59,680 nt of DNA. Origin: a virus. The stretch spans positions 1-59,680 of IMG/VR virus record IMGVR_UViG_3300044673_000126; one strand, given 5' to 3'. Under the pieces are notes generated by a model. That model did no database searches. It was not told where the DNA came from and worked only from the letters and a program-made list of their open reading frames with translations. Positions 1 through 59,680 of this stretch are shown one piece after another (positions within the stretch are counted from its first letter, which is position 1; each line of letters opens with the position of its first letter). The translations under genes were made by a program, and so were the position numbers.

Positions 1-243
1 ACCGGCTCTTGTCATTGACATCTGCCTCTACGACACCCGGGTCAACCTCGGTCAGGTCGGCGATATCATCGGGACCGTAGATCGCATCCTCAACGACAGA
101 CTCGGCCTCAGCCTCGGCCCCGAAGGCGCGACGGAGCTCCTCCTCTGAGGCGGGGAGCCATGCGAGGGCAGAGCGATTGACTCGCGCAATGATCTCATCG
201 AACCGGAACTCAGCATTTCGGACAGCAGTGTTGCTCTGATTCA
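1..243. repeat. Left copy of terminal overlap
   Basis: This stretch is repeated at 59438-59680 with a single difference (G at 116, A at 59553). The difference falls in the third position of an Ala codon of the giant gene, so it is silent. Because the giant reading frame continues in phase through the overlap, the two ends most likely come from a circular or circularly permuted molecule. A T7-style direct terminal repeat inside a coding frame is less likely but not excluded. Confidence 0.95.
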
Positions 244-3200
244 CAAGCTTGGTGATTTTAGCGAGACTAAGGGTCGCCTGATCAAGCTCTGCCTTGAATG
301 AGGCCTCCTGCTTCTGGAGGACTGCCATCTCTGCGATATACTCCGCAACACGCTTGCCAGATTCGGTTGTCCCAAGGGGCTGGGCCTTGCCAGACACGAG
401 CGCGGTGGTGGTGTGCTTGGATGAGGTGAGCATAGCGTCCGCGCTATTGCGCACACTCTCGATTGCCTCCGCTGCTGAGTCCAGCATCTTGGCGTATGCG
501 CGCGCGAGCCCCTTCATCTCGGCGGAGAGGCCATCGGATGCAGCGGATTCACGCAGCATGCCGGAGATGTCGCGCATAGAGCGCAGGCCGTCCTGCGCAC
601 TGGTGGTCACGGCCCGAGCGGAGTCGAATGTCCCATCCATGGCGAACGCACGGACGCTCGAAGTAAGAAGACTAATGGCCGACACACCAGCAGAGACTGC
701 TGTCCCATCGCCACTCTTTACCAGGGAAGCGATGCCGACGGGAATAGCATCGACGCGGCGCATCGCTGCATTGACGGCCTTAGCTACGCCAGCCATTGCC
801 CCAGGGGCACTCGACCGCGCACCAAAGACTTCCTTGGTCACGAGCTTGGTGAGCTCCATGATGGACGCCCTGGCATTGCCGAGCGCAGCAGATGCAGCCT
901 CATACGCAGTGTTGGCCTTTCCGAGTGCGCGGTGGGCGCGGGCAGATTCCTTCTTCGCCCTCTCGACCTCAGCCTCGGCTGGGGCGACTAGAGCCTCACG
1001 GCTTTCCGCAAGCTGCCGCGCAGCAGCCGTCCTGTCCCCCAGGCCGAGAATGTTACGGATCTCATCGAGCACGCGGACGCTTACATTCTGCTGCCCGCTT
1101 TCGTTGAAGCCCGCAAGGTTGGCATAGTAGCTCTCTGCCAAGCCGAGGGTGGCCTCTGTGAATGCTGCACGGTAAGGTTCGTTCGGGCTAGACAGGAATG
1201 CCCACTTGATGTCGCCAATGATCCCGTCCACATCGAAGGATGCTGCCCGGCGCTCAATGCCGAACCCACCCAGGACCTCGTAGATCGTCTCGCCGATAGC
1301 GTTGGCGATACGGGATGCCTCCTCGCGGGTGGAGGCAAGGGCTCGATTGGCGGCCTTGATGTTCCGCCCTTCACGGACGTTGCCCCGCTCGGCGGCGAAC
1401 ACACGGCGTCCCATGGACCTGGAGATGTAGTCCAGCATCTCCCGGGTGCCCTCGGGTGCGGCCAGGGCTACCGCGTGCATCGCACTAAAGTAGTCCTCCC
1501 GCGCGATGTTCTGAGCCTTCCACGAGTTCATCCACTCGGCCGACACCGTTGGGTCAGTCATAAGGAAGTTGGGCTTCTTCAGGGACTGGAACTCCTTGAC
1601 CGCAGCCTTGTATTTGTCCAGGGCCTCATTCACCTTCTTGGTAAGCGCGGGGTCAACCACCCTGGCAAGGATGGCGTCGTGCAGCGAAGGGAAGAACCCC
1701 TTGTGGAACAGGGTGTCTCCATAGCCTTCTGACGTATGGAGATTGGCCTCAGTGGTCTTGTGCATGGCCGCAGAGAAAGCGCCGGGAAGAGCTGCAATCA
1801 GACCAAGCTGCTCAGTCAGATCACGCACTTCCCTGACCTGCTCTGGACTAAGGACAGCCCCCTCGTCCATCAGCCCACGGTTGAAGGCGCTGATGATGCG
1901 GTCGGCCATACCATCCGCAAGCAGGGCCGTGTTCTCGAACCGAGAGGCGATGACCTTGGTCGCGTAGTCCAGAAGCTCCTGGGTTGCGCGCTCGGACTGG
2001 TTGATGGCCTTGGCGATCTGCTCGATGCTCAGGTAGGACTGAGACATGGAGTCCAGCCCGTGATACATCTTGAGCACAAGCAACTGCATGGGGGTGAGCC
2101 CATCATAGAGCTCCTGCCCGATAGTCTTTGGGTCTCGGATAGTGCTCGCATCGCCACCGAACGGTGCGCGGTTCCACGCATCGCGGATCAGCTCTGGGTT
2201 CAGGCCGAAAGCAATGTCGCGGGCATTGCCGACACCGCTGATGTAATAGCGGCCATTCTCCTGACGCAGGACACCGTCCTGAACAAGGGCCTGGGCAAGC
2301 ACGGCCATATCCTTCGTGGTCATACGCCAACCGCGCTTCACGCCAGGCTTGCTCTTACCCTTCCCGGTCGAGACGTCGTCAGATGGAGCCTCCCGGCCAC
2401 TCGTCTCGGCGTCGATGCGCTCGTTGATCCACTTCATAACAACATCACGGGACCAGACTTGCAGGGGATTGGTAACAGTATCGGTGCCCTTCTTCGCAAT
2501 GACAGACATCCATGCCGACCGCTGCTGATTGGCAAACATGCGCGCGAGCCGATACCCAAGGGTCAATGCCTTGCCCTCAGCCTTGGTGATGTCGAAGGCC
2601 GGTCCCGCCATGGCAGAGCCCTTCGTGTTGTCGGCCTCGGCACTCGGAGCAAGGCTCCGGAGGATGTCCTTGATGGCAGCCACATAGGACGGGTGCTCGA
2701 TGAGAGTGCGGGCATCACGCTCCGCCTCAGCCTCGCCACGGCTTTCCATCTGGGCATTGATACGCGCGCCCAATTTGGATGGACGAGCCTTCTCCTTGTC
2801 CTCCGGGCGTGCATACTCTGCGGCCTGGACGACGGCCTCAAGGATGATTTGTGTCGGGAGCCCGATGGAGTGACCGAAGTCGACGATACCCTTCAGGTTC
2901 TTGTTCATGGCCACGGCCATGCCGGCATTGATGGCGACACCCTCGTCACGGACACCATGAGCGCGGTCTTCGGCAATCTTCTCAAGGATGATCTTGGCTG
3001 CGTCATACATGTGAACGGTCTTCACCCGCGCGGCATACACGGCATCGCGGACAGCCCCCTCAATAGAGGCACGCTCGGACTTACTGAGGTTCATCTGGGC
3101 ATAGGCTGCGCGCGCAGCAATGGCCGTCTCGCCGCGCCACTTGACGGTGGCATTGTAGAGGGCGGCTACCGCACGGGCCATCTTCATGCTCGTGGCACCA

Positions 3201-5857
3201 TGCTTCTTCGCTGCCATCTGGAGGTGCTCTGGCATCCCACCAAGCGTGCGCCCTGGTGCGAAGTTCTTGAGGTAGTCATGGGCCGTCTGAAGGACCCACT
3301 GGCTGATGCCCGTGATCGTCTCGGTGCGTCGGCCGGAGCCAAGGTTCGGCTCACCAAGTTCCTCGGGAGACAGGGCGGAGGCCTGTGCGCTATCTGTCTG
3401 GAGCGGGTTCTCCTGGAACTTGCGGAGTTCCCGTAGCATCGCCCCGTTGCCGGGGGCGAACTTCTCTGCGACTGTCTGCTCTTCTGTAGAGTGGAGCTCC
3501 TTGCGAATGCGCTCCATCTCCTCAGCCCGAATCTGCTCTGCCTTCCAGCCAAGCCTGAGCATAGAGCGGTCCTTCTCCTGCATCAGACCAAGTGCGGCGG
3601 CCGGAGACATCTTGGCGGCGAGCTCATTGTAGGCCGTGAGTGCTGTCTCAAAAGCCTGGGAGCTGAACCGCACAGACGCGGCTCGTGCCCGTCGAGTGAT
3701 CTCCTTCACCGCCTTCTTCTTGGCGGCAGGGTCGAGTTGTCCAAGAGCCTCGATCTCCCCCTTGACCCTGGCCTGCTCTGCGGCCTTCTGCTCTGTGGCC
3801 ATGCGCGCTTCGACAGCCTCATCCACAGCCTTGCTTACCTGAAGCTGCTCGTCGATAGCAGCCCGACGCTGCTGAAGTTCGCTGTGGGCCTCTGGCAGCC
3901 TGGCCACAAGGTCTGGGTGGAGGGCCTCTTCCGTGGGCTCGGCAACCTGGGGGGCCTTCGTCTTCGCCAGGGAGTCGGCATACTCGCGTAGCCGGGTGGC
4001 CTCCTCTGGAAGCAATCCATCCATGAAGTCGCTGGCTGCGGCCTGCACGACCATGTCGCGCCGAGCGGCGAGCAGCTTGTCCGAGATGGGCTTGATGGCC
4101 TGGAGTGCAGCCTGCCCCTCTTCTGAGTTCGCGAACATCGGGTCCTGCAACTTCCGCAACGCGAGTGTGACCTGCGGGAGTGCAGCAGACTCCTCCGCCG
4201 TCAGCCCTGCGGCAGAGCGAAGAGCCTTTGTGATGAGGCCCGGCTCAATGGTATCTCCGACAGAGGCCTCGGCAGCGGACCGAACGGACGCCAATTCCCG
4301 GTATGCACCCTCTGGATCGAAGCTCCTGGCAGGCTTAACGCCGTCACCAGGCTTCACCTCGCGGAGAAGTGGAGCTTCGGGGGCGGCCTTGCGCTCGAAC
4401 GGCTTCGATCCTGCACCGACAATGCCACCTGTAATGAAGCCACCGAGGAACTCAGCGAAGGCCTCCTGGGAGAAGGCAGCCTTGCGGAAGTCCTCCCATG
4501 TGTTCTTCTCTGGATTGGCGGACATCTGGCTAATGATACGCTGGGCATACTCCTCGAAGCCCTCACCGAAGGCGTCGAGGGCGTGCTCCCCAACGTGCTT
4601 GATGCCCAACTTCTCGGCCAGAGCCAGGGCCTTCGATGTCCCCTCCTTGCCGAACTTGGCCACAGCCGTCTTCGCAAGGGCGCGCTCGGCGGCAGCAGCA
4701 GCCTCATTGGCACCAGCCTTCTTGAAGGTGGACATCATCAAGCGGCCATCGGCGAAATTGTTCGTTACCCCAAGCAAGGCCATGTTCCCAGCCAGGGTGT
4801 TTGTATATGCGCTGCCAGCCGCGGCATCAGGGTCCATCCCCTTCTGGATGGCGTTGATCCGCGCCTCGCTCGCGGCGCTCTGCGCCTCGCTCATGGCCTC
4901 TGGGAGAGAGGCAAGAACACGAGAGGCCAGCCCCGACAGGTCGACTGACATAACTCGCTTGGTAATAGGGTTGGTGAGGAGGATCTCGCCAGCACCCTCA
5001 GTTGCGCCGGCCGCGGCGCCGCCCACCATACCGCCAGACGCGACGAGTGGAATCATCTGGAAGATGTTATACGGGGCATCAGCAAGAACGCCCTTGGCCT
5101 TGCCCATCATGGACCCGTCATCATAGATCCCGGCGAAGGACGCGGACTGCTGGAGGCGCTTTGCCTCGGCATTCGCGTCGGCCATCATGCCCGTGATGGG
5201 ATCGGTGGGGCCAACAGAACGGAATGAGCGATCAGCCAGGACCTGCCCTGGGTCCATGCCCTGCTCGTGACGCTCAGTCAGCTTCCTGTCGAGATACCGG
5301 AACGCCGCCCCAGATGGGTTGAGTGGGCTACCAGCGAGTGAGATGAGGCTACGCCCACGCGTCCTGGCAACCTCCTCCCCGAGGCCGAGTCCCTGGCTCA
5401 GAATGCCACCCATCACACCACGGCCCGCGCGTCGGATCTCAGGCAATCCGCCATCCGTCTGGTCCGGGTCGTTAATGTCCTTGATATATTCGCCCTGGTA
5501 ATACTTCTCTCGCTCGACGCCCGCCTGCTTGGTCATGGCGTTGGCTCGGCGGATGAGCTGGGCATGCTGCCCTGTCGGGTCAGCCTTCGCCCGGTTAATG
5601 AACTCAGCAACTTCAGGCTGGGTCAGGGTCATGCCTGGGTTGCGACGCGCCAGGTCTGCCGCGGAGATGGCATACTCTGCCAGCTCTGCATCCGTGATCG
5701 GCGACTGCGGGTCCACTGCTGTGACATAGCTTACGCCAGGCGCACCTGGGGCAGTCGGCTGTGGTTTGGGATTGGACAAGGCAAGCGCCTCTTGCAGGCT
5801 CATGCCCTGTCCAAAGATTCCTTCATACCCACGGAGGCCGGGGTCCTGATCTGCCAT
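1..5857 (-). CDS. Giant polyvalent virion protein, N-terminal 1,952 residues
   Basis: The ATG at 5857 follows a good ribosome site (GGAG, 7 nt upstream). The frame is open to base 1 and continues in phase at 59437 down to a stop at 54111, giving 3,727 residues. This N-terminal half is Ala/Glu/Arg-rich and mostly predicted helical, with long coiled-coil-like stretches and a Gly/Ala-rich hydrophobic patch near residues 245-275. I recognise no catalytic motif in it. It sits directly after two ejection-type proteins and before the lysis genes, the usual place of giant injected phage proteins. N4-type virion RNA polymerase was considered because of size and position, but the T7-like polymerase motifs are not visible. 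Injection with the DNA is inference. Confidence 0.9.
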   Translation of the reverse strand, partial: MADQDPGLRGYEGIFGQGMSLQEALALSNPKPQPTAPGAPGVSYVTAVDPQSPITDAELAEYAISAADLARRNPGMTLTQPEVAEFINRAKADPTGQHAQLIRRANAMTKQAGVEREKYYQGEYIKDINDPDQTDGGLPEIRRAGRGVMGGILSQGLGLGEEVARTRGRSLISLAGSPLNPSGAAFRYLDRKLTERHEQGMDPGQVLADRSFRSVGPTDPITGMMADANAEAKRLQQSASFAGIYDDGSMMGKAKGVLADAPYNIFQMIPLVASGGMVGGAAAGATEGAGEILLTNPITKRVMSVDLSGLASRVLASLPEAMSEAQSAASEARINAIQKGMDPDAAAGSAYTNTLAGNMALLGVTNNFADGRLMMSTFKKAGANEAAAAAERALAKTAVAKFGKEGTSKALALAEKLGIKHVGEHALDAFGEGFEEYAQRIISQMSANPEKNTWEDFRKAAFSQEAFAEFLGGFITGGIVGAGSKPFERKAAPEAPLLREVKPGDGVKPARSFDPEGAYRELASVRSAAEASVGDTIEPGLITKALRSAAGLTAEESAALPQVTLALRKLQDPMFANSEEGQAALQAIKPISDKLLAARRDMVVQAAASDFMDGLLPEEATRLREYADSLAKTKAPQVAEPTEEALHPDLVARLPEAHSELQQRRAAIDEQLQVSKAVDEAVEARMATEQKAAEQARVKGEIEALGQLDPAAKKKAVKEITRRARAASVRFSSQAFETALTAYNELAAKMSPAAALGLMQEKDRSMLRLGWKAEQIRAEEMERIRKELHSTEEQTVAEKFAPGNGAMLRELRKFQENPLQTDSAQASALSPEELGEPNLGSGRRTETITGISQWVLQTAHDYLKNFAPGRTLGGMPEHLQMAAKKHGATSMKMARAVAALYNATVKWRGETAIAARAAYAQMNLSKSERASIEGAVRDAVYAARVKTVHMYDAAKIILEKIAEDRAHGVRDEGVAINAGMAVAMNKNLKGIVDFGHSIGLPTQIILEAVVQAAEYARPEDKEKARPSKLGARINAQMESRGEAEAERDARTLIEHPSYVAAIKDILRSLAPSAEADNTKGSAMAGPAFDITKAEGKALTLGYRLARMFANQQRSAWMSVIAKKGTDTVTNPLQVWSRDVVMKWINERIDAETSGREAPSDDVSTGKGKSKPGVKRGWRMTTKDMAVLAQALVQDGVLRQENGRYYISGVGNARDIAFGLNPELIRDAWNRAPFGGDASTIRDPKTIGQELYDGLTPMQLLVLKMYHGLDSMSQSYLSIEQIAKAINQSERATQELLDYATKVIASRFENTALLADGMADRIISAFNRGLMDEGAVLSPEQVREVRDLTEQLGLIAALPGAFSAAMHKTTEANLHTSEGYGDTLFHKGFFPSLHDAILARVVDPALTKKVNEALDKYKAAVKEFQSLKKPNFLMTDPTVSAEWMNSWKAQNIAREDYFSAMHAVALAAPEGTREMLDYISRSMGRRVFAAERGNVREGRNIKAANRALASTREEASRIANAIGETIYEVLGGFGIERRAASFDVDGIIGDIKWAFLSSPNEPYRAAFTEATLGLAESYYANLAGFNESGQQNVSVRVLDEIRNILGLGDRTAAARQLAESREALVAPAEAEVERAKKESARAHRALGKANTAYEAASAALGNARASIMELTKLVTKEVFGARSSAPGAMAGVAKAVNAAMRRVDAIPVGIASLVKSGDGTAVSAGVSAISLLTSSVRAFAMDGTFDSARAVTTSAQDGLRSMRDISGMLRESAASDGLSAEMKGLARAYAKMLDSAAEAIESVRNSADAMLTSSKHTTTALVSGKAQPLGTTESGKRVAEYIAEMAVLQKQEASFKAELDQATLSLAKITKLVNQSNTAVRNAEFRFDEIIARVNRSALAWLPASEEELRRAFGAEAEAESVVEDAIYGPDDIADLTEVDPGVVEADVNDKSR

Positions 5858-5886
5858 GTGTCACTCCAGGTATAGGATACCCACGC

Positions 5887-7422
5887 TTACCGCGACTTGC
5901 CAAAGGGAGGTGCAGTCACCGGCTGTGTCGACGGGAGAACACCACGCCCGCCCACCGCGCCAGACGAGCGGCCAACCCTGACACCGCTGCTCGCCTTGGT
6001 CTCTCCGGCGCGCTCTGCACTCCGAGCAGCCTCCTGCGCATCTGGCATACGGTAGGCTGTCCCGAGGTCGAAGTTGGGCGGCAACACCGGGGTCCACCCC
6101 CTGGAGAGCAGGGCCTTGACATTATCTGGCTGGACCTCTGGATCACTCCAGTGCCCAGTGTTGACGACAACTGGCGCAGCCCCCTGAAGGCCTGCGGGAG
6201 GCTGCATGACTGCTACCCACCCGGGCTTGACACCCTGGGCCTTAGCAAGCCGCTTGAGCCGATCCATATAGGCGGGCTGCGTCTCCCCGTCCAGGCGAGG
6301 GTTGACCATCGACATCACGCGCGGGACATTGTCAGCGTTCATGTGGAGAGAGTTGTCATCTGGCCGCCAATCAATCTTGGTGGCCTCGTCCATATTCCCC
6401 TTGGGGTAGATGGACCGGCGACGCTCGACACCAACAACCTCATTTGTCTTTGGGTCCACCTTCGGGTAGACGTCGTATCCCTGGAACGCAGCATCGCGAC
6501 GCTGCTCCTCGACAGCGATCTCCCGATCCAGCTTGGCAATGTCTACGCTATTGACATTCCCATTGTTAAGCCCCTTCGACAGTGCCTCCTGAGCAATCTT
6601 CCGACGCCCCTCCAGCTTGTCGATCCGCTTCTGGAACTCCGCAGCCTGCTCCTTGCGCTGTTCAAAGTTGAGCCTCTGGATGGCGATCTCGTTGCTCTTC
6701 CGACCGACAGCCGCCTGTGCACTCAGGGCACGCTCGTTCTGGGCATACGTCCGCTCGCGGTCTCCAAGCGCCATCAGCCCTTGAGACCCCAAGAACGCGC
6801 CAGCCCGCATAACATCAAGGGTGTTGGTCCTGACCTTCCCATCCGAACCCTTCTCGCGATAGTAGACCTGAGTGAGCCCCTCCTTGCTCTTCTCTGGCAT
6901 GAGGCCCACATCAATGATGTCGGGTGGGACAAACGTGGGGTCCTTCTTGGCCCGCTCCTGCATCTGCGTCCGTGCGAGATTGGTTAGCGCGGACGTATCG
7001 CCACGGTAAAACGAACGAACGAGTTCCCGATCCTGGGCCGCTGACAAAGCTTCGCCGTAGTTGAGATCGAAGGACTTCTTGTTCATCTCGAAAGACTGCT
7101 TGTTCTGCTCCTGCCCCTGGAGAACACCCCGTAGATTCAGTGCCTCCTGCCCAGCGCCAGCACCGGCCATACCCTGATAGAGCCCAGGCTCGTCCAGGTT
7201 GCCCGCGAGATACTGAGCAGTCAGATCACCGACACTGTCCTCCTTCTGCCACATCTGCTTCTGGCGTCCGAACATGGTCTGACGGTTCTCGAACTCTGCG
7301 CGGAGGCGAGCCTGCTCCTCGTCCTCGCGTGTCCGGCGACGCCCAATCTCCTCACCCTGAAGGATTCCTGGGCCCAGTCGGCTCAGGGCACCACCAAGGC
7401 CGATCCCGACGTTGTAGTCCAT
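5887..7422 (-). CDS. Putative internal virion (ejection) protein, 511 aa
   Basis: A 511-residue protein rich in Gln, Arg, Glu and Ala. It has long heptad-like stretches (around residues 30-60 and 225-290) and a disordered Ser/Gly/Pro-rich C-terminus. The ATG at 7422 overlaps the stop of the upstream gene by one base, so the two are translationally coupled, and it lies 29 nt before the giant gene. Order and composition match the middle ejection protein of podophages (gp15-like position), but I see no sequence signature that proves this. The role is inferred from context. Confidence 0.75.
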   Translation of the reverse strand: MDYNVGIGLGGALSRLGPGILQGEEIGRRRTREDEEQARLRAEFENRQTMFGRQKQMWQKEDSVGDLTAQYLAGNLDEPGLYQGMAGAGAGQEALNLRGVLQGQEQNKQSFEMNKKSFDLNYGEALSAAQDRELVRSFYRGDTSALTNLARTQMQERAKKDPTFVPPDIIDVGLMPEKSKEGLTQVYYREKGSDGKVRTNTLDVMRAGAFLGSQGLMALGDRERTYAQNERALSAQAAVGRKSNEIAIQRLNFEQRKEQAAEFQKRIDKLEGRRKIAQEALSKGLNNGNVNSVDIAKLDREIAVEEQRRDAAFQGYDVYPKVDPKTNEVVGVERRRSIYPKGNMDEATKIDWRPDDNSLHMNADNVPRVMSMVNPRLDGETQPAYMDRLKRLAKAQGVKPGWVAVMQPPAGLQGAAPVVVNTGHWSDPEVQPDNVKALLSRGWTPVLPPNFDLGTAYRMPDAQEAARSAERAGETKASSGVRVGRSSGAVGGRGVLPSTQPVTAPPFGKSR

Positions 7423-8213
7423 TACATCACCCCCTTGGGCAGACCCCAGCTACCGGCTGTCGGCATCAGCCCACCTGACTGTAGGAAGGAGCGGTATGCG
7501 TCTGTTGCTGTGAAAGTGTTTGGGTTGGGGGTCGGGACAGGTCCTGGTGCTGATGGGAGAATACCTGCTCCGAGACCAGCCTTGGGCAGGGTTGGGGCAG
7601 ACGGGGCTGGCGCCGCTGGGCGAGAGCTGTAATACATTGCGGCGTTCATGAGTCCGTTGCCAGCCGCGTTCCACCCATCCTGGGACGCCTGGCGCGCGCG
7701 CTGTGCCTCGTCCCCATAGAAGGAGGCGAGGCCGCGCAACCCCTGGCTGGTGTAGTCTGCTGTCTGGATTGGGTTAAATCGGGACAACAGCCCCATCCGC
7801 AACTGGTCCTTGTTCTGATACTCACCAAGGACGCCGGCAGCCATGGCTCGTGCCCTCGACAGCTCGTTGGTCTGGAGCATGGAGGCTGCCAGACCGGACG
7901 AGACACCGCGTGTCCCGATCATGGTGTTGATGTTGCGGCCAGCATTGCCATACTCGCGCTCGATGTTAGAGCGAAGGATACCCATGCGGAACGGGTCGAT
8001 GCCAGGCGCCTTAGCCTGAGACGCAAGTTGCTCCTCGATGGGCCCGTAGAGCCCTTCCATCCTTTTCTGGACTCGCATACGCTCGTTGAGATCGCGCTCC
8101 AGCAACTGCCGCTGGCCCTCCGCGCTCTTCTTGGCGGTCTTGTTGGCCTGCTTTGCGCTGTTAGCGGAGAGTGCCGCACCACCAACCATTACCCCAGCAG
8201 TCACAAAAGTCAT
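7422..8213 (-). CDS. Putative internal virion (ejection) protein, 263 aa
   Basis: A 263-residue protein. It starts with a short Gly/Ala hydrophobic segment (residues 3-18), followed by a Lys/Glu/Arg-rich helix to about residue 70, an Ala/Ser/Gly-rich middle and a Pro-rich tail. A hydrophobic N-terminus followed by a coiled coil resembles small podophage core proteins of the T7 gp14 kind, and the gene precedes the 511-aa ejection-type protein. No enzyme motif is seen. Family assignment rests on composition and synteny. Confidence 0.7.
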   Translation of the reverse strand: MTFVTAGVMVGGAALSANSAKQANKTAKKSAEGQRQLLERDLNERMRVQKRMEGLYGPIEEQLASQAKAPGIDPFRMGILRSNIEREYGNAGRNINTMIGTRGVSSGLAASMLQTNELSRARAMAAGVLGEYQNKDQLRMGLLSRFNPIQTADYTSQGLRGLASFYGDEAQRARQASQDGWNAAGNGLMNAAMYYSSRPAAPAPSAPTLPKAGLGAGILPSAPGPVPTPNPNTFTATDAYRSFLQSGGLMPTAGSWGLPKGVM

Positions 8214-8214
8214 G

Positions 8215-8904
8215 TCACTCTCCGATTACCTCCAGGACCGCTTCTGTGATATCCATACCACCAATATAGAAACGGTTAGCCTCGTCGGCCAGGACGATTG
8301 GCTTCGTATGTGATAGTGTCGCATACAACTCATATTCACTCACGGCCTTTGAGACAAGCCCGGCGTGGGCTGTCATCAGGAAGGCACCGATGGCCCCAGG
8401 CATGTCCTCTGCCTCGCGTGGGATGTTGTTCTTGTCGAGGAACTCGTTGCCAAGCATGTGGCAATCAACATCAGACAGAGCCCATGATGGGTATTCGATC
8501 TCAATGACCATACGCGAGCCCATCATCCCCCTTGGCTGGAACCCCAGGATGGATGCAGCACGGAGCATCTTGGTGTTGGGCGGGTTCATCGCAATGGTCC
8601 CGATTAGGCGGCGGCACTCCGTCTCTGTGAGCGCCTTCCGGATGGACTCACGCATGGCGATCATGGCGTGGAGGCCGCGGCCGGATGGCTTGAACGCTGC
8701 CAGAGCGATGAAGGTGTTGTCGCCTATGTTCTCCGCGAACATCACACCGTGGTCAGACACATACGTCAGGGCATACTCGATGGTAGGGGTGAATGCCAGC
8801 GGCACATCCCCAGGGGCCATGACCGGTCGGACGGCCGGATCATTAATCACGCTCTCGATGAACTCAACATCCTCTTCGGTCGCACGGCGAACGGTGTCAG
8901 CCAT
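8215..8904 (-). CDS. GNAT-fold acetyltransferase-like protein in virion gene block
   Basis: About 229 residues. I choose the ATG at 8904 because AGGAG lies about 6 nt upstream of it but directly abuts the alternative ATG at 8910. The N-terminus (RRATEEDVEFIESVINDP) and the motif NPPNTKMLRAASILGFQPRG around residues 110-130 are typical of GNAT N-acetyltransferases. T7 gp13 and several podophage internal proteins also have GNAT folds. Here the gene precedes the two ejection-type proteins, so it may be a core protein, an assembly factor or an enzyme. No substrate can be inferred. The C-terminal third (from about residue 150) is not recognised. Confidence 0.65.
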   Translation of the reverse strand: MADTVRRATEEDVEFIESVINDPAVRPVMAPGDVPLAFTPTIEYALTYVSDHGVMFAENIGDNTFIALAAFKPSGRGLHAMIAMRESIRKALTETECRRLIGTIAMNPPNTKMLRAASILGFQPRGMMGSRMVIEIEYPSWALSDVDCHMLGNEFLDKNNIPREAEDMPGAIGAFLMTAHAGLVSKAVSEYELYATLSHTKPIVLADEANRFYIGGMDITEAVLEVIGE

Positions 8905-9364
8905 CTTCATCTCCTATAAGTGGGTCCCAGAAAACAACGATACCCCGGATACGACTAAAGTCTCCGGAGCCCTCGATACTTAATGTCCTACCCTTCGTCC
9001 CACGCGGAAGCCATAGCACACGTTGTGGGTCCGGCGTCTCTGCCATCTCAATGGTCCCGTGAGTTGTTGGTGTCCCATAGTCGGGGGCATCCAATGGCCT
9101 GTAGATATTAACAGGCGCCTTATTCACAAAGACCCTGACGTGGATCTGCCCGATGCCATAGACTGCCACACCGCGGAAGAACTTGAAGGCGAAGGGGTCG
9201 CCGATCTTCAACTCCCCGGTGTTGAACCGACCGGGCATGACCCGCGTTCGGTCGCCCATGAAGAGACATACCGATGGTGCCCGGTTCTCCAGGGCTGCGA
9301 GATCTAGGACGGTGTCCAGCCCAGCCTGGGCCCGACTAACCATCCCCCAAGAGGAGTCCGTCAT
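8897..9364 (-). CDS. Beta-rich tail or virion protein, 155 aa, unknown
   Basis: A 155-residue protein with no membrane segment. Alternating hydrophobic strands, Gly/Pro turns and many short strand-like runs suggest a beta-sandwich. It starts at the ATG at 9364, overlapping the stop of the gene above, and ends overlapping the GNAT gene, so it is part of a tightly coupled structural operon. A minor tail or fibre-associated role is inferred from position only. Confidence 0.6.
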   Translation of the reverse strand: MTDSSWGMVSRAQAGLDTVLDLAALENRAPSVCLFMGDRTRVMPGRFNTGELKIGDPFAFKFFRGVAVYGIGQIHVRVFVNKAPVNIYRPLDAPDYGTPTTHGTIEMAETPDPQRVLWLPRGTKGRTLSIEGSGDFSRIRGIVVFWDPLIGDEDG

Positions 9365-9702
9365 GTCCCCTCCGCGGTCTTGCGCCTCGGCCCCCTGTCC
9401 TCTTGGAGCAAGCGCTTGATCTCCTTGATATCATCCCGGAGCTCTGTCCTGTCACGCTGGGCGCTCTCCTTCATCTCCCTAAGCTGTTCTTTGAAGTATG
9501 AATCATTGTTCTCTAGGGTTGTCACGCGGGAACCCTGGACCTGGGACCACGTGAAGAACCAGGCCAATGCCCCCAGGATCGCCAACACGTTGCGGATAAT
9601 GCGCCATCCACGCCCCTCGTTTGCGTCAAGATGCTCCATTACTCGCTCCGTCATCTTCCCCCCCAACGATAAGGATATAGCATTGCGGTAATTGGTGATC
9701 AT
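9361..9702 (-). CDS. Single-membrane-span coiled-coil protein, 113 aa
   Basis: The ATG at 9702 has GGAG about 6 nt upstream; a second possible start is the ATG at 9654. The protein has one hydrophobic segment (roughly residues 40-57, LAILGALAWFFTWSQV) followed by a charged coiled coil and a basic tail. This layout is like XhlA-type or membrane-anchor phage proteins. It lies within the tail genes, far from the lysis block, so it could be a tail/ejection membrane protein or a second lysis-related protein. Function unproven. Confidence 0.6.
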   Translation of the reverse strand: MITNYRNAISLSLGGKMTERVMEHLDANEGRGWRIIRNVLAILGALAWFFTWSQVQGSRVTTLENNDSYFKEQLREMKESAQRDRTELRDDIKEIKRLLQEDRGPRRKTAEGT

Positions 9703-9712
9703 GCAAACTCCA

Positions 9713-10003
9713 CTAGCGCGTCCTTGGCCAAAGCTGGCCACGCTTGGGGCGCCTACTCCCATCCCGCCAGAATAGAGTCATCTTCAGGTGAATGAACGCG
9801 TCGGTATAGATTCGCCTCGGAATAAGGATCGTGCGTGCCCTTAGCTGTGGTGCAGCGTGCCTGATTGGCTTCCAGTTGGGTGGCATCAGGCGCATGGCAG
9901 TCGCCGTGAGAGCCTTGACATCAACCCGCGTGGGTTGAACAACAGGCACTGCTCGCTGGTGAATCCCGGCAACGTAGGTGATGGCCTTCACAGGAGTTGG
10001 CAT
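9713..10003 (-). CDS. Basic hypothetical protein, 96 aa
   Basis: A 96-residue Arg/Pro/Thr-rich basic protein (C-terminus RRPKRGQLWPRTR). It starts 2 nt after the stop of the upstream tail gene and runs in the same direction, which argues it is real. No known domain is recognised. It may be a small structural protein of the tail. Confidence 0.55.
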   Translation of the reverse strand: MPTPVKAITYVAGIHQRAVPVVQPTRVDVKALTATAMRLMPPNWKPIRHAAPQLRARTILIPRRIYTDAFIHLKMTLFWRDGSRRPKRGQLWPRTR

Positions 10004-10004
10004 G

Positions 10005-11558
10005 CTACACCGGCTTCGCCGAGCCAGAGCAGACTGCGGATGAGTTGACCTTCAAGAACCACAGGACTGGATACACGGCGTCGTCCAGGAAGTGCCGTGC
10101 TTGCGCAGTGCCATTCTGACCTCGCGTCACCCCGGTGGCCGTGGTGCCAGAGGCTGCCGCGTAGGTGAACTGCTCTGTCCCGATGATGAAGTCGCCTCCA
10201 GTGGGTTCGAGCCCGACCACTGTGTCGAAGGTAACAGTGGAGTAGGTGGAGGTGTCGTCCATCACGGTCTGGAGCTTGATGCCAGAGACTCCGCTCGGGG
10301 TTGGTGCCAATGTAGTCATAGCTGCGGCCTCGTTCGGCTCCGACCCATACCACTTGTGGATGTCTGGCAGGTTAATGGCCGGGATGAATCGGATGGACTG
10401 CGAGTAGTAAGAGGAGCTTGACATGACCTTTGCCGGAACGGACATCGGTGCGGTTTTGAACTGGGCAACACCGAGGGTCGGCATCACCGGAATGGTGTTG
10501 ATGTCGTCGCGCTCAAGCAGCCCGGAAAAGGTGAGCGCATCGCCGTAGCAGTAGCCGACGCCGCTCTTGTAGGAAACCCCGCCGTCGCTGACACGCCGTG
10601 GGATCATCCCACCAGTGAACGAATGCGCATCACCGTAGGCCTCGCCAACGCTGTAGATGTAGGTTGCGTCGGTGTTGGGAACAGTTTGCGTCCCATAACT
10701 GGTTGGCAGAATCCACCAGTGGGTGGGACGGCCCTTCGCGGTCCCAGCGCCGTCGCTGAGATTGCCCACGATCAGCTCAATGGGTGTGCAGAGATCGCCC
10801 GCATTCTCCGGCATGACTGCCAGCGCTTCCGCGTGATCAACGTAGCTCGCGAAGATCTGCCCCGTCACGCCAGAAAGGCACTTGGTCCCGATGGTGAAGG
10901 AGCGCGACCACACGTCCATGTAGTAGACGAACCCATTGGTAAGGTCGGTGGTGATGCCGAACCCAAGGCTCACGTCCACCTTGGCGTAGCTGCTCCTGGC
11001 ACCAGACAGGACCGGTGCGTCAAGCGCTGCATAGGTTACGTTCGCGTTGCTGCTGATGGTGACAGCGGCAGTAACAGTCTTCTTCGTGGCGACCAGTGTG
11101 TTGGTGCCGTTATACCAGAAGCTCCATCCAGTGATCGTCGCGTCCACGCTGTCGCGAAGCGCGTAGTAGAGCGCTCGAAGATTGTCGTTGGCCGTGGCCC
11201 CAGCGCCACCGGTCGCGCCGGTCACCGTCACACCACCGATGGTTACAGCGTCCGCTACAGCACCACCATTCAACGCGGTGAGTTGGAAGCTCTGTGGGAG
11301 CGCGTCGGAGATGCACTCCTGGTAGCTGCCAATCTTGATCGTCACGTTGTCCGGGAAGTAAATCCTCGTCACCTCTCTGAACTTCGAGGTGCCGATGGTC
11401 TCGGTAGCCGGGGGGATCACGTCCGACCAGTTGCCGTCCGACTGCGCGAGAAGCTGCCAGCCGTTGGTCGTCAGATTCCCGACGAGGGCATTCTGCATCT
11501 GCAAGATGGAGTAGCCGAGTGGGATGCTGTCGAAATAGGGTGCGAGAAACTGGGACAT
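10005..11558 (-). CDS. Putative tail/adhesin structural protein, 517 aa
   Basis: A 517-residue protein rich in Thr, Ser, Gly, Ala and Val with long beta-strand-like stretches. A Gly/Thr-rich repeat-like section at about residues 100-125 is typical of tail fibres and Ig-like virion domains, and cysteines are few. The ATG at 11558 is well placed, and the gene follows the collagen-repeat fibre by 10 nt. A host-recognition or tail decoration role is inferred from composition and neighbours. Confidence 0.65.
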   Translation of the reverse strand: MSQFLAPYFDSIPLGYSILQMQNALVGNLTTNGWQLLAQSDGNWSDVIPPATETIGTSKFREVTRIYFPDNVTIKIGSYQECISDALPQSFQLTALNGGAVADAVTIGGVTVTGATGGAGATANDNLRALYYALRDSVDATITGWSFWYNGTNTLVATKKTVTAAVTISSNANVTYAALDAPVLSGARSSYAKVDVSLGFGITTDLTNGFVYYMDVWSRSFTIGTKCLSGVTGQIFASYVDHAEALAVMPENAGDLCTPIELIVGNLSDGAGTAKGRPTHWWILPTSYGTQTVPNTDATYIYSVGEAYGDAHSFTGGMIPRRVSDGGVSYKSGVGYCYGDALTFSGLLERDDINTIPVMPTLGVAQFKTAPMSVPAKVMSSSSYYSQSIRFIPAINLPDIHKWYGSEPNEAAAMTTLAPTPSGVSGIKLQTVMDDTSTYSTVTFDTVVGLEPTGGDFIIGTEQFTYAAASGTTATGVTRGQNGTAQARHFLDDAVYPVLWFLKVNSSAVCSGSAKPV

Positions 11559-11568
11559 GCTGGCTCTC

Positions 11569-13803
11569 CTAAGCAGGCAGGATTGGCTCTGGAATATTCC
11601 AGACCTTCAAGTTCCTGAACACAGCGGAGCTGTTACAGGAGAACATATTGAAGTAAAGCAGAGACGAGGAAATGGACGTGATGTCTGCCACACCAGCGTC
11701 TACACCATTGATGAAGAACCGACAGGTTCCGTTCCTGATCACAGCCCGGAGCTTGATCCAGGTATTAAGCGCGAAGGTGTAGGACGGATCGAAGAGCCAT
11801 GCCTGATCAATGCGAACAGCACCGATCCTCGTCCCGCCACTGATGTAGTGGATGATCGCTCCTAGCGCGCCGGAAGAAGTCGACGCCGAGTCTGTGATGG
11901 CAAACCCAGCTTGTGAGTTGTCATTGGGGGCTGCCGGGAGCTTTACCTCACACTCCATGACGAGCCCCTCGTTGCGATAAATGGACGCACTTCTACGCAG
12001 GAAATAATTCCCGGCGGTGTTGGTAGCCTGGGTCAGCTCGTTTGCGGATACAGACCAACTACCACTCGCAGAGGTCCACCCAGTGAGATCGGTAAAATTG
12101 GAAGAGAACAACGGGGCATAGCTGAGTCCCCCTGCGCCAGAGAACCCAATCCCATCTGATAGCTCTTGAATCTCCAACCAAGAGTTGGTGGAAAGGGTGA
12201 ACGTGCCGCCAGTGCTTGAACCAGCACGTAGCTCGAACGTGATCGGATCGAGACTGGTGGTGATCATCGTGTAATACGTGTCGGTGTTGGTGGGCCACGT
12301 AGCGTTGACTTCGTTCTCCACCGCAACGGTCAGCGCAGCGCTGGCACCGTCCTTGAATAGGGCAGAATGCCCGCCTGAATAACCACTGTTCAGCGTCCCC
12401 CTGACATGTCCGCGCACCGCAATGCGCGAGCCGATGACTGTCGGTGTGATCGTGATGCTTGCGACGCTCATGCCCTGTGTGATCGTCGGCGCGTCTGCGG
12501 TCACGGTGCTGGTGGTAGTGCCCCCTGAGGCCACAGCAGACTTGTATTGCAGGACTCCCGAAATGCTGCTGCCACCGCCAGAAGCTGCACCACCGATGTC
12601 TTCCCAGGCGGTTCCACTGCTGCGCTGGAGCTTCTGAAGGGTCTCATCGAAGTAGATGAATCCCTTGTTCCCGGCCGCCGCCGCAGGCTTAGAGGAGGTC
12701 GGCCCCTTCCCGTGCGGCCCAGTCCAATCAGACCATGCTGTGTCAAAGTCCGTGGCCGACTGCTTGATAAGGATCTGCGGCAGGACGCCCCCCACAGGCA
12801 CACCCGCGCCATCGGCTCCGTTTGTGCCGTTTGTGCCGTTTGTGCCGTTTGTGCCCGGTGGGCCCACCAGTGATACACCCGTGGGCCAGGCTCCGGCAGC
12901 TTTCGGGCCAAAGATGACCCACGTCGCGTGGTTGATGTAGTATTCACCGTCTCGGCCGTCACTAGCTACGGGGTCAACGACGCCGCCAAGCACGTTGAGC
13001 CCATCGAGCCCATCGAGCCCATCGAGCCCTGGTGCGCCTGGAGTCCCTGGAGTGCCGAGGATGGATACTCCGGCCGGCCACGTTCCGTTCGCCTTCGGCC
13101 CATAGAACATAAGGGCGACCTTGTCTAGGAACCCATCGCCATCACTGCCCTGCGCCGGAACGGGAGGGGCCGTGCCAATGATAAGCGTCTTCCCGGGCAG
13201 CCCCGTGTCGCCCTGCGGGCCGCTTGGAGAGACCTGCTCCTGTGGGAGAACCTTGAAGTCGAGGGAGATCGGGCCAGCGTAACCTGGTTCCATGTTGGTG
13301 ACAGCGATGTAGGCCGTCTTCCCAAGAGTCTCATCCTGATTGTTGAAGAACGGAACGGGGCTGAAGTCGATGGTCAGATAGTCGGGCCGGTATGTTGCGA
13401 CCTCCCCCATGATGCCCTGCCCCGGAATAGGGTCACGGATGTAGGGGCGGGACGCGTCCAGCGTCCGAGCCGCGGCTGAGGAATAGACCCTGATCCACGC
13501 CTCATGGTCGGAGCCGACACTGATCATGTCGCAGCTCTCGGTGAACTCCACCTCAAGGTATGCAGTCTCGTAGTAGCCAAGAACGCCCGTCCCAGCGATC
13601 ACGTGCTTGCGCCCCTTGGGGGCTACATAGAAGGTATTGACCTGGCGCCCCTGGTCTGGCGTGGCTAGGCCAGTGAACGGGGCACTACGCGCGGCCTCGT
13701 GCGTCGGCCCAGTGCCAGACTCGATGGCATCCCAGACCTTGGCAAAAGCCTGGCGTAGCGCTATGGGGTCGTTCGTGTGGGGGATTACCCGCTTGATAGC
13801 CAT
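11569..13803 (-). CDS. Tail fibre/spike with collagen-like repeats, about 744 aa
   Basis: The N-terminal ~180 residues look like a virion-binding domain. Next come three Gly-X-Y blocks (near residues 195-210, 255-275 and 312-332, including GLDGLDGLDGL and GTNGTNGTNGTNGADG), which form collagen-type triple helices in phage fibres. After a Gly-rich linker, the C-terminal half is beta-rich and ends in what looks like a concanavalin/LamG-type sandwich (about residues 570-740, motifs such as GTCRFFINGVDAG). A GTG three bases upstream (13806) is an alternative start. This is the best candidate for the receptor-binding protein. Confidence 0.8.
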   Translation of the reverse strand: MAIKRVIPHTNDPIALRQAFAKVWDAIESGTGPTHEAARSAPFTGLATPDQGRQVNTFYVAPKGRKHVIAGTGVLGYYETAYLEVEFTESCDMISVGSDHEAWIRVYSSAAARTLDASRPYIRDPIPGQGIMGEVATYRPDYLTIDFSPVPFFNNQDETLGKTAYIAVTNMEPGYAGPISLDFKVLPQEQVSPSGPQGDTGLPGKTLIIGTAPPVPAQGSDGDGFLDKVALMFYGPKANGTWPAGVSILGTPGTPGAPGLDGLDGLDGLNVLGGVVDPVASDGRDGEYYINHATWVIFGPKAAGAWPTGVSLVGPPGTNGTNGTNGTNGADGAGVPVGGVLPQILIKQSATDFDTAWSDWTGPHGKGPTSSKPAAAAGNKGFIYFDETLQKLQRSSGTAWEDIGGAASGGGSSISGVLQYKSAVASGGTTTSTVTADAPTITQGMSVASITITPTVIGSRIAVRGHVRGTLNSGYSGGHSALFKDGASAALTVAVENEVNATWPTNTDTYYTMITTSLDPITFELRAGSSTGGTFTLSTNSWLEIQELSDGIGFSGAGGLSYAPLFSSNFTDLTGWTSASGSWSVSANELTQATNTAGNYFLRRSASIYRNEGLVMECEVKLPAAPNDNSQAGFAITDSASTSSGALGAIIHYISGGTRIGAVRIDQAWLFDPSYTFALNTWIKLRAVIRNGTCRFFINGVDAGVADITSISSSLLYFNMFSCNSSAVFRNLKVWNIPEPILPA
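12821..12856. repeat. 9-nt tandem repeat coding GTN collagen units
   Basis: Four near-perfect copies of tttgtgccg on the plus strand encode GTN units of the fibre on the minus strand. Nearly identical DNA copies, rather than only amino-acid repeats, suggest copy number changes by slippage. Confidence 0.9.
12994..13029. repeat. 9-nt tandem repeat coding GLD collagen units
   Basis: Four near-identical copies of a 9-nt unit (gagcccatc on the plus strand) encode GLD repeats of the fibre's second collagen-like block. As at 12821-12856, the DNA is more alike than the protein requires. Confidence 0.9.
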
Positions 13804-13806
13804 CAC

Positions 13807-16530
13807 CTACACCCACGCTTCGCCGGCACCGCTCACGAGGAATACCGCGTCCTCCTTCTCGGTGACAAAGACAGACTTTGGCTTCAAGCCAAGGGTGGTG
13901 ATAGGCATCCCCTCCGAGTAAGTGTCAACACAGATCATCGTGTGACACTCGTAGTTGTTGTGCATGACGCTCGGCAGGCCGAGACCACCATCATTCTGGA
14001 ATCCGCCATTCTGGTCGGCCCAATACATATAATAGCGTCCACCGACATAGAATGACCCGATCTCGGGGATAACAGAAGAGGATGGTTCCGTGCTGTCGAT
14101 ATCAATCGGGTCATGTTCAAGCGGCGGGAGAGGCTGATCCGCTGCGACCATGCTTCGGTAGAGGTAGGAGTGCCGGCTCAGAAGGAAGTAGTAGGGCTTC
14201 CTCGTAAGCTCCTGGTCTCCAGTGAATCGGCTTGTCCCGAGCAGCGTCTTAGGGAAGATCCGCAACTCCGTCACGCACTCAGCGCGCCCACCCTGGTAGA
14301 GCATGAGGCCGCGCTTCGATAGGTAGAAGACCCCAACAGAGGTGGCCTGGACGCTGCCCGGGGCAATACACCCATCCACCGCCTCGGTTCCGGCGATGGA
14401 CATGGTGGAGGCCGTATTACCGACCAGCATGTAGAGGGCATCCTCGCACAGGACTAGGACGCCCTGCTCCCAGCTCCTGATGGCAAGGGGCTCATACTTG
14501 AACTCCTGGGAATACTGCTCTGGCCACGCATCCGGGACACCGTTGGGCGTCCATCGCACAGAGTTGCCAATGATGCCGAACTTCATGTCGTAGTGCGAGA
14601 TGATCTCTCGCATCCCAACAGGTGGGGCATCATAGAGAACCTCTATCCCATTGTCCGTGTAGTTCGAGCTAATGGCATCAGAGAGCAGGATGTTCGCGCG
14701 CGCATCAACGAAGGTGGTTTCCCAAAGCGGGACATCCTTGACCTTCAAGAACTCGCCTGTGTCGCCGATACGATATAGTCTCCTGGCATAGATGTAGTCG
14801 TTGTTCGGGATGTATTTGATCTGGTTGACACCAAGCGTGGAGGAGAAGGTGGCTTGGCACGGCTCGTCGACGATAATCTGGCCGGTCGTCTGCATGGATG
14901 TTCCCACCCGCGCACGGAACCAACCGTTGAGCGCTGTCGCCGAAGGGGGACTCCCGGCGTCCGGCGCCAGGGCCAGGAAGACCGCGTCACCGTCATGGGG
15001 GAATGTGGCGTATGTCCCGCTTGGGATGGTTACCATGGACTTCAGCGCGCCCACGGTCGTCCCGTAGCCGAAGTTTGGCTGAGACCGGTCGAATGTCGCG
15101 CCACTGATATAGAACTTCTTCCGGTCGATTGGGTCCACGACGATAGAAAAGACCTGGGGATAGATTGCCCCAACACCACTGAACGACACCCTCTGGCCGG
15201 TGTAGAAGCAATGCTCGTTGACCGTGGTGAAGATGACATCCGAGTTATTGCTCGCGAGCTGGACGGTCGCAAGAGTCTCGGAGACGAACCGCTCAAGATG
15301 CCCTCCGGGGGCAACCACGGACACGGAAGCGTCCTCGAACCAGATCCTGGATGTGTTAATCCAGTCTGCCCCGGAAGCCAGACGCTCGTGTGGTAGGTCG
15401 CTGTCATCCACCAGCTTGATCTGGAAGGCCTTGTCTGCGATTGCTACTGTGTCAGGGAAGCGGACAAAATCCCCGCTCAGGAGCCCAAATCGCATGGGCT
15501 GGCCGGCGTCGTCCTTTGCCAAGTCCATATACCACATGGCAAGGACAGTATCATAAGCGACGGCCGCGATGGAGAATCGGACCATATTCTTTGTGTCGTT
15601 ATTTACCGGAGTAACAACAGCCACACCGGTTGGTGTTACCACCTGATCCGAGTCAAGGAACCCATCCACCGTTCCGGAGAAGAGGACAGAGCGGGCCGTC
15701 CCTGCGTTCACGGTCTTACTGATCGGGGATGGGCCGCTCTCGTCCTCCATGCCCCGGACGTTGCGGACGAATGTATAGCAATACTGGAGGTCATAGGGGA
15801 TGTCATAAAGTGAGGCCATCTCACCAATCGCGCCCGTGGCGGAACCATCGTCAAGATAGTAGACCTGGCCCGGGGGCACAGTCGCGATGCGCCGCTCCTT
15901 GTCATCATCACCAGCGAAGATCACGATAGACCGCGCGACCTGGTCCTCCAGCATCGTCCTATTCCAGGTGAGCCGGAAGGAAACCTTGTCACCGACAGCC
16001 TTGACGCTGATCTTGGTGGTCGGAGGCGTCACCCCCTCGTCCGTGCCGATGGCGATGCGGTAGGACCGGACGGTGTCTTTGGCGATGTTCCCGCCAGCCT
16101 CTTCCTTAACCACGAAGTTGTTGATGCCAAGCACCGTGGCCTTACTTAGCGATGGTGGGACCGCTGGTCGGCGCAACCCCAGGAGCGCTGGGGCCCCATT
16201 CACGATCTTCATTGGCGCCGCGCCGTATTCCGTGTAGAAGATGCGGGACGAGCTACCGATTGTCTCGGTCGTATAGGAGCGCTTATTGGCTGACAAGATA
16301 ATAAGACCGCCATATGCGAATATATAATTAGCCTCGCCCCCAAGGCAGGACAGGTGGTTAATCCTCCCAGCGATGGGCGGGTCCATCATGGGCATAAGCC
16401 CCGGCATAGTCCGCATAGACCCCGACCGGATGTCGATGTTATCCATGGCCGTGACAAAGCCGGGATCAATCAGGGCCTTATCGACCACCTGGTTGATCCC
16501 CTTGGCGAAGGAGACGAGATACTCCTTCAT
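13807..16530 (-). CDS. Large tail nozzle/hub-like protein, 907 aa
   Basis: A 907-residue protein whose ATG at 16530 overlaps the previous stop (ATGA). The N-terminus (FAKGINQVVDKALIDPGF, then DNIDIRSGSMRTMPGL) and the section around residues 670-760 (VPDAWPEQYSQEF, GVLVLCEDALYMLVGN, GVFYLSKRGLMLYQGG) are typical of large beta-propeller podophage tail proteins that form the nozzle below the adaptor. Comparable proteins are T7 gp12 and P22 gp10-type tail proteins. The size and its place between adaptor-like proteins and the fibre agree. The exact family is not proven from sequence alone. Confidence 0.75.
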   Translation of the reverse strand: MKEYLVSFAKGINQVVDKALIDPGFVTAMDNIDIRSGSMRTMPGLMPMMDPPIAGRINHLSCLGGEANYIFAYGGLIILSANKRSYTTETIGSSSRIFYTEYGAAPMKIVNGAPALLGLRRPAVPPSLSKATVLGINNFVVKEEAGGNIAKDTVRSYRIAIGTDEGVTPPTTKISVKAVGDKVSFRLTWNRTMLEDQVARSIVIFAGDDDKERRIATVPPGQVYYLDDGSATGAIGEMASLYDIPYDLQYCYTFVRNVRGMEDESGPSPISKTVNAGTARSVLFSGTVDGFLDSDQVVTPTGVAVVTPVNNDTKNMVRFSIAAVAYDTVLAMWYMDLAKDDAGQPMRFGLLSGDFVRFPDTVAIADKAFQIKLVDDSDLPHERLASGADWINTSRIWFEDASVSVVAPGGHLERFVSETLATVQLASNNSDVIFTTVNEHCFYTGQRVSFSGVGAIYPQVFSIVVDPIDRKKFYISGATFDRSQPNFGYGTTVGALKSMVTIPSGTYATFPHDGDAVFLALAPDAGSPPSATALNGWFRARVGTSMQTTGQIIVDEPCQATFSSTLGVNQIKYIPNNDYIYARRLYRIGDTGEFLKVKDVPLWETTFVDARANILLSDAISSNYTDNGIEVLYDAPPVGMREIISHYDMKFGIIGNSVRWTPNGVPDAWPEQYSQEFKYEPLAIRSWEQGVLVLCEDALYMLVGNTASTMSIAGTEAVDGCIAPGSVQATSVGVFYLSKRGLMLYQGGRAECVTELRIFPKTLLGTSRFTGDQELTRKPYYFLLSRHSYLYRSMVAADQPLPPLEHDPIDIDSTEPSSSVIPEIGSFYVGGRYYMYWADQNGGFQNDGGLGLPSVMHNNYECHTMICVDTYSEGMPITTLGLKPKSVFVTEKEDAVFLVSGAGEAWV

Positions 16531-17210
16531 CGTGCGGCAATCACGAGGTAGCGGATGGTGACCGGATAATCATGGACCATGTTGGACGCGAAGATGTTCC
16601 ACTTCATGTCCGTGTCATTCACGAGTGAGATATTCAGCGTGAAGTAGGAGCTGCCGATGCCTTCGGCCCGGTCCTCGTGCTCGAACTTCAGGGGCCATAC
16701 CCCATGGAAGAGCACCTCGGAGCGGAGTGCGGTCTCACCCGACCCGCCATCATACTGAGGAAGCGGCACTGTGAAGTCGAAGGAACCGGCTGTGCAGACC
16801 TGGATGCCCCCCCGGATGGCCACAGAGTTCTTGATGCCCCCCATCGTGGAGAGCCCCGACAAGGCCTCAGATGTCACAGACCCCAGCCTGTTCATGAGGT
16901 CGCGCCTCAGGTTGGCAAGGTCGCTCATGGTCGCCAGCTTGATCCCAAGCGCCTTGGGCGATCCAGAGAAGTCTGGGCCAGCGATGGGAGCGAACTCGGT
17001 CACACCCGGGAGGGGGCCGGTCATGGTCCGACCTCCGGCCGGGACGAGCCCCAGGTTGACACTCTCGGAGGTCCCAACCTCAACCCACGCGGTGTTCGCA
17101 AGGTTGCGGATCTTCTTCACACCGGTGGCAGTGTTATACCACTCATACCCACCGGTGGGCGGGGCACCCGGGTCTGTATCCTGGAAATAGCACGAGCCGA
17201 CGAGAGCCAT
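16527..17210 (-). CDS. Putative tail/fibre-associated protein, 227 aa
   Basis: A 227-residue protein. The N-terminal 45 residues (YFQDTDPGAPPTGGYEWYNTATG) and the TMTGPLPGVTEFAPIAG motif near residue 63 resemble head-binding and shaft segments of phage tail fibres. The C-terminal half is beta-rich. It begins 4 nt after the stop of the adaptor-like gene and overlaps the nozzle gene. A short fibre or a connector protein are both possible. Confidence 0.6.
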   Translation of the reverse strand: MALVGSCYFQDTDPGAPPTGGYEWYNTATGVKKIRNLANTAWVEVGTSESVNLGLVPAGGRTMTGPLPGVTEFAPIAGPDFSGSPKALGIKLATMSDLANLRRDLMNRLGSVTSEALSGLSTMGGIKNSVAIRGGIQVCTAGSFDFTVPLPQYDGGSGETALRSEVLFHGVWPLKFEHEDRAEGIGSSYFTLNISLVNDTDMKWNIFASNMVHDYPVTIRYLVIAAR

Positions 17211-17213
17211 AGG

Positions 17214-17825
17214 TCACCGATCCACTTCTGTCGCAGCGACCGGGGCGGGCCCGGCGCCGATGAGCGCGTTGAACTGCTCCATGAACTTGTCTGCCTTCGC
17301 GATGTCCTCCATGGTTCCGGCCTGGTTCAGCAGGAAGGCCGCCGCTGCGTAGCGGAGGTGCTGATGGAAGTGGGCCGGGATACGGGCGTCTGGGGAATCG
17401 GTCGGAGCCACCATAGGGGTCGGGCGTTCGATGTATCCCACGATGGCGCTTCCAGCCGCTGGCAAACGATTGAGCCGAAGGGTGTTGCCAGAAAAATCCA
17501 TCCAGGTCGACGGCGTCCCCGCGAGCGTTCGCCAGCCAGCATTTTTGCTGTCCTCAAACTCAAGCGTCGACTTCTGCAATAGCTTCATGGCTGCCCCGTT
17601 CTTCCAGAATACACGAACCATGCCGATGATTGACGCGGGGAGCGCCACGGCACCGGCTACGATGGGGATATCCGTTTCCTTGTAGGTGCAACCACTGCGC
17701 TTGGCGATCTCGTCACACGCGAAGGTGATTGCGCGTGTTACATGGCTGGGATCATATTGAGAACTGTTGAGTCCGTTGTCCCTCAGCAGTCTCGCAAGCT
17801 GGCCTCGGAGCGCGGTCAGGTCCAT
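17214..17825 (-). CDS. Head-tail adaptor-like protein, 203 aa
   Basis: A 203-residue protein with a helical N-terminus (MDLTALRGQLARLLRDNGLN), a central strand-rich insertion (DIPIVAGAVALPASIIGMVRV) and a helical C-terminus (HFHQHLRYAAAAFLLNQAG). This helix-sheet-helix layout is characteristic of podophage adaptor proteins that dock on the portal. It lies between two other small connector-type genes, spaced 2 nt from its upstream neighbour. Assigned by pattern, not by a named family. Confidence 0.65.
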   Translation of the reverse strand: MDLTALRGQLARLLRDNGLNSSQYDPSHVTRAITFACDEIAKRSGCTYKETDIPIVAGAVALPASIIGMVRVFWKNGAAMKLLQKSTLEFEDSKNAGWRTLAGTPSTWMDFSGNTLRLNRLPAAGSAIVGYIERPTPMVAPTDSPDARIPAHFHQHLRYAAAAFLLNQAGTMEDIAKADKFMEQFNALIGAGPAPVAATEVDR

Positions 17826-17827
17826 GG

Positions 17828-18055
17828 CTACACCGCCCAGACACGGACAGGCTTCACAAGGTCATCAGGCAGCACCACAATCCCGTCTACCACCGGGATA
17901 GGATCAGATTCAACATAGGTGACGCCAAGCCGACGGGCCAGCTCTTCCTGGGCCCAGGCAACTGCGTCGGCAAGCGACTCTGGCGGGATGACGAGACTGG
18001 GCGAGATGTCGCCAATCAGCGCCGTGGTGTCATCCATGATCTCCTGCTTGTTCAT
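17828..18055 (-). CDS. Small connector-type protein, 75 aa
   Basis: The ATG at 18055 overlaps the stop of the gene above (ATGA). The 75-residue product begins with an acidic helix (MNKQEIMDDTTALIGDI), has a helix AVAWAQEELARRLGVTYVE and ends with strands (GIVVLPDDLVKPVRVWAV). It resembles the N-terminal half of the 203-aa adaptor-like protein next door, suggesting duplication or a split adaptor. Role inferred. Confidence 0.6.
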   Translation of the reverse strand: MNKQEIMDDTTALIGDISPSLVIPPESLADAVAWAQEELARRLGVTYVESDPIPVVDGIVVLPDDLVKPVRVWAV

Positions 18056-18729
18056 ACCATCCACCCAAACCCACCGCGGTTGATAGTTCTGACGCGCGCA
18101 GAGTATGGCGAGTCGATATGCATGGTGGGGGTCCCGCTGGTTCCAAGCGCGACAGACCCCTGATAGTTGGACAGCTCGACAACCCAACGGCGCGCGCGGA
18201 TGGGGATAAGGGATGCATTGAAGCCGGCCCCAGGGATCATCGACAACTCATACAGGGCGCCAGCTACGATGACCGTCTCCGCCTGGATAGGCAGATCCAC
18301 GATCTCGGCTGTGATCGCGGGGGTCACGTAGACCTCTACCGTAAGTGTCTGGATGGCATCAGGAGCGGGGTCGACGACTAAGACGCCGAACCGATCCATC
18401 CAGCGCACTGGGCTGCCAACGTCCAGTGTATTGCCACGCCGGTTACCAGACTCGTGGATGTTCGCCTCACGGAGAGGGCTCCCATCGGCTCGATGCACAG
18501 CCGCGATGCGGACAACCTCTTCAGCCACATCCTCATCCATGGCAGGAAGCGTGATGGTGTAGGCCGCCTGCCCGATCACCGTCGGGACATTCACGGACTG
18601 GATCTTCAACAGAGCGAGGCTGCCGATCTTTCGAGCGGCAGCCTGTAAAGCGTAGAGGTGCTCCCCACCCGACAGGTCAGTTCGATGGTGCTTAACCTGA
18701 GCCAGAAGATTGCTTAGGGTAATCGCCAT
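18052..18729 (-). CDS. Adaptor/tail-completion-like protein, 225 aa
   Basis: A 225-residue protein with a helical start (MAITLSNLLAQVKHHRTDL, HLYALQAAARKIG), a beta-rich middle and a helical segment near residues 150-185. Layout and position (third gene after the capsid protein) fit an adaptor or connector protein. I find no motif that names it. Start ATG at 18729. Confidence 0.6.
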   Translation of the reverse strand: MAITLSNLLAQVKHHRTDLSGGEHLYALQAAARKIGSLALLKIQSVNVPTVIGQAAYTITLPAMDEDVAEEVVRIAAVHRADGSPLREANIHESGNRRGNTLDVGSPVRWMDRFGVLVVDPAPDAIQTLTVEVYVTPAITAEIVDLPIQAETVIVAGALYELSMIPGAGFNASLIPIRARRWVVELSNYQGSVALGTSGTPTMHIDSPYSARVRTINRGGFGWMV

Positions 18730-18749
18730 CAGGCCTCCACATGATGAGT

Positions 18750-19109
18750 CTAGCCCTTGGCGCCCTGTGCAGCAAGGATGGCGTTGACACAGGCTTCCCT
18801 GTTCGGGAGGCCCACGAGGTTATACTGCTCAAGCAGCCGGTTGAATTTCGGGATGCTCATGCGTTCGAGCTGGGCCCGGGAGAAGTTGCCGCGGTTGTCG
18901 GCGGTGTTGTTCTCGGGGACGTCGGCGAACTCGACGTCGAAGATCTCGCGGTGTGCGTTGGCAAAAGAGAGCAGGAGCTCCCACTTGCCCGGGGTGACCA
19001 CATCCGATGGGGTCGTCGCCTCGTAGTCGGAGGCGGACTCAACAGTGCCATTGATCCGGCTGATGAGCCGGGTCACGGTGCGGCCGTCGAAGAACTCGTT
19101 AAGGGACAT
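18750..19109 (-). CDS. Small capsid-proximal protein, 119 aa
   Basis: A 119-residue protein directly downstream of the major capsid gene, separated from it by a strong hairpin. It ends with a helical, SAP- or Rho-N-like stretch (LNREACVNAILAAQGAKG type). Likely a head completion, decoration or connector protein by position only. It contains no Cys before the C-terminal region and no membrane span. Confidence 0.6.
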   Translation of the reverse strand: MSLNEFFDGRTVTRLISRINGTVESASDYEATTPSDVVTPGKWELLLSFANAHREIFDVEFADVPENNTADNRGNFSRAQLERMSIPKFNRLLEQYNLVGLPNREACVNAILAAQGAKG

Positions 19110-19126
19110 GTTGTCTCCAAAGAAGT

Positions 19127-19151
19127 GGGGGAGGGGTCAGCCCCCTCCCCC
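19127..19151 (-). terminator. Strong hairpin after capsid gene (attenuator-like)
   Basis: GGGGGAGGGG at 19127-19136 pairs with CCCCTCCCCC, a 10-bp GC stem with a short loop. Read on the minus strand it lies just 3' of the capsid stop codon. There is no clear T-run, so partial attenuation or mRNA 3'-end protection is more likely than full termination. Such hairpins commonly follow phage capsid genes. Confidence 0.6.
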
Positions 19152-19160
19152 TTGGTTGAC

Positions 19161-20105
19161 CTAGGCGACGGTAGCCACAGGGATGAGCACCAGGGCGTCG
19201 GGCTGGGTGACGCCACCGCCGAAGCAGTTGAGCGTCTTCATGCCCTGACCGTAGTAGTCCTGGAGCGGCATGGGGCCTTCCGTCTTGGTGATCTTCCGCG
19301 CGAAGCAGAAGCCGTCCTTGGTGCCAGCGATGCACTTCCAGGGCACACCAGCCGCGGACCCGTTGCCGTTGACAAACGTGGTCTCGATGATGGTGAAGCC
19401 ATAGATGGGCTTGCTGAGAACACCGTAGCGCTGCTGGTCGTTGACCTCACCGGAGGTGGTGTAAACGGCCTGGCTGGTGTGCAGCAGGACCTCACCGACC
19501 TCAGGCGGGCAGGCGAAGAACCGGCCGGCGCGGGGAACGAAGAGGCGATCCAGCTTGGTGCGGGCGGTCGACAGCGCGGTGAGCAGCTTGTCGTAATCGG
19601 CCGCGGCGACCACGTTCACCGTGGGGAGAACGGTGGTGGCGACGGTGGGCAGAGCGGTGAAGACGTATTCGTCCTCCTTGTTCATGTGACGATTCGACAG
19701 TTCGTCGGTCATCTCGTTGAACATGTTGATGTCGAAGGAGGCCAGATCGGTGTCGTCGAACTTGATCGCGGCGTTGAAGGCCTCCGTGATCTTCAGCTCG
19801 ATCTTGCTGTCGGTGAGCGCCTGCCACACGACCTTCTGGTTGGCGCTGTGCCGGGACACGTAGGCGTTCGGCCGCTTGCGGATGAACACGTTCTGGCCGG
19901 GACCCTTGAGGTCGCCTTCCCAGTCGGTGTTGGTGATCTGGTTCAGGACGGAAGTGGCATACCACTTCTTCTGGAGCTTGCGGCTCCAGTTCTCGGGCAT
20001 CAGCAGGCCATTGGGGACCTGATCTGCGGCTGCGCCGACGACGCCAGCAGAGCTGACGAGGAAATCAGTGGATGCGTCGCGAGCTCCGGTGAGCTGCCAA
20101 GTCAT
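19161..20105 (-). CDS. Major capsid protein, 314 aa
   Basis: A 314-residue protein, right length and place (scaffold, then capsid, then connectors) for a HK97-fold podophage coat protein. It has an N-terminal arm (residues 1-50), a likely E-loop region with NVFIRKRPNAYVSRHSAN at about 73-90, a helical spine near 100-145 (EAFNAAIKFDDTDLASFDIN) and a C-terminal A-domain-like region. The start has AGGAG 7 nt upstream. A stable hairpin follows the gene. Assignment rests on synteny and overall pattern rather than on a single motif. Confidence 0.85.
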   Translation of the reverse strand: MTWQLTGARDASTDFLVSSAGVVGAAADQVPNGLLMPENWSRKLQKKWYATSVLNQITNTDWEGDLKGPGQNVFIRKRPNAYVSRHSANQKVVWQALTDSKIELKITEAFNAAIKFDDTDLASFDINMFNEMTDELSNRHMNKEDEYVFTALPTVATTVLPTVNVVAAADYDKLLTALSTARTKLDRLFVPRAGRFFACPPEVGEVLLHTSQAVYTTSGEVNDQQRYGVLSKPIYGFTIIETTFVNGNGSAAGVPWKCIAGTKDGFCFARKITKTEGPMPLQDYYGQGMKTLNCFGGGVTQPDALVLIPVATVA

Positions 20106-20114
20106 TGTCTACTC

Positions 20115-21161
20115 CTAGACGGTGTTGCGGTTTCGGTTGTGGTAGGCAACCGACCTGGCCCATGCTGCATCGAACTCGTCCATCGCCACCTTGGGGTTCC
20201 TTCGGTGGTTGGGGTCCTTCATCCATCGGTCGATCAGGGACGGATCGCGCATCTCCTTGAGGGAGAATACGAAGTCATCCTTGCCACTGGGCTCCGATGA
20301 ATCAGGAAGGGACCTGACTGTCGGATCCACAGCGGTGAGTCCCGGCGGGACCTGTGGGGGAACGTGGGTAGGCCTGGCAACCAGCTTGAACCTGGTGATG
20401 ACGTCTACCAGATCCTGCGGCTCGTAGCTGAGGTCTGTGTTGAACGTCTCCTCCAGGACGAGGCGGGTGCTTCGTGCCTGCGCCATGGCCCACTGCTTGA
20501 AGGCCTCACTCGCCACGATGTCGTCGTAGTCACGGTGGACATTACGGACGGCGTCGAGGAAGAGCCTGCGGCGGTTCTGCTCGTGCTCGATTGCTCGGTG
20601 GTCCTGTTCCTGCTGCTGCTCAAGTCGGATCCTCTGGATCTCGGCCTGATTGGCTGCATTGACCTGCTCAATTGCGGCGGCGATGTCGGGATACTCTCGT
20701 CGGAACTCCTCGGTCAGCACCTGAAGGGGTGCGGCCGGGACCTGGGTGGCTCGCGCAGCAAGTGCTTCGCTCTGCTCCTTCAGGGACTGGAGGACATTCA
20801 ACGCTTCCGCACGCTCTCTTGCCAAGGCTTGGCGCTCTTCCATGACTGCGTTGCGCTCAAGGCTAAGGTCGCGCTGTGCCTGCCGGGCATCAGCCTCTCG
20901 CTTGGCCCAATCATGGCCAGACGAGAGTGGGGTGGTCGGTTGAGAAAGAACGGGTGCTGGCTGTGCCTGTCCAGTGGACTGCGGTGTGGAAGGCGGGGGC
21001 TGCGTGTAGGCTGGAGGCGCCTGGGGTGCCACGGGAGCCGCCTGTTGGGTCGGTGCCGGGACGAAGTTGCCTGTGCCATCGTCAATAAAACCAAGCCTGA
21101 GCATCTCTGTTGCAAGCTCGTCGACGACCTGACGATGGTCGTCATTGATGAAACCTGTCAT
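20115..21161 (-). CDS. Scaffolding protein, 348 aa
   Basis: A 348-residue, highly charged protein. Residues 35-80 form a Pro/Gln/Ala-rich linker. A long coiled coil runs at about 85-200 (rich in Glu, Gln, Arg, Ala), and a short basic C-terminus ends in YHNRNRN. It lies between portal and capsid genes with 9 nt to the capsid gene, the classic scaffold position. A separate protease was not found, so scaffold exit rather than cleavage is likely. Confidence 0.8.
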   Translation of the reverse strand: MTGFINDDHRQVVDELATEMLRLGFIDDGTGNFVPAPTQQAAPVAPQAPPAYTQPPPSTPQSTGQAQPAPVLSQPTTPLSSGHDWAKREADARQAQRDLSLERNAVMEERQALARERAEALNVLQSLKEQSEALAARATQVPAAPLQVLTEEFRREYPDIAAAIEQVNAANQAEIQRIRLEQQQEQDHRAIEHEQNRRRLFLDAVRNVHRDYDDIVASEAFKQWAMAQARSTRLVLEETFNTDLSYEPQDLVDVITRFKLVARPTHVPPQVPPGLTAVDPTVRSLPDSSEPSGKDDFVFSLKEMRDPSLIDRWMKDPNHRRNPKVAMDEFDAAWARSVAYHNRNRNTV

Positions 21162-21194
21162 ATACCCTCCGTGCAGGCGCGTATGCGGACTGCG

Positions 21195-21243
21195 TTGTGG
21201 TTAATGTATTGTATCCCATTTATTGGTGCAATAAGAAAATCAC
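21195..21243 (-). promoter_or_regulatory. AT-rich island with possible promoter upstream of scaffold/capsid
   Basis: This is an unusually AT-rich gap in a GC-rich arm. On the minus strand it holds TACAAT (21213-21208) as a possible -10 element, but only a weak -35 at the right distance. It could boost scaffold and capsid transcription. The evidence is composition plus one hexamer, so confidence is low. Confidence 0.3.
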
Positions 21244-21480
21244 TTAGCTCGGCTGATTTGCCGCTTCAATAGCACTGAAGACTTCCTCAAGAGAGATGAT
21301 GCGCCCGATGAACTCAATGTGAGTTAGGTGGTCTCGGTTCCGAGCCATGCCTGTCTTGAGCTCGTCGATGCGCGCGCGGAGGACCTTCAACATGAGGTCC
21401 TTGTCACGGCCGATAGCGTAGGGGTTGCCATGGAGCGTCTGTGCTATGGATAGAAGTCTGTTGCCCTGGTCTATACTCAC
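21244..21480 (-). CDS. Small helical protein, 78 aa, unknown
   Basis: The GTG at 21480 overlaps the last base of the portal stop codon, indicating coupled translation. The 78-residue product is helical and charged, with a heptad-like middle (LMLKVLRARIDELKTGMARN), and has no known domain. By place it may be a head-assembly accessory protein. Confidence 0.6.
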   Translation of the reverse strand: MSIDQGNRLLSIAQTLHGNPYAIGRDKDLMLKVLRARIDELKTGMARNRDHLTHIEFIGRIISLEEVFSAIEAANQPS

Positions 21481-23738
21481 TACTCGCCCCCTTGCGACAG
21501 TAACTCTGCGAGCTCAGGCGGGATCCGCCCTGGCCCAGTCTGGGTTGGCATGGCACCACCGCCCATCTGGGGCGGCATCTGGGGCGCAGCCATCGGAGGC
21601 GCCGGCGCCTGCGGACCCGGGCGATCAGGAGGCGCGGAGGCGTCACCACCGCTGCCGGCCTCATAGTCCTTCTTGAGGGTAGTCCCCTGCTGGGGCGTGA
21701 TGAAGCCAGCCTGCTCATACTCATTGGCGATCTTCTCAGACAGCGCACTAAGGGCCACGAGAAGCTGGGGGCTCTTGACCCCGAGAGCGTTGTAAGCCTC
21801 GTAGTAGGCGGGGGCGAAGGCCGGGTTGTCATCGGGGATACGCGAGGCGAGGGTAGCGAGGATGTCCTTGACGGGGGTCTCTGCCTTGAACCGACGGTTC
21901 TCCTGCTGCATCTGGTCGAGCCTGGCCTGACGCTGCATCTCCTGTTCCTGGATCTGCTGATACTCCTCATCCGTATAGACAAGATCCTGTTCGTCGTAGT
22001 CGAGATCCCGCATGTAGGAGGCGACCCAGTTGGAGACCTTGATGCGGCCGACCAAAACTGGGTTACCGCTGAAGGCCTGGAGAAGCTCGGCCTTCTTCTG
22101 GAGAGCGATCTCTCTGGCCATGGCGCCACGGATGCCCGTCGCGACGACCTGATAGTCTCCCTTGAGGGACATGTCCGTGTTGTAGGTCATCTCCCAGTCG
22201 TAGTGGTCACGGACCATGGGGGAGAAGAAGAAGGTGTCGAAGTTCTTGATGACAAGCTGGGCGAAGGACTCGGCGTTCCGATACTGCGCAGTCTGCATCC
22301 CATCGGTGCGGACGCCAGAGTTGCCGGCCTGCTGGAAGCCCCCATTGCTGAACGCAACACCGGTCCCCATCTGGAACATGTTCTGGAAGAACTGGATGCC
22401 ACCCAAGATGGCTTCCCCGTGGAATGGGACATCGTGGAAACGGACGGCCGGGTTGTTGTCATCAGGCATGTCAATGCGCCGGCGCTGCCAGACCCGCCGT
22501 GGCTTCCCGGTATAGCCGTCAGCCCCGGGCTCAATCTTGGCCGGGTCGACCTCAACCTGTGGGCCCATCGCCCACGCCATGCTGTCAATCAGCCCTCGGA
22601 CCAGGGAGTTGATGGCAGTCTGGGAGTCCATACACTGCTCGGCGACACCGCGGCCCAGGATGCTTTGCGGCACCACCTCATAGGGGCAGAAGATGAAGGG
22701 AGGCTTGGTGAAGTAGTCAACCTGGTCATTCTTCAGGACATGGTTGCCGGACACCCAGGTCTGGAACATCTTTTGGGTCTTGACATCACCGGGCTCAAGC
22801 TCAACACCAGCGGACTCCAGGTCCTTACCGGACAGATAGCCCCAGCGTTCGAGCACTACATAGCGGTTGGACAGAGAGTCGAGGTGCTCCCGGTTCAGGG
22901 CGAACCTCTGGGACTCGTGAGTCTCGGCCACGAAATTACCGGTGGGCGACTCGGTCAACAGGTCGTAGATCTCCTGCTTGTCGAAGTCACCGCCCTCGGC
23001 CATCTCCCGCAACTGGGATGCTGTCAGGGTGTGCCGGATGATAACTGAGTTGCAGTCATTGATGGACTTGGCGCCTGGGTCTGGATAGACGTTCCAAAGC
23101 GGGATGTGCTTATGCTCGGGGCGCTTCGAGTCAGATGTCGTCCGCTTCTGATATGAGATGCTCTTGGCCCCCGTAATGGGGTCGAGCGTCTCCGTGTATG
23201 CCCACTGAGACTTGCGCGCCGTGCTACCCAACGGACCACGCCACACCATGGTCCCATAAAGGCAGGCATCGAGAAGGGCCTGAGGAACCTGCTCATAGAA
23301 GTGCATCTCCTCGAAGTTGTCCTTGATGCGCTGACGCATCCCCGCGCAGGCCTTATCTGCGAACTCCTTGGCCTGGGCTGGATCGACCCCATCAATATCT
23401 GGGACGGGTGATGGGCTTACGTTCCATGGCTCACCGGTCGAAGGCATGATGATGGGGAGCAATTTGGCCATAGCCAGGGAGACCATGAGCCGCGTGAACC
23501 GCATAAAGACGTTGCTGCCGTCAGTGATCGGCGTGAGGTAGCGGCCGTTGTAGTTGGCCTCAAGCTCGATCCACGTATCGTGGCGATTCCTAATGCGCGT
23601 CTTATAGTTGTTGAACTCCGACTGGACCTTGGTGGCCATCTCCTGGGTCTTCGACGGCTTCGCAATGGGGTGCTGCGCCCCAGTCATCACCGGCTGTGGG
23701 ACGTTGACGAGCCCAGCCGCGGAGTTGTCTTCAACCAT
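21480..23738 (-). CDS. Portal protein, 752 aa
   Basis: I choose the ATG at 23738 (AGGAG 5 nt upstream) over the in-frame GTG at 23744, which abuts the ribosome site. The 752-residue length fits large podophage portals. The N-terminus has long helices with basic residues (residues 30-55), a clip/wing region follows, then a helical crown. The C-terminal 90 residues are Pro/Gly/Gln-rich. The stretch SILGRGVAEQCMDSQTAIN at about 390 is typical of podophage portals. It sits 8 nt after large terminase. The portal forms the 12-fold DNA channel and binds terminase. Confidence 0.9.
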   Translation of the reverse strand: MVEDNSAAGLVNVPQPVMTGAQHPIAKPSKTQEMATKVQSEFNNYKTRIRNRHDTWIELEANYNGRYLTPITDGSNVFMRFTRLMVSLAMAKLLPIIMPSTGEPWNVSPSPVPDIDGVDPAQAKEFADKACAGMRQRIKDNFEEMHFYEQVPQALLDACLYGTMVWRGPLGSTARKSQWAYTETLDPITGAKSISYQKRTTSDSKRPEHKHIPLWNVYPDPGAKSINDCNSVIIRHTLTASQLREMAEGGDFDKQEIYDLLTESPTGNFVAETHESQRFALNREHLDSLSNRYVVLERWGYLSGKDLESAGVELEPGDVKTQKMFQTWVSGNHVLKNDQVDYFTKPPFIFCPYEVVPQSILGRGVAEQCMDSQTAINSLVRGLIDSMAWAMGPQVEVDPAKIEPGADGYTGKPRRVWQRRRIDMPDDNNPAVRFHDVPFHGEAILGGIQFFQNMFQMGTGVAFSNGGFQQAGNSGVRTDGMQTAQYRNAESFAQLVIKNFDTFFFSPMVRDHYDWEMTYNTDMSLKGDYQVVATGIRGAMAREIALQKKAELLQAFSGNPVLVGRIKVSNWVASYMRDLDYDEQDLVYTDEEYQQIQEQEMQRQARLDQMQQENRRFKAETPVKDILATLASRIPDDNPAFAPAYYEAYNALGVKSPQLLVALSALSEKIANEYEQAGFITPQQGTTLKKDYEAGSGGDASAPPDRPGPQAPAPPMAAPQMPPQMGGGAMPTQTGPGRIPPELAELLSQGGE

Positions 23739-23746
23739 GTCCACTC

Positions 23747-25261
23747 CTAGTAGCCCTCAGGCCTCGGCTTATATTGTGGGGTATTAGGTGTGGATGTGTC
23801 ATCTTCTAATGGGGTCAACCTCTTACCCATGGGCCTGGCCCTGTTAATGGCGCCGACCAGATACCGCATCGTATCCATACAGTCATCATACTTCTTGAAT
23901 GGCTTGTTTGGGTCAGTCTCACTCCAGCGGTAAAGGCGAGCTTCCTTCTTCAGTGGATCAAACTCCGGGATGTCGAAGATGAAGATACGCTCGGTCTCCA
24001 TTCTGGTCTGACACCTGGCGATGCCGGCAAGGACGCCATTGTCAGCCGGGAAGACCCGCCACCGCTTCTCATCCCAGTGCTCCCGCCAGTTCGGGTCGAA
24101 CTCCTTGTTATATTCGTGCATGAGCTTGGCGCCAGAGATCTTGTCGGACTGGACGCCGGCCGGGTCGGCGGCATAGTCGATGTCACCCCACTTAGAGATG
24201 ATGCGCACGTGCTGCTTGGGGTCCTGCTCGCTGGCGTGGTGCATCCCATAGATATAGATAGAGTCGGCGTCCTTGTCGTAGGCGGCAGCCATGGCCACGG
24301 TTGGGTGGCGCCATCCGAAGTCGATGGCCCCGATGCGCGGCATCCACGGCTCGATGGGGAACGGCTTACAGAAGATCTTTGTCCAGTCGACCTTGTAGAT
24401 CAGACCCGACCCCTGTGATGGGACACCCTCGATACGCGCCTGGAGAAGGTGAGGCTCGCCGGCATAGCGGCGCCGGATCTTGTCGCGCCACTCTTCGGTC
24501 ATGTGGGTTCGGCCATCCCGATGCTTGACATCCGCAGCGGTCAGGCGGATCACGTTCACATCCTTGCCGTCCTCGGCCTCCTCCAGGTTGATGACCAACT
24601 CGGTCATACCCTTGAGGGGGGTAAAGGTCATGCGGAGAATGGCACCCGGGCGTGCAGCCATACGGAAGCAGAGCTCGTCGAAGACATCCTTATCAATTTC
24701 CTCGTCACACCAGATGCGGTCAAGGGAGGGACCCATGAGCTTCTCACGCCCCATCTCGTTGGACTTGAACGTCACCATGGATGTCTCGCCACTGACGTGC
24801 TTGATCCAGATGGTATCAATGGCACCCGCCACGCCCTGGCGACGGGTGTGCTTGATGATCCGTTCCGGGTTCAGCCAGCCCCCACCCGGGGCCTCATGGT
24901 CTGGGCCCCACAGCTTGAACTGGCAGTTGTCACGGGTGGACTCATTGGTCACGCCGACGCACCAGGCGCGGATGGCGTTCTTGGTCCGCGGACCCTCCCA
25001 CCAATCCGGGTAGATCCCCTCAAGGTCGCAGGCCAGGGCGAATGATGCGGTATGCGACTTGCCTGTCTGGTTGCCAGAGTAGAGGACCGTGATCTCGGCC
25101 GGCGAGAAGAGGAACTCTTTCTGCTTCGGATAGAACTCGATGCTGTCCCTGCTCCCAAGGACCTCGCGCTTACGAAGCTCCTGGAGCATGGCCTCGAATT
25201 CACGAAGATCTGGCTCCACAAGGGTTGGCATCTGCTGCATCGGGTCGATGGGATCAATCAC
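23747..25261 (-). CDS. terL: Terminase large subunit, 504 aa
   Basis: The ATPase domain carries a Walker A motif GNQTGKS at residues 63-69 and a Walker B ending in DEE at 186-188 (LDRIWCDEE). The C-terminal RNase H-like nuclease has its first acidic residue in AIDFGW (D314) and the late acidic cluster YDDCMD at 458-463. The start is GTG at 25261 with a purine-rich site upstream. It overlaps the end of the previous small gene by 8 nt. It packages DNA through the portal encoded next. Whether it cuts headful or at a site cannot be told from sequence. Confidence 0.95.
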   Translation of the reverse strand: MIDPIDPMQQMPTLVEPDLREFEAMLQELRKREVLGSRDSIEFYPKQKEFLFSPAEITVLYSGNQTGKSHTASFALACDLEGIYPDWWEGPRTKNAIRAWCVGVTNESTRDNCQFKLWGPDHEAPGGGWLNPERIIKHTRRQGVAGAIDTIWIKHVSGETSMVTFKSNEMGREKLMGPSLDRIWCDEEIDKDVFDELCFRMAARPGAILRMTFTPLKGMTELVINLEEAEDGKDVNVIRLTAADVKHRDGRTHMTEEWRDKIRRRYAGEPHLLQARIEGVPSQGSGLIYKVDWTKIFCKPFPIEPWMPRIGAIDFGWRHPTVAMAAAYDKDADSIYIYGMHHASEQDPKQHVRIISKWGDIDYAADPAGVQSDKISGAKLMHEYNKEFDPNWREHWDEKRWRVFPADNGVLAGIARCQTRMETERIFIFDIPEFDPLKKEARLYRWSETDPNKPFKKYDDCMDTMRYLVGAINRARPMGKRLTPLEDDTSTPNTPQYKPRPEGY

Positions 25262-25469
25262 GCAGGTCCCCCTGGGCAGCCACTTGCCCGCTGATCAGGA
25301 CAACCGGCAAGCCGGCCTGGTCCATGAGAATGGCCGAGACCCAATGGCACTTCTCGCAGATGCTCACAGCCCAGGACGGTTCGATTGGCGTGGGGGTTCG
25401 ACTGCCGTTATAGGACAATCCATTCACCCGGTAACGAACCCACACGCAAGATCCCTTCTTACATTGCAC
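25254..25469 (-). CDS. Small Cys-containing protein, 71 aa
   Basis: The ATG at 25469 lies inside the end of the previous gene (ATGTAA overlap). Cysteines at residues 3, 8, 38 and 41 (CKKGSC and CEKC) suggest a zinc site. No family recognised. The tight overlaps on both sides support it being translated. Confidence 0.6.
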   Translation of the reverse strand: MQCKKGSCVWVRYRVNGLSYNGSRTPTPIEPSWAVSICEKCHWVSAILMDQAGLPVVLISGQVAAQGDLRD

Positions 25470-25716
25470 TAGACTTCTCCGCGGCGTCGGCGAACATGGT
25501 CAGGATCCTCGCAACCCTGGCATAGGAATCGACGAGTGCCCCAGCGTCATCGCCCTTGCGCCGATCCGGCTGGAAGTCATCGACCTCAGCGAGGACCCCA
25601 CGGTTACCCACGGACACAGAGAAGGTCCAACAGTAGGTGATGCCGGTGTCAGTTGGGACGACATCGTGCGACAGGTAGAGGATGCGGGGGAAGGTGGTCT
25701 CATGAGTCTGGGTCAT
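25459..25716 (-). CDS. Hypothetical protein, 85 aa
   Basis: The ATG at 25716 has AGGAG about 8 nt upstream. The protein has a beta-rich N-terminus (RILYLSHDVV, TYCWTFSVSV) and a helical, acidic C-terminus (SYARVARILTMFADAAEK). It is unrecognised and forms part of a string of four overlapping small genes between RusA-like and terminase genes. Confidence 0.55.
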   Translation of the reverse strand: MTQTHETTFPRILYLSHDVVPTDTGITYCWTFSVSVGNRGVLAEVDDFQPDRRKGDDAGALVDSYARVARILTMFADAAEKSSAM

Positions 25717-25948
25717 CTTTGGGCTCCTGGTATGAAATGCAGTCATGCTGGCGGCGCTGGAAGATGGCGGTCATCCCGATGACGTCGATCTGGGAGAAGC
25801 CATCTGACCCAGCCCACGTGGTATCAAGTGCGCCATCCTTCAACCGGCGCAGGATGATGACCCCAGCGTTCTCTTCCAGGTTGGCCGCAATATCCATGAT
25901 CGTCGACATGATGTTGTCGCGGGACTCGTCAGACCACTTATTTACCAT
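25700..25948 (-). CDS. Hypothetical protein, 82 aa
   Basis: The ATG at 25948 overlaps the end of the previous gene. The 82-residue product has a helical N-terminus (MVNKWSDESRDNIMSTIMDI), a central strand and an acidic C-terminus (EPKDDPDS). Unrecognised. Confidence 0.55.
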   Translation of the reverse strand: MVNKWSDESRDNIMSTIMDIAANLEENAGVIILRRLKDGALDTTWAGSDGFSQIDVIGMTAIFQRRQHDCISYQEPKDDPDS

Positions 25949-26138
25949 TCCACCACCCATCGCCAATGCGGAGGGTAAGCTCCCCGAAGTTATTGTCACT
26001 GCCCACAATCAGGGTCGCACCCTTGGGGTGGTCGGCGCTATTAAATATATCCACCAACCTGGCCCCAAGGTCTTTTACATCATCATAGTGGTATGTTACG
26101 TCGTTATGCTCTTCGTGGATAACGAGGGTTGCGCTCAT
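25938..26138 (-). CDS. Hypothetical protein, 66 aa
   Basis: The ATG at 26138 follows a GGAG site and overlaps the RusA-like gene's last codons. The 66-residue product is acidic with alternating strands (TLVIHEEHNDVTYHYDD, ATLIVGSDN). Unrecognised. Confidence 0.55.
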   Translation of the reverse strand: MSATLVIHEEHNDVTYHYDDVKDLGARLVDIFNSADHPKGATLIVGSDNNFGELTLRIGDGWWNGK

Positions 26139-26521
26139 AATGCATCTCCGATATAGATAGTTGCCTTGATGTCAGGGTTCTCGTGCTTGGGTGCGGGGAT
26201 AGCCGCAGCATAGACGAGGTTCTTGGGGTCATCATCGCGGAAGACCCCGCGCTTCACGAGGGCGTCGACCAAGGCCTTGGCCCCGCCCATGATGTTGATG
26301 ATGTCGGCACGGCCGCGGTTATAGAAGATGATAAAGCGAGGGCCCTCAGCCCGGACGAGTCCAGGGTGAAGGCCCTTGAGGAGTTGGGTAGCCACGAGGT
26401 CCATATCCTGCCGATGGCGATACTTGACGGACCAGTGGGAGTTATACCCTGTGTTTTGGCTTAGGAGTTTTACGGGGACTTGGAGGAACAGTTCGCCTGG
26501 GAGAGCGCTTGACCGGGTCAT
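26135..26521 (-). CDS. RusA-like Holliday junction resolvase (divergent), about 128 aa
   Basis: The region RADIINIMGGAKALVDAL...GVFRDDD (about residues 75-106) matches the RusA layout: an acidic residue before an Asn, a Lys-containing helix with DAL, then a run of Asp. RusA-family nucleases cut branched DNA, which would help packaging or recombination, and the gene lies by the terminase genes. The N-terminal TGYNSHW segment also fits. ATG at 26521 (GGAG upstream) is preferred; ATG at 26542 is also possible. Not all RusA catalytic positions are certain here. Confidence 0.55.
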   Translation of the reverse strand: MTRSSALPGELFLQVPVKLLSQNTGYNSHWSVKYRHRQDMDLVATQLLKGLHPGLVRAEGPRFIIFYNRGRADIINIMGGAKALVDALVKRGVFRDDDPKNLVYAAAIPAPKHENPDIKATIYIGDAL

Positions 26522-26657
26522 CGAGAACTCCGGGCGCGTCATATTCGTCCTGACCGAACCGAGAAAGTCCAAGGCAGGCGGGGCAGTGACGGGTGCATCC
26601 GGAGCGGTCAATGATGACTCCACGGTCGAAACAGGTTGTGCAGGCGATGGGGCGCAT
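26442..26657 (-). CDS. Zinc-ribbon protein, 71 aa
   Basis: A near-perfect ribosome site (GAGGAGG) precedes the ATG at 26657. Two CxxC pairs (CTTC and CPAC) joined by a Gly-rich loop form a DnaJ-like zinc knuckle in residues 6-27. The C-terminus is strongly basic (SPRRTVPPSPRKTPKPKHR). It overlaps the RusA-like gene start by about 80 nt in another frame. Possibly nucleic-acid binding; no known family named. Confidence 0.6.
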   Translation of the reverse strand: MRPIACTTCFDRGVIIDRSGCTRHCPACLGLSRFGQDEYDAPGVLDDPVKRSPRRTVPPSPRKTPKPKHRV

Positions 26658-26666
26658 GGTCCCTCC

Positions 26667-27341
26667 TCAGGGTGGGGGTGGTTCCTCCTTGGGCTCTGGG
26701 GTTATATCTATGACCTTAGGTGATTCGATCTTGGATCCAAGGGCTTCCTTGGCGATTCCGAGCAGGTGTGGGAAGGCGCTTACCATAGCGGCGACGCGTC
26801 CCTTGAGCTCCTCGGTTGCGGTATCAGAGAAGTCGTGGCGGTGTTCCTCGATCCTCTTGTCCGCGAAGGCGGATGGGTCCAACTTGGCCGCACGCCAGGT
26901 GAGCGCCTGGAAGGCAACCTTGGCTGCCTGGGCAGTCTCGGGAGTGGCACCGCGGCCGGCATCAGTCGCTTCCTCGGCGATCAGGTAGGCCCTGATTTGT
27001 TCTGCCTCACGGAGCCGCTGATCAAAGGTGGGATACTTGCGGCGCCAATGAAACAGTGTCCGGATGGACGGGGCCCCGGGGACATCACAGATCTCCTTGA
27101 GGTTGTGCTTCTCTGCCGTCATGATACAGACCCACTCCCAGACCTGGTTCATGGAGACTTCACCGAGGCCACTAATGTTCCATGCCGTAGCAGTCACATC
27201 CTTGGTCGCAAACTCCAGCTTCCGCCTGAAGCGGAGGTCATGGTCCCCCCGGGAGGGGGAGGCCGTTTCGAGTTTGTCGGTGATGTTCTCCATGAACTCG
27301 TCCAGGTGGACAGACTTCCTAGGCTTCGGGATTCGCGGCAT
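26667..27341 (-). CDS. terS: Terminase small subunit, 224 aa
   Basis: The product contains LKEICDVPGAPSIRTLFHW, a helix-turn-helix typical of Sf6-like small terminases, then a long helical oligomerisation region (LREAEQIRAYLIAEEATD) and WRAAKLDPSAFADK, the usual end of this family. It binds the packaging start site and stimulates the large subunit. ATG at 27341 is chosen because the longer in-frame extension reads Pro/Arg-rich and runs inside the upstream gene. It overlaps that gene by 23 nt. Confidence 0.8.
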   Translation of the reverse strand: MPRIPKPRKSVHLDEFMENITDKLETASPSRGDHDLRFRRKLEFATKDVTATAWNISGLGEVSMNQVWEWVCIMTAEKHNLKEICDVPGAPSIRTLFHWRRKYPTFDQRLREAEQIRAYLIAEEATDAGRGATPETAQAAKVAFQALTWRAAKLDPSAFADKRIEEHRHDFSDTATEELKGRVAAMVSAFPHLLGIAKEALGSKIESPKVIDITPEPKEEPPPP

Positions 27342-27759
27342 CCGGCTCTTCGCCGGTAATGAAGGAGGCGATGGCTTCCTCGACATCCTTGTTCTCCTCC
27401 TGTTCAACCTCGATCTGGTCGGCCTGTGCCTTGCTGAAGGCCTCCATGATGGTCTCGTAGTCCACACCATCATCATGGACGGCCAGGGCGGGGTTGACAA
27501 TGAAGGTCTTGGACCGCTCCCGGTTCATCTCCTTAGCGATGAAGCCGTAGCTACACAGGGCGCGGGTTGCCATGTAGAGGGTCTGGCCGGAAACCCCAAG
27601 GCGCTCGGCCAGCTTCTGCTGGTCCACCTTCGCCTTGTTGTCCGGGCCCATGACCGAACAGATATAGAAGAGCGCGCGGAAGGCGTGCTTGCCCACCACA
27701 CCAGACTCGGTGCTCACCGCCAGATGGCGCATGACGTCAGACTGGAAGACTACGTTCAT
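27319..27759 (-). CDS. RepL-like winged-helix DNA-binding protein, 146 aa
   Basis: First gene of the left arm, with a strong GGAGGT site. Residues 50-95 form a winged helix (KLAERLGVSGQTLYMATRAL, then FIVNPALA) with the pattern of plasmid RepL replication proteins and related regulators. The C-terminal 40 residues are acidic. It could start replication (no DNA polymerase or helicase is seen in the genome), control the two divergent promoters beside it, or both. These roles are inferred; the winged-helix fold is well supported. Confidence 0.65.
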   Translation of the reverse strand: MNVVFQSDVMRHLAVSTESGVVGKHAFRALFYICSVMGPDNKAKVDQQKLAERLGVSGQTLYMATRALCSYGFIAKEMNRERSKTFIVNPALAVHDDGVDYETIMEAFSKAQADQIEVEQEENKDVEEAIASFITGEEPDAANPEA

Positions 27760-27793
27760 AGATACCTCCTAAGGGGTCTATCCCCACACCCCA

Positions 27794-27821
27794 AGGATAA
27801 CCCCGAAGAGGTGCCTGTCAA
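27794..27821 (-). promoter_or_regulatory. Sigma-70-like promoter for left arm
   Basis: On the minus strand TTGACA (27821-27816) is followed after 16 nt by TATCCT (27799-27794), giving a start about 30 nt before the RepL-like gene. The -35 is perfect and the -10 keeps the key first two bases. On the plus strand a second TTGACA at 27863-27868 lacks a convincing -10, so the right-arm promoter was not located. Confidence 0.55.
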
Positions 27822-27969
27822 CAGGAAACTTGCAAGAAAATCCTTCTCTACCGATCTTGGGGTTGACAGGGGTGGGGCCATGGCGCAGACTCTGGGTGTC
27901 GGTGTTGAGGGCGGGGCCGATCCCCAGAATCCACCGGTCAAGCCCGGAAGCCCCCGAGAAGGCTGGTGA

Positions 27970-28290
27970 AGAGACGGGATATCAAGGTGGCCAGCGGTGC
28001 CTAAAGCCTAAGCAGCCAAGGCGTTGAAACCGGCCAGACCTTGATACGCTACTCGAAGAAAGCGTGTGGGCAGAGCCCCATACAACCCCTGAGGCAACAA
28101 GCACTGTCTCAGGGGCCACCGTCAGGAGGAAACTCGGGAAGCATCACTAGCACCTACCGCTGACCGAGGGTGCGCTGAGGGCCGTCAAACCCCCTCTGAA
28201 GTGATGGTGCTTGATGCCTTGGGGCTCCGAAAGGACTCAGGGAATCACCTTCATCCCCGCAAGGGGATACTATGCCCCGAGGTCCGTGGA
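27970..28290 (+). ncRNA. Candidate structured RNA at head of right arm
   Basis: Several exact pairings occur in order. TATCAAGGT (27980-27988) pairs with ACCTTGATA (28038-28046), enclosing GGCC/GGCC. CCCCTGAG (28086-28093) pairs with CTCAGGGG (28108-28115). GCATCA+AGCACC (28141-28154) pairs with GGTGCTTGATGC (28206-28217), 12 bp around a 2-nt bulge. CCTTGGGGC (28217-28225) pairs with GCCCCGAGG (28274-28282), enclosing TCC-GAAA-GGA and ATCCCC-GCAA-GGGGAT, both with GNRA tetraloops. No credible protein gene fits. Large ornate phage RNAs such as GOLLD or ROOL are a possible analogue, but I cannot assign a class. Confidence 0.65.
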
Positions 28291-28321
28291 TCTAGGGAAT
28301 TACACCTTCGGAGGTCAACCG

Positions 28322-28429
28322 ATGTCCGCTCCCGTCACACCCTCTGAACTCGCTCGCTTCCTCTCTCTCTTCTACCAACCAGACCCAAATGGATGGCTCG
28401 ACCCTGTTGAGCTTGTCAAGTCCAATTGA
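28322..28429 (+). CDS. Micro-protein, 35 aa
   Basis: A 35-codon frame starts at an ATG with GGAGG 7 nt upstream. The product is MSAPVTPSELARFLSLFYQ followed by an acidic tail ending VELVKSN. Codon use looks coding (many third-position C and G). It is flanked on both sides by structured non-coding sequence, so it may be a leader peptide or a small regulator. Unrecognised. Confidence 0.5.
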   Translation: MSAPVTPSELARFLSLFYQPDPNGWLDPVELVKSN

Positions 28430-28790
28430 AAACCCCTGAAAAATATAAGGTTGAGACGAAACACACACGCGGGCTTCGTCGTATGAAAACCCCCCAATAC
28501 CCCCCCCCGGCAGTTCCGGAGCCCGGATGAATGAGAACGGCGGGATAGGGCCGCTCCGTATATGAGGGGAACGCCTAGCATGGGCTGGGTTGGAAGCTCT
28601 CTCCAGAGACTGAAGGCAGGATAAGCCAAGGTCAACGGAGTCTCTCCGCCTTCCGCTGCTGGCCTTGAGCAAGGTTCAGCAGGCACAACCTCACCCAACG
28701 CCGCAAGAGGCAAGGGGGCTTGATAACGTCGGTGCAGGATGGAGATTCACTGCACGACCAACGCGGCTAAGTGCCGCAAGAGGAGATCCC
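28430..28790 (+). other. Non-coding region with many hairpins
   Basis: No convincing gene lies in these 360 nt. AGAGACT near 28600 is complementary to AGTCTCT near 28640 (7 bp). GCGGC...GCCGC at about 28762-28777 sits just before the next gene's ribosome site. The stretch also holds two C-runs (C6 and C9) near 28485-28505 and an imperfect copy of the TTCCGGAG palindrome. It may extend the structured RNA upstream or form a separate 5' leader. Confidence 0.45.
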
Positions 28791-29315
28791 ATGCGGATCA
28801 ACATGACGAACATCCTGAAGGCCGGTGAGAAGAGCATCGCGGCCGTGAACAAGGGCCTGGAGTTCATCGAGGACAGCGCCAACGATCTCGTGAGCAAGAT
28901 CGTGGCCTGGGACCAGGTGGCGAAGGCTGGCCGGGAGCATCTGCTGTGGGCGCTGGCGGCGAAGGTGGAGGCCACGCTCGACGTCACGGATTGGGCCTTC
29001 CGCAACAGCCTCAAGGTCTACTTCGACGACTTCCAGAGCCCCGAGGGGAAGGCGTTCGCCAAGCTGGACAAGGGCCAGCAGCTCAAGATCGCGAAGGCGT
29101 GGTCCGAGGTCGTGGCGGGTGTGAAGGCTGGGAAGGGCACCGCGTCCCAGCAGCGGAACAAGCGCAAGCAGGCCAAGGCTGGGGTGGAAGCGCCCAAGAC
29201 CTACCGCCAAGTGCTGAACGAGGCCAAGGCTCTGACCCACGACGAGCAGGAGAGCCTGTTCATGGCCCTGGCGAAGAACCTGGGCATCAGCACCCGGAAC
29301 CTCAAGAGCGCCTAG
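28791..29315 (+). CDS. Hypothetical protein, 174 aa
   Basis: I choose the ATG at 28791 (AGGAG 5 nt upstream) over a TTG 126 nt earlier, which would read through the leader hairpins. The protein is helical with a basic, Gln/Lys-rich middle (SQQRNKRKQAKAG) and a charged C-terminus ending STRNLKSA. Highly expressed-looking codon choice. Unrecognised; a palindromic site follows 4 nt after the stop. Confidence 0.7.
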   Translation: MRINMTNILKAGEKSIAAVNKGLEFIEDSANDLVSKIVAWDQVAKAGREHLLWALAAKVEATLDVTDWAFRNSLKVYFDDFQSPEGKAFAKLDKGQQLKIAKAWSEVVAGVKAGKGTASQQRNKRKQAKAGVEAPKTYRQVLNEAKALTHDEQESLFMALAKNLGISTRNLKSA

Positions 29316-29319
29316 CAAG

Positions 29320-29334
29320 TTCCGGAGTCCGGAA
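29320..29334. repeat. TTCCGGAGTCCGGAA palindrome, copy 1
   Basis: A 15-nt perfect palindrome (one central base) 4 nt after a stop codon. As RNA it forms a 6-bp stem with a 3-nt loop; as DNA it looks like a dimer-binding operator. Further copies: 29680-29698, 31325-31341, 32727-32743, 38429-38443. Confidence 0.85.
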
Positions 29335-29393
29335 GTTCAACCCAAGCGGGGCTGGCATCGTGCTGGCCCCGCTATGTCTAGAAAGGGATACCA

Positions 29394-29678
29394 ATGCCTC
29401 GTGGCAACGAACACGAACCCTTCAACCTGGAGAAGCACTGTGCAGTGATGACCACACCACATGTCTACCTGAGCAGACGAAACCTGCTTACCCTCATCAA
29501 CAAGCTCGACCGAGTTGCCCGTGGGGAGTCCTCAGAATGCACACTGGTCAAGTGTGATACCAAGAACAAAGCCTTCCCTCAGACGCACCCCAGCATCCTG
29601 GTCACCGCCGTCGAGGACGAACACTACTACGTGGATCGTTCGCCCGGCCTTGTTCACCACAAGGATGAACCCAAGTAG
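29394..29678 (+). CDS. Hypothetical protein, 94 aa
   Basis: The ATG at 29394 follows a purine-rich site (GAAAGGGA). The 94-residue product is His-rich (nine His), with a central helix LLTLINKLDRVARGE and a strand-rich C-terminus. Unrecognised. It lies between two copies of the early-region palindrome. Confidence 0.6.
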   Translation: MPRGNEHEPFNLEKHCAVMTTPHVYLSRRNLLTLINKLDRVARGESSECTLVKCDTKNKAFPQTHPSILVTAVEDEHYYVDRSPGLVHHKDEPK

Positions 29679-29679
29679 C

Positions 29680-29698
29680 ACTTCCGGAGTCCGGAAGT
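29680..29698. repeat. TTCCGGAGTCCGGAA palindrome, copy 2
   Basis: Here the palindrome extends to 19 nt (ACTTCCGGAGTCCGGAAGT) and begins 1 nt after the stop codon of the upstream gene. It lies 17 nt before the next gene's start, so it can affect either transcript. Confidence 0.85.
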
Positions 29699-29714
29699 AT
29701 CTAAGGAGAGACCC

Positions 29715-29933
29715 ATGTCTCATGGACCGACCATTCCCGAAAACAAGATGATCGAACTCGCTGTGGAGTGCGCCGCATTCCGTGAGAGGATCGTCACCAA
29801 CAAGCTGGAAGAGTTCCAACGGGCGCTGATGAACCCCTCACCCAACATCGGCCTGCTCCAGATGCTGGCCGCTGAACTCCAACTCATGGACCATCGGCAG
29901 CTCGCCTCCCTCGAATCCATGATCAAGGTCTAA
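29715..29933 (+). CDS. Hypothetical helical protein, 72 aa
   Basis: A 72-residue protein with a good GGAGA site. It is mostly helical with heptad-like Leu/Met spacing (LLQMLAAELQLMDHRQLASL). It is acidic at the N-terminus. Unrecognised. Confidence 0.6.
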   Translation: MSHGPTIPENKMIELAVECAAFRERIVTNKLEEFQRALMNPSPNIGLLQMLAAELQLMDHRQLASLESMIKV

Positions 29934-29982
29934 CCACCACCCACCCGGGTGCTACGCGGCATACGCCGCATGAAAGGAATAC

Positions 29983-30594
29983 ATGAGCACCAAGAAAGCA
30001 ACCCCCGCGCCGACGCCGGTCGCCCCGCAACCTGATCCGGCCGCTGATGCCAGGCGCGCCATGATCACCATGTTCGTGGCCGAACTCATGGCACGAACCG
30101 AAGCCGTCCGCCCCCACTGGGAAGCCAAGGCCGCCGCCATGGCCAAGCCCGTCGCCGAGAAGAAGTCCAAGGTGGACACCGAGAACACCAGGCGCGCCGA
30201 TGCCATCGCCAAGGCCATCAAGCGTGGTGAGTTCGGGTGTCGCGCCGAGTCCGTCGCCGCACTCTTGGGTGTTGTGACTGGCCTCCCGGTGGCCTCAGCC
30301 TACAAGGCCATCAACTCCGAGCAGAAGAACGCCGAGAACGACAAGAGTGCTGTGCCCAGGACCAACCTCCGCACTGGCGTGTGCATCACCTCGAAGTCTG
30401 GCACCGTGTTCATGAACGCCGGTAGTGGCGGGTTCTGCCCGGCCGGTAGTGGCTCATGGGTCTATGCTGATGACTGCTACACCCTCAACCGCAGCAGGCT
30501 GTCCACGGAGGCTGAGATCCGGGAGTATGTCACGAAGCGCTTCGCCTACTTCATGGACAATGCCAAGGCCTTCATGCCCAAGACCCTCAAGTAG
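29983..30594 (+). CDS. Hypothetical protein, 203 aa
   Basis: A 203-residue protein. Residues 1-25 are Pro/Ala-rich and disordered, 25-90 are helical and basic, and the C-terminal half has three Cys (FGCRAES, GVCITSK, GGFCPAG) and Gly/Ser-rich turns. Residues 70-110 could be a helix-turn-helix (AESVAALLGVVTGLPVASAY), but this is weak. Function unknown. Confidence 0.6.
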   Translation: MSTKKATPAPTPVAPQPDPAADARRAMITMFVAELMARTEAVRPHWEAKAAAMAKPVAEKKSKVDTENTRRADAIAKAIKRGEFGCRAESVAALLGVVTGLPVASAYKAINSEQKNAENDKSAVPRTNLRTGVCITSKSGTVFMNAGSGGFCPAGSGSWVYADDCYTLNRSRLSTEAEIREYVTKRFAYFMDNAKAFMPKTLK

Positions 30595-30602
30595 GTGGCA
30601 TC

Positions 30603-30797
30603 ATGACCACCGAACACATCAGCTTTCTCATGCGCATGCGTGAAACCAAGCGGGCCGAGCTTGCTGCCCAGGGTGAGCGCATCTGCGCTGCCTTCGAGGA
30701 GATCAAGCACGTGACCAGCGAGGAAGAGCGCGACCTCGTCCTCTCCACCGTGGCCGATGAGGTCACTAAGTTCCGGATCATCCAGGCGAGGGCATGA
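30603..30797 (+). CDS. Hypothetical helical protein, 64 aa
   Basis: A 64-residue, fully helical charged protein (Glu/Arg-rich). The ATG at 30603 lies 8 nt after the previous stop, and its end overlaps the next start (ATGATGG). Unrecognised. Confidence 0.55.
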   Translation: MTTEHISFLMRMRETKRAELAAQGERICAAFEEIKHVTSEEERDLVLSTVADEVTKFRIIQARA

Positions 30798-31039
30798 TGG
30801 AAGAGATCCTGGAATACCTCACTCGACATGGCGCCCCCAGTCTGTGGCTCATGCGTAATGGCGAATGGGCCTGCACGCTCGATGTGTATGTCACACCTGC
30901 GGGGACATCGTTCAAGATCAAGTTCCTCACGGGCAAGACGCCGCTCGCAGCGCTCATCGGGTGCAAGAAGAACCTGGATGATGCCCTGGATGCGATCACC
31001 CGCGGCCTCAACACAACCAAACCAACACTCAAAGGCTAG
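30794..31039 (+). CDS. Hypothetical protein, 81 aa
   Basis: An 81-residue protein, translationally coupled to the gene before. It has alternating strand and helix segments, with a basic C-terminus (GCKKNLDDALDAITRGLN). Unrecognised. A short hairpin (CCCGTG-CGAT-CACGGG, 31049-31064) follows the gene. Confidence 0.55.
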   Translation: MMEEILEYLTRHGAPSLWLMRNGEWACTLDVYVTPAGTSFKIKFLTGKTPLAALIGCKKNLDDALDAITRGLNTTKPTLKG

Positions 31040-31097
31040 TTAATCACGCCCGTGCGATCACGGGTATAACGCAGCTCATGCTGCACGAGGAGGCCTC

Positions 31098-31241
31098 ATG
31101 GCCGGCAAGTCCAAGATTCAGGCGGTGAAGTTCGACAAGACGAACAAGAGTCAGATCAAGAACGCATCCACGCGGACCCGCTCCGGCGCCAGCACCGGGC
31201 CCAACCGCCGCCGCGCCCACGGCAAGCACTACAAGCACTGA
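31098..31241 (+). CDS. Small very basic protein, 47 aa
   Basis: The ATG at 31098 has GAGGAGG upstream. The 47-residue product carries about 15 Lys/Arg/His (ends GPNRRRAHGKHYKH) and is probably disordered and nucleic-acid binding. No family recognised. It is followed at once by a small membrane protein gene. Confidence 0.55.
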   Translation: MAGKSKIQAVKFDKTNKSQIKNASTRTRSGASTGPNRRRAHGKHYKH

Positions 31242-31242
31242 C

Positions 31243-31425
31243 ATGGACGCGCTCATCATCCTGGGGATCCTCCTGTTTGCGGGGATCCCCATCCTCCGTC
31301 GGCGCAGCAAGCGCAACATCCCCGCTTCCGGAGTCCGGAAGTCCACCGGCCAGGCGATCAATGCGCCCGGCTTCATCTACTACGCCGTCCCCGAAAGGGA
31401 GACCGAAGATGGGTGGTTCGTCTGA
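31243..31425 (+). CDS. Small membrane protein, 60 aa
   Basis: Residues 3-17 (ALIILGILLFAGIPI) form one membrane span followed by an RRRSKR stop-transfer patch. The rest is cytoplasmic-like. One copy of the early-region palindrome lies inside the gene and encodes ASGVRKS. Likely inner membrane; role unknown. Confidence 0.6.
   Translation: MDALIILGILLFAGIPILRRRSKRNIPASGVRKSTGQAINAPGFIYYAVPERETEDGWFV
31325..31341. repeat. TTCCGGAGTCCGGAA palindrome, copy 3
   Basis: A 17-nt perfect palindrome (CTTCCGGAGTCCGGAAG) located within the coding frame of the 60-aa membrane protein. Keeping the exact site inside a gene suggests selection for the DNA or RNA sequence itself. Confidence 0.85.
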
Positions 31426-31646
31426 TGGCCAAGCCAATCACCAACATCACCGCCATGCACGACATGCTTGGCATGGTCAAGGCTGGCACCATCTCGCCCA
31501 CCACCATGCTCCAGGTTGTCATGGAGTCACCGGTCGGCGCCTTCCTCCTGCTCCCCAAGGATGTGCAGGAAGCCCTTTGCATCATCGGAAGAGAATCCAC
31601 AGAACTCACACGCGCAACCCCCACAGGAGGACGCCATGTCCAGTAG
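31425..31646 (+). CDS. Hypothetical protein, 73 aa
   Basis: The ATG at 31425 overlaps the previous stop (TGATG). The product is Met-rich at the N-terminus (MAKPITNITAMHDMLGMVK) and helical. An in-frame GTG at 31413 is an alternative start. Unrecognised. Confidence 0.5.
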   Translation: MAKPITNITAMHDMLGMVKAGTISPTTMLQVVMESPVGAFLLLPKDVQEALCIIGRESTELTRATPTGGRHVQ

Positions 31647-31980
31647 CATCGTCCGTGATCCTCGCGAGAACGTCACCAAGAAGGAGTTCGGTGAACTCAA
31701 GCACCGCACCTTCACCATGCGTGACACCATCGCCGCCATCAACAACACCCTCCGCTTCTACCGGGGGGAGCTGCTGTTCATCAAGCGCTACGGCGCCAAG
31801 GCCCTGGGCTCAGGCCCCTCGGGTGAGCCCCGGGATGCCGCCTACTACGAGGCCCTCATCAAGAAGAACGAGGCCGACCTCAAGGAGTATCAGCCTGTGT
31901 TCAATGGGCTGATGCGCGAACTCCGGGAACTCAAGCCCTTCGTCCAGGCGAAGGACTGGTATCGAGACCTGGGGTTCTGA
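31636..31980 (+). CDS. Hypothetical helical protein, 114 aa
   Basis: The ATG at 31636 with GGAGG upstream is preferred over the longer in-frame reading from 31468, which covers the previous gene. The product is helical and charged with heptad-like spacing (residues 20-50 and 70-105). Unrecognised. Confidence 0.6.
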   Translation: MSSSIVRDPRENVTKKEFGELKHRTFTMRDTIAAINNTLRFYRGELLFIKRYGAKALGSGPSGEPRDAAYYEALIKKNEADLKEYQPVFNGLMRELRELKPFVQAKDWYRDLGF

Positions 31981-31981
31981 T

Positions 31982-32161
31982 ATGGCCCGCACTCCGAAGC
32001 CTCTCCGTCAGTCCTACAAGATCAAGAGCTACCGCATCATCGAAGACCCAGCCCACTCGTTCGATCCCACCATGCTGACCAGGGCGCAGGCCCGTGCCAT
32101 GCGCTGGGTTGCGCGCTACACCTGGCGATGGATCAGATGCCATAAGAAGGTTGGTGTATGA
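31982..32161 (+). CDS. Small basic protein, 59 aa
   Basis: Begins 1 nt after the previous stop and overlaps the next start (GTATGATG). Strongly basic, with Trp/Arg-rich C-terminus (ARYTWRWIRCHKKVGV). Possibly nucleic-acid binding. Unrecognised. Confidence 0.5.
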   Translation: MARTPKPLRQSYKIKSYRIIEDPAHSFDPTMLTRAQARAMRWVARYTWRWIRCHKKVGV

Positions 32162-32370
32162 TGTCTGAGCGTCAAGTCGCAGTCACCATCAACTGCTCCA
32201 AGCACACGTGCCTGGACGGCGGACACGCTTGCCCATACCTCAGGGCAGACGGCAAGACCGTGGCCGAGCCATGGTGCGCCCTCTTCCACGAGGGGCTCTC
32301 GTCTGATGATCAACGCTTCGATGGCGAGATCGAACGCAGCCGAACCTGCCGAGACAAGGAGCTCCTGTGA
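32161..32370 (+). CDS. Cys/His-rich small protein, 69 aa
   Basis: Residues 12-26 contain CSKHTC and HACPYL, with further Cys at about 39 and 64, a likely metal-binding fold. ATG codons at 32158 and 32161 both fit. It overlaps the next membrane protein gene by 4 nt. Function unknown. Confidence 0.55.
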   Translation: MSERQVAVTINCSKHTCLDGGHACPYLRADGKTVAEPWCALFHEGLSSDDQRFDGEIERSRTCRDKELL

Positions 32371-32555
32371 TCCCCTTCTGGAAGATGATGGCTCTCGTCG
32401 CGGGATTCATACTTGCCTTCTTCTTCGATGCCCTGGCTGTGACCAAGGCAAGCAGGCAGGAGATCCCCGACCTGGATGCCATGCTTGTCGTCCTCACAGT
32501 CATGGTAGTGTGGGGCGCACTGTTCAAGTGGGCCAACACTCAAGACGAAACGTGA
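32367..32555 (+). CDS. Two-span membrane protein, 62 aa
   Basis: Two hydrophobic segments (about residues 7-24 and 37-54) separated by a short charged loop (KASRQEIPDLD). This holin-like size and topology in an early arm could instead mean a superinfection-exclusion or membrane-modifying protein. It is coupled to the lipoprotein-like gene after it. Confidence 0.6.
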   Translation: MIPFWKMMALVAGFILAFFFDALAVTKASRQEIPDLDAMLVVLTVMVVWGALFKWANTQDET

Positions 32556-32725
32556 TCCGCGCATTTGTTCTCGCGCTTTGCTGCTTCACCGCAGCCTGCG
32601 CATCCGAGACGGCTGCCATCTATCTTGGTGACAGCCTCTTCGTCATTGGTGGAGCATTTGCCTCCACCCTTTCCCTCTCCCTTGCTATCGTTGTCTGCAC
32701 GATGAAGTGGCCAGACAAGCGATAG
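32552..32725 (+). CDS. Small lipoprotein-like membrane protein, 57 aa
   Basis: The GTG at 32552 overlaps the previous stop (GTGA). The N-terminus IRAFVLALCCFTAACASE ends in a lipobox-like Cys, and residues 33-50 form a second hydrophobic span ending KWPDKR. If lipidated it would face the periplasm. Pairing with the two-span protein suggests a membrane complex, for example immunity against other phages. Inference only. Confidence 0.5.
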   Translation: MIRAFVLALCCFTAACASETAAIYLGDSLFVIGGAFASTLSLSLAIVVCTMKWPDKR

Positions 32726-32726
32726 C

Positions 32727-32743
32727 GTTCCGGACTCCGGAAC
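32727..32743. repeat. TTCCGGACTCCGGAA palindrome, copy 4
   Basis: A 17-nt perfect palindrome (GTTCCGGACTCCGGAAC) starting 1 nt after a stop codon and 75 nt before the repeat winged-helix gene. It is the reverse complement form of copies 1-3. Confidence 0.85.
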
Positions 32744-32817
32744 AACCCCAACCCAGTAGGTGCCAGGCGCTGGGTTTACACACAGAGTGCATCCTGGCGT
32801 GCACACAAGGAGGACAC

Positions 32818-33822
32818 ATGTCCAAGATCATCACCATCCTGGCCGCCATCAAGACCGCCCCCCATGCGGTGAGCGTGCGGGAGATCGCCGAGCGCACCAA
32901 CATCGACGGCGTCGCCACCAAGGTGAACCAGCTCGTGCGCACCGGCCTCGTGGTCGCCGGCACCCGGAACTGCGCCGGGAAGTTCTTCACCAACCCCGCC
33001 AAGCGCGCCACCGTGACCACCTTCCTTGGCGGCGAGGTCTACATCAAGAACACGCTCCAGAGCATCAAGTCAGCGCCCCACGCCATCAACATCACCCGCG
33101 GCATGACCATCGAGGCGTTGCTGGACGCCAAGCTGATCAAGGAGCACTCCCGCAAGCGCGGCTACTTCTTCACGAACCCCGACATGCAGGACGTGGTGGC
33201 CGAGTTCATGGCGCCCGGCCCCGTGCCCACGTTCCTGGTGCCAACCCCGCAGTCCACCCCCACCGTGGCCTCCCCCTCCGGCCTGGTGTGCAGCTCCCTC
33301 GACAAGCAGGTGCTGCGCGCCATCAAGTCGGCGCCCCACGCCGTCGACCACCAGGAGATCGTGCGTCTGGTCAACGACAACCCGCTGTGCGTGGGCACCA
33401 GCATCGGGTTCCTCGCCGGCCTCGGCCTGATCCGGATGCACCGCAGCAAGCCGAACCACTACTTCACGAACTCCGACAAGGCGGGTGAGATCAACACCCT
33501 GCTCGCCACCGTCGCCACGACCACGCCTCAGGGCGAGCCGGTGCCGACCGACGCCGTCCTCGCCATGCTCCGCCTCTCTGAGCACGGCATCAGCATGAAC
33601 GGCGTCTGGAAGGCGTTCGAGAAGCTGGTCGCCGAGGGCCTGGTCCGCGCCGACAAGCGCGACGTCGATGCCAAGAGCAAGGACGTCCGCTACTTCGTCC
33701 GCAAGGGCAAGCGCCGCGAGGGCGACCTCCGGGCGAAGGCCGACAAGCGCATCGCCAAGCTGATCGCCGGAAACGACGACCTCGTGGACTACGTGAACGA
33801 GGCCGCCGACTCCATCGGCTAG
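32818..33822 (+). CDS. Tandem winged-helix-like repeat protein, 334 aa
   Basis: GGAGG precedes the ATG at 32818. The protein holds three clear repeats of about 80 residues that start AIKTAPHAVS, SIKSAPHAIN and AIKSAPHAVD. Each has a recognition-like helix and ends in a Gly-Leu-Val/Ile turn followed by FFTNP or YFTNS. A fourth, weaker unit starts MLRLSEHGISMN. The layout is that of linked winged helices of a DNA-binding regulator. A copy of the TTCCGGA palindrome lies just upstream, so autoregulation is a testable idea. The C-terminus is basic and helical. No family name is certain. Confidence 0.65.
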   Translation: MSKIITILAAIKTAPHAVSVREIAERTNIDGVATKVNQLVRTGLVVAGTRNCAGKFFTNPAKRATVTTFLGGEVYIKNTLQSIKSAPHAINITRGMTIEALLDAKLIKEHSRKRGYFFTNPDMQDVVAEFMAPGPVPTFLVPTPQSTPTVASPSGLVCSSLDKQVLRAIKSAPHAVDHQEIVRLVNDNPLCVGTSIGFLAGLGLIRMHRSKPNHYFTNSDKAGEINTLLATVATTTPQGEPVPTDAVLAMLRLSEHGISMNGVWKAFEKLVAEGLVRADKRDVDAKSKDVRYFVRKGKRREGDLRAKADKRIAKLIAGNDDLVDYVNEAADSIG

Positions 33823-33859
33823 TCGTTCGCCACCCACCAGTAACACCGCAACACAGCAA

Positions 33860-33892
33860 CCCCCGGCGCAGCCATCCCCGCTGCGCTGGGGG
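33860..33892 (+). terminator. 13-bp hairpin between early regulator and amidoligase gene
   Basis: CCCCC-G-GCGCAGC pairs with GCTGCGC-T-GGGGG around a 7-nt loop. No T-run follows, so it may act as an attenuator or RNA-processing hairpin rather than a full terminator. The remaining bases to 33918 contain only a GGAAAGGAG ribosome site. Confidence 0.6.
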
Positions 33893-33918
33893 ATTCGTCT
33901 ACGGGGAAAGGAGACATC

Positions 33919-36900
33919 ATGTCTGAACTCTATGAGATCGCAGGCAGGGGCGCGATTGTTGTCCTTGGCTCCGGCCAACAGTGCGACCGGGACATCAGAA
34001 CCATCATGGATCATTGCCGCCGGTTCAACTCACTGCGGGTGGACAACTTGGCGTGCACATTCCCAGGCATGAACTGGGAAGTGTCGGGGCCCGTAGTAGG
34101 GGCGGCGAGCCCGAACACCATCTTCATCAGCACACTCAGTGCATCGCAGCCGGAAGACAAGGGGAGGACCTTGCGGTTGGAACGCATTGCGAGATCACTG
34201 GAAAACAACACCAACACGGGGGCGCACGAGGCCGCACTTGTCGCGCTCGCCGATGAGGGTGACCCGACGGCCACCTTCGCTCTGGCCGCAACCCGTGCCG
34301 CACTCGACTCGATGCGAGACTGCCCCCCGAGTGACCAGAACAACCTCTTTGTCTATACTCTCGGTGGAATCCGCTGTGCCCTGTCATCGACCCGTTACAG
34401 CACCTTCGCAACTCGAAGGATTCTCCGGAACCAGGACAAGGTCATCGACGCATGGCGGTGTGAACTCTCAATGCGGCTCATGACTGCCACCTGTTACAAC
34501 ACGGGGGTCTACTCGGATCCAAGGATCGCGTTTGCCGCTGGCGATCTGGTCAAGGAATACTACGACCTTCGGCGCGACAACCTCGTTGATCCGTATCGTG
34601 ACGAGATCTGCTTATCTCGCTCCGCATCCATCCAAGACGCCTACAACAATGTCTATCGCCGGGTCTCTGGTGTGGCAGCGGCACTCGACCCCACCAGTGA
34701 GCGGGGCGGCCCCGCGCTCTCCTATGGGGACTTCCAGATCAACGTCCACCTGGCGTATGGGATCCTCCGGTTCATGGGGCGAGCCCTTAACTCAGTGACT
34801 TCAGAGTCTGGGGCCAACGCTCTCAACCTCTCTGGGGCAGACACCTTCCCTGTCATCATTGGGCAGGGCCACATCGAGCGCGTCATGGCAGGCCTCGAAC
34901 TCATCAAGACCTGCTGCAACCTGATCAAGCTGGCACCACCGTGCCTCAAACCGAACATGGAGGGCGCCTTGCCCGCAAATCAATGGACGGCCAATATCCC
35001 CGAGCCGCACGTGGATATCTCTGAGAACGCCCGCGTTCGTGCGGCCATCCCCACGTGCACCAGGTGCGGTTGTGTTGCGCCCAACCCCGTCGTTCAGGGT
35101 GGCACCTTCCGTGGGCGTCCCGTCGAACTGGACGGGATACAGACTGATGCACGCTATTGCGCCTCGTGTGCCGAATCCATGCTCACACTGGCCTACGACA
35201 CGGCATCCTACCATCGGAGCAATAAAGTCATGTCCATCAGCGCCATGCGGGAAGCGCGCAGCACAGGGCATCGGAACGGTGTCAACATTCCCATCACTGC
35301 CGGGACGGTGTCGCAGTTCAATCGCACAGTGCTCTCCGCGTGTGGAGGGTGTGGCAACCCCACCTTCAACCGGGAGAAGGTGCTGGCCTTCACGGACCCC
35401 AACCCTGGAGTCCAGAGGCGCATCCGTCTCCTCGGAGATGGGGTCTCGATGACGGCCAACCAGGAAGAGTTCGATATGATCCCACAAGGACTCAACGACT
35501 GCTCCCGTCAGGGTCTGCCGTCAGATACCGTCATCATCCTCTCGACATCAGTGCTCGTCCACGACATGGAGAGCGACCCCTCCATGCGGTGCCGTAGATG
35601 CGCCAACCCGGCGCGGCTCTACCAGGATCCAGCGACGGGGAAGTATTACACCTCAATCGACGCCTCACCATCCGCCCCGGAGTATGGCTACAAGGTCCCC
35701 GACCCAAGCGGTAGGTTCCTTGACCGTGTCATCGGCATAGAGTTCGAGACCGGCCCGGGGTCGGCGCAGGTCGGTGTCGAGAGGATGGACGCCTTCCTCA
35801 ACGAGGCGTGTTCGGACGGCACGCACATCTGGCACATCCACGGGGACGGCTCCCTCATGGGTGGTGCCTGCGAGATCACGACGCCTCCCATCGGCGGCCT
35901 CGCCATCCCGATGGGCGTGGATGCGATGTTCAACCTCGCCAAGAAGTATGGGTTCAACATTGAGAACCGCTCGGCCGGGATGCACATCCACACAAACATC
36001 ACCGATCTGTTTGAAGTGATGATGCCGATCCGAACCAGGCATCGGGCGGGTGAGACTGCCGCTACCAACTCCTACCGAGAGTTCTGCAATCTGCTCGGTC
36101 GGTTCGGGGATGCCATGTCCCAGTTGAGCCGCCAGTTCGTGAGCAAGGCGCGGCGGAGCAACACCTACTGCCAGGGTGGATTCGGTGTCAGGTCCTGGAA
36201 CTGCGGGGACCAGGACCCGATGATGCGATACCAGAGCTCGTCCCTGTCTGGCAGATCCGCCGTGTGCATCCATCGGCATGATGGCTACGCCCGACGGACC
36301 AAGGTGACCTACACCCTGGAGAACCGCATCTGGCCCAGCAGCAACAGCAAGACCTATACCCTGGCTCGCGCAGAGTTGACGCAGAAGGCCATCGACAAGT
36401 TCGTCGGACTGAGTATCGAGTTCCTCAGTAATCCGGACGCCGCCCATCGTGCAGTGTTGGACCAGTTCGTCACGTTGGTCGAAACAACCCCAAGGCTCCG
36501 TATCGACAGGCGGGTCCAGGCAACAGTGGATCTGTTCGGGCTGTCGGACGAGACGAAGGCGGCGCTCGATGCCATTCATCGGCGTTACTTCTACATCTCC
36601 TACTATGCACATGAACACAATCTCTCTATGGGCTCGCCGGAAATTACCAATCTGGTCAAGGAGAGCCTGCGCAGTGTGGGTATCAACGATAGGACTGTGG
36701 ATGATCCCATGGCCTACACCGAACTAGCCGGAATCCTGGCGGCGAAGGGACTATCCTCACCGACTGTCCCCGATACCCTGCGCGTGCTGCACCACACGAT
36801 GAATATGGACACGACCATCGCATCGCTGGCGTGCGACCCTATGGCCACCGATGCCTCGGACCTTTCCTCCGCGGCCCCTCTCTCCATCGTCAACAACTAG
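33919..36900 (+). CDS. Amidoligase-like protein with Cys clusters, 993 aa
   Basis: The C-terminal half carries the signature order of COOH-NH2 amidoligases of the glutamine-synthetase-like type: GIEFE at about residue 607, GDGSL at about 643, EITTPP at about 652 and GMHIHT at about 687. That family joins a carboxylate to an amine using ATP. Four Cys pairs (near 380, 415, 475 and 558: CTRC, CASC, CGGC, CRRC) suggest zinc ribbons before the enzyme domain. The N-terminal ~370 residues are unrecognised. The next gene is a class II glutamine amidotransferase, the partner expected to supply ammonia. Substrate is unknown. Confidence 0.7.
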   Translation: MSELYEIAGRGAIVVLGSGQQCDRDIRTIMDHCRRFNSLRVDNLACTFPGMNWEVSGPVVGAASPNTIFISTLSASQPEDKGRTLRLERIARSLENNTNTGAHEAALVALADEGDPTATFALAATRAALDSMRDCPPSDQNNLFVYTLGGIRCALSSTRYSTFATRRILRNQDKVIDAWRCELSMRLMTATCYNTGVYSDPRIAFAAGDLVKEYYDLRRDNLVDPYRDEICLSRSASIQDAYNNVYRRVSGVAAALDPTSERGGPALSYGDFQINVHLAYGILRFMGRALNSVTSESGANALNLSGADTFPVIIGQGHIERVMAGLELIKTCCNLIKLAPPCLKPNMEGALPANQWTANIPEPHVDISENARVRAAIPTCTRCGCVAPNPVVQGGTFRGRPVELDGIQTDARYCASCAESMLTLAYDTASYHRSNKVMSISAMREARSTGHRNGVNIPITAGTVSQFNRTVLSACGGCGNPTFNREKVLAFTDPNPGVQRRIRLLGDGVSMTANQEEFDMIPQGLNDCSRQGLPSDTVIILSTSVLVHDMESDPSMRCRRCANPARLYQDPATGKYYTSIDASPSAPEYGYKVPDPSGRFLDRVIGIEFETGPGSAQVGVERMDAFLNEACSDGTHIWHIHGDGSLMGGACEITTPPIGGLAIPMGVDAMFNLAKKYGFNIENRSAGMHIHTNITDLFEVMMPIRTRHRAGETAATNSYREFCNLLGRFGDAMSQLSRQFVSKARRSNTYCQGGFGVRSWNCGDQDPMMRYQSSSLSGRSAVCIHRHDGYARRTKVTYTLENRIWPSSNSKTYTLARAELTQKAIDKFVGLSIEFLSNPDAAHRAVLDQFVTLVETTPRLRIDRRVQATVDLFGLSDETKAALDAIHRRYFYISYYAHEHNLSMGSPEITNLVKESLRSVGINDRTVDDPMAYTELAGILAAKGLSSPTVPDTLRVLHHTMNMDTTIASLACDPMATDASDLSSAAPLSIVNN

Positions 36901-36929
36901 CCCAGACGGGCATCCTAAGGAGCCACTAC

Positions 36930-38387
36930 ATGTGTGGTTTGTTTTCAATCTTCCCCAAGGAGGGCGCCGATGCCCTCTCCCTTCGTGTCCTCGCCCTGTT
37001 CCTCGGCGTCGGCAACGTGCCGAGAGGGCGTCACAGCTTCGGCATGTGGGGCAAGGGGATCCCTCCGTTCCGTTCCCTGGGGGCGATCACCGACGATGAC
37101 AACATCGCCAACTTCCGGTCGTTCATCTTCAACACCTGGCAACCGGAGGCCGGGGCGTGGATGGCTGGCCATACCAGGCAGGCAACACACGGTGCGAGAA
37201 CCATCGAGAACACGCATCCATTCGAGCTTGGGACACTGACCCTTGCTCACAACGGGGTCGTCAAGGTCGATGGCCTGACCGAGAAGGATCACCCCGTTGA
37301 CTCAGGGCAGATCGCCATCTCTGTGGTGACACACGGATGGGCGGGTGGCCTCGCCAAGGTGTCTGGGTCCTGCGGCCTTGTTGCCAGTGTGGGTGACAAG
37401 CTCTACCTCTACCGGCACTCCCAGGTCCTCCATGTCGCGGAGGGGCCATGGGGATGGGCCGTCTCGTCAGAGAAGTCTACCCTCAAAGAAGCGCTTGTGC
37501 TGGCTGGGCTCGAAGTCACATCCCTCGAACCCGTGGTGGAAGAGTATGTCACAGCTCCATGGGATGGCACCCACGAGAACTGCCCGGCCGCTGTCTACAA
37601 GGCGCCAGCCACCGAAGCCAAGTATGGCGGCTACGTCTGGGACTCGGATCGCTACGGCTACGAGGGTGGCTACGAGGGTGGCTATGACTACAGCCAGCAG
37701 CGAAGGGGCAAGGTTATCCCGTTCTCCCAGCCGCCCCTCACGAATGTCACCAAGTCCGAAGCATCTCGCGTCTCTGACGAGGAAGCCAAGAAGAAGTTTC
37801 TCACCCGCAGCGAGTCCGTCCTGATGGACAAGGATCGGGCTCACGAGAAGGCAGCCACCATGCTGCTGGCCCTCCGAGGAAAGAACACCAAGGGCGCCAT
37901 CGTCCTAAGCGCACAGAGTGCAACCCGCGCAGCACTCATCAAGAGGGCTGTCCTAGTGGAACGGTTCGAGCGTGAGATCATCCACGTCTACGACCCCAAC
38001 ACCAAGCAGACCACCCAGTGTCTCTCCTGCCTGAACGTCCCCCTCACGCAATACGAGAAGATGACGGACGAAGAGCGAGAAGTCCTGTGGGTGAAGGCCT
38101 ATGCCGAGACGCTGAACAACATTGGCGTCACGACAGAGGAGTTCATGGCGGCCCAGGAGGAATACGCAGAGGATGAGAGCTGCATCATCCTCAACGAGTC
38201 TGGTGTGTGCGACTGGTGTGGGACGGTTCGTGATGTGGACGATCTCACTGACCGGATCTTCGGGTCCGAGACCGTCAAGGTGTGCAAGTATTGTGACAGC
38301 GAGTTCAAGGCTGCACGAAGAGGCATGGACTACCGCTCCGTCAAGGGTGGCCGCCGCGATCAGCGGAGGGTCCGAGGCAACGCATGA
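36930..38387 (+). CDS. Class II glutamine amidotransferase with C-terminal zinc ribbons, 485 aa
   Basis: The ATG at 36930 (AGGAG upstream) gives MCGLFSI, placing the catalytic Cys at position 2 as this Ntn-hydrolase class requires; longer readings lose it. Other class motifs are present: HTRQATHG at 81-88, NTHPF at 94-98 and HNG at 107-109. The amidotransferase fold spans about residues 1-230. A Tyr/Gly-rich linker (near 245-255) and a Lys/Glu-rich part follow. CLSC and the CDWC...CKYC pair form C-terminal zinc sites. The domain would release ammonia from glutamine for the amidoligase encoded 29 nt upstream. Confidence 0.85.
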   Translation: MCGLFSIFPKEGADALSLRVLALFLGVGNVPRGRHSFGMWGKGIPPFRSLGAITDDDNIANFRSFIFNTWQPEAGAWMAGHTRQATHGARTIENTHPFELGTLTLAHNGVVKVDGLTEKDHPVDSGQIAISVVTHGWAGGLAKVSGSCGLVASVGDKLYLYRHSQVLHVAEGPWGWAVSSEKSTLKEALVLAGLEVTSLEPVVEEYVTAPWDGTHENCPAAVYKAPATEAKYGGYVWDSDRYGYEGGYEGGYDYSQQRRGKVIPFSQPPLTNVTKSEASRVSDEEAKKKFLTRSESVLMDKDRAHEKAATMLLALRGKNTKGAIVLSAQSATRAALIKRAVLVERFEREIIHVYDPNTKQTTQCLSCLNVPLTQYEKMTDEEREVLWVKAYAETLNNIGVTTEEFMAAQEEYAEDESCIILNESGVCDWCGTVRDVDDLTDRIFGSETVKVCKYCDSEFKAARRGMDYRSVKGGRRDQRRVRGNA

Positions 38388-38701
38388 GACGCCTGCCCAG
38401 GTCACTACCACTCCGGATACTGGAGGCCTTCCGGACTCCGGAAAAGGATCATGCGACATTCGCTCCATGGCGGGGGCACTTCGGTGTCAACGCCCTAACC
38501 GTCAACCGCAACCCATACCAGTGGTGGGGTGAGAACCCAATCTATTGGCTTGCGCACTATCGCGACGCCAGGAAGGATTGCACCATTCTTGCTGCGTTCC
38601 TTTACTTCCGGCTGACGAAACACCATCCAGCCGTCATCCTGGCAACGCATCTACGAACGCTCGAAAAGAAAGGAGCCCGGTGTGTCTCGGGCAATGCCTA
38701 A
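38384..38701 (+). CDS. Hypothetical protein, 105 aa
   Basis: The ATG at 38384 overlaps the amidotransferase stop (ATGA), so it is co-translated with it. Arg-rich, Trp-containing protein (QWWGENPIYWLAHYRDARKD). Copy 5 of the palindrome lies 45 nt into the frame. Unrecognised; may belong to the amidoligase operon. Confidence 0.55.
   Translation: MRRLPRSLPLRILEAFRTPEKDHATFAPWRGHFGVNALTVNRNPYQWWGENPIYWLAHYRDARKDCTILAAFLYFRLTKHHPAVILATHLRTLEKKGARCVSGNA
38429..38443. repeat. TTCCGGACTCCGGAA palindrome, copy 5
   Basis: A 15-nt perfect palindrome in the start region of the 105-aa gene, same orientation as copy 4. A partial half-site (CTCCGGA) lies 18 nt upstream. Confidence 0.8.
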
Positions 38702-39077
38702 CAACGAGTCCATCCCCATTGTTGGAGCCCTCCTCCGTGAAGAGGCTGCTCTGGCGAAATCCCTTGAGACGGATGGAGTATCTGTTTCACTCAGACAGAG
38801 CCGCATCGTGCGGGTCACACAACGGCCGTCGCCTGATCCACATACGTGGGTCATCGAGGTCAACCTGTGTGGTTGGGGCGACACCCGGATGACCCGGAAC
38901 GCCATCAACTCTGTTCTGTGCAGGCTCGACCTGCCCTACCGTGTCGGGATGCATAAGCATTCCGCCTTCCTCTATCTGCTTACACAGAGCGCGGATGGGA
39001 CCGCACCCAAGCCCGTGCCTGTATCACCCCTGCCCGAGAACGGGTGGGTCACTCTCCCAAAGGAGGATTTACAATGA
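38682..39077 (+). CDS. Hypothetical protein, 131 aa
   Basis: The GTG at 38682 has AGGAG 6 nt upstream and overlaps the previous gene; ATG at 38694 is an alternative. The product has alternating strands and helices (RIVRVTQRPSPD, HTWVIEVNLCGWG) and ends overlapping the next gene. Unrecognised. Confidence 0.55.
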   Translation: MSRAMPNNESIPIVGALLREEAALAKSLETDGVSVSLRQSRIVRVTQRPSPDPHTWVIEVNLCGWGDTRMTRNAINSVLCRLDLPYRVGMHKHSAFLYLLTQSADGTAPKPVPVSPLPENGWVTLPKEDLQ

Positions 39078-39547
39078 GCAACTGCGGCCTTACCACCGGA
39101 AACAAGGCGATCCGGGTCAAGGGGCACACCGAGAAACCCCAGCGTGTCTTCATGACCTGGCTCAAGAAGGCGCTCAAGGAAAACCCGGATGGCAAGGAGA
39201 TCCCCATGAACTACGACAAGCTGGTTCATGCGGTCTTCCGCCCCCGCCGCATCAGCGACGTCTCCAGCTACCTGTTCTTCCATCGCATCACGAAGAACAA
39301 GAGCGCCATCATCGCCCGGTTCGGGACCTTCATGCGAGGGGATAGCTCCCGGGACTACACCTTCATCCCCAGGCGCGTGGCGAACCCCAAGCTCGGGCAG
39401 ACCGAGCGGAAGGCGCCCGCCATCGAGAAGGACCCCACCCTCAAGGTGCTGTCCCTGTCCATCCAGAACGCGGAAGCCCTCAACATCCTGGTAGGGGAGG
39501 TGACCCGACTTGCGGAAGCGGTGGAACGTCTTGCCGCCGCGAAGTAG
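39074..39547 (+). CDS. Hypothetical protein, 157 aa
   Basis: GGAGG upstream of the ATG at 39074. The protein is basic in its first two thirds (KKALKENPDGKEIPM, FRPRRISDVSSYLFFHR) and ends in a coiled coil (VLSLSIQNAEALNILVGE). Possibly DNA-binding and oligomeric. Unrecognised. Confidence 0.6.
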   Translation: MSNCGLTTGNKAIRVKGHTEKPQRVFMTWLKKALKENPDGKEIPMNYDKLVHAVFRPRRISDVSSYLFFHRITKNKSAIIARFGTFMRGDSSRDYTFIPRRVANPKLGQTERKAPAIEKDPTLKVLSLSIQNAEALNILVGEVTRLAEAVERLAAAK

Positions 39548-39746
39548 ACAGGACCGTGACATCGTCGGCACAATCGGCGAACACACGGTCTGCTGGCGCT
39601 ACTTCGGCGACGAATCCCCTCACAAGGGGCACCTCTCCATTATCCTGAAGACACCTGACGGATGGGAGAACCTGGGGGTCTGGAAGAAAGGACCCCTATC
39701 CCTCAGCGACATCGAGGGAAAGATTGCATTGGCCATCAAGAAGTAG
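39510..39746 (+). CDS. Hypothetical protein, 78 aa, TTG start
   Basis: The TTG at 39510 has GGAGGTG 7 nt upstream, inside the end of the previous gene. The body (TVCWRYFGDESPHKGHLSII, then KKGPLSLSDIEG) reads like a real small protein. It ends 9 nt before a strong terminator. The start is uncertain. Confidence 0.5.
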   Translation: MRKRWNVLPPRSRQDRDIVGTIGEHTVCWRYFGDESPHKGHLSIILKTPDGWENLGVWKKGPLSLSDIEGKIALAIKK

Positions 39747-39755
39747 GACCACTAC

Positions 39756-39787
39756 GGCCCCCGGTGCTTCGGCGCTGGGGGCCTTTT
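39756..39787 (+). terminator. Intrinsic terminator with UUCG loop
   Basis: A 12-bp GC-rich stem (GGCCCCCGGTGC with GCGCTGGGGGCC) closed by a C(TTCG)G tetraloop is followed by TTTT. It ends the first right-arm transcript block after the amidotransferase operon. Confidence 0.85.
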
Positions 39788-39820
39788 GTCGTTCACGCAT
39801 ATCAACCAGCAGGAGGTAAC

Positions 39821-40735
39821 ATGCCAGGAACGGGCCGAGGACCGGGTGCGGCCGATACTTCAACCACGACGAGCGGGACATCATCAATACCATGGCGGTC
39901 AATAAGGTCCCCCAATGTCTTCGTCGACGCCGCACGATACCTGAACCACACCATACCCGCCCGCCCGGACGAATGGGATTGGGGAATGCCGCCTCCCACG
40001 CCGCCACCCCGTCCCGAGTGGATGACCGACATTCTGGATGCGGTGGCTATCTATGTGGATTCACACCCACACCAAGTCATAGGCCAGGAGGTAACACAGG
40101 CTTCCGATTTCTACGGTGTCAACGTCCGTGTCGGTATTGCATGCGGCTATGCAGAGCTCATCAACAGGTTGGGTGGAGATAGTAACCATGTGATGCTTAC
40201 CTACCGGGCGGTAACCCCTTACCCAACCACCCATGCCGCCGCCGCGCGCGAGGCTCCGTCACGGGAAGCGCTCCACACTGCGGATAAGGAGTTCTCTGCC
40301 AGGCTAGCGGCTGCCATACGTAAGCTGATCCCACCAGAGAGGAGGAAGGAATGCCCTCGAACAGGACCAAAATACTCACACTCCATGTCATGCTTCTCCT
40401 GCCGTGGACCATACCTCTGGCGATTGCGGTTGCGGCAGGCAAAGCTTTCATGGCTGAGAGGAGAGCTCGAACGGTTCGGGATGAGGCTGCCAAGCGAGTG
40501 GCCCTGCGCGAAAGCATCGCCTACCACGACGCCATCCTCAAGAGAGCGAGAGAGACCATGGATGGCATCAACCGGGCGTCTCGCGACACTATTCGCAGAC
40601 ATGTCAATGGCCCGTATAAGACGCCAACACCAGGAGGCCCAGGCCATGGCCAACCTTGTTGCAGGAGGTTGGGAGACGGCGTTGACAACACTCCCCGACC
40701 GAGTCAACATGAACCCCCAACCAAGGAGATCATAG
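39821..40735 (+). CDS. Hypothetical protein, up to 304 aa, end uncertain
   Basis: The ATG at 39821 follows AGGAGG. The first ~175 residues look coding (VIGQEVTQASDFYGVNVRVG, IACGYAELINRLGGDSNH). After about 40350 the frame reads Arg/Ser/Pro-rich and less protein-like, while another frame (next entry) becomes convincing. Either the two genes overlap for 385 nt or a frameshift separates them. Unrecognised function. Confidence 0.5.
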   Translation: MPGTGRGPGAADTSTTTSGTSSIPWRSIRSPNVFVDAARYLNHTIPARPDEWDWGMPPPTPPPRPEWMTDILDAVAIYVDSHPHQVIGQEVTQASDFYGVNVRVGIACGYAELINRLGGDSNHVMLTYRAVTPYPTTHAAAAREAPSREALHTADKEFSARLAAAIRKLIPPERRKECPRTGPKYSHSMSCFSCRGPYLWRLRLRQAKLSWLRGELERFGMRLPSEWPCAKASPTTTPSSRERERPWMASTGRLATLFADMSMARIRRQHQEAQAMANLVAGGWETALTTLPDRVNMNPQPRRS

Positions 40736-40764
40736 ATGATTACACCCCCACCCCTCTCCCATGA
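40351..40764 (+). CDS. Membrane-anchored basic protein, about 137 aa
   Basis: AGGAGGAAGG sits just before the ATG at 40351. Residues 8-30 (TLHVMLLLPWTIPLAIAVAA) form a membrane span and residues 35-85 a basic helix with coding-like third positions. The last ~50 residues are Pro-rich and less certain; a short frame starting at 40599 could be the true gene there. It lies inside the longer neighbouring frame. Confidence 0.5.
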   Translation: MPSNRTKILTLHVMLLLPWTIPLAIAVAAGKAFMAERRARTVRDEAAKRVALRESIAYHDAILKRARETMDGINRASRDTIRRHVNGPYKTPTPGGPGHGQPCCRRLGDGVDNTPRPSQHEPPTKEIIDDYTPTPLP

Positions 40765-41770
40765 ACGGGCAAACGTCATCACGGCCACCGACTCAACCAT
40801 CCTGATGGGAACTGTTCCGCCAGAGTGGGGCACGCCTGAGACGGTGTGGATGGATAAGATGGGCCTTGCCACAGACAAGGCTGAGTCCATCGCGATGCTG
40901 CTCGGCCATGTCTTTGAGCCCATCATCATCGCCTCACACTTGGAAAGCCTGGGTGGAGGTTGGTCCTCGACCAGTCCTGGTTTCAAGCGCATGCCCGACG
41001 CACCATTTGGGTGCACACCGGACGCGCTCATATCGGACGCCATCGGCGCCGTGAACTACCACCTGGAATGCAAGAGCACTACGTCATCGGACGATTGGGG
41101 CCCCAGTGGGACAGAGGAGGTCCCCGACCGGGTCTACATCCAGGTGCAGCACAGCATGATGGTGACCGACACACCATACTGGGCGGTGCGGATGCTCCTC
41201 TACCGGAGGGAGGACCGTGAACGGATCGCCTGCCGCGTCATGCGCGGTGAGCCTCTCGACGCCGCCTTCCTTGCGGAAGTTGTGAAGGAACAACGCACCT
41301 ACACGATCATGCGGAACGAGTCCATAATTGGTGATATCAGGTCCGTCGGACAGGACTTCTGGGATCGCAACGTGGCCACCAGGACCCGCCCATCGAATGG
41401 CGCCATGCCCTCGGCCGACGTGCGCCCAAGAGTCGACAGCATCACACGTGTAAGCGACGCTGATGTCGATGCCCTCCTCGGGCAACTCGCCGCGGCGAGG
41501 GCCGCTGCCACGGCGGCGACCAAGGATGCCGACGCCACGGCGGCCAGGGTCAGAGCTCTGCTCTCTGAGCGTGGGCTCACCGGTATCGCTACCGACAGGT
41601 TCACGGTGACATCACAGTCAAGCCAGAGAACCACCATCGACTATGAATCGGCCTTCCAATCCGCATGTAAGATTGGGGAGCTTAGTCCGGAGACCCGCGC
41701 GTTCATCCTCGCCCAATACGTGACGCGGTCGCAGTCTACACCACGGCTCACCATCAAGGAGAACCAATGA
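40736..41770 (+). CDS. YqaJ-type exonuclease, 344 aa
   Basis: The N-terminal 180 residues follow the YqaJ/lambda-exonuclease order: GTPETVWMDKMGLA, a Gly-His-Glu helix near 62-66 (GHVFEP), the Asp of GCTPDALI at about 97, ECKST at about 111-115 and a Gln helix (YIQVQHSMMVT). This PD-(D/E)XK nuclease chews DNA ends to give single strands. The C-terminal half has an Ala-rich coiled coil (residues 245-285). The downstream annealing protein and SSB complete a two-component recombination set. Confidence 0.85.
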   Translation: MITPPPLSHERANVITATDSTILMGTVPPEWGTPETVWMDKMGLATDKAESIAMLLGHVFEPIIIASHLESLGGGWSSTSPGFKRMPDAPFGCTPDALISDAIGAVNYHLECKSTTSSDDWGPSGTEEVPDRVYIQVQHSMMVTDTPYWAVRMLLYRREDRERIACRVMRGEPLDAAFLAEVVKEQRTYTIMRNESIIGDIRSVGQDFWDRNVATRTRPSNGAMPSADVRPRVDSITRVSDADVDALLGQLAAARAAATAATKDADATAARVRALLSERGLTGIATDRFTVTSQSSQRTTIDYESAFQSACKIGELSPETRAFILAQYVTRSQSTPRLTIKENQ

Positions 41771-42159
41771 CCAAGGCCCCGATGCTTCAGATCATTGCCG
41801 CCGCCTCTAAGAACGGGGACATAGAGACCCTGTTCATCAACACAGTGGAGGCCGGCGCAAGACTGATGCTAGAGGCAGCAGACGCTGTAAGGGAAGCAGG
41901 CAGTAGGCCAGACAGAGAGAGGATCAACGCCCTCATTCAGTGCATGACCCGAGTCCACGGGTTCTGCAATAACACCTACCGGACCCTAGATCTCAACCTT
42001 GATTGTCTCTCGTCCGCCATTAGGTTGGTGGAGGCTGATGACATCGTGGATGACTTCGACACATCAGAGATGTTCAACAAGGACAAGGAGCTTCTAACGA
42101 TGAAGCCCACCATGTTCTCTTTCGACCCCAAGGAGGGCACAAATGACGGACAGCAATAG
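41767..42159 (+). CDS. Hypothetical protein, 130 aa
   Basis: Overlaps the exonuclease stop (ATGA) and lies before the annealing-protein gene, so it is likely part of the recombination operon. Helical and acidic (DDIVDDFDTSEMFNKDKE). No family recognised. Confidence 0.6.
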   Translation: MTKAPMLQIIAAASKNGDIETLFINTVEAGARLMLEAADAVREAGSRPDRERINALIQCMTRVHGFCNNTYRTLDLNLDCLSSAIRLVEADDIVDDFDTSEMFNKDKELLTMKPTMFSFDPKEGTNDGQQ

Positions 42160-43015
42160 CAACCTTTCTCTCTGGAACGACCTGGAGAAGACCGACCCCG
42201 AATACACCAAGGGCTTCAACCGGGCTGGAGGATTCAAGGGCACGGCCATCAACGCGATGTATGCCATCAAGAAGATGACAGAGAAGTTCGGCCCCATGGG
42301 GAAGGGGTGGGGCATCGAGGTGGAGAATGAGCGCATCGAGGAGTGCGGGGACGAGAAGCTGGTCTTCGTGCAGGTCGCACTGTGGTGGGCCGAGATCGTC
42401 GACGATAAGCGCTACAAGCACATCGTTGGCCCACAGTGGGGCGGGGACAAGCTGCGCTCCACTCGTAGTGGCGGGAACGCGTTCAATGACGACGAGGCAC
42501 TGAAGAAGGCCACCACCGACGCCATGCTCAAGTGCATGAGCTACCTTGGCATCGGCGCCGACCTACACCTGGGCCTCTACGACGACAACAAGTATGTCGC
42601 CAACGCAGAGCGGGAGTTCACGGGTGCCTCCACCATGCCCGACAAGAGGCCAGAGCGCCCTACCCGCACCAAGCAGGGTGCCGATGCTACCCCTGTCGGA
42701 AGTGGTTCCGTGAAGCCTGACGTCGGCATGACCAAGCTGCCGCCAGTGGATACAGCCGCAGAATCCGCGGCCGAGATCGCAGAACTCCAGCATAAAGTGG
42801 ACGAGGGTTGGGGCATCATCCAGACCCATCTATTGAAGAAGCACTCTGGCGACATCAAGGCGGCTAAGGAGGAGGTCAAGAAGGCTGCGGCCGATTGGCT
42901 CAACGGCGTCGACACGAAGGACCTGAAGGCCAAGCTCATGGCCACACGGGTCGGCCAGGCCCACTACATCGCCGAACTGGCGGGGGCCGCACAGGGTAAA
43001 CCTGCTGGTGAGTAG
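42143..43015 (+). CDS. Single-strand annealing protein, Sak/Erf-like, 290 aa
   Basis: Residues 20-165 carry a typical annealing-protein core: FKGTAINAMYAIKKMTEKFG, a strand-rich middle, then DDEALKKATTDAMLKCMSYL and GIGADLHLGLYDD, the helix-turn pattern seen in Sak/Rad52-like and Erf phage proteins. The C-terminal third is Ala/Lys/Glu-rich. It anneals complementary single strands made by the exonuclease. It overlaps the upstream gene by 17 nt. Subfamily uncertain. Confidence 0.75.
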   Translation: MTDSNSNLSLWNDLEKTDPEYTKGFNRAGGFKGTAINAMYAIKKMTEKFGPMGKGWGIEVENERIEECGDEKLVFVQVALWWAEIVDDKRYKHIVGPQWGGDKLRSTRSGGNAFNDDEALKKATTDAMLKCMSYLGIGADLHLGLYDDNKYVANAEREFTGASTMPDKRPERPTRTKQGADATPVGSGSVKPDVGMTKLPPVDTAAESAAEIAELQHKVDEGWGIIQTHLLKKHSGDIKAAKEEVKKAAADWLNGVDTKDLKAKLMATRVGQAHYIAELAGAAQGKPAGE

Positions 43016-43215
43016 TGCGGATCCCAAGACGTTCCTCGGTCCACCAACTGGACAGGGAACAGTGGGAGATGTTGATGAAGGGGCTTCGGGAAACCGAGCC
43101 CCTTCCGTCTCCCGGTGGCACCCGTAAGCAAGACCAGGACTACTCCGAGAGACATGCCAAGTGGAAAATCGCACTTGAGAGCGTGAGGATGCTATGCCCC
43201 TACCCCCGTCACTGA
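43015..43215 (+). CDS. Hypothetical protein, 66 aa
   Basis: The GTG at 43015 overlaps the annealing-protein stop (TAGTG). Charged 66-residue protein (KQDQDYSERHAKWKIALESV) whose end overlaps the SSB gene. Unrecognised; part of the recombination operon. Confidence 0.5.
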   Translation: MRIPRRSSVHQLDREQWEMLMKGLRETEPLPSPGGTRKQDQDYSERHAKWKIALESVRMLCPYPRH

Positions 43216-43661
43216 ACCGAGTCATCCTGCTAGGGTGGGTGGCCAAGACGCGCATCGGCACGAACCAGCATGGGCAGCGATACTTCACGTTCACCCTGGC
43301 TACCTCAAGGTTTGTGGACAACAACGGATCGCGCGGCTCTACCAGTGACATGCACTACGTCACCATCTTTGGGGACGACAACGTGAAGCGCGCCGCGAAG
43401 GAAATCACCTACAAGGCAAACGTCATGATCGAGGGGTTCTTGCGCTACCTCGATAAGCGCGACCCAGACACGGGGCAGATAAAGCAGAGATATACCTACA
43501 TCCAGGTGGACTACTGGCAGGTTGCCAAACCAGGCGACCCCACCCGTCCGCACGCAGAGCATTCAACCCAGGTGAGGGACGGCGTTGATGCCGATGCCCT
43601 TGCAAGAATCGACCGCAACAGGGATAGGGGAGCCCAGAGGAGAGAAGATGAAGGTGCTTAG
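43194..43661 (+). CDS. ssb: Single-strand DNA-binding protein 1, 155 aa
   Basis: OB-fold SSB: LNRVILLGWVAKT at the start, YFTFTLATS, MHYVTIFG and a strand-turn KANVMIEGFLRYL, then VDYWQVA at about residue 105. The C-terminus (RREDEGA) lacks the usual acidic DDIPF tip found in the second SSB. Binds single-stranded DNA and likely works with the exonuclease and annealing protein beside it. Confidence 0.85.
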   Translation: MPLPPSLNRVILLGWVAKTRIGTNQHGQRYFTFTLATSRFVDNNGSRGSTSDMHYVTIFGDDNVKRAAKEITYKANVMIEGFLRYLDKRDPDTGQIKQRYTYIQVDYWQVAKPGDPTRPHAEHSTQVRDGVDADALARIDRNRDRGAQRREDEGA

Positions 43662-44148
43662 ACTTGAAGACGACGATTACCTGATGGTGATCCAGGCCCT
43701 CCAGGGTCACCCGGAACTGCTGCGTCGCATCCTTATCAAGAAGGCAAAGCGGGCCCCAGCGGCGTGCCGCCAATTCAAACTGGAGGGAGCGGACCTTGAA
43801 TACTTCATGGCCGCATGGCGTGGATGGCCAACCGAGGTCAAAGGGAAGTGGGTTCCCGGACAGGGCTTCGAGAAGAAGACCGTGCTCAAGGGGTCGCGTA
43901 AGGAGGCCGCGGAGAACTTCACCAACCTCCTTGTCGATGGCCATGCGAATGCCCGTGAGCTCTACGCCGCAAGCGTGGCCTACCTGCTTGAGTCTCCCGC
44001 CGTGAAGGAGGGCTTCGTGCAGAATGTGGCCACCTTCTATGGACCCAAGAAAGCTACCGTGCTGGAATGGTTGGACAGGGCGAAGGAAATGATCGCCGAG
44101 CAAGATAGGATGGAGGGCGTTGCGTTTGGGGAGGAGCATGAACGATAA
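43648..44148 (+). CDS. Hypothetical protein, 166 aa
   Basis: The ATG at 43648 (GAGGAGAGAAG upstream) is preferred to a GTG 63 nt earlier. Basic helical protein with segments such as HPELLRRILIKKAKRAPAAC and VATFYGPKKATVLEWLDRAK. No family recognised. In the DNA-metabolism block. Confidence 0.6.
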   Translation: MKVLRLEDDDYLMVIQALQGHPELLRRILIKKAKRAPAACRQFKLEGADLEYFMAAWRGWPTEVKGKWVPGQGFEKKTVLKGSRKEAAENFTNLLVDGHANARELYAASVAYLLESPAVKEGFVQNVATFYGPKKATVLEWLDRAKEMIAEQDRMEGVAFGEEHER

Positions 44149-44605
44149 CATCCTTGGGTGGGACATCGACTCGCTGACCGGTGAACCCCCCGAAGATGAA
44201 CGTCAGCCCAACGTCTTCACCCTTGCCCGACCCATCGCCCCCATGCCTCCACCTCCACCCCCCACACCGGGGAGGGAACCATATCCATGGACCCCCGCAG
44301 AGGATGAGGCGTTCAGGCGTGGGGCATTCAAGCGCTCTTGGTCAGGGCTGTCTCGACGCGAATGGAACGAGAGCCCCATCCACAGCGAGGGGAAGATGTG
44401 TGCCTCCTGTGGGTATAAGTGGTATGACCACCTGTTCCAACATGAGGGCGACCCATCCATCTGCTGGAACTGCTTCATGGTTGAGAACCGGAAACAAGAG
44501 GTCGACCGTTATTGGAGAATATGGGATGCTGATCATGGCGGCTCCCATAAGCACGGGGAGACAGCGCCGGTAGTCCTTGTTAAACTGGGCGACAAGAGGG
44601 AGTAA
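44138..44605 (+). CDS. Zinc-ribbon protein, 155 aa
   Basis: The ATG at 44138 has GGAGGAG upstream. A Pro-rich N-terminus (about 35-55) precedes CASCGYKWYDH and CWNC near residues 88-113, a zinc-finger pair. The protein may bind nucleic acid; no family named. Confidence 0.6.
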   Translation: MNDNILGWDIDSLTGEPPEDERQPNVFTLARPIAPMPPPPPPTPGREPYPWTPAEDEAFRRGAFKRSWSGLSRREWNESPIHSEGKMCASCGYKWYDHLFQHEGDPSICWNCFMVENRKQEVDRYWRIWDADHGGSHKHGETAPVVLVKLGDKRE

Positions 44606-44609
44606 ACCC

Positions 44610-44840
44610 ATGACATCGAATCACGAACGCCGCTTTTGCCGAGTTCTGTTGGAGGGCACGAAGACCCCCGAGCGACCCAACGGCATCCAGGTCTTGCTTA
44701 CCGTGGTTGGAGAGAACCCCGTCCTCCTCACGGCAGACGGCCGCTTCGCGAAGATGCATGATGTCAAGATGGATAAGGACCACTATTTCAACGTAGACAA
44801 GATCATCCACATCCAGCTCGAAGAAGAGCGGGATGTTTAA
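44610..44840 (+). CDS. Hypothetical protein, 76 aa
   Basis: ATG at 44610, 4 nt after the previous stop. Basic N-terminus, then strands (IQVLLTVVGENPVLLTADG) and an acidic end (IHIQLEEERDV). Unrecognised. Confidence 0.55.
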   Translation: MTSNHERRFCRVLLEGTKTPERPNGIQVLLTVVGENPVLLTADGRFAKMHDVKMDKDHYFNVDKIIHIQLEEERDV

Positions 44841-44843
44841 CCA

Positions 44844-44862
44844 AGGGGGCGCCGCCCCCTTT
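44844..44862 (+). terminator. Short GC hairpin upstream of SSB2
   Basis: AAGGGGGC pairs with GCCCCCTT (8 bp, 3-nt loop), followed by only a weak T-stretch. It may tune expression between the previous gene and SSB2. Confidence 0.5.
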
Positions 44863-44879
44863 CATCTCCAGGAGGAGAC

Positions 44880-45311
44880 ATGAGCTTGAACAACGCCATC
44901 CTTATCGGGAGGGTCGGACAGGATGCGGAGATTACCGAGGTGGGTTCGTCCACCAAGGCCGCATTCTCTCTAGCCACGAGCGAGGCGTGGAAGGACAGGA
45001 ACGGTGAGAAGAAAGAGGTCACCGAGTGGCACAACATCGAGGTCTGGGGCAAGATGGCCGAGGCCGTGGGCAAGTGGATCCGCAAGGGCCGCGAGGTGTG
45101 TGTGGTCGGCAAGATCACCACGCAGCGCTGGGAGGGCAACGACGGCCAGAAGAAGAGCAAGGTGGTCATTCGTGCCAGCGAGCTCAAGTTCATTGGCGAG
45201 GCGCCCAAGGAGAACGCGGCCAATGACCGGCCGGCGCGCCGGGAGCGCTATACCCCTGACCCTGATCCGGGCAACGGTGATGGGTTCACGGACGACGATA
45301 TCCCGTTCTGA
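44880..45311 (+). CDS. ssb: Single-strand DNA-binding protein 2, 143 aa
   Basis: Canonical bacterial-type SSB: NNAILIGRVGQDAEI start, FSLATSEAWKDRNGE, WHNIEVWGKMAE, KGREVCVVGKI and a Pro/Asp-rich linker ending in DDDIPF, the acidic tip that binds partner proteins. AGGAGG precedes the ATG. Having a full-length SSB in addition to the tip-less SSB1 suggests separate jobs in replication and recombination. Confidence 0.9.
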   Translation: MSLNNAILIGRVGQDAEITEVGSSTKAAFSLATSEAWKDRNGEKKEVTEWHNIEVWGKMAEAVGKWIRKGREVCVVGKITTQRWEGNDGQKKSKVVIRASELKFIGEAPKENAANDRPARRERYTPDPDPGNGDGFTDDDIPF

Positions 45312-45325
45312 TGTAGACTGTTGCT

Positions 45326-45401
45326 GGGCCCATAGCTCAGTAGGGAGAGCGTTTGGTTTGCATCCAGGAGGTCGCCGGTTCGATCCCGGCTGGGTCCACC
45401 A
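45326..45401 (+). tRNA. tRNA-Ala (anticodon TGC)
   Basis: 76 nt with full cloverleaf: acceptor GGGCCCA/TGGGTCC (one G-T pair), D-arm GCTC/GAGC, anticodon loop TTTGCAT (TGC, reads GCA), T-arm GCCGG/CCGGC, encoded ACCA end. Lies between SSB2 and a small Lys-rich gene. Confidence 0.95.
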
Positions 45402-45428
45402 GCAACACTGATCCCACAGGAGGGGAGC

Positions 45429-45584
45429 ATGGCGAAGGAAAAGGGAATGCCGCCCTGGGCAAGCAAGAAGGCAAAGGCTGCTGACGAGAAGGCCGACAAG
45501 AAGAAGGGCCTGAAGGAAGGTAGCAAAGCTGACATGGCAGCCGATAAGGCCATCGCCAAGAAGTTCCCGCCCAAGAAAAAGTAG
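45429..45584 (+). CDS. Small Lys/Ala-rich protein, 51 aa
   Basis: GGAGGGGAGC precedes the ATG at 45429. The 51-residue product is about one third Lys (ends IAKKFPPKKK) with acidic spacers; helical and probably nucleic-acid or membrane interacting. No family named. Confidence 0.55.
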   Translation: MAKEKGMPPWASKKAKAADEKADKKKGLKEGSKADMAADKAIAKKFPPKKK

Positions 45585-45587
45585 TCC

Positions 45588-46595
45588 ATGAAGCGGCCGA
45601 CTGGACAAGCCTGGAGGAACTGGAAGAAGGGTCGGATTCGACAGCGGGTCAAGGCGGGGCTGCCCCCCACCCCAGAGTCATGGGATGACGAGTGGTCCCG
45701 CCTCAGCACACCCGCCCCAACCGTAACCCACACACCATTACCGTCACCAGATCTGTCAGCCGATGAGATTGTGGATTATAGAATCCAGAAGTTTGATCGC
45801 AAGCAGGCATACGAGAACTCCCGCAAGCTCATTGACGTTCAGATCCCCGTCAGTGGTCCTTACGGGATTCTCCATTTTGGGGATCCACATGTTGATGACG
45901 ATGGCACGGACCTCGGTTCGCTCCGACGGGACATGCGTCTGGTTCAGAACACAGAGGGGCTCTTCGCCGCCAACATTGGCGACACTCGAAACAACTGGGT
46001 TGGTCGCCTGGCTCGTCTCTATGGCGATCAAGGGACTTCGGCTAGAGAGGCACTTATCCTCGCGGACTGGTTTATCCGCGGACTCCAGGGTAAGTGGGCT
46101 TACCTCATCGGTGGCAACCACGATGCGTGGTCTGGTGCTGACGATCCCCTTGAGTGGATCACTACCCAGATCAGAGCGTTGTATGAGCCGAGTGAGGCTC
46201 GGATACGTCTCGTCTCCCTCTCGGGTGAGCCGGTCATTATCAATGCGAGGCACGACTTCAAGGGGTCGAGCCAGTGGAACACGGCCCACCCGGTCATGAA
46301 GGCAGCGATGCTTGGAGTGCGCGACGACATCTTCGTGTGTGGCCACAAGCACCACAGTGGCTACGGTGTCCTGAAGTCCCCAGACGATGGCCGCATCTGT
46401 CACTGCATGCAGATCTCGACCTACAAGATCTACGACAGGTTCGCCAGAGAGAAGGGGTTCAGGGACCAGCACATCAGCCCGTGTATCGTAACGGTCATCG
46501 ACCCAGATGCGCCCCTCATCAACCGAGTCCAGGTGTTCTGGGACCCGGTCGCTGGCGCTGAATACCTGACATACTTGAGGGGCCGCAAGGGGTGA
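45588..46595 (+). CDS. Calcineurin-like metallophosphoesterase, 335 aa
   Basis: Has the five metal motifs in order: GDPH at about 98-101, GDTRNN at about 131, GGNHD at about 173-177, the ARHD His at about 219 and CGHKHH at about 250-255. Hydrolyses phosphodiester or phosphomonoester bonds with two metal ions. The N-terminal 60 residues are basic and Pro-rich. A second, shorter phosphoesterase lies at 49181-49819. Substrate unknown. Confidence 0.85.
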   Translation: MKRPTGQAWRNWKKGRIRQRVKAGLPPTPESWDDEWSRLSTPAPTVTHTPLPSPDLSADEIVDYRIQKFDRKQAYENSRKLIDVQIPVSGPYGILHFGDPHVDDDGTDLGSLRRDMRLVQNTEGLFAANIGDTRNNWVGRLARLYGDQGTSAREALILADWFIRGLQGKWAYLIGGNHDAWSGADDPLEWITTQIRALYEPSEARIRLVSLSGEPVIINARHDFKGSSQWNTAHPVMKAAMLGVRDDIFVCGHKHHSGYGVLKSPDDGRICHCMQISTYKIYDRFAREKGFRDQHISPCIVTVIDPDAPLINRVQVFWDPVAGAEYLTYLRGRKG

Positions 46596-46598
46596 CGC

Positions 46599-46808
46599 AT
46601 GCCGTGGACGCTGACGGAGGGCGAGGAGGGCTACCTCCTGTGTCACCTCACGGGTCACATCGCCGAGCCGTATGGCGTCATCACGGACCAAGCCAAGGCC
46701 ATCCACCTGATCGAGGTTCTCGAATGGGCGGAGGTCCTTGGTAAGGCTGGTGTCATCCCGGCCCCGCCAAGATTCAAACCAAAACGCGGTGCGAAGCGCG
46801 CACCATAG
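46599..46808 (+). CDS. Hypothetical protein, 69 aa
   Basis: Starts 3 nt after the phosphoesterase stop. Helical 69-residue protein with a basic end (PRFKPKRGAKRAP). Unrecognised; may be co-translated with the phosphoesterase. Confidence 0.55.
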   Translation: MPWTLTEGEEGYLLCHLTGHIAEPYGVITDQAKAIHLIEVLEWAEVLGKAGVIPAPPRFKPKRGAKRAP

Positions 46809-46821
46809 AAGGAGGAACGCG

Positions 46822-47274
46822 ATGAGTAAATGCTTGGAGTTATCACTGTTAAAGACCGGGGGCATCATCTTTAGCGATGATGACTCGATTGATCGGGTCG
46901 ACTTCCTGGCTGATGTGAGAAAGGGCGACGCGGTGTGGGTCATATACCGGGACGGCTCTATGGAGCGGGCCTTGGTCCGGGGTAGCAGCGAGCTACCACC
47001 ACCCACAACACCCGAGCCCACCAAGAGCGTTCTGCTTGAGGCCGAGTCCCTGGTCAATGGGGATCGGCGTGCTGCTTACGGCGACGTCAAGCTCAACTTC
47101 GGGCGATGGGCCGATGCATGCAAGGCCCACGCTATCGACGTCACGCCGGCCCAGCTTGCCATGATCATGGTCCTGGGCAAGCTCTCCAGGGAAACCAATA
47201 AGAAGAAGCGAGACAACATCGTCGACGCTTGTGGATACCTGGAGTTGTATTATAGGTTGATCGACGATCTTTGA
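46822..47274 (+). CDS. DUF6378-like protein, 150 aa
   Basis: GGAGG before the ATG at 46822. The C-terminal half (NGDRRAAYGDVKLNFGRWAD, then LGKLSRETNKKKRDNIVDAC) matches the DUF6378 pattern widespread in phages, a small helical domain of unknown role that resembles MazG-like pyrophosphatases in layout. The N-terminal 65 residues are beta-rich. Nucleotide clean-up is a guess. Confidence 0.65.
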   Translation: MSKCLELSLLKTGGIIFSDDDSIDRVDFLADVRKGDAVWVIYRDGSMERALVRGSSELPPPTTPEPTKSVLLEAESLVNGDRRAAYGDVKLNFGRWADACKAHAIDVTPAQLAMIMVLGKLSRETNKKKRDNIVDACGYLELYYRLIDDL

Positions 47275-47289
47275 TTCTGGCGCCCGCCC

Positions 47290-47620
47290 AACCCGAGAAC
47301 GGGAACATGCGAGGGGGATATAACCAGACCGCAGACCACCGGGGTAACCCCGACCTGCCGCCAAGCAATGCCGCACGGGAGGAGTGCGGGGACGTTAGCG
47401 CCCGTGCCGCTGTCCCCAGCTTGCAGCAAACCCACTGAGCAGTAGCCTGCATCTAGCTCAAACGACCCATCCTGCGTAGCGGGGTGGACTTAAAGGTGCT
47501 CACCACACCGCCTACGGGCAAGCCCATAGGTTGGAAAGAGTCGGGTGATTCCGGGATGGGGCCAGTCAAACCCCGAGCATCCACGGGTAGCGCCGTGGCA
47601 GTGGGTCCTTCAACCATTTT
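47290..47620 (+). ncRNA. Candidate structured RNA between DUF6378-like and nucleotidyltransferase genes
   Basis: The 360-nt gap holds no convincing gene but many hairpins: CGGGG-TAA-CCCCG (47340-47352), CCGCAC/GTGCGG (47371-47389), CCTACGGGC-AA-GCCCATAGG (47511-47530), CCACGG/CCGTGG (47581-47598) and GGATGGGG with CCCC...CATCC (47554-47582). Also GGGGAC near 47388 can pair with GTCCCC near 47412. This density is far above the coding regions. I cannot name a class. The adjacent nucleotidyltransferase makes an RNA link plausible. Confidence 0.55.
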
Positions 47621-47636
47621 CTTAGGAGGCACATAG

Positions 47637-48380
47637 ATGCCACTCGCAAATCTAACCAAGGAAGACCTGGCGTGGGCCGTCCACCGGATGCGTCCCCCAG
47701 TGATTGATATCCTCAGGAATCACCCAGGAGCAGTGTTCGTGGCAGGCGGATTTGTCCGGTCCTGTGTTGCGGGGGAGAAGATCAACGACATTGATCTCTT
47801 CTGCGATACGCCCAACCGAGCACGCGATCTGGCTGCCCAGGTTGCAGGGGTCACCCGGAACTCGCTGCATACTTCCGAGAATGCTCACACCGTGAGGACC
47901 AGGCCATACGCCACGCAGTTCATTAGTCGGTGGACATTCACCTCACCCGAGCAGTGCATCGAGTCCTTCGACTTCACCATCGCGAAGGCTGCCATCTGGT
48001 GGGACGGGAGTGCGTGGGTAGGCAAGTGCGATGAGCGGTTCTACGCCGACCTCGCGTCCAAACGGCTCGTCTATACCTCTCCTGTTCGAGAGGAGGAGGC
48101 GGGCGGTTCCATGCTGCGCGTGCTCAAGTTCTACCAGCGCGGCTATCGCATCCCCATGGATTCACTTGGCGAGGTCATCGCCCGGATCGCGGCATCTGCC
48201 GGTGATGCGATTGTCACAGGTGACGAGCCACTTGGCCCCATCATCACCAGCCTGCTCAGGGAGGTTGATCCCGACATCGACCCAGAGCATCAATCCCATC
48301 TTCCATCCACGACAGATCAGCTCTCCACCCAGCTCCTCGGCTCTACTGTTCCTGTTTCCCTTCCCCCAATATACTTTTAA
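47637..48380 (+). CDS. Nucleotidyltransferase (poly(A) polymerase-head type), 247 aa
   Basis: Motif FVAGGFVRSCVAGEKINDID at about residues 35-54 is the Gly-Gly plus Asp-x-Asp catalytic core of class II nucleotidyltransferases (CCA-adding and poly(A) polymerase heads). EQCIESFDFTIAK near 105 supplies the third acidic residue and RVLKFYQRGYRI near 162 the following helical domain. It starts after AGGAGG and lies between a structured RNA and tRNA-Thr. RNA tailing or tRNA repair is the likely role; target unknown. Confidence 0.75.
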   Translation: MPLANLTKEDLAWAVHRMRPPVIDILRNHPGAVFVAGGFVRSCVAGEKINDIDLFCDTPNRARDLAAQVAGVTRNSLHTSENAHTVRTRPYATQFISRWTFTSPEQCIESFDFTIAKAAIWWDGSAWVGKCDERFYADLASKRLVYTSPVREEEAGGSMLRVLKFYQRGYRIPMDSLGEVIARIAASAGDAIVTGDEPLGPIITSLLREVDPDIDPEHQSHLPSTTDQLSTQLLGSTVPVSLPPIYF

Positions 48381-48386
48381 CCTAAC

Positions 48387-48462
48387 GCCTGCGTAGCTCA
48401 GTTGGTAGAGCACCTGCCTTGTAAGCAGGGGGTCGTCGGTTCGATCCCGGCCGCAGGCTCCA
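48387..48462 (+). tRNA. tRNA-Thr (anticodon TGT)
   Basis: 76 nt: acceptor GCCTGCG/CGCAGGC, D-arm GCTC/GAGC, anticodon stem CCTGC/GCAGG with loop CTTGTAA (TGT, reads ACA), T-arm, encoded TCCA end. Begins 6 nt after the nucleotidyltransferase stop. Confidence 0.95.
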
Positions 48463-48473
48463 CGGAGAGTCAC

Positions 48474-48689
48474 ATGACAACCGAATATGAACCAGAGCTC
48501 ACCTTTGAGGGCAACGTCAGGGCCGCCATGCGTGGCATCTATGGGACCGGCATAACCAAGCAAGAGGAGGCTGTTGTCAACGAGCTGTCTGGCTTGATGG
48601 CAAAGGCCTACGAGGACGGGTGGATGGACGCCAGGGCACAGTGGATGGCATGCGGGAACATAGATGAAGTCCCTAATAAAATGGAGTGA
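48474..48689 (+). CDS. Hypothetical protein, 71 aa
   Basis: ATG at 48474, just after the tRNA. Acidic helical protein (EEAVVNELSGLMAKAYEDGW). Unrecognised. Confidence 0.55.
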   Translation: MTTEYEPELTFEGNVRAAMRGIYGTGITKQEEAVVNELSGLMAKAYEDGWMDARAQWMACGNIDEVPNKME

Positions 48690-48692
48690 ACC

Positions 48693-49184
48693 ATGACCAA
48701 AAAGAGAGAGGCACTGCCGAGGGTTTTCCATCGCATCATCAAGCCGGGTGAGCAGATTGACTGGGGAGACCCATCGGTCCAGGACCTGGTCGATGCGAAC
48801 GATGGCCTGTGTGCGCAACTGAACGTAGTCCGAGGCCGCCTCGCCCAGCGTGACCGCGAGGTTCTGGGATTGACCGAAGCGCTGGGTAAGGTGCGGGAGG
48901 AGATCGGCGGTTGTCTTGAGCGTGATGCTGCGGCATTCATGCGAATGACCCTCGCGGAGTCAGATGCCTGGGGTATCGCACGGCACAACCAGAGCCACGG
49001 CTACGTCTTGGACACGATCAAGGCCGCCCTCGCCTCCACCGCCCAGGCCGGGGCAGAGGCCGAGCGCAAGGTGCTGGAAGCCGCGTGGGAGCGGTTGCTT
49101 GCCGCGTTCCCACCGGATGGCGTAGATGGTGAAGTGGTGAAGGCTGCCAAGTCCGCCATCCTCGGCACGAAGGGTATGGGATGA
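48693..49184 (+). CDS. Hypothetical protein, 163 aa
   Basis: ATG at 48693, 3 nt after the previous stop. A long Ala/Glu/Arg-rich protein with two probable coiled coils (about residues 35-75 and 115-150). It overlaps the next phosphoesterase start (ATGA). Unrecognised. Confidence 0.55.
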   Translation: MTKKREALPRVFHRIIKPGEQIDWGDPSVQDLVDANDGLCAQLNVVRGRLAQRDREVLGLTEALGKVREEIGGCLERDAAAFMRMTLAESDAWGIARHNQSHGYVLDTIKAALASTAQAGAEAERKVLEAAWERLLAAFPPDGVDGEVVKAAKSAILGTKGMG

Positions 49185-49819
49185 GGATCGTCTGTATCTC
49201 CGACACCCACAGTCAGACCATCAGGGTCCCGCCCTGCGACCTTCTCATCCACGCTGGTGATCTAACCAACCGAGGAACCACCCAGGAAGTTGCGGCCGGC
49301 CTCAAGTGGCTTAGAGACAGTGGAGCAAGGCGCATCATCCTAGTGCCCGGCAACCATGACTGGCTATTCCAGAGGGATGCCGAGCTCGCCGCCAGTATGT
49401 GCGATGACAATGACGTCACCCTCCTGGTGGACAAGGAGACAGTGGTCGAGGGGGTCCGCATCTACGGTTCACCTTGGCAGCCATGGTTCATGGACTGGGC
49501 ATTCAATGCTCCACGGGATCCATCGGAGGGGGCTGACTTCCTTGACGAGAAGTGGGCTGCAATCCCGGAAGACACTGATATTCTTGTCACCCACTGCCCG
49601 CCGACCGGTGGTGGGAGGCTTGATGATGGTCGAGACATTGGGTGTCCTAGGCTCACCAGCCGGATTCGATATCTCAACCTGGACCTACATGTATTTGGTC
49701 ATGCGCATAGCGGGTATGGGGTGTATTGCAGTAGCAATACGAAGACCACATCCATCAACGCTTCAATCTGTGATGAACACTACCGGGCGATCAACGCCCC
49801 CATCCTTGTGAGGATCTAG
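49181..49819 (+). CDS. Metallophosphoesterase, class III type, 212 aa
   Basis: Compact phosphoesterase with RIVCISDTHS at 2-11, HAGDLT at about 24-29, VPGNHDW at about 54-60, VTHCPPTGGG near 131-140 and GHAHSGYG near 171. These are the metal ligands of the MPPED-type family. Second phosphoesterase of the genome; overlaps its neighbours at both ends, implying an operon with them. Confidence 0.85.
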   Translation: MRIVCISDTHSQTIRVPPCDLLIHAGDLTNRGTTQEVAAGLKWLRDSGARRIILVPGNHDWLFQRDAELAASMCDDNDVTLLVDKETVVEGVRIYGSPWQPWFMDWAFNAPRDPSEGADFLDEKWAAIPEDTDILVTHCPPTGGGRLDDGRDIGCPRLTSRIRYLNLDLHVFGHAHSGYGVYCSSNTKTTSINASICDEHYRAINAPILVRI

Positions 49820-49995
49820 TGAAGACCGACAAGAACTACCGACCCTACAATAGCTCCACCCCCATCGACAACGGCAGCATCATGCGTGTCACCCCACACC
49901 CCAAGGCGTGGGCCGGTGACAAAGAACGCTGGATCATCGACACCTGGGATGGTGACTCCATCGTGTGCGTGGAGGTCAGATGCCAAGGGGCCTGA
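49819..49995 (+). CDS. Hypothetical protein, 58 aa
   Basis: The GTG at 49819 overlaps the phosphoesterase stop (TAGTGA). A 58-residue protein (RVTPHPKAWAGDKERWIIDT) whose stop overlaps the next start (TGATG). Unrecognised. Confidence 0.5.
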   Translation: MKTDKNYRPYNSSTPIDNGSIMRVTPHPKAWAGDKERWIIDTWDGDSIVCVEVRCQGA

Positions 49996-50294
49996 TGCCA
50001 GAGCAAAGGGGCGCCCTGCTCGCCGACTGCCGGGCGGTAGCCGAGGCAATGGGCGGGGCATGCCTGTCAACGGAATACATTAACGCCAAGACCAAGATGC
50101 GTTGGCGGTGTGAGAACGGGCACGAGTGGGAGGCCACACCACACAATGTCAGGCATGCGACATGGTGCCCACACTGCTATGCTGAACGTCGCGGGTCCGT
50201 CCCCGGGCGCTACCCGGCGTGCTCCGAGAACGGCATCCTGGGCTACACCAATGAACAGATCGAGGCGATGGCCTCCGGAGGGTCGAATGGGTAA
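49995..50294 (+). CDS. Treble-clef zinc-ribbon protein, 99 aa
   Basis: ATG at 49995 with AAGGGG upstream. The segment MRWRCENGHEW...WCPHC at about residues 34-60 matches the zinc-ribbon domain often linked to restriction or homing nucleases and to phage accessory proteins. It ends overlapping the next gene. No nuclease domain is attached here. Confidence 0.6.
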   Translation: MPEQRGALLADCRAVAEAMGGACLSTEYINAKTKMRWRCENGHEWEATPHNVRHATWCPHCYAERRGSVPGRYPACSENGILGYTNEQIEAMASGGSNG

Positions 50295-50502
50295 GAAACA
50301 ACTTTCCATCCACGTCAGGGGGAACTCGAAGGAGTGGTCCTTCACCTTCTTGGGGGATCCCAGATGCCTGGCCGAGTGGCGTGCAGATGGCCTTGAGATC
50401 GACGAGGTCTTGAACACCATCCCCACGTGGGTCCCCGCTTCTATGATCCGTCCTTGGTGCATCGTCCAGGACATAGTCAACTTCAAGTGGCCGTGGGCCT
50501 AA
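50287..50502 (+). CDS. Hypothetical protein at head of cassette array, 71 aa
   Basis: ATG at 50287, overlapping the previous gene. The 71-residue product (SIHVRGNSKEWSFTFLGDP, ending VNFKWPWA) is unrecognised. Its stop codon lies inside GCCTAAC, the first core of the first attC site, just as cassette genes end. Yet the core expected at the start of such a cassette is not visible upstream, so it may be a native phage gene to which cassettes were added. Confidence 0.55.
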   Translation: MGKKQLSIHVRGNSKEWSFTFLGDPRCLAEWRADGLEIDEVLNTIPTWVPASMIRPWCIVQDIVNFKWPWA

Positions 50503-50630
50503 CGCCACAGCTAACCGGCCCCGCCGGAGAAAGGGAAGAAATGAGGATCGGAGATGTAGCAAATAATCCAGGACTGTTGCCTGGGGGAGAAACACCCAAG
50601 GCGGGGTCCGAGTTGAGCGGAGGGTTGGGC
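50497..50630 (+). repeat. attC site A (134 nt)
   Basis: Cores GCCTAAC (50497-50503) and GTTGGGC (50624-50630). The arm CGGCCCCGCC pairs with GGCGGGG-T-CCG, and GCTAAC with GTTGAGC. The central loop is long (about 75 nt) and holds a ribosome site and an ATG. Confidence 0.85.
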
Positions 50631-50846
50631 GAGGTCTTCAAGATCGAGTACCGGCTGACCCTCGATTTTCAGGCCACCTCGCTTGAGGGCATCAAAGCCC
50701 GCCTTCCGAAGGGAGCCCAGATCCTCGCCATCAACGACCGCGAGTTCGTGTCTTTCTGCGAGGCGTGCGGCAAGCCCATCTGCGAAGGCGACGGGTGGCA
50801 CCAGGCAGAAGATGTTTACCTTTGTCGCCCCTGCGGCGATGAGTAG
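50541..50846 (+). CDS. Zinc-ribbon cassette protein, 101 aa, start uncertain
   Basis: The frame is open from the ATG at 50541 (GGGAAGAA upstream, in the loop of attC A) through the attC 3' arm into cassette 2. The C-terminus (FCEACGKPICEGDGWHQ, YLCRPCGDE) holds a four-Cys zinc ribbon. If cassette 2 was translated alone it would start nearer 50630, but no clear start is seen there. So this protein may be a fusion made by cassette insertion. Unrecognised role. Confidence 0.55.
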   Translation: MRIGDVANNPGLLPGGETPKAGSELSGGLGEVFKIEYRLTLDFQATSLEGIKARLPKGAQILAINDREFVSFCEACGKPICEGDGWHQAEDVYLCRPCGDE

Positions 50847-50847
50847 C

Positions 50848-50908
50848 GCCCAACGCCCGGAGCTAGCTCGGCCCCGCAGGGGTCCGACGCTGAGCGACAT
50901 GGTTAGAC
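50848..50908 (+). repeat. attC site B (61 nt)
   Basis: Cores GCCCAAC (50848-50854) and GTTAGAC (50902-50908). CCCC-GCA-GGGG forms the tip, then an unpaired T and CCGA/TCGG. It directly follows the stop of cassette 2's gene. Confidence 0.85.
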
Positions 50909-50940
50909 CGCGAATAGAAACCAACCAAAGGAGGACCGGC

Positions 50941-51210
50941 ATGAGCGATGCCAACAATTTCACGACCAACCCCGTGCTGCTGGAGGTTGCCGCCGAGCGC
51001 AACCGGCAGGACGGGAAGTGGGGCACGGCGCAGGACGACAAAAATAACCCACTCGACTGGCACGAAATCATCGCCGACTACAACGGGTGGGCACGGCGGA
51101 TGCTCTGCATGGGGAGCATTGACAAGGGGCGTCGGCGACTGATCCAGGTCGCGGCCATCGCTGTGGCCGCCGTGGAAGCACTTGATCGGCGATTCCCGAG
51201 AGCGGTCTAA
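50941..51210 (+). CDS. Cassette protein, 89 aa
   Basis: AAAGGAGG sits upstream of the ATG at 50941, and the stop TAA lies inside the core of attC C. The helical segment LLEVAAERNRQDGKWGTAQ, then LIQVAAIAVAAVEALDRR, matches a small family common in phages and cassettes that resembles MazG-like nucleotide hydrolases in layout. Function not proven. GC content is near that of the phage. Confidence 0.65.
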   Translation: MSDANNFTTNPVLLEVAAERNRQDGKWGTAQDDKNNPLDWHEIIADYNGWARRMLCMGSIDKGRRRLIQVAAIAVAAVEALDRRFPRAV

Positions 51211-51301
51211 CGACTCAAGCGCACCGGCCCTGCCGCAGGTGAGCCACAACCTTTCAAATATCGGACTTGCGGCAGGGTCCGAGTGGAGCGCTGGGTTGAG
51301 C
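51205..51301 (+). repeat. attC site C (97 nt)
   Basis: Cores GTCTAAC (51205-51211) and GTTGAGC (51295-51301). CCCTGCCGCA pairs perfectly with TGCGGCAGGG (10 bp), then an unpaired T and CGG/CCG. Confidence 0.85.
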
Positions 51302-51323
51302 GCAACCTTGAGGGAGAGGCTAA

Positions 51324-51512
51324 GTGAGAATCGAAATACAGAGGAATGAAAGCAGCCTACCAATTATCTATGGAAATGCTATCAACGCATTTACAAAGGG
51401 GCAGATGTATTGCGTCCTCTTCGAGCACAACCAATCGAGAGTGACCCATAAATTCCCACTGTCCTCGATATTCAGGGTTATTGAGGATTACCCAGACAGT
51501 AAGCGGGATTAG
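51324..51512 (+). CDS. AT-richer cassette protein, 62 aa
   Basis: GTG start at 51324 with GGGAG upstream. The 62-residue product (SSLPIIYGNAINAFTKGQMY, ending VIEDYPDSKRD) is unrecognised. Its codons are clearly AT-richer than those of all neighbours, a sign of separate origin. It ends 1 nt before attC D. Confidence 0.6.
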   Translation: MRIEIQRNESSLPIIYGNAINAFTKGQMYCVLFEHNQSRVTHKFPLSSIFRVIEDYPDSKRD

Positions 51513-51513
51513 C

Positions 51514-51572
51514 GCCCAACTTTCGAGCTAACCGGCGCCGTCAGGCGTCCGGGTTGAGCGAGCCGGTTAGCC
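51514..51572 (+). repeat. attC site D (59 nt)
   Basis: Cores GCCCAAC (51514-51520) and GTTAGCC (51566-51572). 59 nt is the classic attC length. CGCC-GTCA-GGCG forms the tip; unpaired T before CCGG. The sixth core base is C rather than a purine, and the next half-site has the matching change. Confidence 0.8.
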
Positions 51573-51601
51573 GAGCCACGACGAAAACAAAAGGAGAAAA
51601 C

Positions 51602-51817
51602 ATGGAAGCAACCTTCAAAGTAAAACTCAAGCCGTTCACTGTCCCGAATTATGTCTTGGTCGATTTGCCCCCCGGCAAACGGGAGGATGGTTTTACGGAA
51701 GGGCCGAAGTATCGTCTTGAGGATCTGGACCCAGTGACACTCGAAGCCATGTGTGACGAGTTCCGCGATGCAGTGTTCGGTAAGGCGAAGAAGTCACGCC
51801 CGCCCATGGTCGGCTAA
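51602..51817 (+). CDS. Cassette protein, 71 aa
   Basis: AAAAGGAG upstream of the ATG at 51602. Unrecognised 71-residue protein (KVKLKPFTVPNYVLVDLPPG, ending AKKSRPPMVG). Its stop lies inside GGCTAAC, the half-site E. Last cassette gene before tRNA-Pro. Confidence 0.6.
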   Translation: MEATFKVKLKPFTVPNYVLVDLPPGKREDGFTEGPKYRLEDLDPVTLEAMCDEFRDAVFGKAKKSRPPMVG

Positions 51818-51818
51818 C
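51812..51818 (+). repeat. attC half-site E (truncated)
   Basis: GGCTAAC is the exact complement of the core that starts this cassette (GTTAGCC), but no partner core or second arm is found downstream. The array therefore ends in a broken attC, probably where cassettes joined phage DNA. Confidence 0.65.
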
Positions 51819-51840
51819 TTTGTACTAGGCGAACTAACAC

Positions 51841-51917
51841 CCGCGAGTAGCTCAGTCTGGTGGAGCGCCTGCTTTGGGGGCAGGGGGTCGCAGGTTCAAA
51901 TCCTGTCTCGCGGACCA
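51841..51917 (+). tRNA. tRNA-Pro (anticodon TGG)
   Basis: 77 nt: acceptor CCGCGAG/CTCGCGG, D-arm GCTC/GAGC with long loop, anticodon stem CCTGC/GCAGG with loop TTTGGGG (TGG, reads CCA), T-arm CAGG/CCTG, encoded ACCA. Directly after the cassette array. Confidence 0.95.
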
Positions 51918-51979
51918 CGTTGTTTTGTGGGGCCACAATAGCTACACTTCCTTTGTGGCTTCACAGACACGGAGGGGGC

Positions 51980-52156
51980 ATGGCTAACTGCAACCACTTG
52001 CTTGGAGTTTTCTACTGCTTAGAAGTGGATGAAGAGGCTTCCCTCGCTCACGGGAAGGTTGCCTTCTACGCTAGGCCAGCCCCAGTGATTACCATGTGCC
52101 GGCTATGCAATGCTGTCCTTGATATACTCCCGACCGGTGAGCCAAATGAGCCATGA
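51980..52156 (+). CDS. Cys/His small protein, 58 aa
   Basis: GGAGGG before the ATG at 51980. Cys and His at the start (NCNHLLGVFYCLEV) and CRLC near residue 40 form a likely zinc site. Overlaps the next gene. Unrecognised. Confidence 0.55.
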   Translation: MANCNHLLGVFYCLEVDEEASLAHGKVAFYARPAPVITMCRLCNAVLDILPTGEPNEP

Positions 52157-52682
52157 TCTAGCGCAACACATAGGCCAGCTACTCACATCCAAGGATGTCC
52201 GTGAGGGTATCCTCCTTCTTCAAGACGCCCTGCTGATGCTGCCACAGTCCGACTTCCCGCTCCGCCATTACTACGCGGATGGGCAATACGCCCGCGAGAT
52301 GTTCATCGGTAAGAACAAGCTACTCGTTGGCAAGATCCACAAGCACTCGCACATCAACATCCTGTCTATGGGCGAGTGCACAGTGGTCACTGAGTTCGGG
52401 ATCCAGCGACTCAAGGCCCCGCTCACGTTCGTCTCTCCCAAGATGACGAAGCGTGCGATCTTCGCGCACAAGGACACGCTCTGGACTACGGTCCATGTCA
52501 CGGACAAGACCAACCTCGACGAGATCGAGGATGAAGTAATCGCCAAGGACTACTCCGAGTTCGACGAGATAGCCTTTGAGCGCAACCTATCGTTGGCCTC
52601 TAGGCATTGGCCTGTGGTGAAACGATGTGATGAAACAACGGATGGAGAGGAGCGGACTACACGCAACCAGCCAGAGGCTTGA
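52146..52682 (+). CDS. Cupin-like protein, 178 aa
   Basis: ATG at 52146 overlapping the previous stop. Residues 55-115 (KIHKHSHINILSMGECTVVT, then KRAIFAHKDTLWTTVHVTD) have the His-x-His and spaced strands of a small cupin barrel, a fold seen in many phage accessory proteins of unknown role. Last gene of the right arm, directly before the terminator. Confidence 0.6.
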   Translation: MSHDLAQHIGQLLTSKDVREGILLLQDALLMLPQSDFPLRHYYADGQYAREMFIGKNKLLVGKIHKHSHINILSMGECTVVTEFGIQRLKAPLTFVSPKMTKRAIFAHKDTLWTTVHVTDKTNLDEIEDEVIAKDYSEFDEIAFERNLSLASRHWPVVKRCDETTDGEERTTRNQPEA

Positions 52683-52703
52683 CCTCTAGGAGAAGTGCCG
52701 GTA

Positions 52704-52734
52704 GGGGAGGGCCTTCGGGCTCTCCCCTTTTTTT
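52704..52734 (+). terminator. Strong intrinsic terminator ending right arm
   Basis: A 10-bp stem (GGGGAGGGCC with GGCTCTCCCC) closed by a TTCG tetraloop and followed by seven T. It lies where the two arms converge; the left-arm spanin gene ends 6 nt beyond. Confidence 0.95.
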
Positions 52735-52739
52735 ATGCC

Positions 52740-53369
52740 CTAAAATAGGGACCTGATTAGGGCGCCGAGGACCACGCCCTTGGCACCACCACGCCACTCG
52801 GCACGGGCGACCTCACGCTGGGCATCAGCGTTCACCTTCGCCACGGCTGCCTGTAGCTGCTGGCGGGCCAGAGACTCATCATCGAAGGCGGCCTTCATGC
52901 CGATGGTCGCCAGCTTGCTCTCTGCCAGGGCAATACGCAGGCTGTCCCTGTCGGCTGTGACCTCTGAGATCAGTTTGTCCTGCTCGGCCACAATCGCTTC
53001 GAGCTTCTCGACAACGGGAGAATCATCTCCCCCAGCACCAGGCTCGGCCCCATCCACAGGCTTGGGCTTCTGCTTGGCCTGCGCCAGCTCTCGCTTGAGG
53101 GTGGCGATGTTGGCCTGTAACTCTTGCTCCTTTGCTGCGTGGGCCTTGGCCTCTGCCTCATGTTTTGCCGACTCCTCTTGGTGCTGGGTTGCGTATGCGG
53201 CCTCTACCTGGGCAGCCCCATGGTGCCCACTCCATGTATCTGTGACGGTAACCCCACGGTTGCATCCACGGGCGGCTGTCACCACCCCATAGGACGTCAG
53301 CGCCGCGAGGATCCCATACAGAAACGTCCTAGCCGGGACCGGTATTTTGCTCCACAGGTTTAGGATCAC
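52740..53369 (-). CDS. i-spanin-like (Rz-like) protein, 209 aa
   Basis: GTG start at 53369. An N-terminal hydrophobic span (about residues 14-32) is followed by a long charged coiled coil (60-195) rich in Ala, Glu and Lys, the layout of Rz-type inner-membrane spanins that bridge to the outer membrane at lysis. It follows holin and endolysin genes. No separate o-spanin gene was recognised. Confidence 0.65.
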   Translation of the reverse strand: MILNLWSKIPVPARTFLYGILAALTSYGVVTAARGCNRGVTVTDTWSGHHGAAQVEAAYATQHQEESAKHEAEAKAHAAKEQELQANIATLKRELAQAKQKPKPVDGAEPGAGGDDSPVVEKLEAIVAEQDKLISEVTADRDSLRIALAESKLATIGMKAAFDDESLARQQLQAAVAKVNADAQREVARAEWRGGAKGVVLGALIRSLF

Positions 53370-53613
53370 TCTTCACCCCCCGTTTCCAAACCTTGCCGGT
53401 TGTTACTGCCGCGAGAATCGCTACCGCGGCCTCAGTCCAGTCCCTTCGGACACCCGCCTTGATGCCGTCATAGACGAGCACGCCCATGATTGACAGGATC
53501 ACAAAGGAGTAAGCCTGGCTACGATTGGACAGCATGCCCGTAGCCGAGCTGGTATGAGTCTCTCGATACCACCGAGCGAAAACGTCGAACGCATTGGAGA
53601 ACCACTTACGCAC
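53329..53613 (-). CDS. Holin-like membrane protein, 94 aa
   Basis: GTG start at 53613 with AGGAG 7 nt upstream. Two hydrophobic segments (about 34-48 and 63-74) with basic flanks fit a small holin. It lies between endolysin and spanin genes in a conventional lysis order. The end overlaps the spanin gene by about 40 nt. Confidence 0.65.
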   Translation of the reverse strand: MRKWFSNAFDVFARWYRETHTSSATGMLSNRSQAYSFVILSIMGVLVYDGIKAGVRRDWTEAAVAILAAVTTGKVWKRGVKSDPKPVEQNTGPG

Positions 53614-54111
53614 TCAGGACTCCTGCCAGACTTTGATCAATGGGTATGTCCTGACCTTCCGTCCATTCACATTAACATAGACCTCGCCGCGGATCTGCCG
53701 GCGCGGCTGGCTAGCACTCATCCCAACATGAACGCACCCACGTTCAAGGATGAGCTGGTCGATGAGTCGCATGATGCTCGGTGTTGCTTGTATGGCGGCG
53801 AACAGCGCTTCTACCTTCCCATTCATGGGGTAGATGTCGGCAGCCAGCCCATCACAGTGGGCACTCGTGGAGCTTGCACCAGGAATGGCCGCGTTAAGTG
53901 TGACCCCGCGGAACCCAGAGTGCAGCGACCCACCCTTAACCTTCTCGCTCATGCTCCCAGGCCATAGCTTCTCCGCCAATTCAAACACCATGTCGGCGAC
54001 GGGCATCAGGATGTTGCGGATGTTGGCTTCCTGCTGTGCGCTGGGACGGTTCTGGATCCCCATACGCGCAGCGGTCTCAGAGTATAGGTAGTCTTCGTAG
54101 CTGAACCCCAT
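53614..54111 (-). CDS. M15-type peptidase endolysin, 165 aa
   Basis: ATG at 54111 overlaps the giant gene's stop; a GTG at 54114 is also possible. SGFR at about 67-70, then SAHCDGLAADI at about 85-95 (His and Asp zinc ligands) and ERGCVHVGM near 130 (His ligand) are the signature of M15 D-Ala-D-Ala carboxypeptidase-like endolysins, which cut peptidoglycan cross-links. No signal peptide is visible, so export depends on the holin. Confidence 0.85.
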   Translation of the reverse strand: MGFSYEDYLYSETAARMGIQNRPSAQQEANIRNILMPVADMVFELAEKLWPGSMSEKVKGGSLHSGFRGVTLNAAIPGASSTSAHCDGLAADIYPMNGKVEALFAAIQATPSIMRLIDQLILERGCVHVGMSASQPRRQIRGEVYVNVNGRKVRTYPLIKVWQES

Positions 54112-57100
54112 CACTCACCCCCGCCCATACGCTCCTCGACCAGCGACTCGTTGCGGAGCTCCTCCTCCATGCGCCTCGAACCACTGCCCACGTTCGGGAC
54201 AATGATCATGTCTGGGCGCTTGATGTTGCTCATTGCATCGTTCCATGCCCGGATCTCATTCCAGTTCTTCTCTGTAAGATTCCCGTTTTCAAACGCCTGC
54301 TTGAGCCGCTTGATAGCACTGGAGCGCTCGTCCTTAAGCTGACGGTTCGCGGCGTCCTGCTCATAGATCATGGCAGTCTTCTGTGGCGTCACTCCAATGG
54401 CCTTCGCGGCGCGCTCGGCGGGGGTCATCTGGTAGAACTCCTCTGTCCCGCGCATAGGCTTTCTGCCAGGGGCATGCCGCCCGATCCAGAAGGCATCAAC
54501 CAGGTTGGCTGCTCCGGATGGTGCCGCGATCTGGGCCACACCACCGACATAGTCCCCCTGCTCGATCCTTCTGGACCCACGGCGGAGGCTCTCGACAGCA
54601 CCAGTGTTGGCGCCAAGCGACAGGTTGGCGAGGTTCTCCTGCCAACTCTTGTGCGTGTCCACAGAGACTGGGCCCTCACCCATGCTCAACTGAGCGCCGA
54701 AACCATAGAGCGGCGGGATCAACCCGAAGATGCCGGCCGCGGCGAAGCTGGCTGTGCGTGGGCCAAACTTCTCGCGGACCCACTCAATGTAGTCGCGCTT
54801 GACGTCATGGATCGGGGGCTTCCCGCTGATCCTGGAGAGAAGGTTCCAGATGTATGACATCAGGTCCGCCAGCAAGCCGGCAAGTGGGGGGCCGAAGCTG
54901 CCGCCAAGGAGCATCGCGGCGAGCGCACCGTAGGCAGTGCTCTTCATGGAGGCCACCGTGGCAACGGACGCGTGTCGTCCCTCGGCTTCGAGCCGACGAG
55001 CAGTGATGCCCATGTCAGAGATCCACCCACGCAGCACGTTGATGGGGTAGAGCCGGAACAGGACCACCGTCTTCATGAACGCAGCAGACCGGCCGTTCCC
55101 CTCTGGGTTCCAGATCTTCTCATTGCCGAACCCACGCCCCGTATTGAAGTTGGCGTGCGCCGACTGACGCTGGGCGAACGTCATGATCCGGTTGTAGGCC
55201 TCGTCCTTGGTCATCGCTTCGAGCTGGGCCTTGGTGACATCGCTGTTCCGATACCGCTGGGCGAGCTCCTGGCGGACTTGGGCCTCCAGGTCGCCATAGG
55301 TCAGGCGGGAGTAACCCTCGTCCGAGATGGAGACGTAGCCATACTGCGCCCAGATGCCAGTTTTCTTCCCGGCGCTCTTGGCCCTGGACTCAGTAGCTGC
55401 ACCGACAACGTAGGACACGATGTCTCGGATGCGGTTGAGGTTCTCCCCCTTGTTGGCAACGTAGGTGAGGATATCCTTGGTTCCTTCCTTCGCCTGAGAG
55501 AGCTTAGTGGTGTGCGTCGCTCGGCTGATGTCATTGGCCGCAACATCCTCCACGCCAATCTGCATACCGACGTTCACATCTTTGAAGCTAGAGCCCTGGA
55601 TGACTCGGTGCATGACCTCCTTCACGATGGGCCGCATGCGGTCAGCCTCTTCCTGGGTTGCCCAGATCTTGGAGAAATTCTGGAAAGAGAAGATCTCATC
55701 CATGCGCGCATCAAGCACGGCCCTGTCGATCATAGACAGATCCGCGCCAGGCTTGGCCATCAGCGCCAGTAGCTTCACGGCTGCATTCTCAGAGGCCCTG
55801 ATGAGCGGCTCAGTGTAGCCAGTGTCATACATGGCCATCATGTGGGGGCGGCTGGTTGTGAACTGCTGGAAATACTGCGCGGCGCCAAAGGAGATCTTCG
55901 CCATCAGCGCCTTGTAGGCTGTGAACGTGCGGAGCGCGTTGAATGCACCGACAACGCCATCCGCACTGCGCTGCGGAGCGAATGTCGCAAGTGTGTAGTT
56001 CAGGAGCTGGTCGTAGTCCTTCTGGGAGAGCCCATCGGACACTTCAACATGGCGACGGTAGGCGTTGAGCTCCTCGCGGAGGTCGCCTGCGTAGAGGAGG
56101 GACCCTGCCATGTAGCCGGCGGCCCGGCCGTGCATAGAGAGCGCACCGATGATGTCCTCGGAGTAGCCAGCGGTGTTGTTGCGCGCATACTTCAGGCGCC
56201 CCTTGATGTCGGAGGCGCCGGCCATGTAGCGCAAGTCACGGAGCATCGCGCTACGGGCATCCCCAGAGACGCCACCGGCACGATTGTCGATGATCTCCTG
56301 TAGAACTTCGGTGGTGAGCATGCCACCAGCCATCTTGACGAACTTCAGATGGTCATTGTCGCGGAGCTCGCCGCTGTTGGACTCAACGAATCGCCCCTCG
56401 AAGTGATGCCCGAACTTGATTCGGCCAGCCTCGATGTCCTTGCGGAGCTGTGCCTCGATACGATCCGGACTTCCAACGCGGTCAGCCTCTGCCCACAGCT
56501 TGTTCGCGTGCTGCCGAACCATCTGGTCAATAGCAAGCCCCCGGACATCATCCGGGATCTTTGTCTCGCTGTGGCCGGTATCGACCATGATCATACCGAT
56601 GCGATTGCCGTCGGCATCTACCATGTCGAGCTGGCGCGTGGCCTTCTCGTTGCGGAGCAGGGAGATGAAGACGGGGTTCTTCTGGATGATGGAGCGCAAA
56701 GTGTCTGTCTCATCCTCAAACTCGGATACCTTCTTCTCCAGGGCCATGAACTGCTCGTCAAACTTCTCATCTGCTGGGTCCAGCGCGTTCTGCTCGTCGC
56801 GCAACTGGGCCACCTTCGACATGGCCTCTCGGTCGAGGGCTGCCAGGGTCACCTTCTGGATGCCGCGGATGACGTCAACCACCTTGCGGTAGAGCTTCGA
56901 GCCCTCCTCGTCAAGGCCGTATCGGTTGGCAAGCTCCGCCCCATTGATGACCCGTTCCTGGACGCTGCTGTCCATCAGGGCACGTCCGAGCATGGTATAG
57001 GACTGCCCGTCTGTGTCGCGCAGGGAGGCCAGGGCCTTGAGTGTTGGCTGGAGCCCACCCACGATGGAGTCAGCGGCGTGCCGATACATCAGTGCCAGGT

Positions 57101-59680
57101 GCATGATGCGCGTCTGGTGGTCGGTCTTGAACTGGTGGACAAACTGGAGGAACTTGCGGCCCTCGGCCAGGATGGGGGATCGCCGCGCGCGCGTGGACAG
57201 CCGGTCCTTGGCCCAAGCCATTGTCTTCCCGAGCACATCGTCGATGAGACCGTCCATCTCGCGGAGGTCGATGCCGCTGTTCACATACAGGAGACCGCCA
57301 TCCGCCCCCTTGCCGGCCTTGACGAGCTCACCCTCAAGGCCGTCCTCGAAGTTGATGATGTCCTCGTTGCTAACAGACTCACCACTGACGAAGGCAATCG
57401 GGCCGTCCTCTAATACCTCGGGGTTGCTGGCGTGGAGAACCAGCTCTCCCCCGGCTGTGGCCTGAAGCCTTTGGCTCCGCTCTTCCGGAGTGATATACCC
57501 CGCCTGAGTGACGCCAGAAAGCCACTGTGAGATGTTGCCGTTGATGTCGGACTGGATCCATCCTCGGACTGCGTCCTTGAGGCTTCCGGCATTCCATCCT
57601 TCGCCATCATAGTTCCCCTCCAGCATGTCACTCGCGATGTTGCGGTATCGTTCGGCAATAACCTTCTTGTCCAGGGTGGCGGCCAACCCTTCCAGGCGCT
57701 TGAGCGCAGCATCTCCGGCATACTCATTCCCGGTGGAGTCGTCGATCACAACAAGATCTCCAGACAGCCCACCACGCTTGACCTCTGCGATGACATTCTT
57801 CATGCCGTTCACCAACGCCGTGGCAAAGCCGTCAGAGTAGGTGAGTCTCTCTTCCTGTGCACCACGGACAATGGCACCAGTGATCATGTCGTTAAGGTTC
57901 CGCAGGACATAGACGATGTCAGTTCGTGCACCGGCCTTCTGCGCCTGGGAGACAGCGCTTGCGAGGGTATTGGCCGCGAACGCAGAGGTCTCGTGCATGA
58001 CTGCATAGGTCTCAAGGGCAGCAGAGGACCCCATGAAGGTCGTCTTGCCGGCGCCGTTACCGCCCACCACGATAGCTACGTTCTGCCCGTTACGCGCAGC
58101 CTGACGGAACTGGTGCTCCATCACCCGGTTGAACGCGGCGCCAACACCATGGGGCAGGTTCTCTACCCATGCCAGCGCGCCACCACCCGGATGGATCAGC
58201 TTGTCACGGACAATGTCGAACGAGAAGACGCGCCCACCATGCGTGGCCGGGGTGTTCTTATAGATGCCCCAGAACACGGACGGACGAGACAGCTTCTGGG
58301 CGGCGGCCATGAGCCTGGCCTTACCCTCTGGGGTGAAGTAGCCGGCCCTGTCAGACGCTGGGCTCTGGAGCTCCTGCTGCGTCAAGCTGCGGTTCTCCTC
58401 TGTGCGGCTACCACCATCGGGGTGGCCACCGTCCTTGAACATGGCGGCCATCAACCGGGACGTATAGACGCCGATGCCCTTGGCAAAACCACGGATCTTG
58501 GCAGAGAGCTGGGACACAGTGTTGGATGTATTAGCCTTGATGCGCTCCATCACGGATCTGAATGTTGGGTTCTGCATCCCCAGCTTGTAGCCGAGGTAAG
58601 CGATGCCCGCACCCAGGAGGATGGCTGCACCCTCAGGGCTGGACTGAGACAGGCCCATCACACCAACCAGGTCGACCCCAAGCGCCACGCCAGCGGATGC
58701 GTGCGCACCCTCCCTGGACCCACCAGTGAGAAGGCGCTGTGCTTCCTCCCGGATGCTTGGGTCAGCGTTGCCGGGGCCAACTTCCCGGAGATACATCTGG
58801 ACCTGGTTGTAGATGCGGAGACGATCAGCCTGCCCAAGGTTCTGGGCCTGCGCCTGTCGGATGGCGTCGAGCACTCGGCGACCAGATGCCGCCCGGTCGG
58901 GCTGACCTTCAAGCGTTTCCTCCTGGATGACCGTAGGCTCTTCCTTCGCGCTCTGCTCTTGGAGCACGGCGGCGACAGAGCTTTCACGCTGACTGGCGAG
59001 AGTCTCGATGGCGGCGGCGTCCACCTCGACAGTGTTGATCCTCTTGCCTGTCAATGCCTCGACGGCATGGGTCGCCATCATGTAGTTAAGGCTGGCGTCG
59101 CGCCCAGGGGTAACCGCATCTAGAGCCGCCGAGATGTCAGTGATAGTCGCATCAATGTCGGTGATGTCGCCCTGCAAGAGCCTGGCGTGCTTCGCACTAC
59201 CTGCCAGCTCGGCAAGCGCGGCGATACCAAACTGCATCTTGGTTGTGTCCTCGATGGAGATGCCAGCCGCTTCGGACTCATTGATGAGGGTCTCGATGGC
59301 CTCGTTGGCTGCACGGACGTTCGCACCGGCCGCACCTGGGACGGTGCCCTTGAGTAGGCGCGTGGCGATAGCAGTAAGGGTGCTGGCCGGCAGCCGGATA
59401 CCGCTGGCCTTGATCTCCCTCGCGAGGATGCGGGAGGACCGGCTCTTGTCATTGACATCTGCCTCTACGACACCCGGGTCAACCTCGGTCAGGTCGGCGA
59501 TATCATCGGGACCGTAGATCGCATCCTCAACGACAGACTCGGCCTCAGCCTCAGCCCCGAAGGCGCGACGGAGCTCCTCCTCTGAGGCGGGGAGCCATGC
59601 GAGGGCAGAGCGATTGACTCGCGCAATGATCTCATCGAACCGGAACTCAGCATTTCGGACAGCAGTGTTGCTCTGATTCA
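54111..59680 (-). CDS. Giant polyvalent virion protein, C-terminal 1,857 residues, zeta-toxin-like domain
   Basis: Continuation of the gene that starts at 5857 across the circular joint. Counted on the whole protein, a P-loop GGNGAGKTT lies at about residues 2410-2418, YVLRNLNDMITGAIVRGAQE at about 2460-2480 and VVIDDSTGN at about 2516-2524, the order seen in zeta-toxin-type kinases. A hydrophobic stretch lies near 2200-2240. The C-terminal 500 residues include AKAIGVTPQKTAMIYEQDAA and a membrane-like segment (LLGGSFGPPLAGLLADLMSY), features of large polyvalent proteins. The zeta domain may act in the host cell after injection; this is inference. The window-end cut is artificial. Confidence 0.85.
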   Translation of the reverse strand, partial: NQSNTAVRNAEFRFDEIIARVNRSALAWLPASEEELRRAFGAEAEAESVVEDAIYGPDDIADLTEVDPGVVEADVNDKSRSSRILAREIKASGIRLPASTLTAIATRLLKGTVPGAAGANVRAANEAIETLINESEAAGISIEDTTKMQFGIAALAELAGSAKHARLLQGDITDIDATITDISAALDAVTPGRDASLNYMMATHAVEALTGKRINTVEVDAAAIETLASQRESSVAAVLQEQSAKEEPTVIQEETLEGQPDRAASGRRVLDAIRQAQAQNLGQADRLRIYNQVQMYLREVGPGNADPSIREEAQRLLTGGSREGAHASAGVALGVDLVGVMGLSQSSPEGAAILLGAGIAYLGYKLGMQNPTFRSVMERIKANTSNTVSQLSAKIRGFAKGIGVYTSRLMAAMFKDGGHPDGGSRTEENRSLTQQELQSPASDRAGYFTPEGKARLMAAAQKLSRPSVFWGIYKNTPATHGGRVFSFDIVRDKLIHPGGGALAWVENLPHGVGAAFNRVMEHQFRQAARNGQNVAIVVGGNGAGKTTFMGSSAALETYAVMHETSAFAANTLASAVSQAQKAGARTDIVYVLRNLNDMITGAIVRGAQEERLTYSDGFATALVNGMKNVIAEVKRGGLSGDLVVIDDSTGNEYAGDAALKRLEGLAATLDKKVIAERYRNIASDMLEGNYDGEGWNAGSLKDAVRGWIQSDINGNISQWLSGVTQAGYITPEERSQRLQATAGGELVLHASNPEVLEDGPIAFVSGESVSNEDIINFEDGLEGELVKAGKGADGGLLYVNSGIDLREMDGLIDDVLGKTMAWAKDRLSTRARRSPILAEGRKFLQFVHQFKTDHQTRIMHLALMYRHAADSIVGGLQPTLKALASLRDTDGQSYTMLGRALMDSSVQERVINGAELANRYGLDEEGSKLYRKVVDVIRGIQKVTLAALDREAMSKVAQLRDEQNALDPADEKFDEQFMALEKKVSEFEDETDTLRSIIQKNPVFISLLRNEKATRQLDMVDADGNRIGMIMVDTGHSETKIPDDVRGLAIDQMVRQHANKLWAEADRVGSPDRIEAQLRKDIEAGRIKFGHHFEGRFVESNSGELRDNDHLKFVKMAGGMLTTEVLQEIIDNRAGGVSGDARSAMLRDLRYMAGASDIKGRLKYARNNTAGYSEDIIGALSMHGRAAGYMAGSLLYAGDLREELNAYRRHVEVSDGLSQKDYDQLLNYTLATFAPQRSADGVVGAFNALRTFTAYKALMAKISFGAAQYFQQFTTSRPHMMAMYDTGYTEPLIRASENAAVKLLALMAKPGADLSMIDRAVLDARMDEIFSFQNFSKIWATQEEADRMRPIVKEVMHRVIQGSSFKDVNVGMQIGVEDVAANDISRATHTTKLSQAKEGTKDILTYVANKGENLNRIRDIVSYVVGAATESRAKSAGKKTGIWAQYGYVSISDEGYSRLTYGDLEAQVRQELAQRYRNSDVTKAQLEAMTKDEAYNRIMTFAQRQSAHANFNTGRGFGNEKIWNPEGNGRSAAFMKTVVLFRLYPINVLRGWISDMGITARRLEAEGRHASVATVASMKSTAYGALAAMLLGGSFGPPLAGLLADLMSYIWNLLSRISGKPPIHDVKRDYIEWVREKFGPRTASFAAAGIFGLIPPLYGFGAQLSMGEGPVSVDTHKSWQENLANLSLGANTGAVESLRRGSRRIEQGDYVGGVAQIAAPSGAANLVDAFWIGRHAPGRKPMRGTEEFYQMTPAERAAKAIGVTPQKTAMIYEQDAANRQLKDERSSAIKRLKQAFENGNLTEKNWNEIRAWNDAMSNIKRPDMIIVPNVGSGSRRMEEELRNESLVEERMGGGE
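59438..59680. repeat. Right copy of terminal overlap
   Basis: Same sequence as 1-243 apart from one base (A at 59553, G at 116; silent). It closes the genome at about 59,437 unique bases. Confidence 0.95.

Follow-up and report, generated by a model that had tools for sequence, protein, structure and literature searches.

A conserved, folded RNA of about 400 nucleotides at the predicted start of the rightward transcript of a phage genome

The window, that is, the whole stretch of DNA analysed here, corresponds to a complete IMG/VR record of 59,680 bases. The record carries a 243 bp terminal repeat (positions 1-243 and 59438-59680; 99.6% identity), and a second contig of the same phage (IMGVR_UViG_3300045051_000289; 99.99% identical) spans the end-to-end join of the window. 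The genome thus looks to be complete, with a length of about 59.4 kb. Its genes lie in two divergent arms. The leftward arm contains packaging genes, namely those encoding the small terminase, the large terminase and the portal protein, and is headed by a gene encoding a RepL-like protein, which is not where a replication initiator is usually found. The rightward arm, along which plus-strand genes run for about 24 kb, encodes exonucleases, a RecE-like recombination protein and three scattered tRNAs, a gene content that suggests this to be the early arm. The same arm encodes a glutamine-fructose-6-phosphate aminotransferase-like protein (36831-38387, plus strand; phrog_4736). Two very large proteins of 993 and 1708 aa, encoded at 33919-36900 (plus strand) and 54111-59237 (minus strand), respectively, gave no PHROG or Pfam match. 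Between the arms lies the non-coding stretch with a 35-codon frame to which a preliminary description of this DNA had drawn attention. The features of this region are collected in Table 1.

Table 1. Positions of the features at and around the RNA, in window coordinates.
Feature	Position	Strand	Details
RepL-like winged-helix protein, divergent neighbour of the RNA	27319-27759	-	PF05732, 34.9 bits (cut-off 20.3)
Predicted leftward sigma70-like promoter	27794-27821	-	TTGACA, 16 nt, TATCCT; 10/12 in the window, 11/12 in L003
Predicted rightward sigma70-like promoter	27863-27891	+	TTGACA (27863-27868), 17 nt, CAGACT; L003: TTGACA, 17 nt, AATACT
Conserved structured RNA	27897-28300	+	Helices P1-P9 and a pseudoknot
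P1 hairpin	27898-27938 (27898-27904/27932-27938)	+	Inner GGG CCGAT CCC; 2 double changes and 1 single
P2	27943-27978 (27943-27946/27975-27978)	+	2 double changes in 4 bp
P3 arm	27980-28046 (27980-27987/28039-28046)	+	5 double changes
P3a, inner hairpin of P3	28006-28009/28019-28022	+	1 double change
P4 hairpin	28066-28081	+	3 double changes in 5 bp
P5 hairpin	28086-28115 (28086-28096/28105-28115)	+	11 bp, loop ACNAGCAC; 6 double changes
Pseudoknot	28098-28213 (P5 loop 28098-28104 with 28207-28213)	+	7 bp in both phages; 1 double change
P8, enclosing P7	28142-28206 (28142-28147/28201-28206)	+	P8 invariant
P7	28177-28181/28192-28196	+	3 double changes
P9 three-way junction	28222-28277	+	GAAA hairpin 28226-28235, GCAA hairpin 28253-28268; helices invariant
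Probable small gene	28322-28429	+	35 aa (L003: 52 aa); ribosome-binding site at about 28309-28314
Conserved, not unusually stable stretch	28437-28610	+	CCTGAAAAATA, C-rich run, palindrome 28514-28528, hairpin CCTAGC-ATGG-GCTGGG
First larger gene of the rightward arm	28791-29315	+	No function assigned; L003 homologue 32% identical
Strong intrinsic terminator in the rightward operon	39756-39793	+	12-bp stem with 10 G-C pairs, TTTT

Comparison was made with a 15 kb phage contig syntenic with the window (IMGVR_UViG_3300045960_000029; L003, also L007). The TerL proteins of the two are 73% identical, and the DNA at 26.1-28.6 kb of the window is 65% identical, with identity in the region of the RNA being about 65-68%. 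In searches of IMG/VR, of phage and plasmid collections and of 84,980 GTDB genomes, the only carriers of the RNA found were the second contig of the same phage and L003. These searches involved protein queries with the two flanking genes and TerL (for one such scan, no further carrier was seen among the matches listed), DNA patterns for the RNA or TerL (four in IMG/VR and two in the GTDB genomes, several of these being exact patterns), and blastn against phages and plasmids. A covariance model was also run on 86 sources (the window, L004 and 84 TerL-relative loci), 12 whole records and eight pattern hits. In tblastn searches of phages with TerL, the best match was 35%. With L003 being the only independent homologue found, all of the covariation considered below rests on two sequences.

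A conserved, folded RNA of about 400 nt is found at approximately positions 27,897-28,300 on the plus strand. The preliminary description had placed a structured region at 27970-28790; the RNA itself runs from some 70 nt upstream of that start to near 28,300, such that about 400 nt of structure stand, and what follows is a small conserved gene and then a stretch (28430-28790) that folds as a single sequence no better than do its shuffled versions (z +0.28). In a hand-corrected alignment of window positions 27913-28306 with L003 positions 4500-4111 (68% identical), RNAalifold gave a z-score of -8.9 for the two sequences on the plus strand, with none of 200 column shuffles scoring as low, and of -7.2 on the minus strand. 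As this alignment was corrected by eye, sliding 150-nt windows of an uncorrected MAFFT alignment provide the less biased test. Now, the plus strand peaked at 28003-28199, with z-scores of -5.9 and -6.9, most flanking coding windows gave values of about 0, and elsewhere on the plus strand -4 was never reached. When folded alone, 27897-28300 gave a minimum free energy z-score of -3.38 (none of 100 dinucleotide shuffles was as stable), and the L003 RNA one of -2.8. Since G-U pairs are present in P1, P3a, P4 and P5 and the plus strand scores more strongly, the element is better read as a plus-strand RNA than as a DNA palindrome.

The model comprises 13 helices and 73 base pairs. Between the window and L003, no pair is broken; 48 are the same in both, 23 are doubly changed and two differ on one side only. 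Because the helices were picked for being able to form in both sequences, unbroken pairs are in part to be expected, and it is the count of double changes that matters. In 100 shuffled alignments, the best helix of each contained a mean of two double changes and at most four. Sequence identity is 67% at paired and at unpaired positions alike, so coupled change rather than slow evolution appears to have preserved the pairs. As far as can be judged from the two-sided pair changes in these two related phages, such changes show that the fold matters. Strong structure, above chance, is thus borne out by folding energy, by the alignment scores and by the doubly changed pairs. Could a G+C-rich intergenic region nonetheless fold in this manner by chance, with no RNA function being served? 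The opposite strand also scores, as near-symmetric pairing predicts, and two sequences only are compared; against this stand the double changes in the absence of any broken pair and one helix, P5, exceeding the maximum reached by any shuffled alignment. For P3, P4, P5 and P7, chance folding is refuted, and for the element as a whole it is extremely improbable.

The strands of the pseudoknot read CAAGCAC and GTGCTTG in the window and CTAGCAC and GTGCTAG in L003, and seven-pair helices as good as this one occurred at a mean of 0.005 per column-shuffled alignment. As P8 abuts the pseudoknot, the two could stack. A 12-bp stem previously proposed at 28141-28217 can be formed in the window, but L003 breaks pairs 28146-28212 and 28152-28208, and none of its pairs is compensated; the stem was accordingly rejected, with its 3' strand instead being used by P8 and the pseudoknot. 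The two hairpins with GNRA loops already recognised in the preliminary description proved to be real and are kept in L003, where one extra U-A pair lies under the GCAA loop, itself retained. Of the 9-bp stem said to surround both, the inner 4 bp (28222-28225/28274-28277) are conserved and the remainder is not. For P8, P9 and both GNRA hairpins, invariant between the phages, the support consists solely of this conservation. Conserved loops in the RNA read AAGCARCSA, ACNAGCAC and ACTCGAAGAAAG.

Upstream of the RNA, two divergent sigma70-like promoters are predicted back to back in both phages. In the case of the rightward promoter, the -35 element and the spacing are identical in the two, with the L003 copy scoring 10/12; the -10 element of the window is weak, fell under the threshold of the scan and was not called by it. 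The predicted rightward start lies at about 27,897, and P1 opens one position further on, some 7 nt past the -10 element. The leftward promoter is predicted to serve the gene encoding the RepL-like protein and the packaging genes beyond, with a leader of about 28 nt and no comparable structured leader. No intrinsic terminator was found on either strand between positions 27,650 and 28,900 of the window, so that one transcript probably carries the RNA, the small gene and the operon. The assignment of the RNA as the predicted 5' end of the rightward transcript, produced by host RNA polymerase from the conserved promoter, is well supported. Its position at the predicted first base of that transcript is unusual.

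The 35-codon frame probably represents a true gene, since L003 encodes a 52-aa homologue at the matching place; the two products are 60% identical over 20 aa (SPVSPSELTRFHSLF in L003 and APVTPSELARFLSLF in the window), and a ribosome-binding site precedes the frame in both phages. Positions 28,300-28,510 are C-rich and G-poor, with GC skew falling to -0.43, and in both phages a C-rich run (AAACCCCCCAA..CCCCCCC; window 28484-28510, L003 3857-3885) directly precedes a palindrome. A boxB-like string past the small gene, CCTGAAAAATA, is without a stem in L003 and was rejected as a candidate. The palindrome is a degenerate copy, at 28514, of a palindrome, TTCCGGAGTCCGGAA, that is repeated in the window at 29320, 29682, 31326, 32728 and 38429, and L003 carries a repeated palindrome of its own, GTCGGGAYRYCCCGAC, at L007 positions 633, 1965, 3088 and 3842. 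At least two palindromes occupy matching places in the two phages and differ in sequence, one following the C-run past the RNA and the other following the first larger rightward gene. They look like the site of a regulator of diverged specificity or else an RNA hairpin.

Of the readings offered in the preliminary description, that of a novel large non-coding RNA or a leader with a regulatory role is supported by the compensatory changes sought and found in the homologue, albeit in a comparison of two sequences, and by the lack of any Rfam match. A leader governing how the small gene and the operon are translated or attenuated, whether in the manner of a riboswitch or via Rho, would fit with the placement of that gene directly 3' of the RNA and of its homologue in L003, as well as with the resemblance of the C-rich stretch to a Rho-loading region. 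The small protein is, however, weakly conserved, and neither conserved sequestering of the ribosome-binding site nor a terminator/antiterminator alternative was found, leaving such control an unlikely role for the RNA.

The presence of the RepL-like protein raises the prospect that the locus is part of a replication origin, at which the RNA would prime or control DNA replication beside a RepL-like initiator. Origins based on non-coding RNA are known in extrachromosomal mycobacteriophage prophages (PMC7157519). As here, the non-coding RNA in those phages adjoins a divergently oriented gene, but there the origins lie beside parABS in temperate phages lacking a rep gene (PMC7157519), whereas here the neighbour is RepL-like and no parABS was recognised among the window genes scanned. 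Also in favour, the origin of P1 RepL is postulated to be inside the repL gene (PMC9948254). Against such a role, the regional G+C minimum is only 46%, RepL-like winged helices may be plain regulators, and the element is a single plus-strand RNA rather than a set of DNA iterons, its G-U pairs also disfavouring an iteron- or cruciform-based DNA origin. A role in replication is, as such, more doubtful still than one as a leader of the kind just described.

Attention is drawn instead to the length of the rightward operon and to the terminator that it contains, lying just past a stop codon and ahead of the next gene, with genes continuing beyond. No sigma70-like promoter was found near or just after this terminator. 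Because an operon of about 24 kb thus holds a strong terminator without a nearby promoter, antitermination in cis represents the simplest role for the RNA. Host RNA polymerase would start at the conserved sigma70-like promoter, such that the RNA would form the 5' end of the transcript, would fold on leaving the polymerase and would determine the extension or use of the transcript. The likeliest effect would be read-through of terminators, such as that at 39,756, by the polymerase, as brought about by HK022 put, though here by a different and much larger RNA. That the RNA is a cis-acting nascent element of this antitermination-like type is, by analogy, our tentative first choice, with a probability of less than even. 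Counted against it are the availability of only two independent sequences, a length more than five times that of put and the lack of a comparable leader in the leftward arm; no boxA- or boxB-like signal was recognised by eye. Alternatively, a middle promoter that escaped recognition could serve the terminator at 39,756.

The RNA might also act in trans, being processed near 28,300, accumulating and binding a partner of host or phage origin, the mode of action supposed for GOLLD and ROOL. Its size, pseudoknot, GNRA hairpins and conserved loops would suit a compact tertiary fold with a partner, and stability is restricted to 27.9-28.3 kb. Arguing the other way, there is no terminator at the 3' end of the RNA, the ribosome-binding site of the next gene begins about 10 nt or less from that end, and no Rfam family of large RNAs was matched. 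Action in trans can thus be considered possible, if doubtful. On balance, we lean towards a cis-acting RNA; action in trans, which suits the intricate fold nearly as well, ranks just after it, and a part in replication ranks lower.

To our knowledge, a role has been established for few large phage RNAs. For this one, there are a 73-pair model, a predicted start and a conserved promoter, and the downstream terminator renders the antitermination hypothesis testable in a reporter. Should the RNA act in trans, it would represent a new class of large phage RNA. It is conceivable, although the odds are against it, that one is dealing with a large, pseudoknotted phage RNA of a new class that, placed at the first base of the rightward transcript, would reprogram host RNA polymerase, or another host machine, as infection begins and without a phage protein.

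Among known large phage RNAs, GOLLD and ROOL form RNA-only multimeric cages. GOLLD members are often more than 800 nt long, and both GOLLD and ROOL are often found near tRNA islands (PMC12286853). The RNA described here resembles them in being a large structured phage RNA with extensive pairing and no function assigned, but is about 400 nt long, serves as the predicted 5' leader of the rightward transcript and is not near tRNAs, those of the window (45326, 48387 and 51841) being 17-24 kb away. No Rfam match was obtained at the gathering threshold across the whole window, nor for the region and L003 at permissive E-values of up to 5-10, GOLLD and ROOL included; group I and II introns, RNase P, tmRNA (also sought with ARAGORN) and known riboswitches and ribozymes were likewise unmatched. 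The likeness to GOLLD and ROOL noted in the preliminary description hence does not extend to membership, given the smaller size, the lack of a match at permissive thresholds and the 17 kb to the nearest tRNA. With no Rfam match, the GOLLD and ROOL models unmatched and no tRNA close by, we regard the RNA as a new family among large structured phage RNAs.

In HK022, putL is located immediately past its early promoter and requires no protein factors for its activity (PMC9378689). The put RNAs, of about 70 nt and two stem-loops, are found in both arms and, unaided by proteins, suppress both pausing and termination of host polymerase (PMC9378689). Here too, a structured RNA is predicted to start a phage transcript made by host RNA polymerase, immediately downstream of a promoter considered early from the gene content of the arm, and a long operon with a terminator follows. 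By contrast, the present RNA is pseudoknotted, more than five times longer, with at least nine helices in addition to the pseudoknot, and is found in one arm only, and its antitermination activity is putative, being proposed by analogy. Were it to control host polymerase, the problem that HK022 put solves would have a second solution, in the form of a much larger RNA.

Follow-up and report, generated by a model that had tools for sequence, protein, structure and literature searches.

The window, which is the whole stretch of viral DNA analysed (59,680 nucleotides), carries two adjacent genes for an extremely divergent amidoligase of 993 residues and a class II glutamine amidotransferase (GATase). 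Both enzyme classes are assigned with high confidence. The pair is probably a two-gene amide-forming cassette of a podovirus and a reduced relative of the cassette published for other phages. That phages carry such a pairing has been recognised since 2009, and cassettes of this kind recur across podoviruses and beyond. The new elements are the very divergent 993-residue member, which bears putative zinc ribbons and a family-less N-terminal region and occurs in a reduced form, and a comparison that divides the phage cassettes into two kinds. The features of the two genes are the following:

33919..36900, + strand: 993-residue amidoligase of the COOH-NH2 ligase superfamily, Amidoligase_2-like and multidomain (open reading frame and profile scores)
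33919..35046, + strand: N-terminal region, residues 1-376, of no known family
35056..35169, + strand: putative zinc ribbon 1, C380xxC383 ... C414xxC417
35341..35601, + strand: putative zinc ribbon 2, C475xxC478 ... C558xxC561
35638..36588, + strand: amidoligase domain as modelled with AlphaFold2, residues 574-890, predicted GS/GCS-like fold
35734..35748, + strand: GIEFE motif, residues 606-610
35839..35889, + strand: HGDGSL (641-646) ... EITTPP (652-657) motifs
35977..35997, + strand: GMHIHTN motif, residues 687-693
36151..36171, + strand: RRSNTYC, residues 745-751, equivalent to RxxNxFC of phage amidoligases
36319..36327, + strand: ENR, residues 801-803, equivalent to the E-x-R motif
36930..38387, + strand: 485-residue class II GATase of the phiEco32/LUZ24 type (PHROG 4736, profile and tree)
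36930..37574, + strand: Ntn-hydrolase glutaminase domain with the Cys2 nucleophile, RG..S, GH.R.AT.G and HNG
38208..38294, + strand: C-terminal zinc-ribbon Cys pairs C427/C430 and C452/C455, invariant in 10/10 aligned phage GATases

The ends of the window hold a near-exact direct repeat of 243 bp (positions 1-243 and 59438-59680; one mismatch), and an independent, 99.99% identical IMG/VR contig (IMGVR_UViG_3300045051_000289) reads across the joined ends. The window is therefore a complete genome of about 59.4 kb, which rules out that it is a fragment merely deprived of other cassette genes. The terminase, portal, capsid and internal virion protein are encoded on the - strand, at approximately 5.9-25 kb. 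The amidoligase/GATase pair is placed on the + strand in the early/replication-type half, with a RecE-like exonuclease following about 2.3 kb later; this half also holds other exonucleases. Profiles for the COOH-NH2 ligase, ATP-grasp and GGCT genes gave no match anywhere in the complete genome, and the same profiles do recover such genes in loci outside their building set (e.g. L010, L015, L050-L055). Searches of the genome with PF12224 and PF14395 also gave no match. Elsewhere in the window, a 1708-residue open reading frame with no Pfam or PHROG match (54111-59237, - strand) adjoins a Peptidase_M15-like gene (53614-54114). Three tRNA genes (Ala, Thr and Pro) lie within 45326-51917, and the one for Thr comes just after the end of a nucleotidyltransferase gene (47637-48380) whose head domain weakly resembles those of the PolyA_pol/CCA-adding type.

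The initial annotation described a 993-residue open reading frame followed 29 nt later by a class II GATase with Cys at position 2, and the open reading frame coordinates and PHROG 4736 bear this out. The amidoligase starts with ATG, its stop ends at 36900 and the next ATG lies at 36930. Good ribosome-binding sites precede both genes (AAGGAGA for the amidoligase, AAGGAG for the GATase). The gene directly upstream of the amidoligase (32806-33822, + strand) encodes a 338-residue protein with about three copies of a winged-helix-like 'IKSAPHAV/INI...' unit; its PHROG matches are weak and leave the function unassigned, and the protein is a possible regulator of the same operon.

The GATase begins with MCGLFSIF and contains all the motifs Cys2, GHTRQATHG, THPFE and HNG. 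With the GTG start 99 nt farther upstream, the catalytic Cys would be internal to the chain; the ATG at 36930 is therefore the probable start. The match to PHROG 4736 covers the full length of the family (residues 1-461 against 1-458 of 498, E=2.4e-20), whose label 'L-glutamine-D-fructose-6-phosphate aminotransferase' corresponds to the phiEco32-type phage GATase. The Pfam GATase_6 score is below the cut-off (21.3 vs 27 bits). A tblastn search returned 156 phage records, and the matches listed show 27-31% identity and are mostly phiEco32-like. Peptide patterns recovered no GATase relatives from viral contigs, and the PDB sequence search gave no match for the GATase or for the amidoligase alignment. 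In the alignment with nine phage GATases, the elements C2, RG, GH.R.AT.G, HPF, HNG and DS are invariant, as are C427, C430, C452 and C455. The protein has three CxxC pairs (at 364, 427 and 452; 0.04% in shuffles), and the invariance of the ribbon Cys across the aligned phage GATases makes them a family trait and not an oddity. The full-cassette GATase profile scores the protein at 76 bits, vs 33 bits for the two-gene profile. In the tree of the glutaminase domain it groups with the full-cassette GATases (support 100/99).

The motif series of the amidoligase, initially listed as GIEFE, GDGSL, EITTPP and GMHIHT, is present and is extended by RRSNTYC and ENR. GIEFE, DGSL, E652, HIH, RRSNTYC and ENR align with family-conserved positions of phage amidoligases, and each element of the catalytic series (GxExE, DGS, E, HxH, R..N..C, ExR) is either invariant or aligned with them. 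A loss of the acidic residues in homologues had been put forward as grounds to reject the assignment; distant homologues retain both the acidic and the His residues. A profile of 15 phage amidoligases scores the protein at 23.6 bits, mainly over residues 616-697; the top score among 1000 shuffles is 4.2 bits, and among the other ~478 open reading frames of the window it is 0.9 bits. With a wider amidoligase profile the score is 29.8 bits vs 3.0 for shuffles and 0.9 for the other open reading frames. The matches to known amidoligases span mainly about 100 residues, and the match of the isolated domain to PHROG 7469 'amidoligase enzyme' (E=0.006) is weak taken alone. The 993-residue protein is thus an extremely divergent amidoligase and the lone outlier of the window against the phage-amidoligase profiles.

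The whole protein has no amidoligase match in Pfam (PF12224, PF14395), NCBIfam or PHROGs. The profile check against Amidoligase_2 (PF12224) that the initial annotation proposed gave no match at E<=10, also with the isolated domain; consequently, the protein is not filed as a PF12224 member and is a divergent amidoligase by the other tests only. Its assignment as a COOH-NH2_lig (PF14395) enzyme is rejected, since the score of 1.9 bits equals the background. Neither tblastn against 50,697 phage records nor peptide patterns applied to 2.9 million viral contigs revealed a close relative, and a scan of genome contigs with the Acinetobacter relative as query found nothing.

The structure prediction agrees with the glutamine synthetase (GS)-like fold that was initially expected, the absence of which had been the other ground for rejection. 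The AlphaFold2 model of residues 574-890 was built on a thin alignment of 18 rows, the other 17 of which are distant phage amidoligases, and is of moderate confidence (pLDDT 60, pTM 0.69), with residues 742-797 poorly modelled (pLDDT under 50). The best solved match of this model is YbdK (Z 12.5, rmsd 4.7, 222 residues aligned), followed by Dop (Z 11.2), GS (10.4) and PafA (9.9). In BFVD the model matches phage amidoligases with E down to 3e-6, and the matches include a 1071-residue 'amidoligase enzyme' of an uncultured phage (E=0.011). The amidoligase domain is therefore predicted to have a glutamine-synthetase/gamma-glutamyl-cysteine-ligase-like fold. Single-sequence AlphaFold of all 993 residues gave no usable model (pLDDT 33).

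The N-terminal region (residues 1-376) has no convincing match in Pfam, PHROGs, NCBIfam or PADLOC and no detectable relation to the N-terminal region of the MEP401 amidoligase. The PADLOC defence match to Cas8a (E=0.011) and the NCBIfam choice-of-anchor match (E=0.026) were judged chance. This region is followed by four CxxC pairs (380, 414, 475 and 558), and at least four occur in 0.4% of shuffles (P=0.004). The Cys pairs of the amidoligase and of the GATase would bind zinc. The initial annotation regarded them as unusual, which proved wrong: the GATase ribbons are invariant in all ten aligned sequences, and amidoligases with ribbons stand beside GATases in other phages. CxxC pairs are absent from all 15 amidoligases sampled first (266-567 residues; 14 of them from GATase-bearing cassettes). 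They are found in the amidoligases of MEP401/402 and metagenomic relatives, ctgrD200, Marvin, the Acinetobacter phage and loci L047 and L048, and the neighbour of these ribbon-bearing amidoligases is a class II GATase. Hence neither the ribbons nor the gene pairing are retained as unique to the window. The distance from the last CxxC to the catalytic GxExE is 48 residues in the window and 32-49 in the other ribbon amidoligases measured. The comparison of the ribbons suggests more than one gain of a substrate-docking module.

Class II GATases free ammonia from glutamine, and GS-like ligases use ATP to form an acyl phosphate that is then attacked by an amine. In the proposed mechanism, the removal of Met1 from the GATase would expose Cys2 as the nucleophile, and glutamine would be hydrolysed with release of ammonia. 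The amidoligase would activate a carboxylate with ATP as an acyl phosphate and join it to an amine, which would most simply be the ammonia of the partner GATase and would yield a primary amide. Given that no second ligase was detected, amidation of a carboxylate by GATase-derived ammonia is the simplest reaction. The most likely substrate would be a peptide or protein carboxylate, for example in peptidoglycan stem peptides or a host protein. The zinc ribbons may be docking or recognition elements, and the modification might change the host envelope or host proteins. A peptide, peptidoglycan or protein carboxylate has about an even chance of being the target, and the narrower choice of peptidoglycan is less likely than not. 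Least favoured as a target is the phage's own particle, since the virion genes lie on the - strand and the pair lies apart from them, in the early/replication-type half on the + strand; this argument from position alone is not decisive. A rather doubtful variant makes the 993-residue protein a self-contained ligase that modifies proteins under the guidance of its zinc ribbons, a phage arrangement distantly like that of Dop/PafA. The N-terminal region and the ribbons would then choose a host protein, which the GS-like domain would amidate or conjugate with the ammonia of the GATase; if true, this would be a phage-encoded protein amidation system and not a cell-wall enzyme.

The amidoligase and the GATase are likely to act together, although their adjacency and tight spacing alone do not prove a complex. 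It is improbable that mere inheritance explains their adjacency and that each acts on its own. Among full cassettes the two genes differ in order and spacing, and there are amidoligases with no detectable GATase nearby (L011, L044, L046), which fits separate action; on the other hand, these two genes repeatedly stay together in the reduced loci of distant phages. Most phage relatives are likewise paired with a glutaminase. This fits an ammonia supply better than hydrolysis and argues against a degradative amide-removing pair, in which the GS-like domain would run backwards as a Dop-like deamidase/isopeptidase beside a GATase that is also a hydrolase. Dop, a deamidase/depupylase, is among the best solved matches, and the fold at this level does not separate ligases from hydrolases, but the ligases YbdK, PafA and GS appear in the same match list at similar Z. 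A reversed reaction is thus very improbable.

A metabolic role is unlikely. The two genes would then be auxiliary metabolic genes that direct nitrogen to amino acids or to small metabolites of the gamma-glutamyl type, with no macromolecular target; the best solved fold match, YbdK, is a small-molecule gamma-glutamyl-cysteine ligase-like enzyme, which fits such a role. A nitrogen-metabolism role was proposed for the GATase, amidoligase, glutathione synthase-like and cyclotransferase genes of Phage-ZRK32, which stimulates growth with nitrate or ammonium (PMC10945688). However, that set includes ATP-grasp and cyclotransferase genes, which are missing from the window, and ribbons together with a 370-residue N-terminal region would be unexpected in a small-metabolite ligase. 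The ribbons in both proteins, and the location of the genes in the half with the RecE-like and other exonucleases, would suit a target in phage or host nucleic acid or in a protein bound to it. The ribbons would bring the ligase to DNA or RNA, and an amide or amino-acid adduct would protect the phage DNA or alter the host RNA polymerase or ribosomes. This explanation is quite unlikely: no base-hypermodification or 7-deazaguanine gene was recognised among the ~30 main window proteins scanned (PHROGs and/or Pfam), and zinc ribbons often serve protein contacts instead of nucleic-acid binding.

The preferred reading is a reduced amide-forming cassette. Because the genome is complete and holds the cassette in a naturally reduced form, the two genes retained may represent its minimal set, and the window pair is the simplest one for biochemistry. 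Should these two proteins suffice for amide formation, the contribution of the other three cassette genes and the identity of the substrate could be tested directly. None of the papers searched reports an experiment on the enzymes of such a phage cassette.

The pairing is not out of the ordinary: it is the core of a published phage 'peptidoglycan modification' cassette (PMC5498523, PMC10580990, PMC3890496, PMC11945000). This cassette, repeatedly annotated in phages (PMC3890496, PMC6209634, PMC10580990), comprises GATase II, COOH-NH2 ligase, amidoligase, ATP-grasp and GGCT genes (Iyer et al. 2009, as cited in PMC5498523 and PMC10580990). Peptidoglycan peptide modification and superinfection exclusion were proposed for the phiEco32/LUZ24/RIO-1-type cassettes (PMC5498523, PMC10580990, PMC11945000). 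The window resembles these cassettes in its GATase, homologous over the full length including the C-terminal Cys pairs, in the homologous amidoligase core and in the closely placed genes on one strand of the early/replication half, and both proteins fall on that side of the trees. It differs in that no COOH-NH2 ligase, ATP-grasp or GGCT gene was detected and in that its amidoligase has 993 residues, four CxxC pairs and the 370-residue N-terminal region, whereas the 15 relatives sampled have 266-567 residues and no CxxC. In the Rhizobium phage RHph_N3_13 (L007 1-7465) one amidoligase is flanked by two GATase genes, one of which falls among the two-gene GATases of the tree.

The MurT-GatD pair of Staphylococcus aureus has a Mur-ligase fold and a different glutaminase class and is not homologous in kind to the window pair. 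It is alike by analogy only, as an ATP-dependent ligase and glutaminase pair that is co-transcribed and amidates a peptidoglycan carboxylate (PMC3267633), and in this sense it is a working model for the possible action of the window pair.

A similar gene arrangement is seen in gp05-gp06 of the Methylophilales phages MEP401/MEP402 (PMC10580990), in which the amidoligase gene is directly followed by the GATase gene and, as in the window, the ATP-grasp, GGCT and COOH-NH2 ligase genes are absent. Their amidoligase likewise has an extended N-terminal region, and its Cys-pair ribbon precedes GIExE by 35 residues (48 in the window). Unlike the window, it has 546 residues and one ribbon, the GATase has 289 residues and no ribbon, both enzymes belong to the other clade of the trees and the N-terminal regions are not detectably related. 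In Mycobacterium phage Marvin (gp105-gp106), too, a class II GATase comes after a ribbon amidoligase and the other cassette genes are absent, but the Marvin amidoligase is short (453 residues), has the ribbons at the very N-terminus and forms a separate clade. The deposited name of Marvin gp105 (L043 2836-4197), 'glutamine amidotransferase domain protein', looks wrong, as this protein is the amidoligase with the N-terminal Cys pairs, and the GATase is gp106; related mycobacteriophages have proteins deposited under the same name. In locus L048 (170-5147; IMGVR_UViG_3300024493_000013) a GATase-like open reading frame precedes two different ribbon-associated amidoligases; a frame change separates the second of them from a Cys-rich open reading frame upstream of it.

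The GATase profile has a match close to the amidoligase in the full-cassette loci, the MEP401-type loci, ctgrD200, Marvin, Acinetobacter 313, L047 and L048. The profiles found no COOH-NH2 ligase, ATP-grasp or GGCT gene in the complete genomes of MEP401, ctgrD200 and Marvin. Together with the window, these genomes point to at least two kinds of phage cassette, full and two-gene. The long branch of the window amidoligase (3.75) makes its tree placement unsure, and that of the GATase is firmer. The window mixes the two types: its gene content and ribbon layout are those of the two-gene kind, and both of its enzymes group with the full-cassette kind.

Follow-up and report, generated by a model that had tools for sequence, protein, structure and literature searches.

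A reversed, integrase-less integron cassette array in a virulent-looking phage and its probable use of a Geothrix/Holophagaceae-type host integrase

Clusters of attC sites without an intI gene (CALINs) have been described in virulent phages such as Tetrasphaera phage TJE1, and attC sites of TJE1 and other phages were recombined into attI1 by IntI1 in the assay of the same study (Qi et al., 2023, PMC9892861). The array described here resembles these phage-borne CALINs in being an attC cluster with intI absent (PMC9892861). It differs from TJE1 in orientation, since the genes of TJE1 follow the canonical attC polarity in the present analysis; a pattern scan of the TJE1 locus (L016) gave three attC-like sites within 244–1519, with canonical gene polarity. 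As far as Qi et al. was searched, neither reversed genes nor start codons within attC sites are mentioned there (PMC9892861). Class 1 mobile integrons are similar to the array in their G^TT core, in attC sites with paired extrahelical bases and, as far as the attI-like site goes, in a sequence of the AAACAAAGTTRRRY kind, the core known from class 1 attI (PMC12901181), but their genes are canonical, intI1 is present and the cargo is resistance genes. The chromosomal integrons of Geothrix and other Holophagaceae (Acidobacteriota) have the same attC arms as the phage arrays and an attI closely similar to the putative attI of the phages. These integrons contain intI, their genes are canonical (287:15, see below) and their high-scoring attC sites are mostly 124 bp long, whereas the phage arrays lack intI, have reversed genes and have attC sites of about 55 to 134 bp. 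Phage anti-defence gene clusters are also known, and the cargo of the phage arrays (Tad2, Lar, Mom, DNA methylases) resembles theirs; unlike the genes of those clusters, the genes here are individually framed by recombination sites.

The window, meaning the whole 59,680-bp stretch analysed, is IMG/VR virus record IMGVR_UViG_3300044673_000126. It encodes terminase (TerL), portal/head-tail and internal virion proteins, which identifies it as a phage genome. In agreement with an earlier sequence-only reading of this DNA, which had claimed that an integron integrase is absent, profile searches of the record found neither such an integrase (TIGR02249) nor any other tyrosine recombinase/integrase (PF00589). 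With virion and packaging genes present and a tyrosine integrase absent, the phage is virulent-looking. Positions 1–5857 and 54111–59680 form a single minus-strand reading frame of 3,809 aa when the ends are joined, which makes it probable that the record is a genome close to completeness, in permuted form. The array recurs unchanged in a second viral contig (L003) from a different IMG/VR sample and is thus not an assembly accident. With four tandem attC sites, where at least two are needed, and no integron integrase, it is a CALIN; a complete integron would have an intI gene, which the window lacks. As in integron cassettes, each attC has its R and L boxes and bears a pair of extrahelical bases on a single arm; the usual, though not strictly defining, placement of the gene along attC polarity is absent, all of the cassette genes being reversed. 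Outside the array, positions 48839–49065 are 96.5% identical over 227 bp to 10447–10673 of another viral locus (L024) with an unrelated backbone, a similarity that reflects recent exchange without attC. The features of the array and its neighbours, with E values from two attC covariance models, are as follows.

50287–50502, plus strand: gene 1 (71 aa), at the distal edge of the array; TAA stop within the first core; no family match.
50497–50630, minus strand: attC A, 134 bp; first model E 5e-13, second model E 5e-12; crossover core 50497–50503.
50541–50846, plus strand: gene 2 (101 aa), beginning within attC A; CxxC zinc-ribbon-like C-terminus.
50848–50908, minus strand: attC B, 61 bp; first model E 5e-8; same type in L028 and L122.
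50941–51210, plus strand: gene 3 (89 aa), phrog_2831-like (E 1e-12); stop within the core.
51205–51301, minus strand: attC C, 97 bp; first model E 3e-8; sites in L028 and L179 are 88–90% identical.
51324–51512, plus strand: gene 4 (62 aa, GTG start), phrog_10299 (E 1e-23).
51514–51572, minus strand: attC D, 59 bp; first model E 3e-7.
51602–51817, plus strand: gene 5 (71 aa); the terminal core forms its stop.
51812–51837, minus strand: attI-like site, minus-strand TTAGTTCGCCTAGTACAAAG^TTAGCC; crossover between 51818 and 51817.
51841–51917, plus strand: tRNA-Pro(TGG), adjoining the attI-like site.
52703–52728, plus strand: intrinsic-terminator-like hairpin of 11 pairs with a T tail, a consensus match only, which would close the rightward transcription unit.

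The four complete attC sites claimed by the sequence-only reading were borne out by a pattern scan (RYYYAAC...GTTRRRY plus arm pairing) and by the two covariance models, the check that it had itself named. In the scan, A, C and B rank top among the attC-like sites of the whole window, and dinucleotide shuffles yielded 0.02 sites per genome at roughly the score of attC B; the strict pattern overlooks attC D because its core is GTTAGCC, and relaxed cores score it. The first covariance model, trained on 12 bacterial attC arms, matches A, C, B and D exactly, with nothing further at E ≤ 10 in the window. The second model leaves out three training arms with prophage-like 98-bp sites (L116, and L122 twice) and matches the same four window sites alone (E 5e-12 to 5e-5), so that the four-site outcome is independent of those arms. 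Applied to twelve unrelated phage loci, the second model gave two weak matches only (E 0.13 and 0.37), the former being a TJE1 attC that the pattern scan detects too. Complementarity between the cassette-start core and the core of its own attC, claimed earlier as three exact and one 6 of 7, is 7/7, 7/7, 6/7 and 7/7. An integron-type cassette array in a phage lacking the integrase is thereby confirmed by the attC models and the integrase searches. The arms of attC A are nearly identical to those of Geothrix chromosomal attC sites, and gene 2 has its start codon in the attC A loop. In the prophage array of G. fuzhouensis SG12 (L122), one attC matches attC D at 98.3% identity over 58 bp. In attC D a competing hairpin is possible between GGCTAACCGG and CCGGTTAGCC and might lower recombination. 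When single sites were folded thermodynamically, only attC C stood out clearly from its shuffles, so the strand was assigned from the covariance models and the extrahelical bases.

Because an attC is nearly palindromic, its cores alone give no direction. Integrases recognise unpaired bases on one attC arm, classically T-N6-G, on the folded bottom strand (PMC3053210). In class 1 controls the top-strand unpaired bases stand in the 5' arm in gene sense; at all four window sites, T and G are unpaired in the 3' arm, with a spacing, as read from the sequence, of T-N7/8-G rather than T-N6-G. The position of the T and G, together with the minus-strand location of all four covariance-model matches in the window, where the genes lie on the plus strand, indicates that the attC sites point against the genes. 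The unpaired T before CCG, noted earlier at all four sites, is indeed there, but it lies in the 3' arm with an unpaired G, as the recombinogenic bottom strand's T...G pair, and hence marks the opposite polarity. With minus polarity, the coding (plus) strand becomes the predicted recombining strand.

The earlier cassette borders and direction have to be given up in consequence: minus-strand polarity assigns attC A–D to genes 2–5 and not to the upstream genes. In the predicted cassettes, attC A, B, C and D are joined to genes 2, 3, 4 and 5, respectively (circles of 298, 309, 357 and 351 bp), and gene 1 would be flanking phage DNA beyond them. The array would then consist of an attI-like site and four minus-strand cassettes, each with its attC 5' of an antisense gene. 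Gene 2 and its homologue in L024 (11767–12054, 84% identical over 97 aa) both begin within their attC, which fits one cassette containing gene and attC. Across homologous pairs the gene bodies are common and the attC loops differ, so that the cassette borders are blurred; co-inheritance of a gene with its 5' attC exceeds that with its 3' attC in four of five scorable pairs and is lower in one, which is weak evidence.

The right end of the array had been read as the half-site of a fifth attC. It is better described as an attI-like junction than as a damaged attC, as it gives the top score in the window (28.3, the next best on both strands being 7.5) with a matrix built from six other phage sites, the window site excluded, and its core is of the kind known from class 1 attI (PMC12901181). 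What follows 51812–51818 is found again at the corresponding end of other phage arrays. Of the 13 Geothrix/Holophagaceae intI loci examined, nine have G^TT-core sites that the same matrix scores at 12–25, and the other four, some of which are short, gave no good match. Recognition of the motif was post hoc, from the window and three further phages; motif searches uncovered new arrays, L191 and then L237, and a second site in the phage contig G003, which thus has two attI-like sites (L179 1469 and L024 11124), each heading its own array. In L028 the site is degenerate. About 16 further matches to the attI pattern were discarded as chance look-alikes, having a common in-frame NFxxGELVP coding context and mostly no array. 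Just past the attI-like site, L024, L028, L232 and L233 contain a common element around GCAACCCCAGCGAATCCAGC, in most of them flanked by a GAACCGC/GCGGTTC inverted repeat.

Bacterial matches of the attC pattern fall mainly in Geothrix and other Holophagaceae, and those outside this family include probable binning errors. That public MAG contigs named Puia sp. (L106, a whole array, mostly canonical) and Bifidobacterium breve (L083) fit the Holophagaceae-type attC pattern suggests that these MAGs contain binning errors. By sequence comparison, the attC type of the window belongs to Geothrix/Holophagaceae integrons, and from the attC and attI types together we infer a host of this kind for the phage. 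A full IntI was found in 13 of 14 Geothrix/Holophagaceae-type genomes searched (451–471 bits); the 14 viral records yielded none. The phage integrases of G001 and G003 do not qualify as IntI (26–40 bits against a cut-off of 265). The G. fuzhouensis SG12 isolate has both an IntI and a reversed-array prophage (L122; contig NZ_JANHMQ010000002.1, about 330.8–334 kb), with terminase, portal and head protease genes nearby. A MAG containing L047 also has an IntI and a reversed-array prophage, with a portal gene nearby, and the L064 contig has the reversed layout in a genome without IntI above the cut-off.

Further viral contigs were gathered by pattern scans of IMG/VR, and the reversed layout is present in 14 viral contigs besides the window, in the SG12 prophage, in the MAG prophage and in one MAG contig. 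The viral contigs contain 98 attC sites bounding 81 internal cassettes, whose genes are reversed in 76 cases; the five called canonical are all on GTG starts, and strict-margin gene calls in viral contigs give 58 reversed to 2 canonical. Bacterial integron loci gave 287 canonical and 18 reversed genes, three of the latter being those of the L122 prophage (15:287 without them). Reversed calls in one bacterial locus, L039, proved to be ORF artefacts. The orientation contrast between viral and bacterial arrays is itself plain, although its Fisher p of 3e-50 overstates independence, because the arrays have common ancestry and the contigs were found through similar attC sites. The stops of 59 of the 76 reversed genes lie at -6, -5, +2 or +3 nt from the next core.

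The reading that we favour, with good but not complete confidence, is an integrase-less integron in a virulent-looking phage, acted on in trans by a Geothrix/Holophagaceae-type host IntI. The sites, their polarity, the attI-like motif, the absence of IntI and the sharing between phages come from the DNA itself; from these we infer recombination by the host IntI, selection on orientation and functions for the window genes. The substrate of host IntI would be the bottom strand in folded form, in this case the coding strand, with cassettes inserted and excised at the G^TT of the attI-like site; the predicted empty junction is GTGGGCCTAA joined to CTTTGTACTAGGCG. As the attI-like site faces against transcription, new cassettes would be added at the downstream end of the phage transcription unit. 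Phage promoters would express cassette genes only in the orientation opposite to attC polarity, so that reversed cassettes would be selected. The 5' attC may provide a ribosome-binding site, a start codon and an N-terminal leader. Across the phage group, the arrays would hold small genes open to exchange, including several for anti-defence.

An alternative is a fossil array, in which an old integron capture was spread between phages by homologous recombination and no IntI acts now. This is unlikely but deserves weighing, as it would account for viral records without an integrase, for homologous genes flanked on both sides by different attC loops, and for the single near relative having the same array. 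No pair of near-identical phages differing in cassettes was found, the sole close relative being L003; distant tail-fibre relatives (L004–L012) gave no attC by pattern scan, so that an empty-site comparison is impossible; and isolated phages searched by DNA with the window array matched at tRNA-Pro only, among the best matches listed. Nearly all of the approximately 98 sites have kept their cores, extrahelical bases, stem pairing and register, and a conserved attI-like site adjoins arrays, which speaks against a fossil. The fossil reading also fits poorly with L024, L028, L232 and L233, which differ in their cassettes despite a common flank past the attI-like site. Window positions 50604–50877 are 93.4% identical in DNA to L024 over 274 bp, and cassette DNA of L232 and G003 is 95.3% identical over 232 bp, both between unrelated backbones; identical leaders are joined to different gene bodies across phages. 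As judged from these sequences, cassette sharing among unrelated phages shows movement, whatever the mechanism. Cassettes and attC sites do occur in unrelated phages, in line with the earlier suggestion that phages may move cassettes; the idea of phages as cassette carriers had already been published (Qi et al., 2023, PMC9892861).

It is improbable that phage operons have put the attC hairpins to use in translation initiation or as mRNA elements, with mobility secondary or lost. Many attC loops do hold a ribosome-binding site and a start codon, 24 of the 76 reversed genes begin within an attC, and the same leaders (MT[N/K]QNAPEAGSESSA; ..VAGPDGSELSEGLGA) are fused to different gene bodies. However, the other 52 begin after the attC, and a role in translation leaves the conserved cores, the T...G extrahelical bases and the attI-like site unexplained. 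At least four distinct gene bodies carry the attC-encoded leader MT[N/K]QNAPEAGSESSA as an in-frame fusion (L024 12683–12922, L064 108–275, L228 1586–1849 and two cassettes of L122).

Even less credible are ordinary plus-strand cassettes, with gene followed by attC and a truncated fifth attC at the end. The symmetric core complementarity suits this reading as well as the reversed one, but the strand-specific models match the minus strand only, the extrahelical bases sit in the 3' arm, the right end resembles attI and not a broken attC, and gene 2 would be cut because it begins within attC A. Misassembly of host DNA into a phage contig can be given practically no credence, since the attC type is indeed that of bacterial chromosomes but the same locus is present in a second viral contig (L003) and 14 more viral contigs have the reversed layout, which is rare in bacterial chromosomes.

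For gene 3, the L022 array has a homologue at its edge (53%); the AF2 model of gene 3 is all-helical (pLDDT 80), and the structure matches of this model are small helical proteins only, some MazG-related, at levels common for helical bundles. For gene 5 no relatives were found, and the single-sequence structure model is poor (pLDDT 54). Gene 4 is 70.5% identical to Sinorhizobium phage proteins, and neither the pattern scan nor the attC models found attC sites at those loci. The sequence-only reading had named the same genes without core pairing in related phages from distant hosts as evidence against it, and this was found in part, for gene 4; given the attC model matches in the window, it shows that gene 4 occurs outside cassettes too. 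Across the group, 71 cassette proteins were searched for families (Pfam cut-off; PHROGs). Above the Pfam cut-off were Tad2 (anti-Thoeris), Lar twice (restriction alleviation), Mom once and a C5 DNA methylase; Acb2/Tad1 and a second Mom fell below it, and the PHROGs search adds several DNA methyltransferases. Most of the 71, including the four of the window, were assigned no function by Pfam or PHROGs. The earlier suggestion of anti-defence functions therefore holds for several cassettes elsewhere in the group (Tad2, Lar, Mom), whereas the window's four match none of these; an anti-defence role for them is a guess, because it is based only on the company that their cassettes keep.

Phage attC clusters being already known, the novel part is the layout, reversed, equipped with an attI-like site and integrase-less, which was not found in the literature searched. 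That search covered the open literature and few subscription papers; neither reversed cassettes in phages nor start codons within attC nor integrons of Geothrix turned up in it. A broader proposal, to which we give even chances, is that Geothrix-type phages evolved an integron platform of their own, with an attI-like site, reversed cassettes readable by phage transcription alone, the host's integrase, exchange of anti-defence genes among otherwise unrelated phages and an attC that serves as the gene start.

Research on integrons has treated them as devices by which bacteria capture genes, and the phage examples known so far resembled pieces of them carried along. The consistent finding of the reversed form in two prophages and 15 viral contigs, often with an attI-like site, suggests that the host integrase is exploited by phages, and that a separate phage cassette pool exists in which genes are shuffled. 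One specific prediction is recombination of the coding strand, and the idea is testable now, as the G. fuzhouensis SG12 isolate has both the integrase and a reversed-array prophage. The arrays are a candidate route for anti-defence genes between unrelated phages. Bacterial integrons are stores of defence genes; if the proposal is true, the phage platform would be their mirror image.

Follow-up and report, generated by a model that had tools for sequence, protein, structure and literature searches.

A giant protein of 3,727 residues is encoded in the window, the 59,680-nucleotide stretch of viral DNA analysed here (IMGVR_UViG_3300044673_000126). In its middle, profile homology and the predicted fold show a zeta-fold P-loop kinase domain. 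Judged from its sequence, the protein is likely to be ejected into the host with the viral DNA. We consider it probable that it is a giant internal virion protein of the polyvalent type from a podovirus, which would be ejected and whose zeta-fold kinase probably phosphorylates a small host metabolite.

The window ends cut the gene. Two minus-strand frames, 54111-59678 and 2-5857, contain no stop codons and run to the window ends, which form an exact direct repeat of 243 nt (positions 59438-59680 repeat 1-243); after subtraction of the repeated ends, the unique circle measures 59,437 nt. In a separate IMG/VR record of identical sequence, IMGVR_UViG_3300045051_000289, the giant gene is unbroken and in frame, and its translation of 3,727 residues includes both window halves. 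The joined gene of 11,184 nt and 3,727 aa that had originally been predicted is borne out by the end repeat and by this uninterrupted copy. The cut at the window ends could by itself suggest that the giant frame arose as an artefact from joining contig ends; since the gene is contiguous in the second record and the overlap of 243 nt is exact, this is refuted unless both assemblies err alike, a coincidence to which we give practically no weight. The N-terminal part of the protein (residues 1-1952, ATG at 5857) lies at 1..5857 and the C-terminal part of the same gene (residues 1873-3727 and the stop codon) at 54111..59680, both on the minus strand. For residues n ≥ 1873 the codon starts at window position 59678 - 3(n - 1873). 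No domain is recognised in the N-terminal part, in agreement with the original prediction: neither Pfam nor PHROG nor NCBIfam matches anything in the first ~1,900 residues.

The giant gene belongs to a minus-strand operon with the order terminase, portal or head-tail adaptor, major head protein, internal virion protein, tail fibre proteins, a 263-aa protein, a 511-aa protein and the giant protein. This places the very large protein in the late virion region, with ejection-type genes on one side and lysis genes on the other. The 263-aa protein (7422..8213, minus strand) is a cysteine-free ejection-type protein matching phrog_21132, 'DNA ejection', with E 7e-7. The 511-aa protein directly upstream of the giant (5887..7422, minus strand) is also cysteine-free and likely an ejection protein; its resemblance to gp27 of phage Skulduggery is weak and not significant. 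Contrary to what had been assumed, the operon continues beyond the giant gene: an endolysin gene (53614..54114, minus strand; phrog_894, E 6e-10; Peptidase_M15_3) overlaps the stop codon of the giant gene and is followed on the same strand by an Rz-like spanin gene (52740..53369; phrog_6197, E 8e-4). Adjoining the lysis genes, and oriented oppositely to the virion operon, is a short tail fibre gene (52110-52682, plus strand; phrog_12032, E 5e-40). A neighbouring 231-aa product looked acetyltransferase-like by eye and was left unnamed, as Pfam gave no match even at E 10. Elsewhere in the window, three tRNA genes (Ala-tgc, Thr-tgt, Pro-tgg) lie amid nuclease and phosphoesterase genes (45326-51917), and a glutamine amidotransferase-like gene is overlapped by a 993-aa frame (33919-38384, plus strand) that contains 28 cysteines, matches no family and may be a shadow frame.

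The zeta-like kinase domain, delimited by profile, BLASTP and Foldseek/VIA-align, comprises residues ~2345-2560 with a core at 2390-2536 (57615..58262, minus strand). It had been expected at residues 2410-2525; the Walker A motif or P-loop, GGNGAGKT, is indeed found at residues 2411-2418 (58041..58064, minus strand), while the extent is slightly wider, ~2345-2537. A Pfam scan of the giant protein gave no family above its cut-off, and hence standard annotation misses the domain. Zeta_toxin (PF06414) reached 14.5 bits against a cut-off of 22.3 (E 0.024), with the match in two collinear weak stretches; five of the six zeta-like relatives that were scanned passed the same cut-off. AAA_30 (E 0.002) and SRP54 (E 0.003) rank ahead of Zeta_toxin, likewise below cut-off, as would be expected if the domain were an ordinary P-loop ATPase of the AAA, SRP54 or ABC type. 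However, these two matches rest mainly on the P-loop, while a zeta profile spans the whole domain and survives shuffling and masking, and only zeta toxins stand among the best structural matches. We therefore regard an ordinary ATPase as very improbable.

For this profile, zeta relatives were gathered on viral contigs with a DNA pattern for the LID motif, giving 80 loci, 36 of them with a P-loop 62-71 residues upstream. The profile built from 33 unique phage zeta-like kinases matches residues 2390-2536 with E 1.4e-8, covering positions 3-155 of its 164; the next-best frame reached 0.055. Because the relatives had been selected by two motifs, shuffle and masking controls were run. With both motifs kept, the observed 37.0 bits compare with a best of 22.6 in 1,000 shuffles, and with both masked, the observed 9.2 bits compare with a best of 8.0 in 1,000 shuffles. 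BLASTP against frames from the zeta-like loci gave E 4e-6, and the alignments reach upstream to residue 2310 or 2345, beyond the selected stretch. A P-loop DNA pattern tried as another route to relatives returned SbcC/Rad50-type ATPases only. A search of plasmids with the kinase domain gave nothing usable, and no zeta sequence was annotated in the parts examined of a rhizobial plasmid considered as a source. At least 36 viral contigs (within L030-L107) carry compact zeta-like kinases, some of them in proteins of 1,200-2,900 aa with LPD22, DUF7178 or ddrB-ParB.

The predicted fold points in the same direction. The domain was modelled by single-sequence AlphaFold2 over 194 residues, with a pLDDT of 56 that denotes low confidence. 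With this model, the top ten Foldseek chains among 350,542 PDB chains were all zeta/PezT (probability 0.95-1.00), none reaching E 0.001. In VIA-align, ranks 1-6 were zeta entries with Z 8.1-6.7, and the next entry had Z 5.1; a Z of ~8 is weak by itself, and the argument is that only zeta entries fill the top of the list. An earlier, larger model (347 aa, pLDDT 48) listed zeta toxins with no significant match. Homology, through the profile with its shuffle controls and BLASTP, and predicted fold thus agree on the zeta-like P-loop domain that had been proposed, and the structural match to something other than a zeta-like kinase that would have spoken against it did not appear among the best matches to the model.

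Several residues of the active site are kept relative to the zeta relatives, namely the ATP-site lysine Lys2417, Arg2465, and Arg2477 and Arg2483 of the LID segment GAIVRGAQEER (residues 2473-2483; 57846..57878, minus strand; assigned by alignment). The two LID arginines are six residues apart, the same spacing as between Arg175 and Arg181 in gonococcal zeta1 (PMC5923241). Judging by these residues, the domain likely handles ATP. Other positions have changed. Glu2435 (57990..57992, minus strand) stands where a catalytic-type aspartate is found in 33 of 33 relatives, an equivalence taken from alignment and not from superposition; Leu2494 replaces a histidine invariant in the same 33; GRxVP, kept by all 33 in columns partly preselected by the search pattern, has become ERLTY; and IDNS has become IDDS. 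The equivalent aspartate deprotonates the substrate in zeta toxins (PMC5923241, PMC3062530). With the changes Asp to Glu, His to Leu and GRxVP to ERLTY, catalysis could be lost. Since the catalytic aspartate is absent and the PF06414 cut-off is missed, the domain is termed zeta-like and not a zeta toxin.

What the kinase would act on is bound up with these exchanges. The original prediction was that it could act on host wall metabolism, zeta toxins being kinases of the UDP-sugars of the cell wall; in view of Glu2435, Leu2494 and ERLTY, zeta toxins cannot serve as a guide to its substrate, and with substrate-side residues altered, UDP-GlcNAc as the classical target becomes uncertain. A classical activity, in which UDP-GlcNAc or UDP-MurNAc is phosphorylated and the wall weakened to aid DNA entry, was proposed for zeta-like domains in polyvalent proteins by Iyer et al. 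2017 (PMC5512222), and it would fit the zeta fold and homology, the kept ATP lysine and the LID arginines with their zeta1-like six-residue spacing. Against it stand the exchange of the catalytic-type aspartate for glutamate and the loss of the histidine and GRxVP retained throughout the relatives; that the aspartate position matters is indicated by PezT D66T, which is inactive (PMC3062530). We consider the classical activity rather unlikely.

The combination of changed substrate-side residues and a kept ATP site would also suit a zeta-fold kinase whose substrate is a different one, such as a compound of NAD type or a nucleotide signal in defence. Zeta-fold NAD kinases exist, and the effector AvrRxo1 is a known NAD kinase; chains of AvrRxo1 are among the structural matches. 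As this reading draws on divergence only, we put it forward tentatively. The loss of several family-invariant residues may alternatively mean that the kinase has decayed and is retained as a structural or ATP-binding module in an ejected protein. The Walker A motif, Arg2465 and both LID arginines are nevertheless kept at low identity, which suggests selection on nucleotide handling and makes such decay doubtful. A bolder idea, which we likewise deem unlikely, is that the kinase has been retargeted to a new small molecule and is delivered at infection within the giant cysteine-free virion protein, for instance disarming a nucleotide- or NAD-based defence.

The case for ejection comes mainly from amino acid composition. 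The giant protein has no cysteine in 3,727 residues, where ~30 would be expected from the 43 cysteines among the 5,263 aa of the phage's remaining structural and packaging ORFs (P ~5e-14 in a simple binomial that takes no account of base composition or relatedness). Cysteine is likewise missing from Skulduggery gp28 (3,695 aa) and from the giant of a further relative, L012 (3,650 aa, 5' end not seen). As positive controls, the ejected proteins T7 gp14/15/16, P22 gp7/20/16 and N4 gp50 together contain a single cysteine in 7,070 aa, compared with 56 in the 9,104 aa of these phages' portal, tail and capsid proteins; individually cysteine-free are T7 gp15 and gp16, P22 gp7, gp20 and gp16, and N4 gp50. 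Small non-ejected proteins without cysteine exist as well (T7 gp9, P22 gp8, N4 gp56), and because some scaffold and head proteins thus lack it too, the absence of cysteine alone is no proof of ejection. The published rationale for cysteine-free giants, given for N4-like polymerases, is that disulfides would impede passage through tail and periplasm (PMC3715699, PMC3915230). With none of ~30 expected cysteines present and the same absence in the proven ejected proteins of T7, P22 and N4, ejection is likely, and the 'injected protein' of the original prediction gains indirect support from this composition, from the order of the genes and from the homology at the C-terminus. In short-tailed phages that are unrelated to one another, ejected proteins stand out by having almost no cysteine (T7, P22 and N4, here L026, L027 and L028; L010; L012; window 5887-8213), a trait that could offer an inexpensive way of flagging ejected phage proteins genome-wide. 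Such a marker had been remarked on for N4-like polymerases; here it is put into numbers, and it applies to T7, P22 and three giants of polyvalent type.

The C-terminal homology concerns residues 3408-3676 (54267..55073, minus strand), a module common to the giant proteins of the Pseudomonas phages Skulduggery and Itty13. It aligns with the C-terminal end of the Itty13 protein at 27% identity (pairwise E 7e-9) and with that of Skulduggery at a pairwise E of 2e-5, and a C-terminal profile of three relatives matches the giant protein with E 2e-5 to 1.5e-4 among 1,373 reading frames. Searching both halves by tblastn against 50,697 phage genomes gave no match at E 0.01; the C-terminal relatives surfaced only once the E value was relaxed to 0.1 or beyond, after which pairwise comparison and a profile confirmed them. 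The related-locus search found only the identical contig with single proteins and one extra relative, L012, with alignments, while a search of genome contigs found no further relatives. In the Itty13 record (L009 42-1934, NC_070969) the end of the record probably interrupts the giant gene as well, the annotated stretch being only 631 codons. By hhalign, the resemblance of the N-terminal part to Skulduggery is not significant.

The remaining domains of these relatives differ from those of the window protein. The Skulduggery giant carries SLT transglycosylase, helicase, methylase and LPD39 domains and the L012 giant ART-PolyVal, LPD3, helicase, methylase and LPD39. None of these was found in the window protein with Pfam, PHROG, NCBIfam and an LPD39 profile, and an LPD38 profile gave no match either. 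The window protein has one recognised enzymatic domain and the shared C-terminal module, the remainder being without match. As no match to the Skulduggery and L012 domains was found despite the shared C-terminus, the C-terminal module is common and the payload varies. The payload of such giant proteins can switch wholly, between methylase-helicase, ADP-ribosyltransferase and zeta-like kinase, with the C-terminal module retained.

For the ejected metabolite kinase that we favour, the following course of infection can be envisaged. The giant protein would be expressed late and packaged alongside the two smaller cysteine-free ejection proteins. Together with the DNA it would then be threaded into the host by way of portal and tail, in an extended form eased by its lack of cysteine, and refold. 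In the new host, the kinase domain would probably bind ATP and phosphorylate a small metabolite, a nucleotide-sugar or other nucleotide-linked compound, which may bias the metabolism or the defences of the host as infection begins. Residues 2345-2560 offer a bounded, expressible domain with which to approach this giant protein.

Among known systems, the giant virion RNA polymerase of N4 type is similar in its size of ~3,500 aa, its presence in the virion and its freedom from cysteine, but Pfam, PHROG and NCBIfam give no match to an RNA polymerase in the window protein. With the zeta/PezT toxins (PF06414; 6epg, 2p5t, 1gvn) the domain shares the predicted fold and the nucleotide-side residues; it differs in the missing catalytic-type aspartate and in being part of a giant instead of a free toxin, and no antitoxin gene was recognised. 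Zeta-like kinases in phage polyvalent proteins were already described in 2017 (Iyer et al., PMC5512222). Those compared here (L034, L048, L065, L074, L097) likewise combine a compact zeta domain, P-loop and LID arginines with a large phage protein, whereas the window kinase differs in the three substitutions of its active site, in the absence of adjoining LPD22, ddrB-ParB or DUF7178, and in its giant scaffold. Judged by sequence, a strongly diverged zeta-like kinase in a giant phage protein is thus of a kind already known, and its residue losses are new among the sampled relatives. The closest likeness is to Skulduggery gp28 and the Itty13 giant, the 'DarB-like antirestriction' proteins, which agree with the window protein in size, pre-lysis position, lack of cysteine and C-terminal module. 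Gene order is also alike, with virion genes, three cysteine-free structural or hypothetical genes, the 3,695-aa giant, lysozyme and spanin in Skulduggery. Neither half of the DarB methylase-helicase dyad was found in the window protein with Pfam, PHROG or NCBIfam, the same test showing both in Skulduggery; unlike the Skulduggery giant, the window protein carries a zeta-like kinase.
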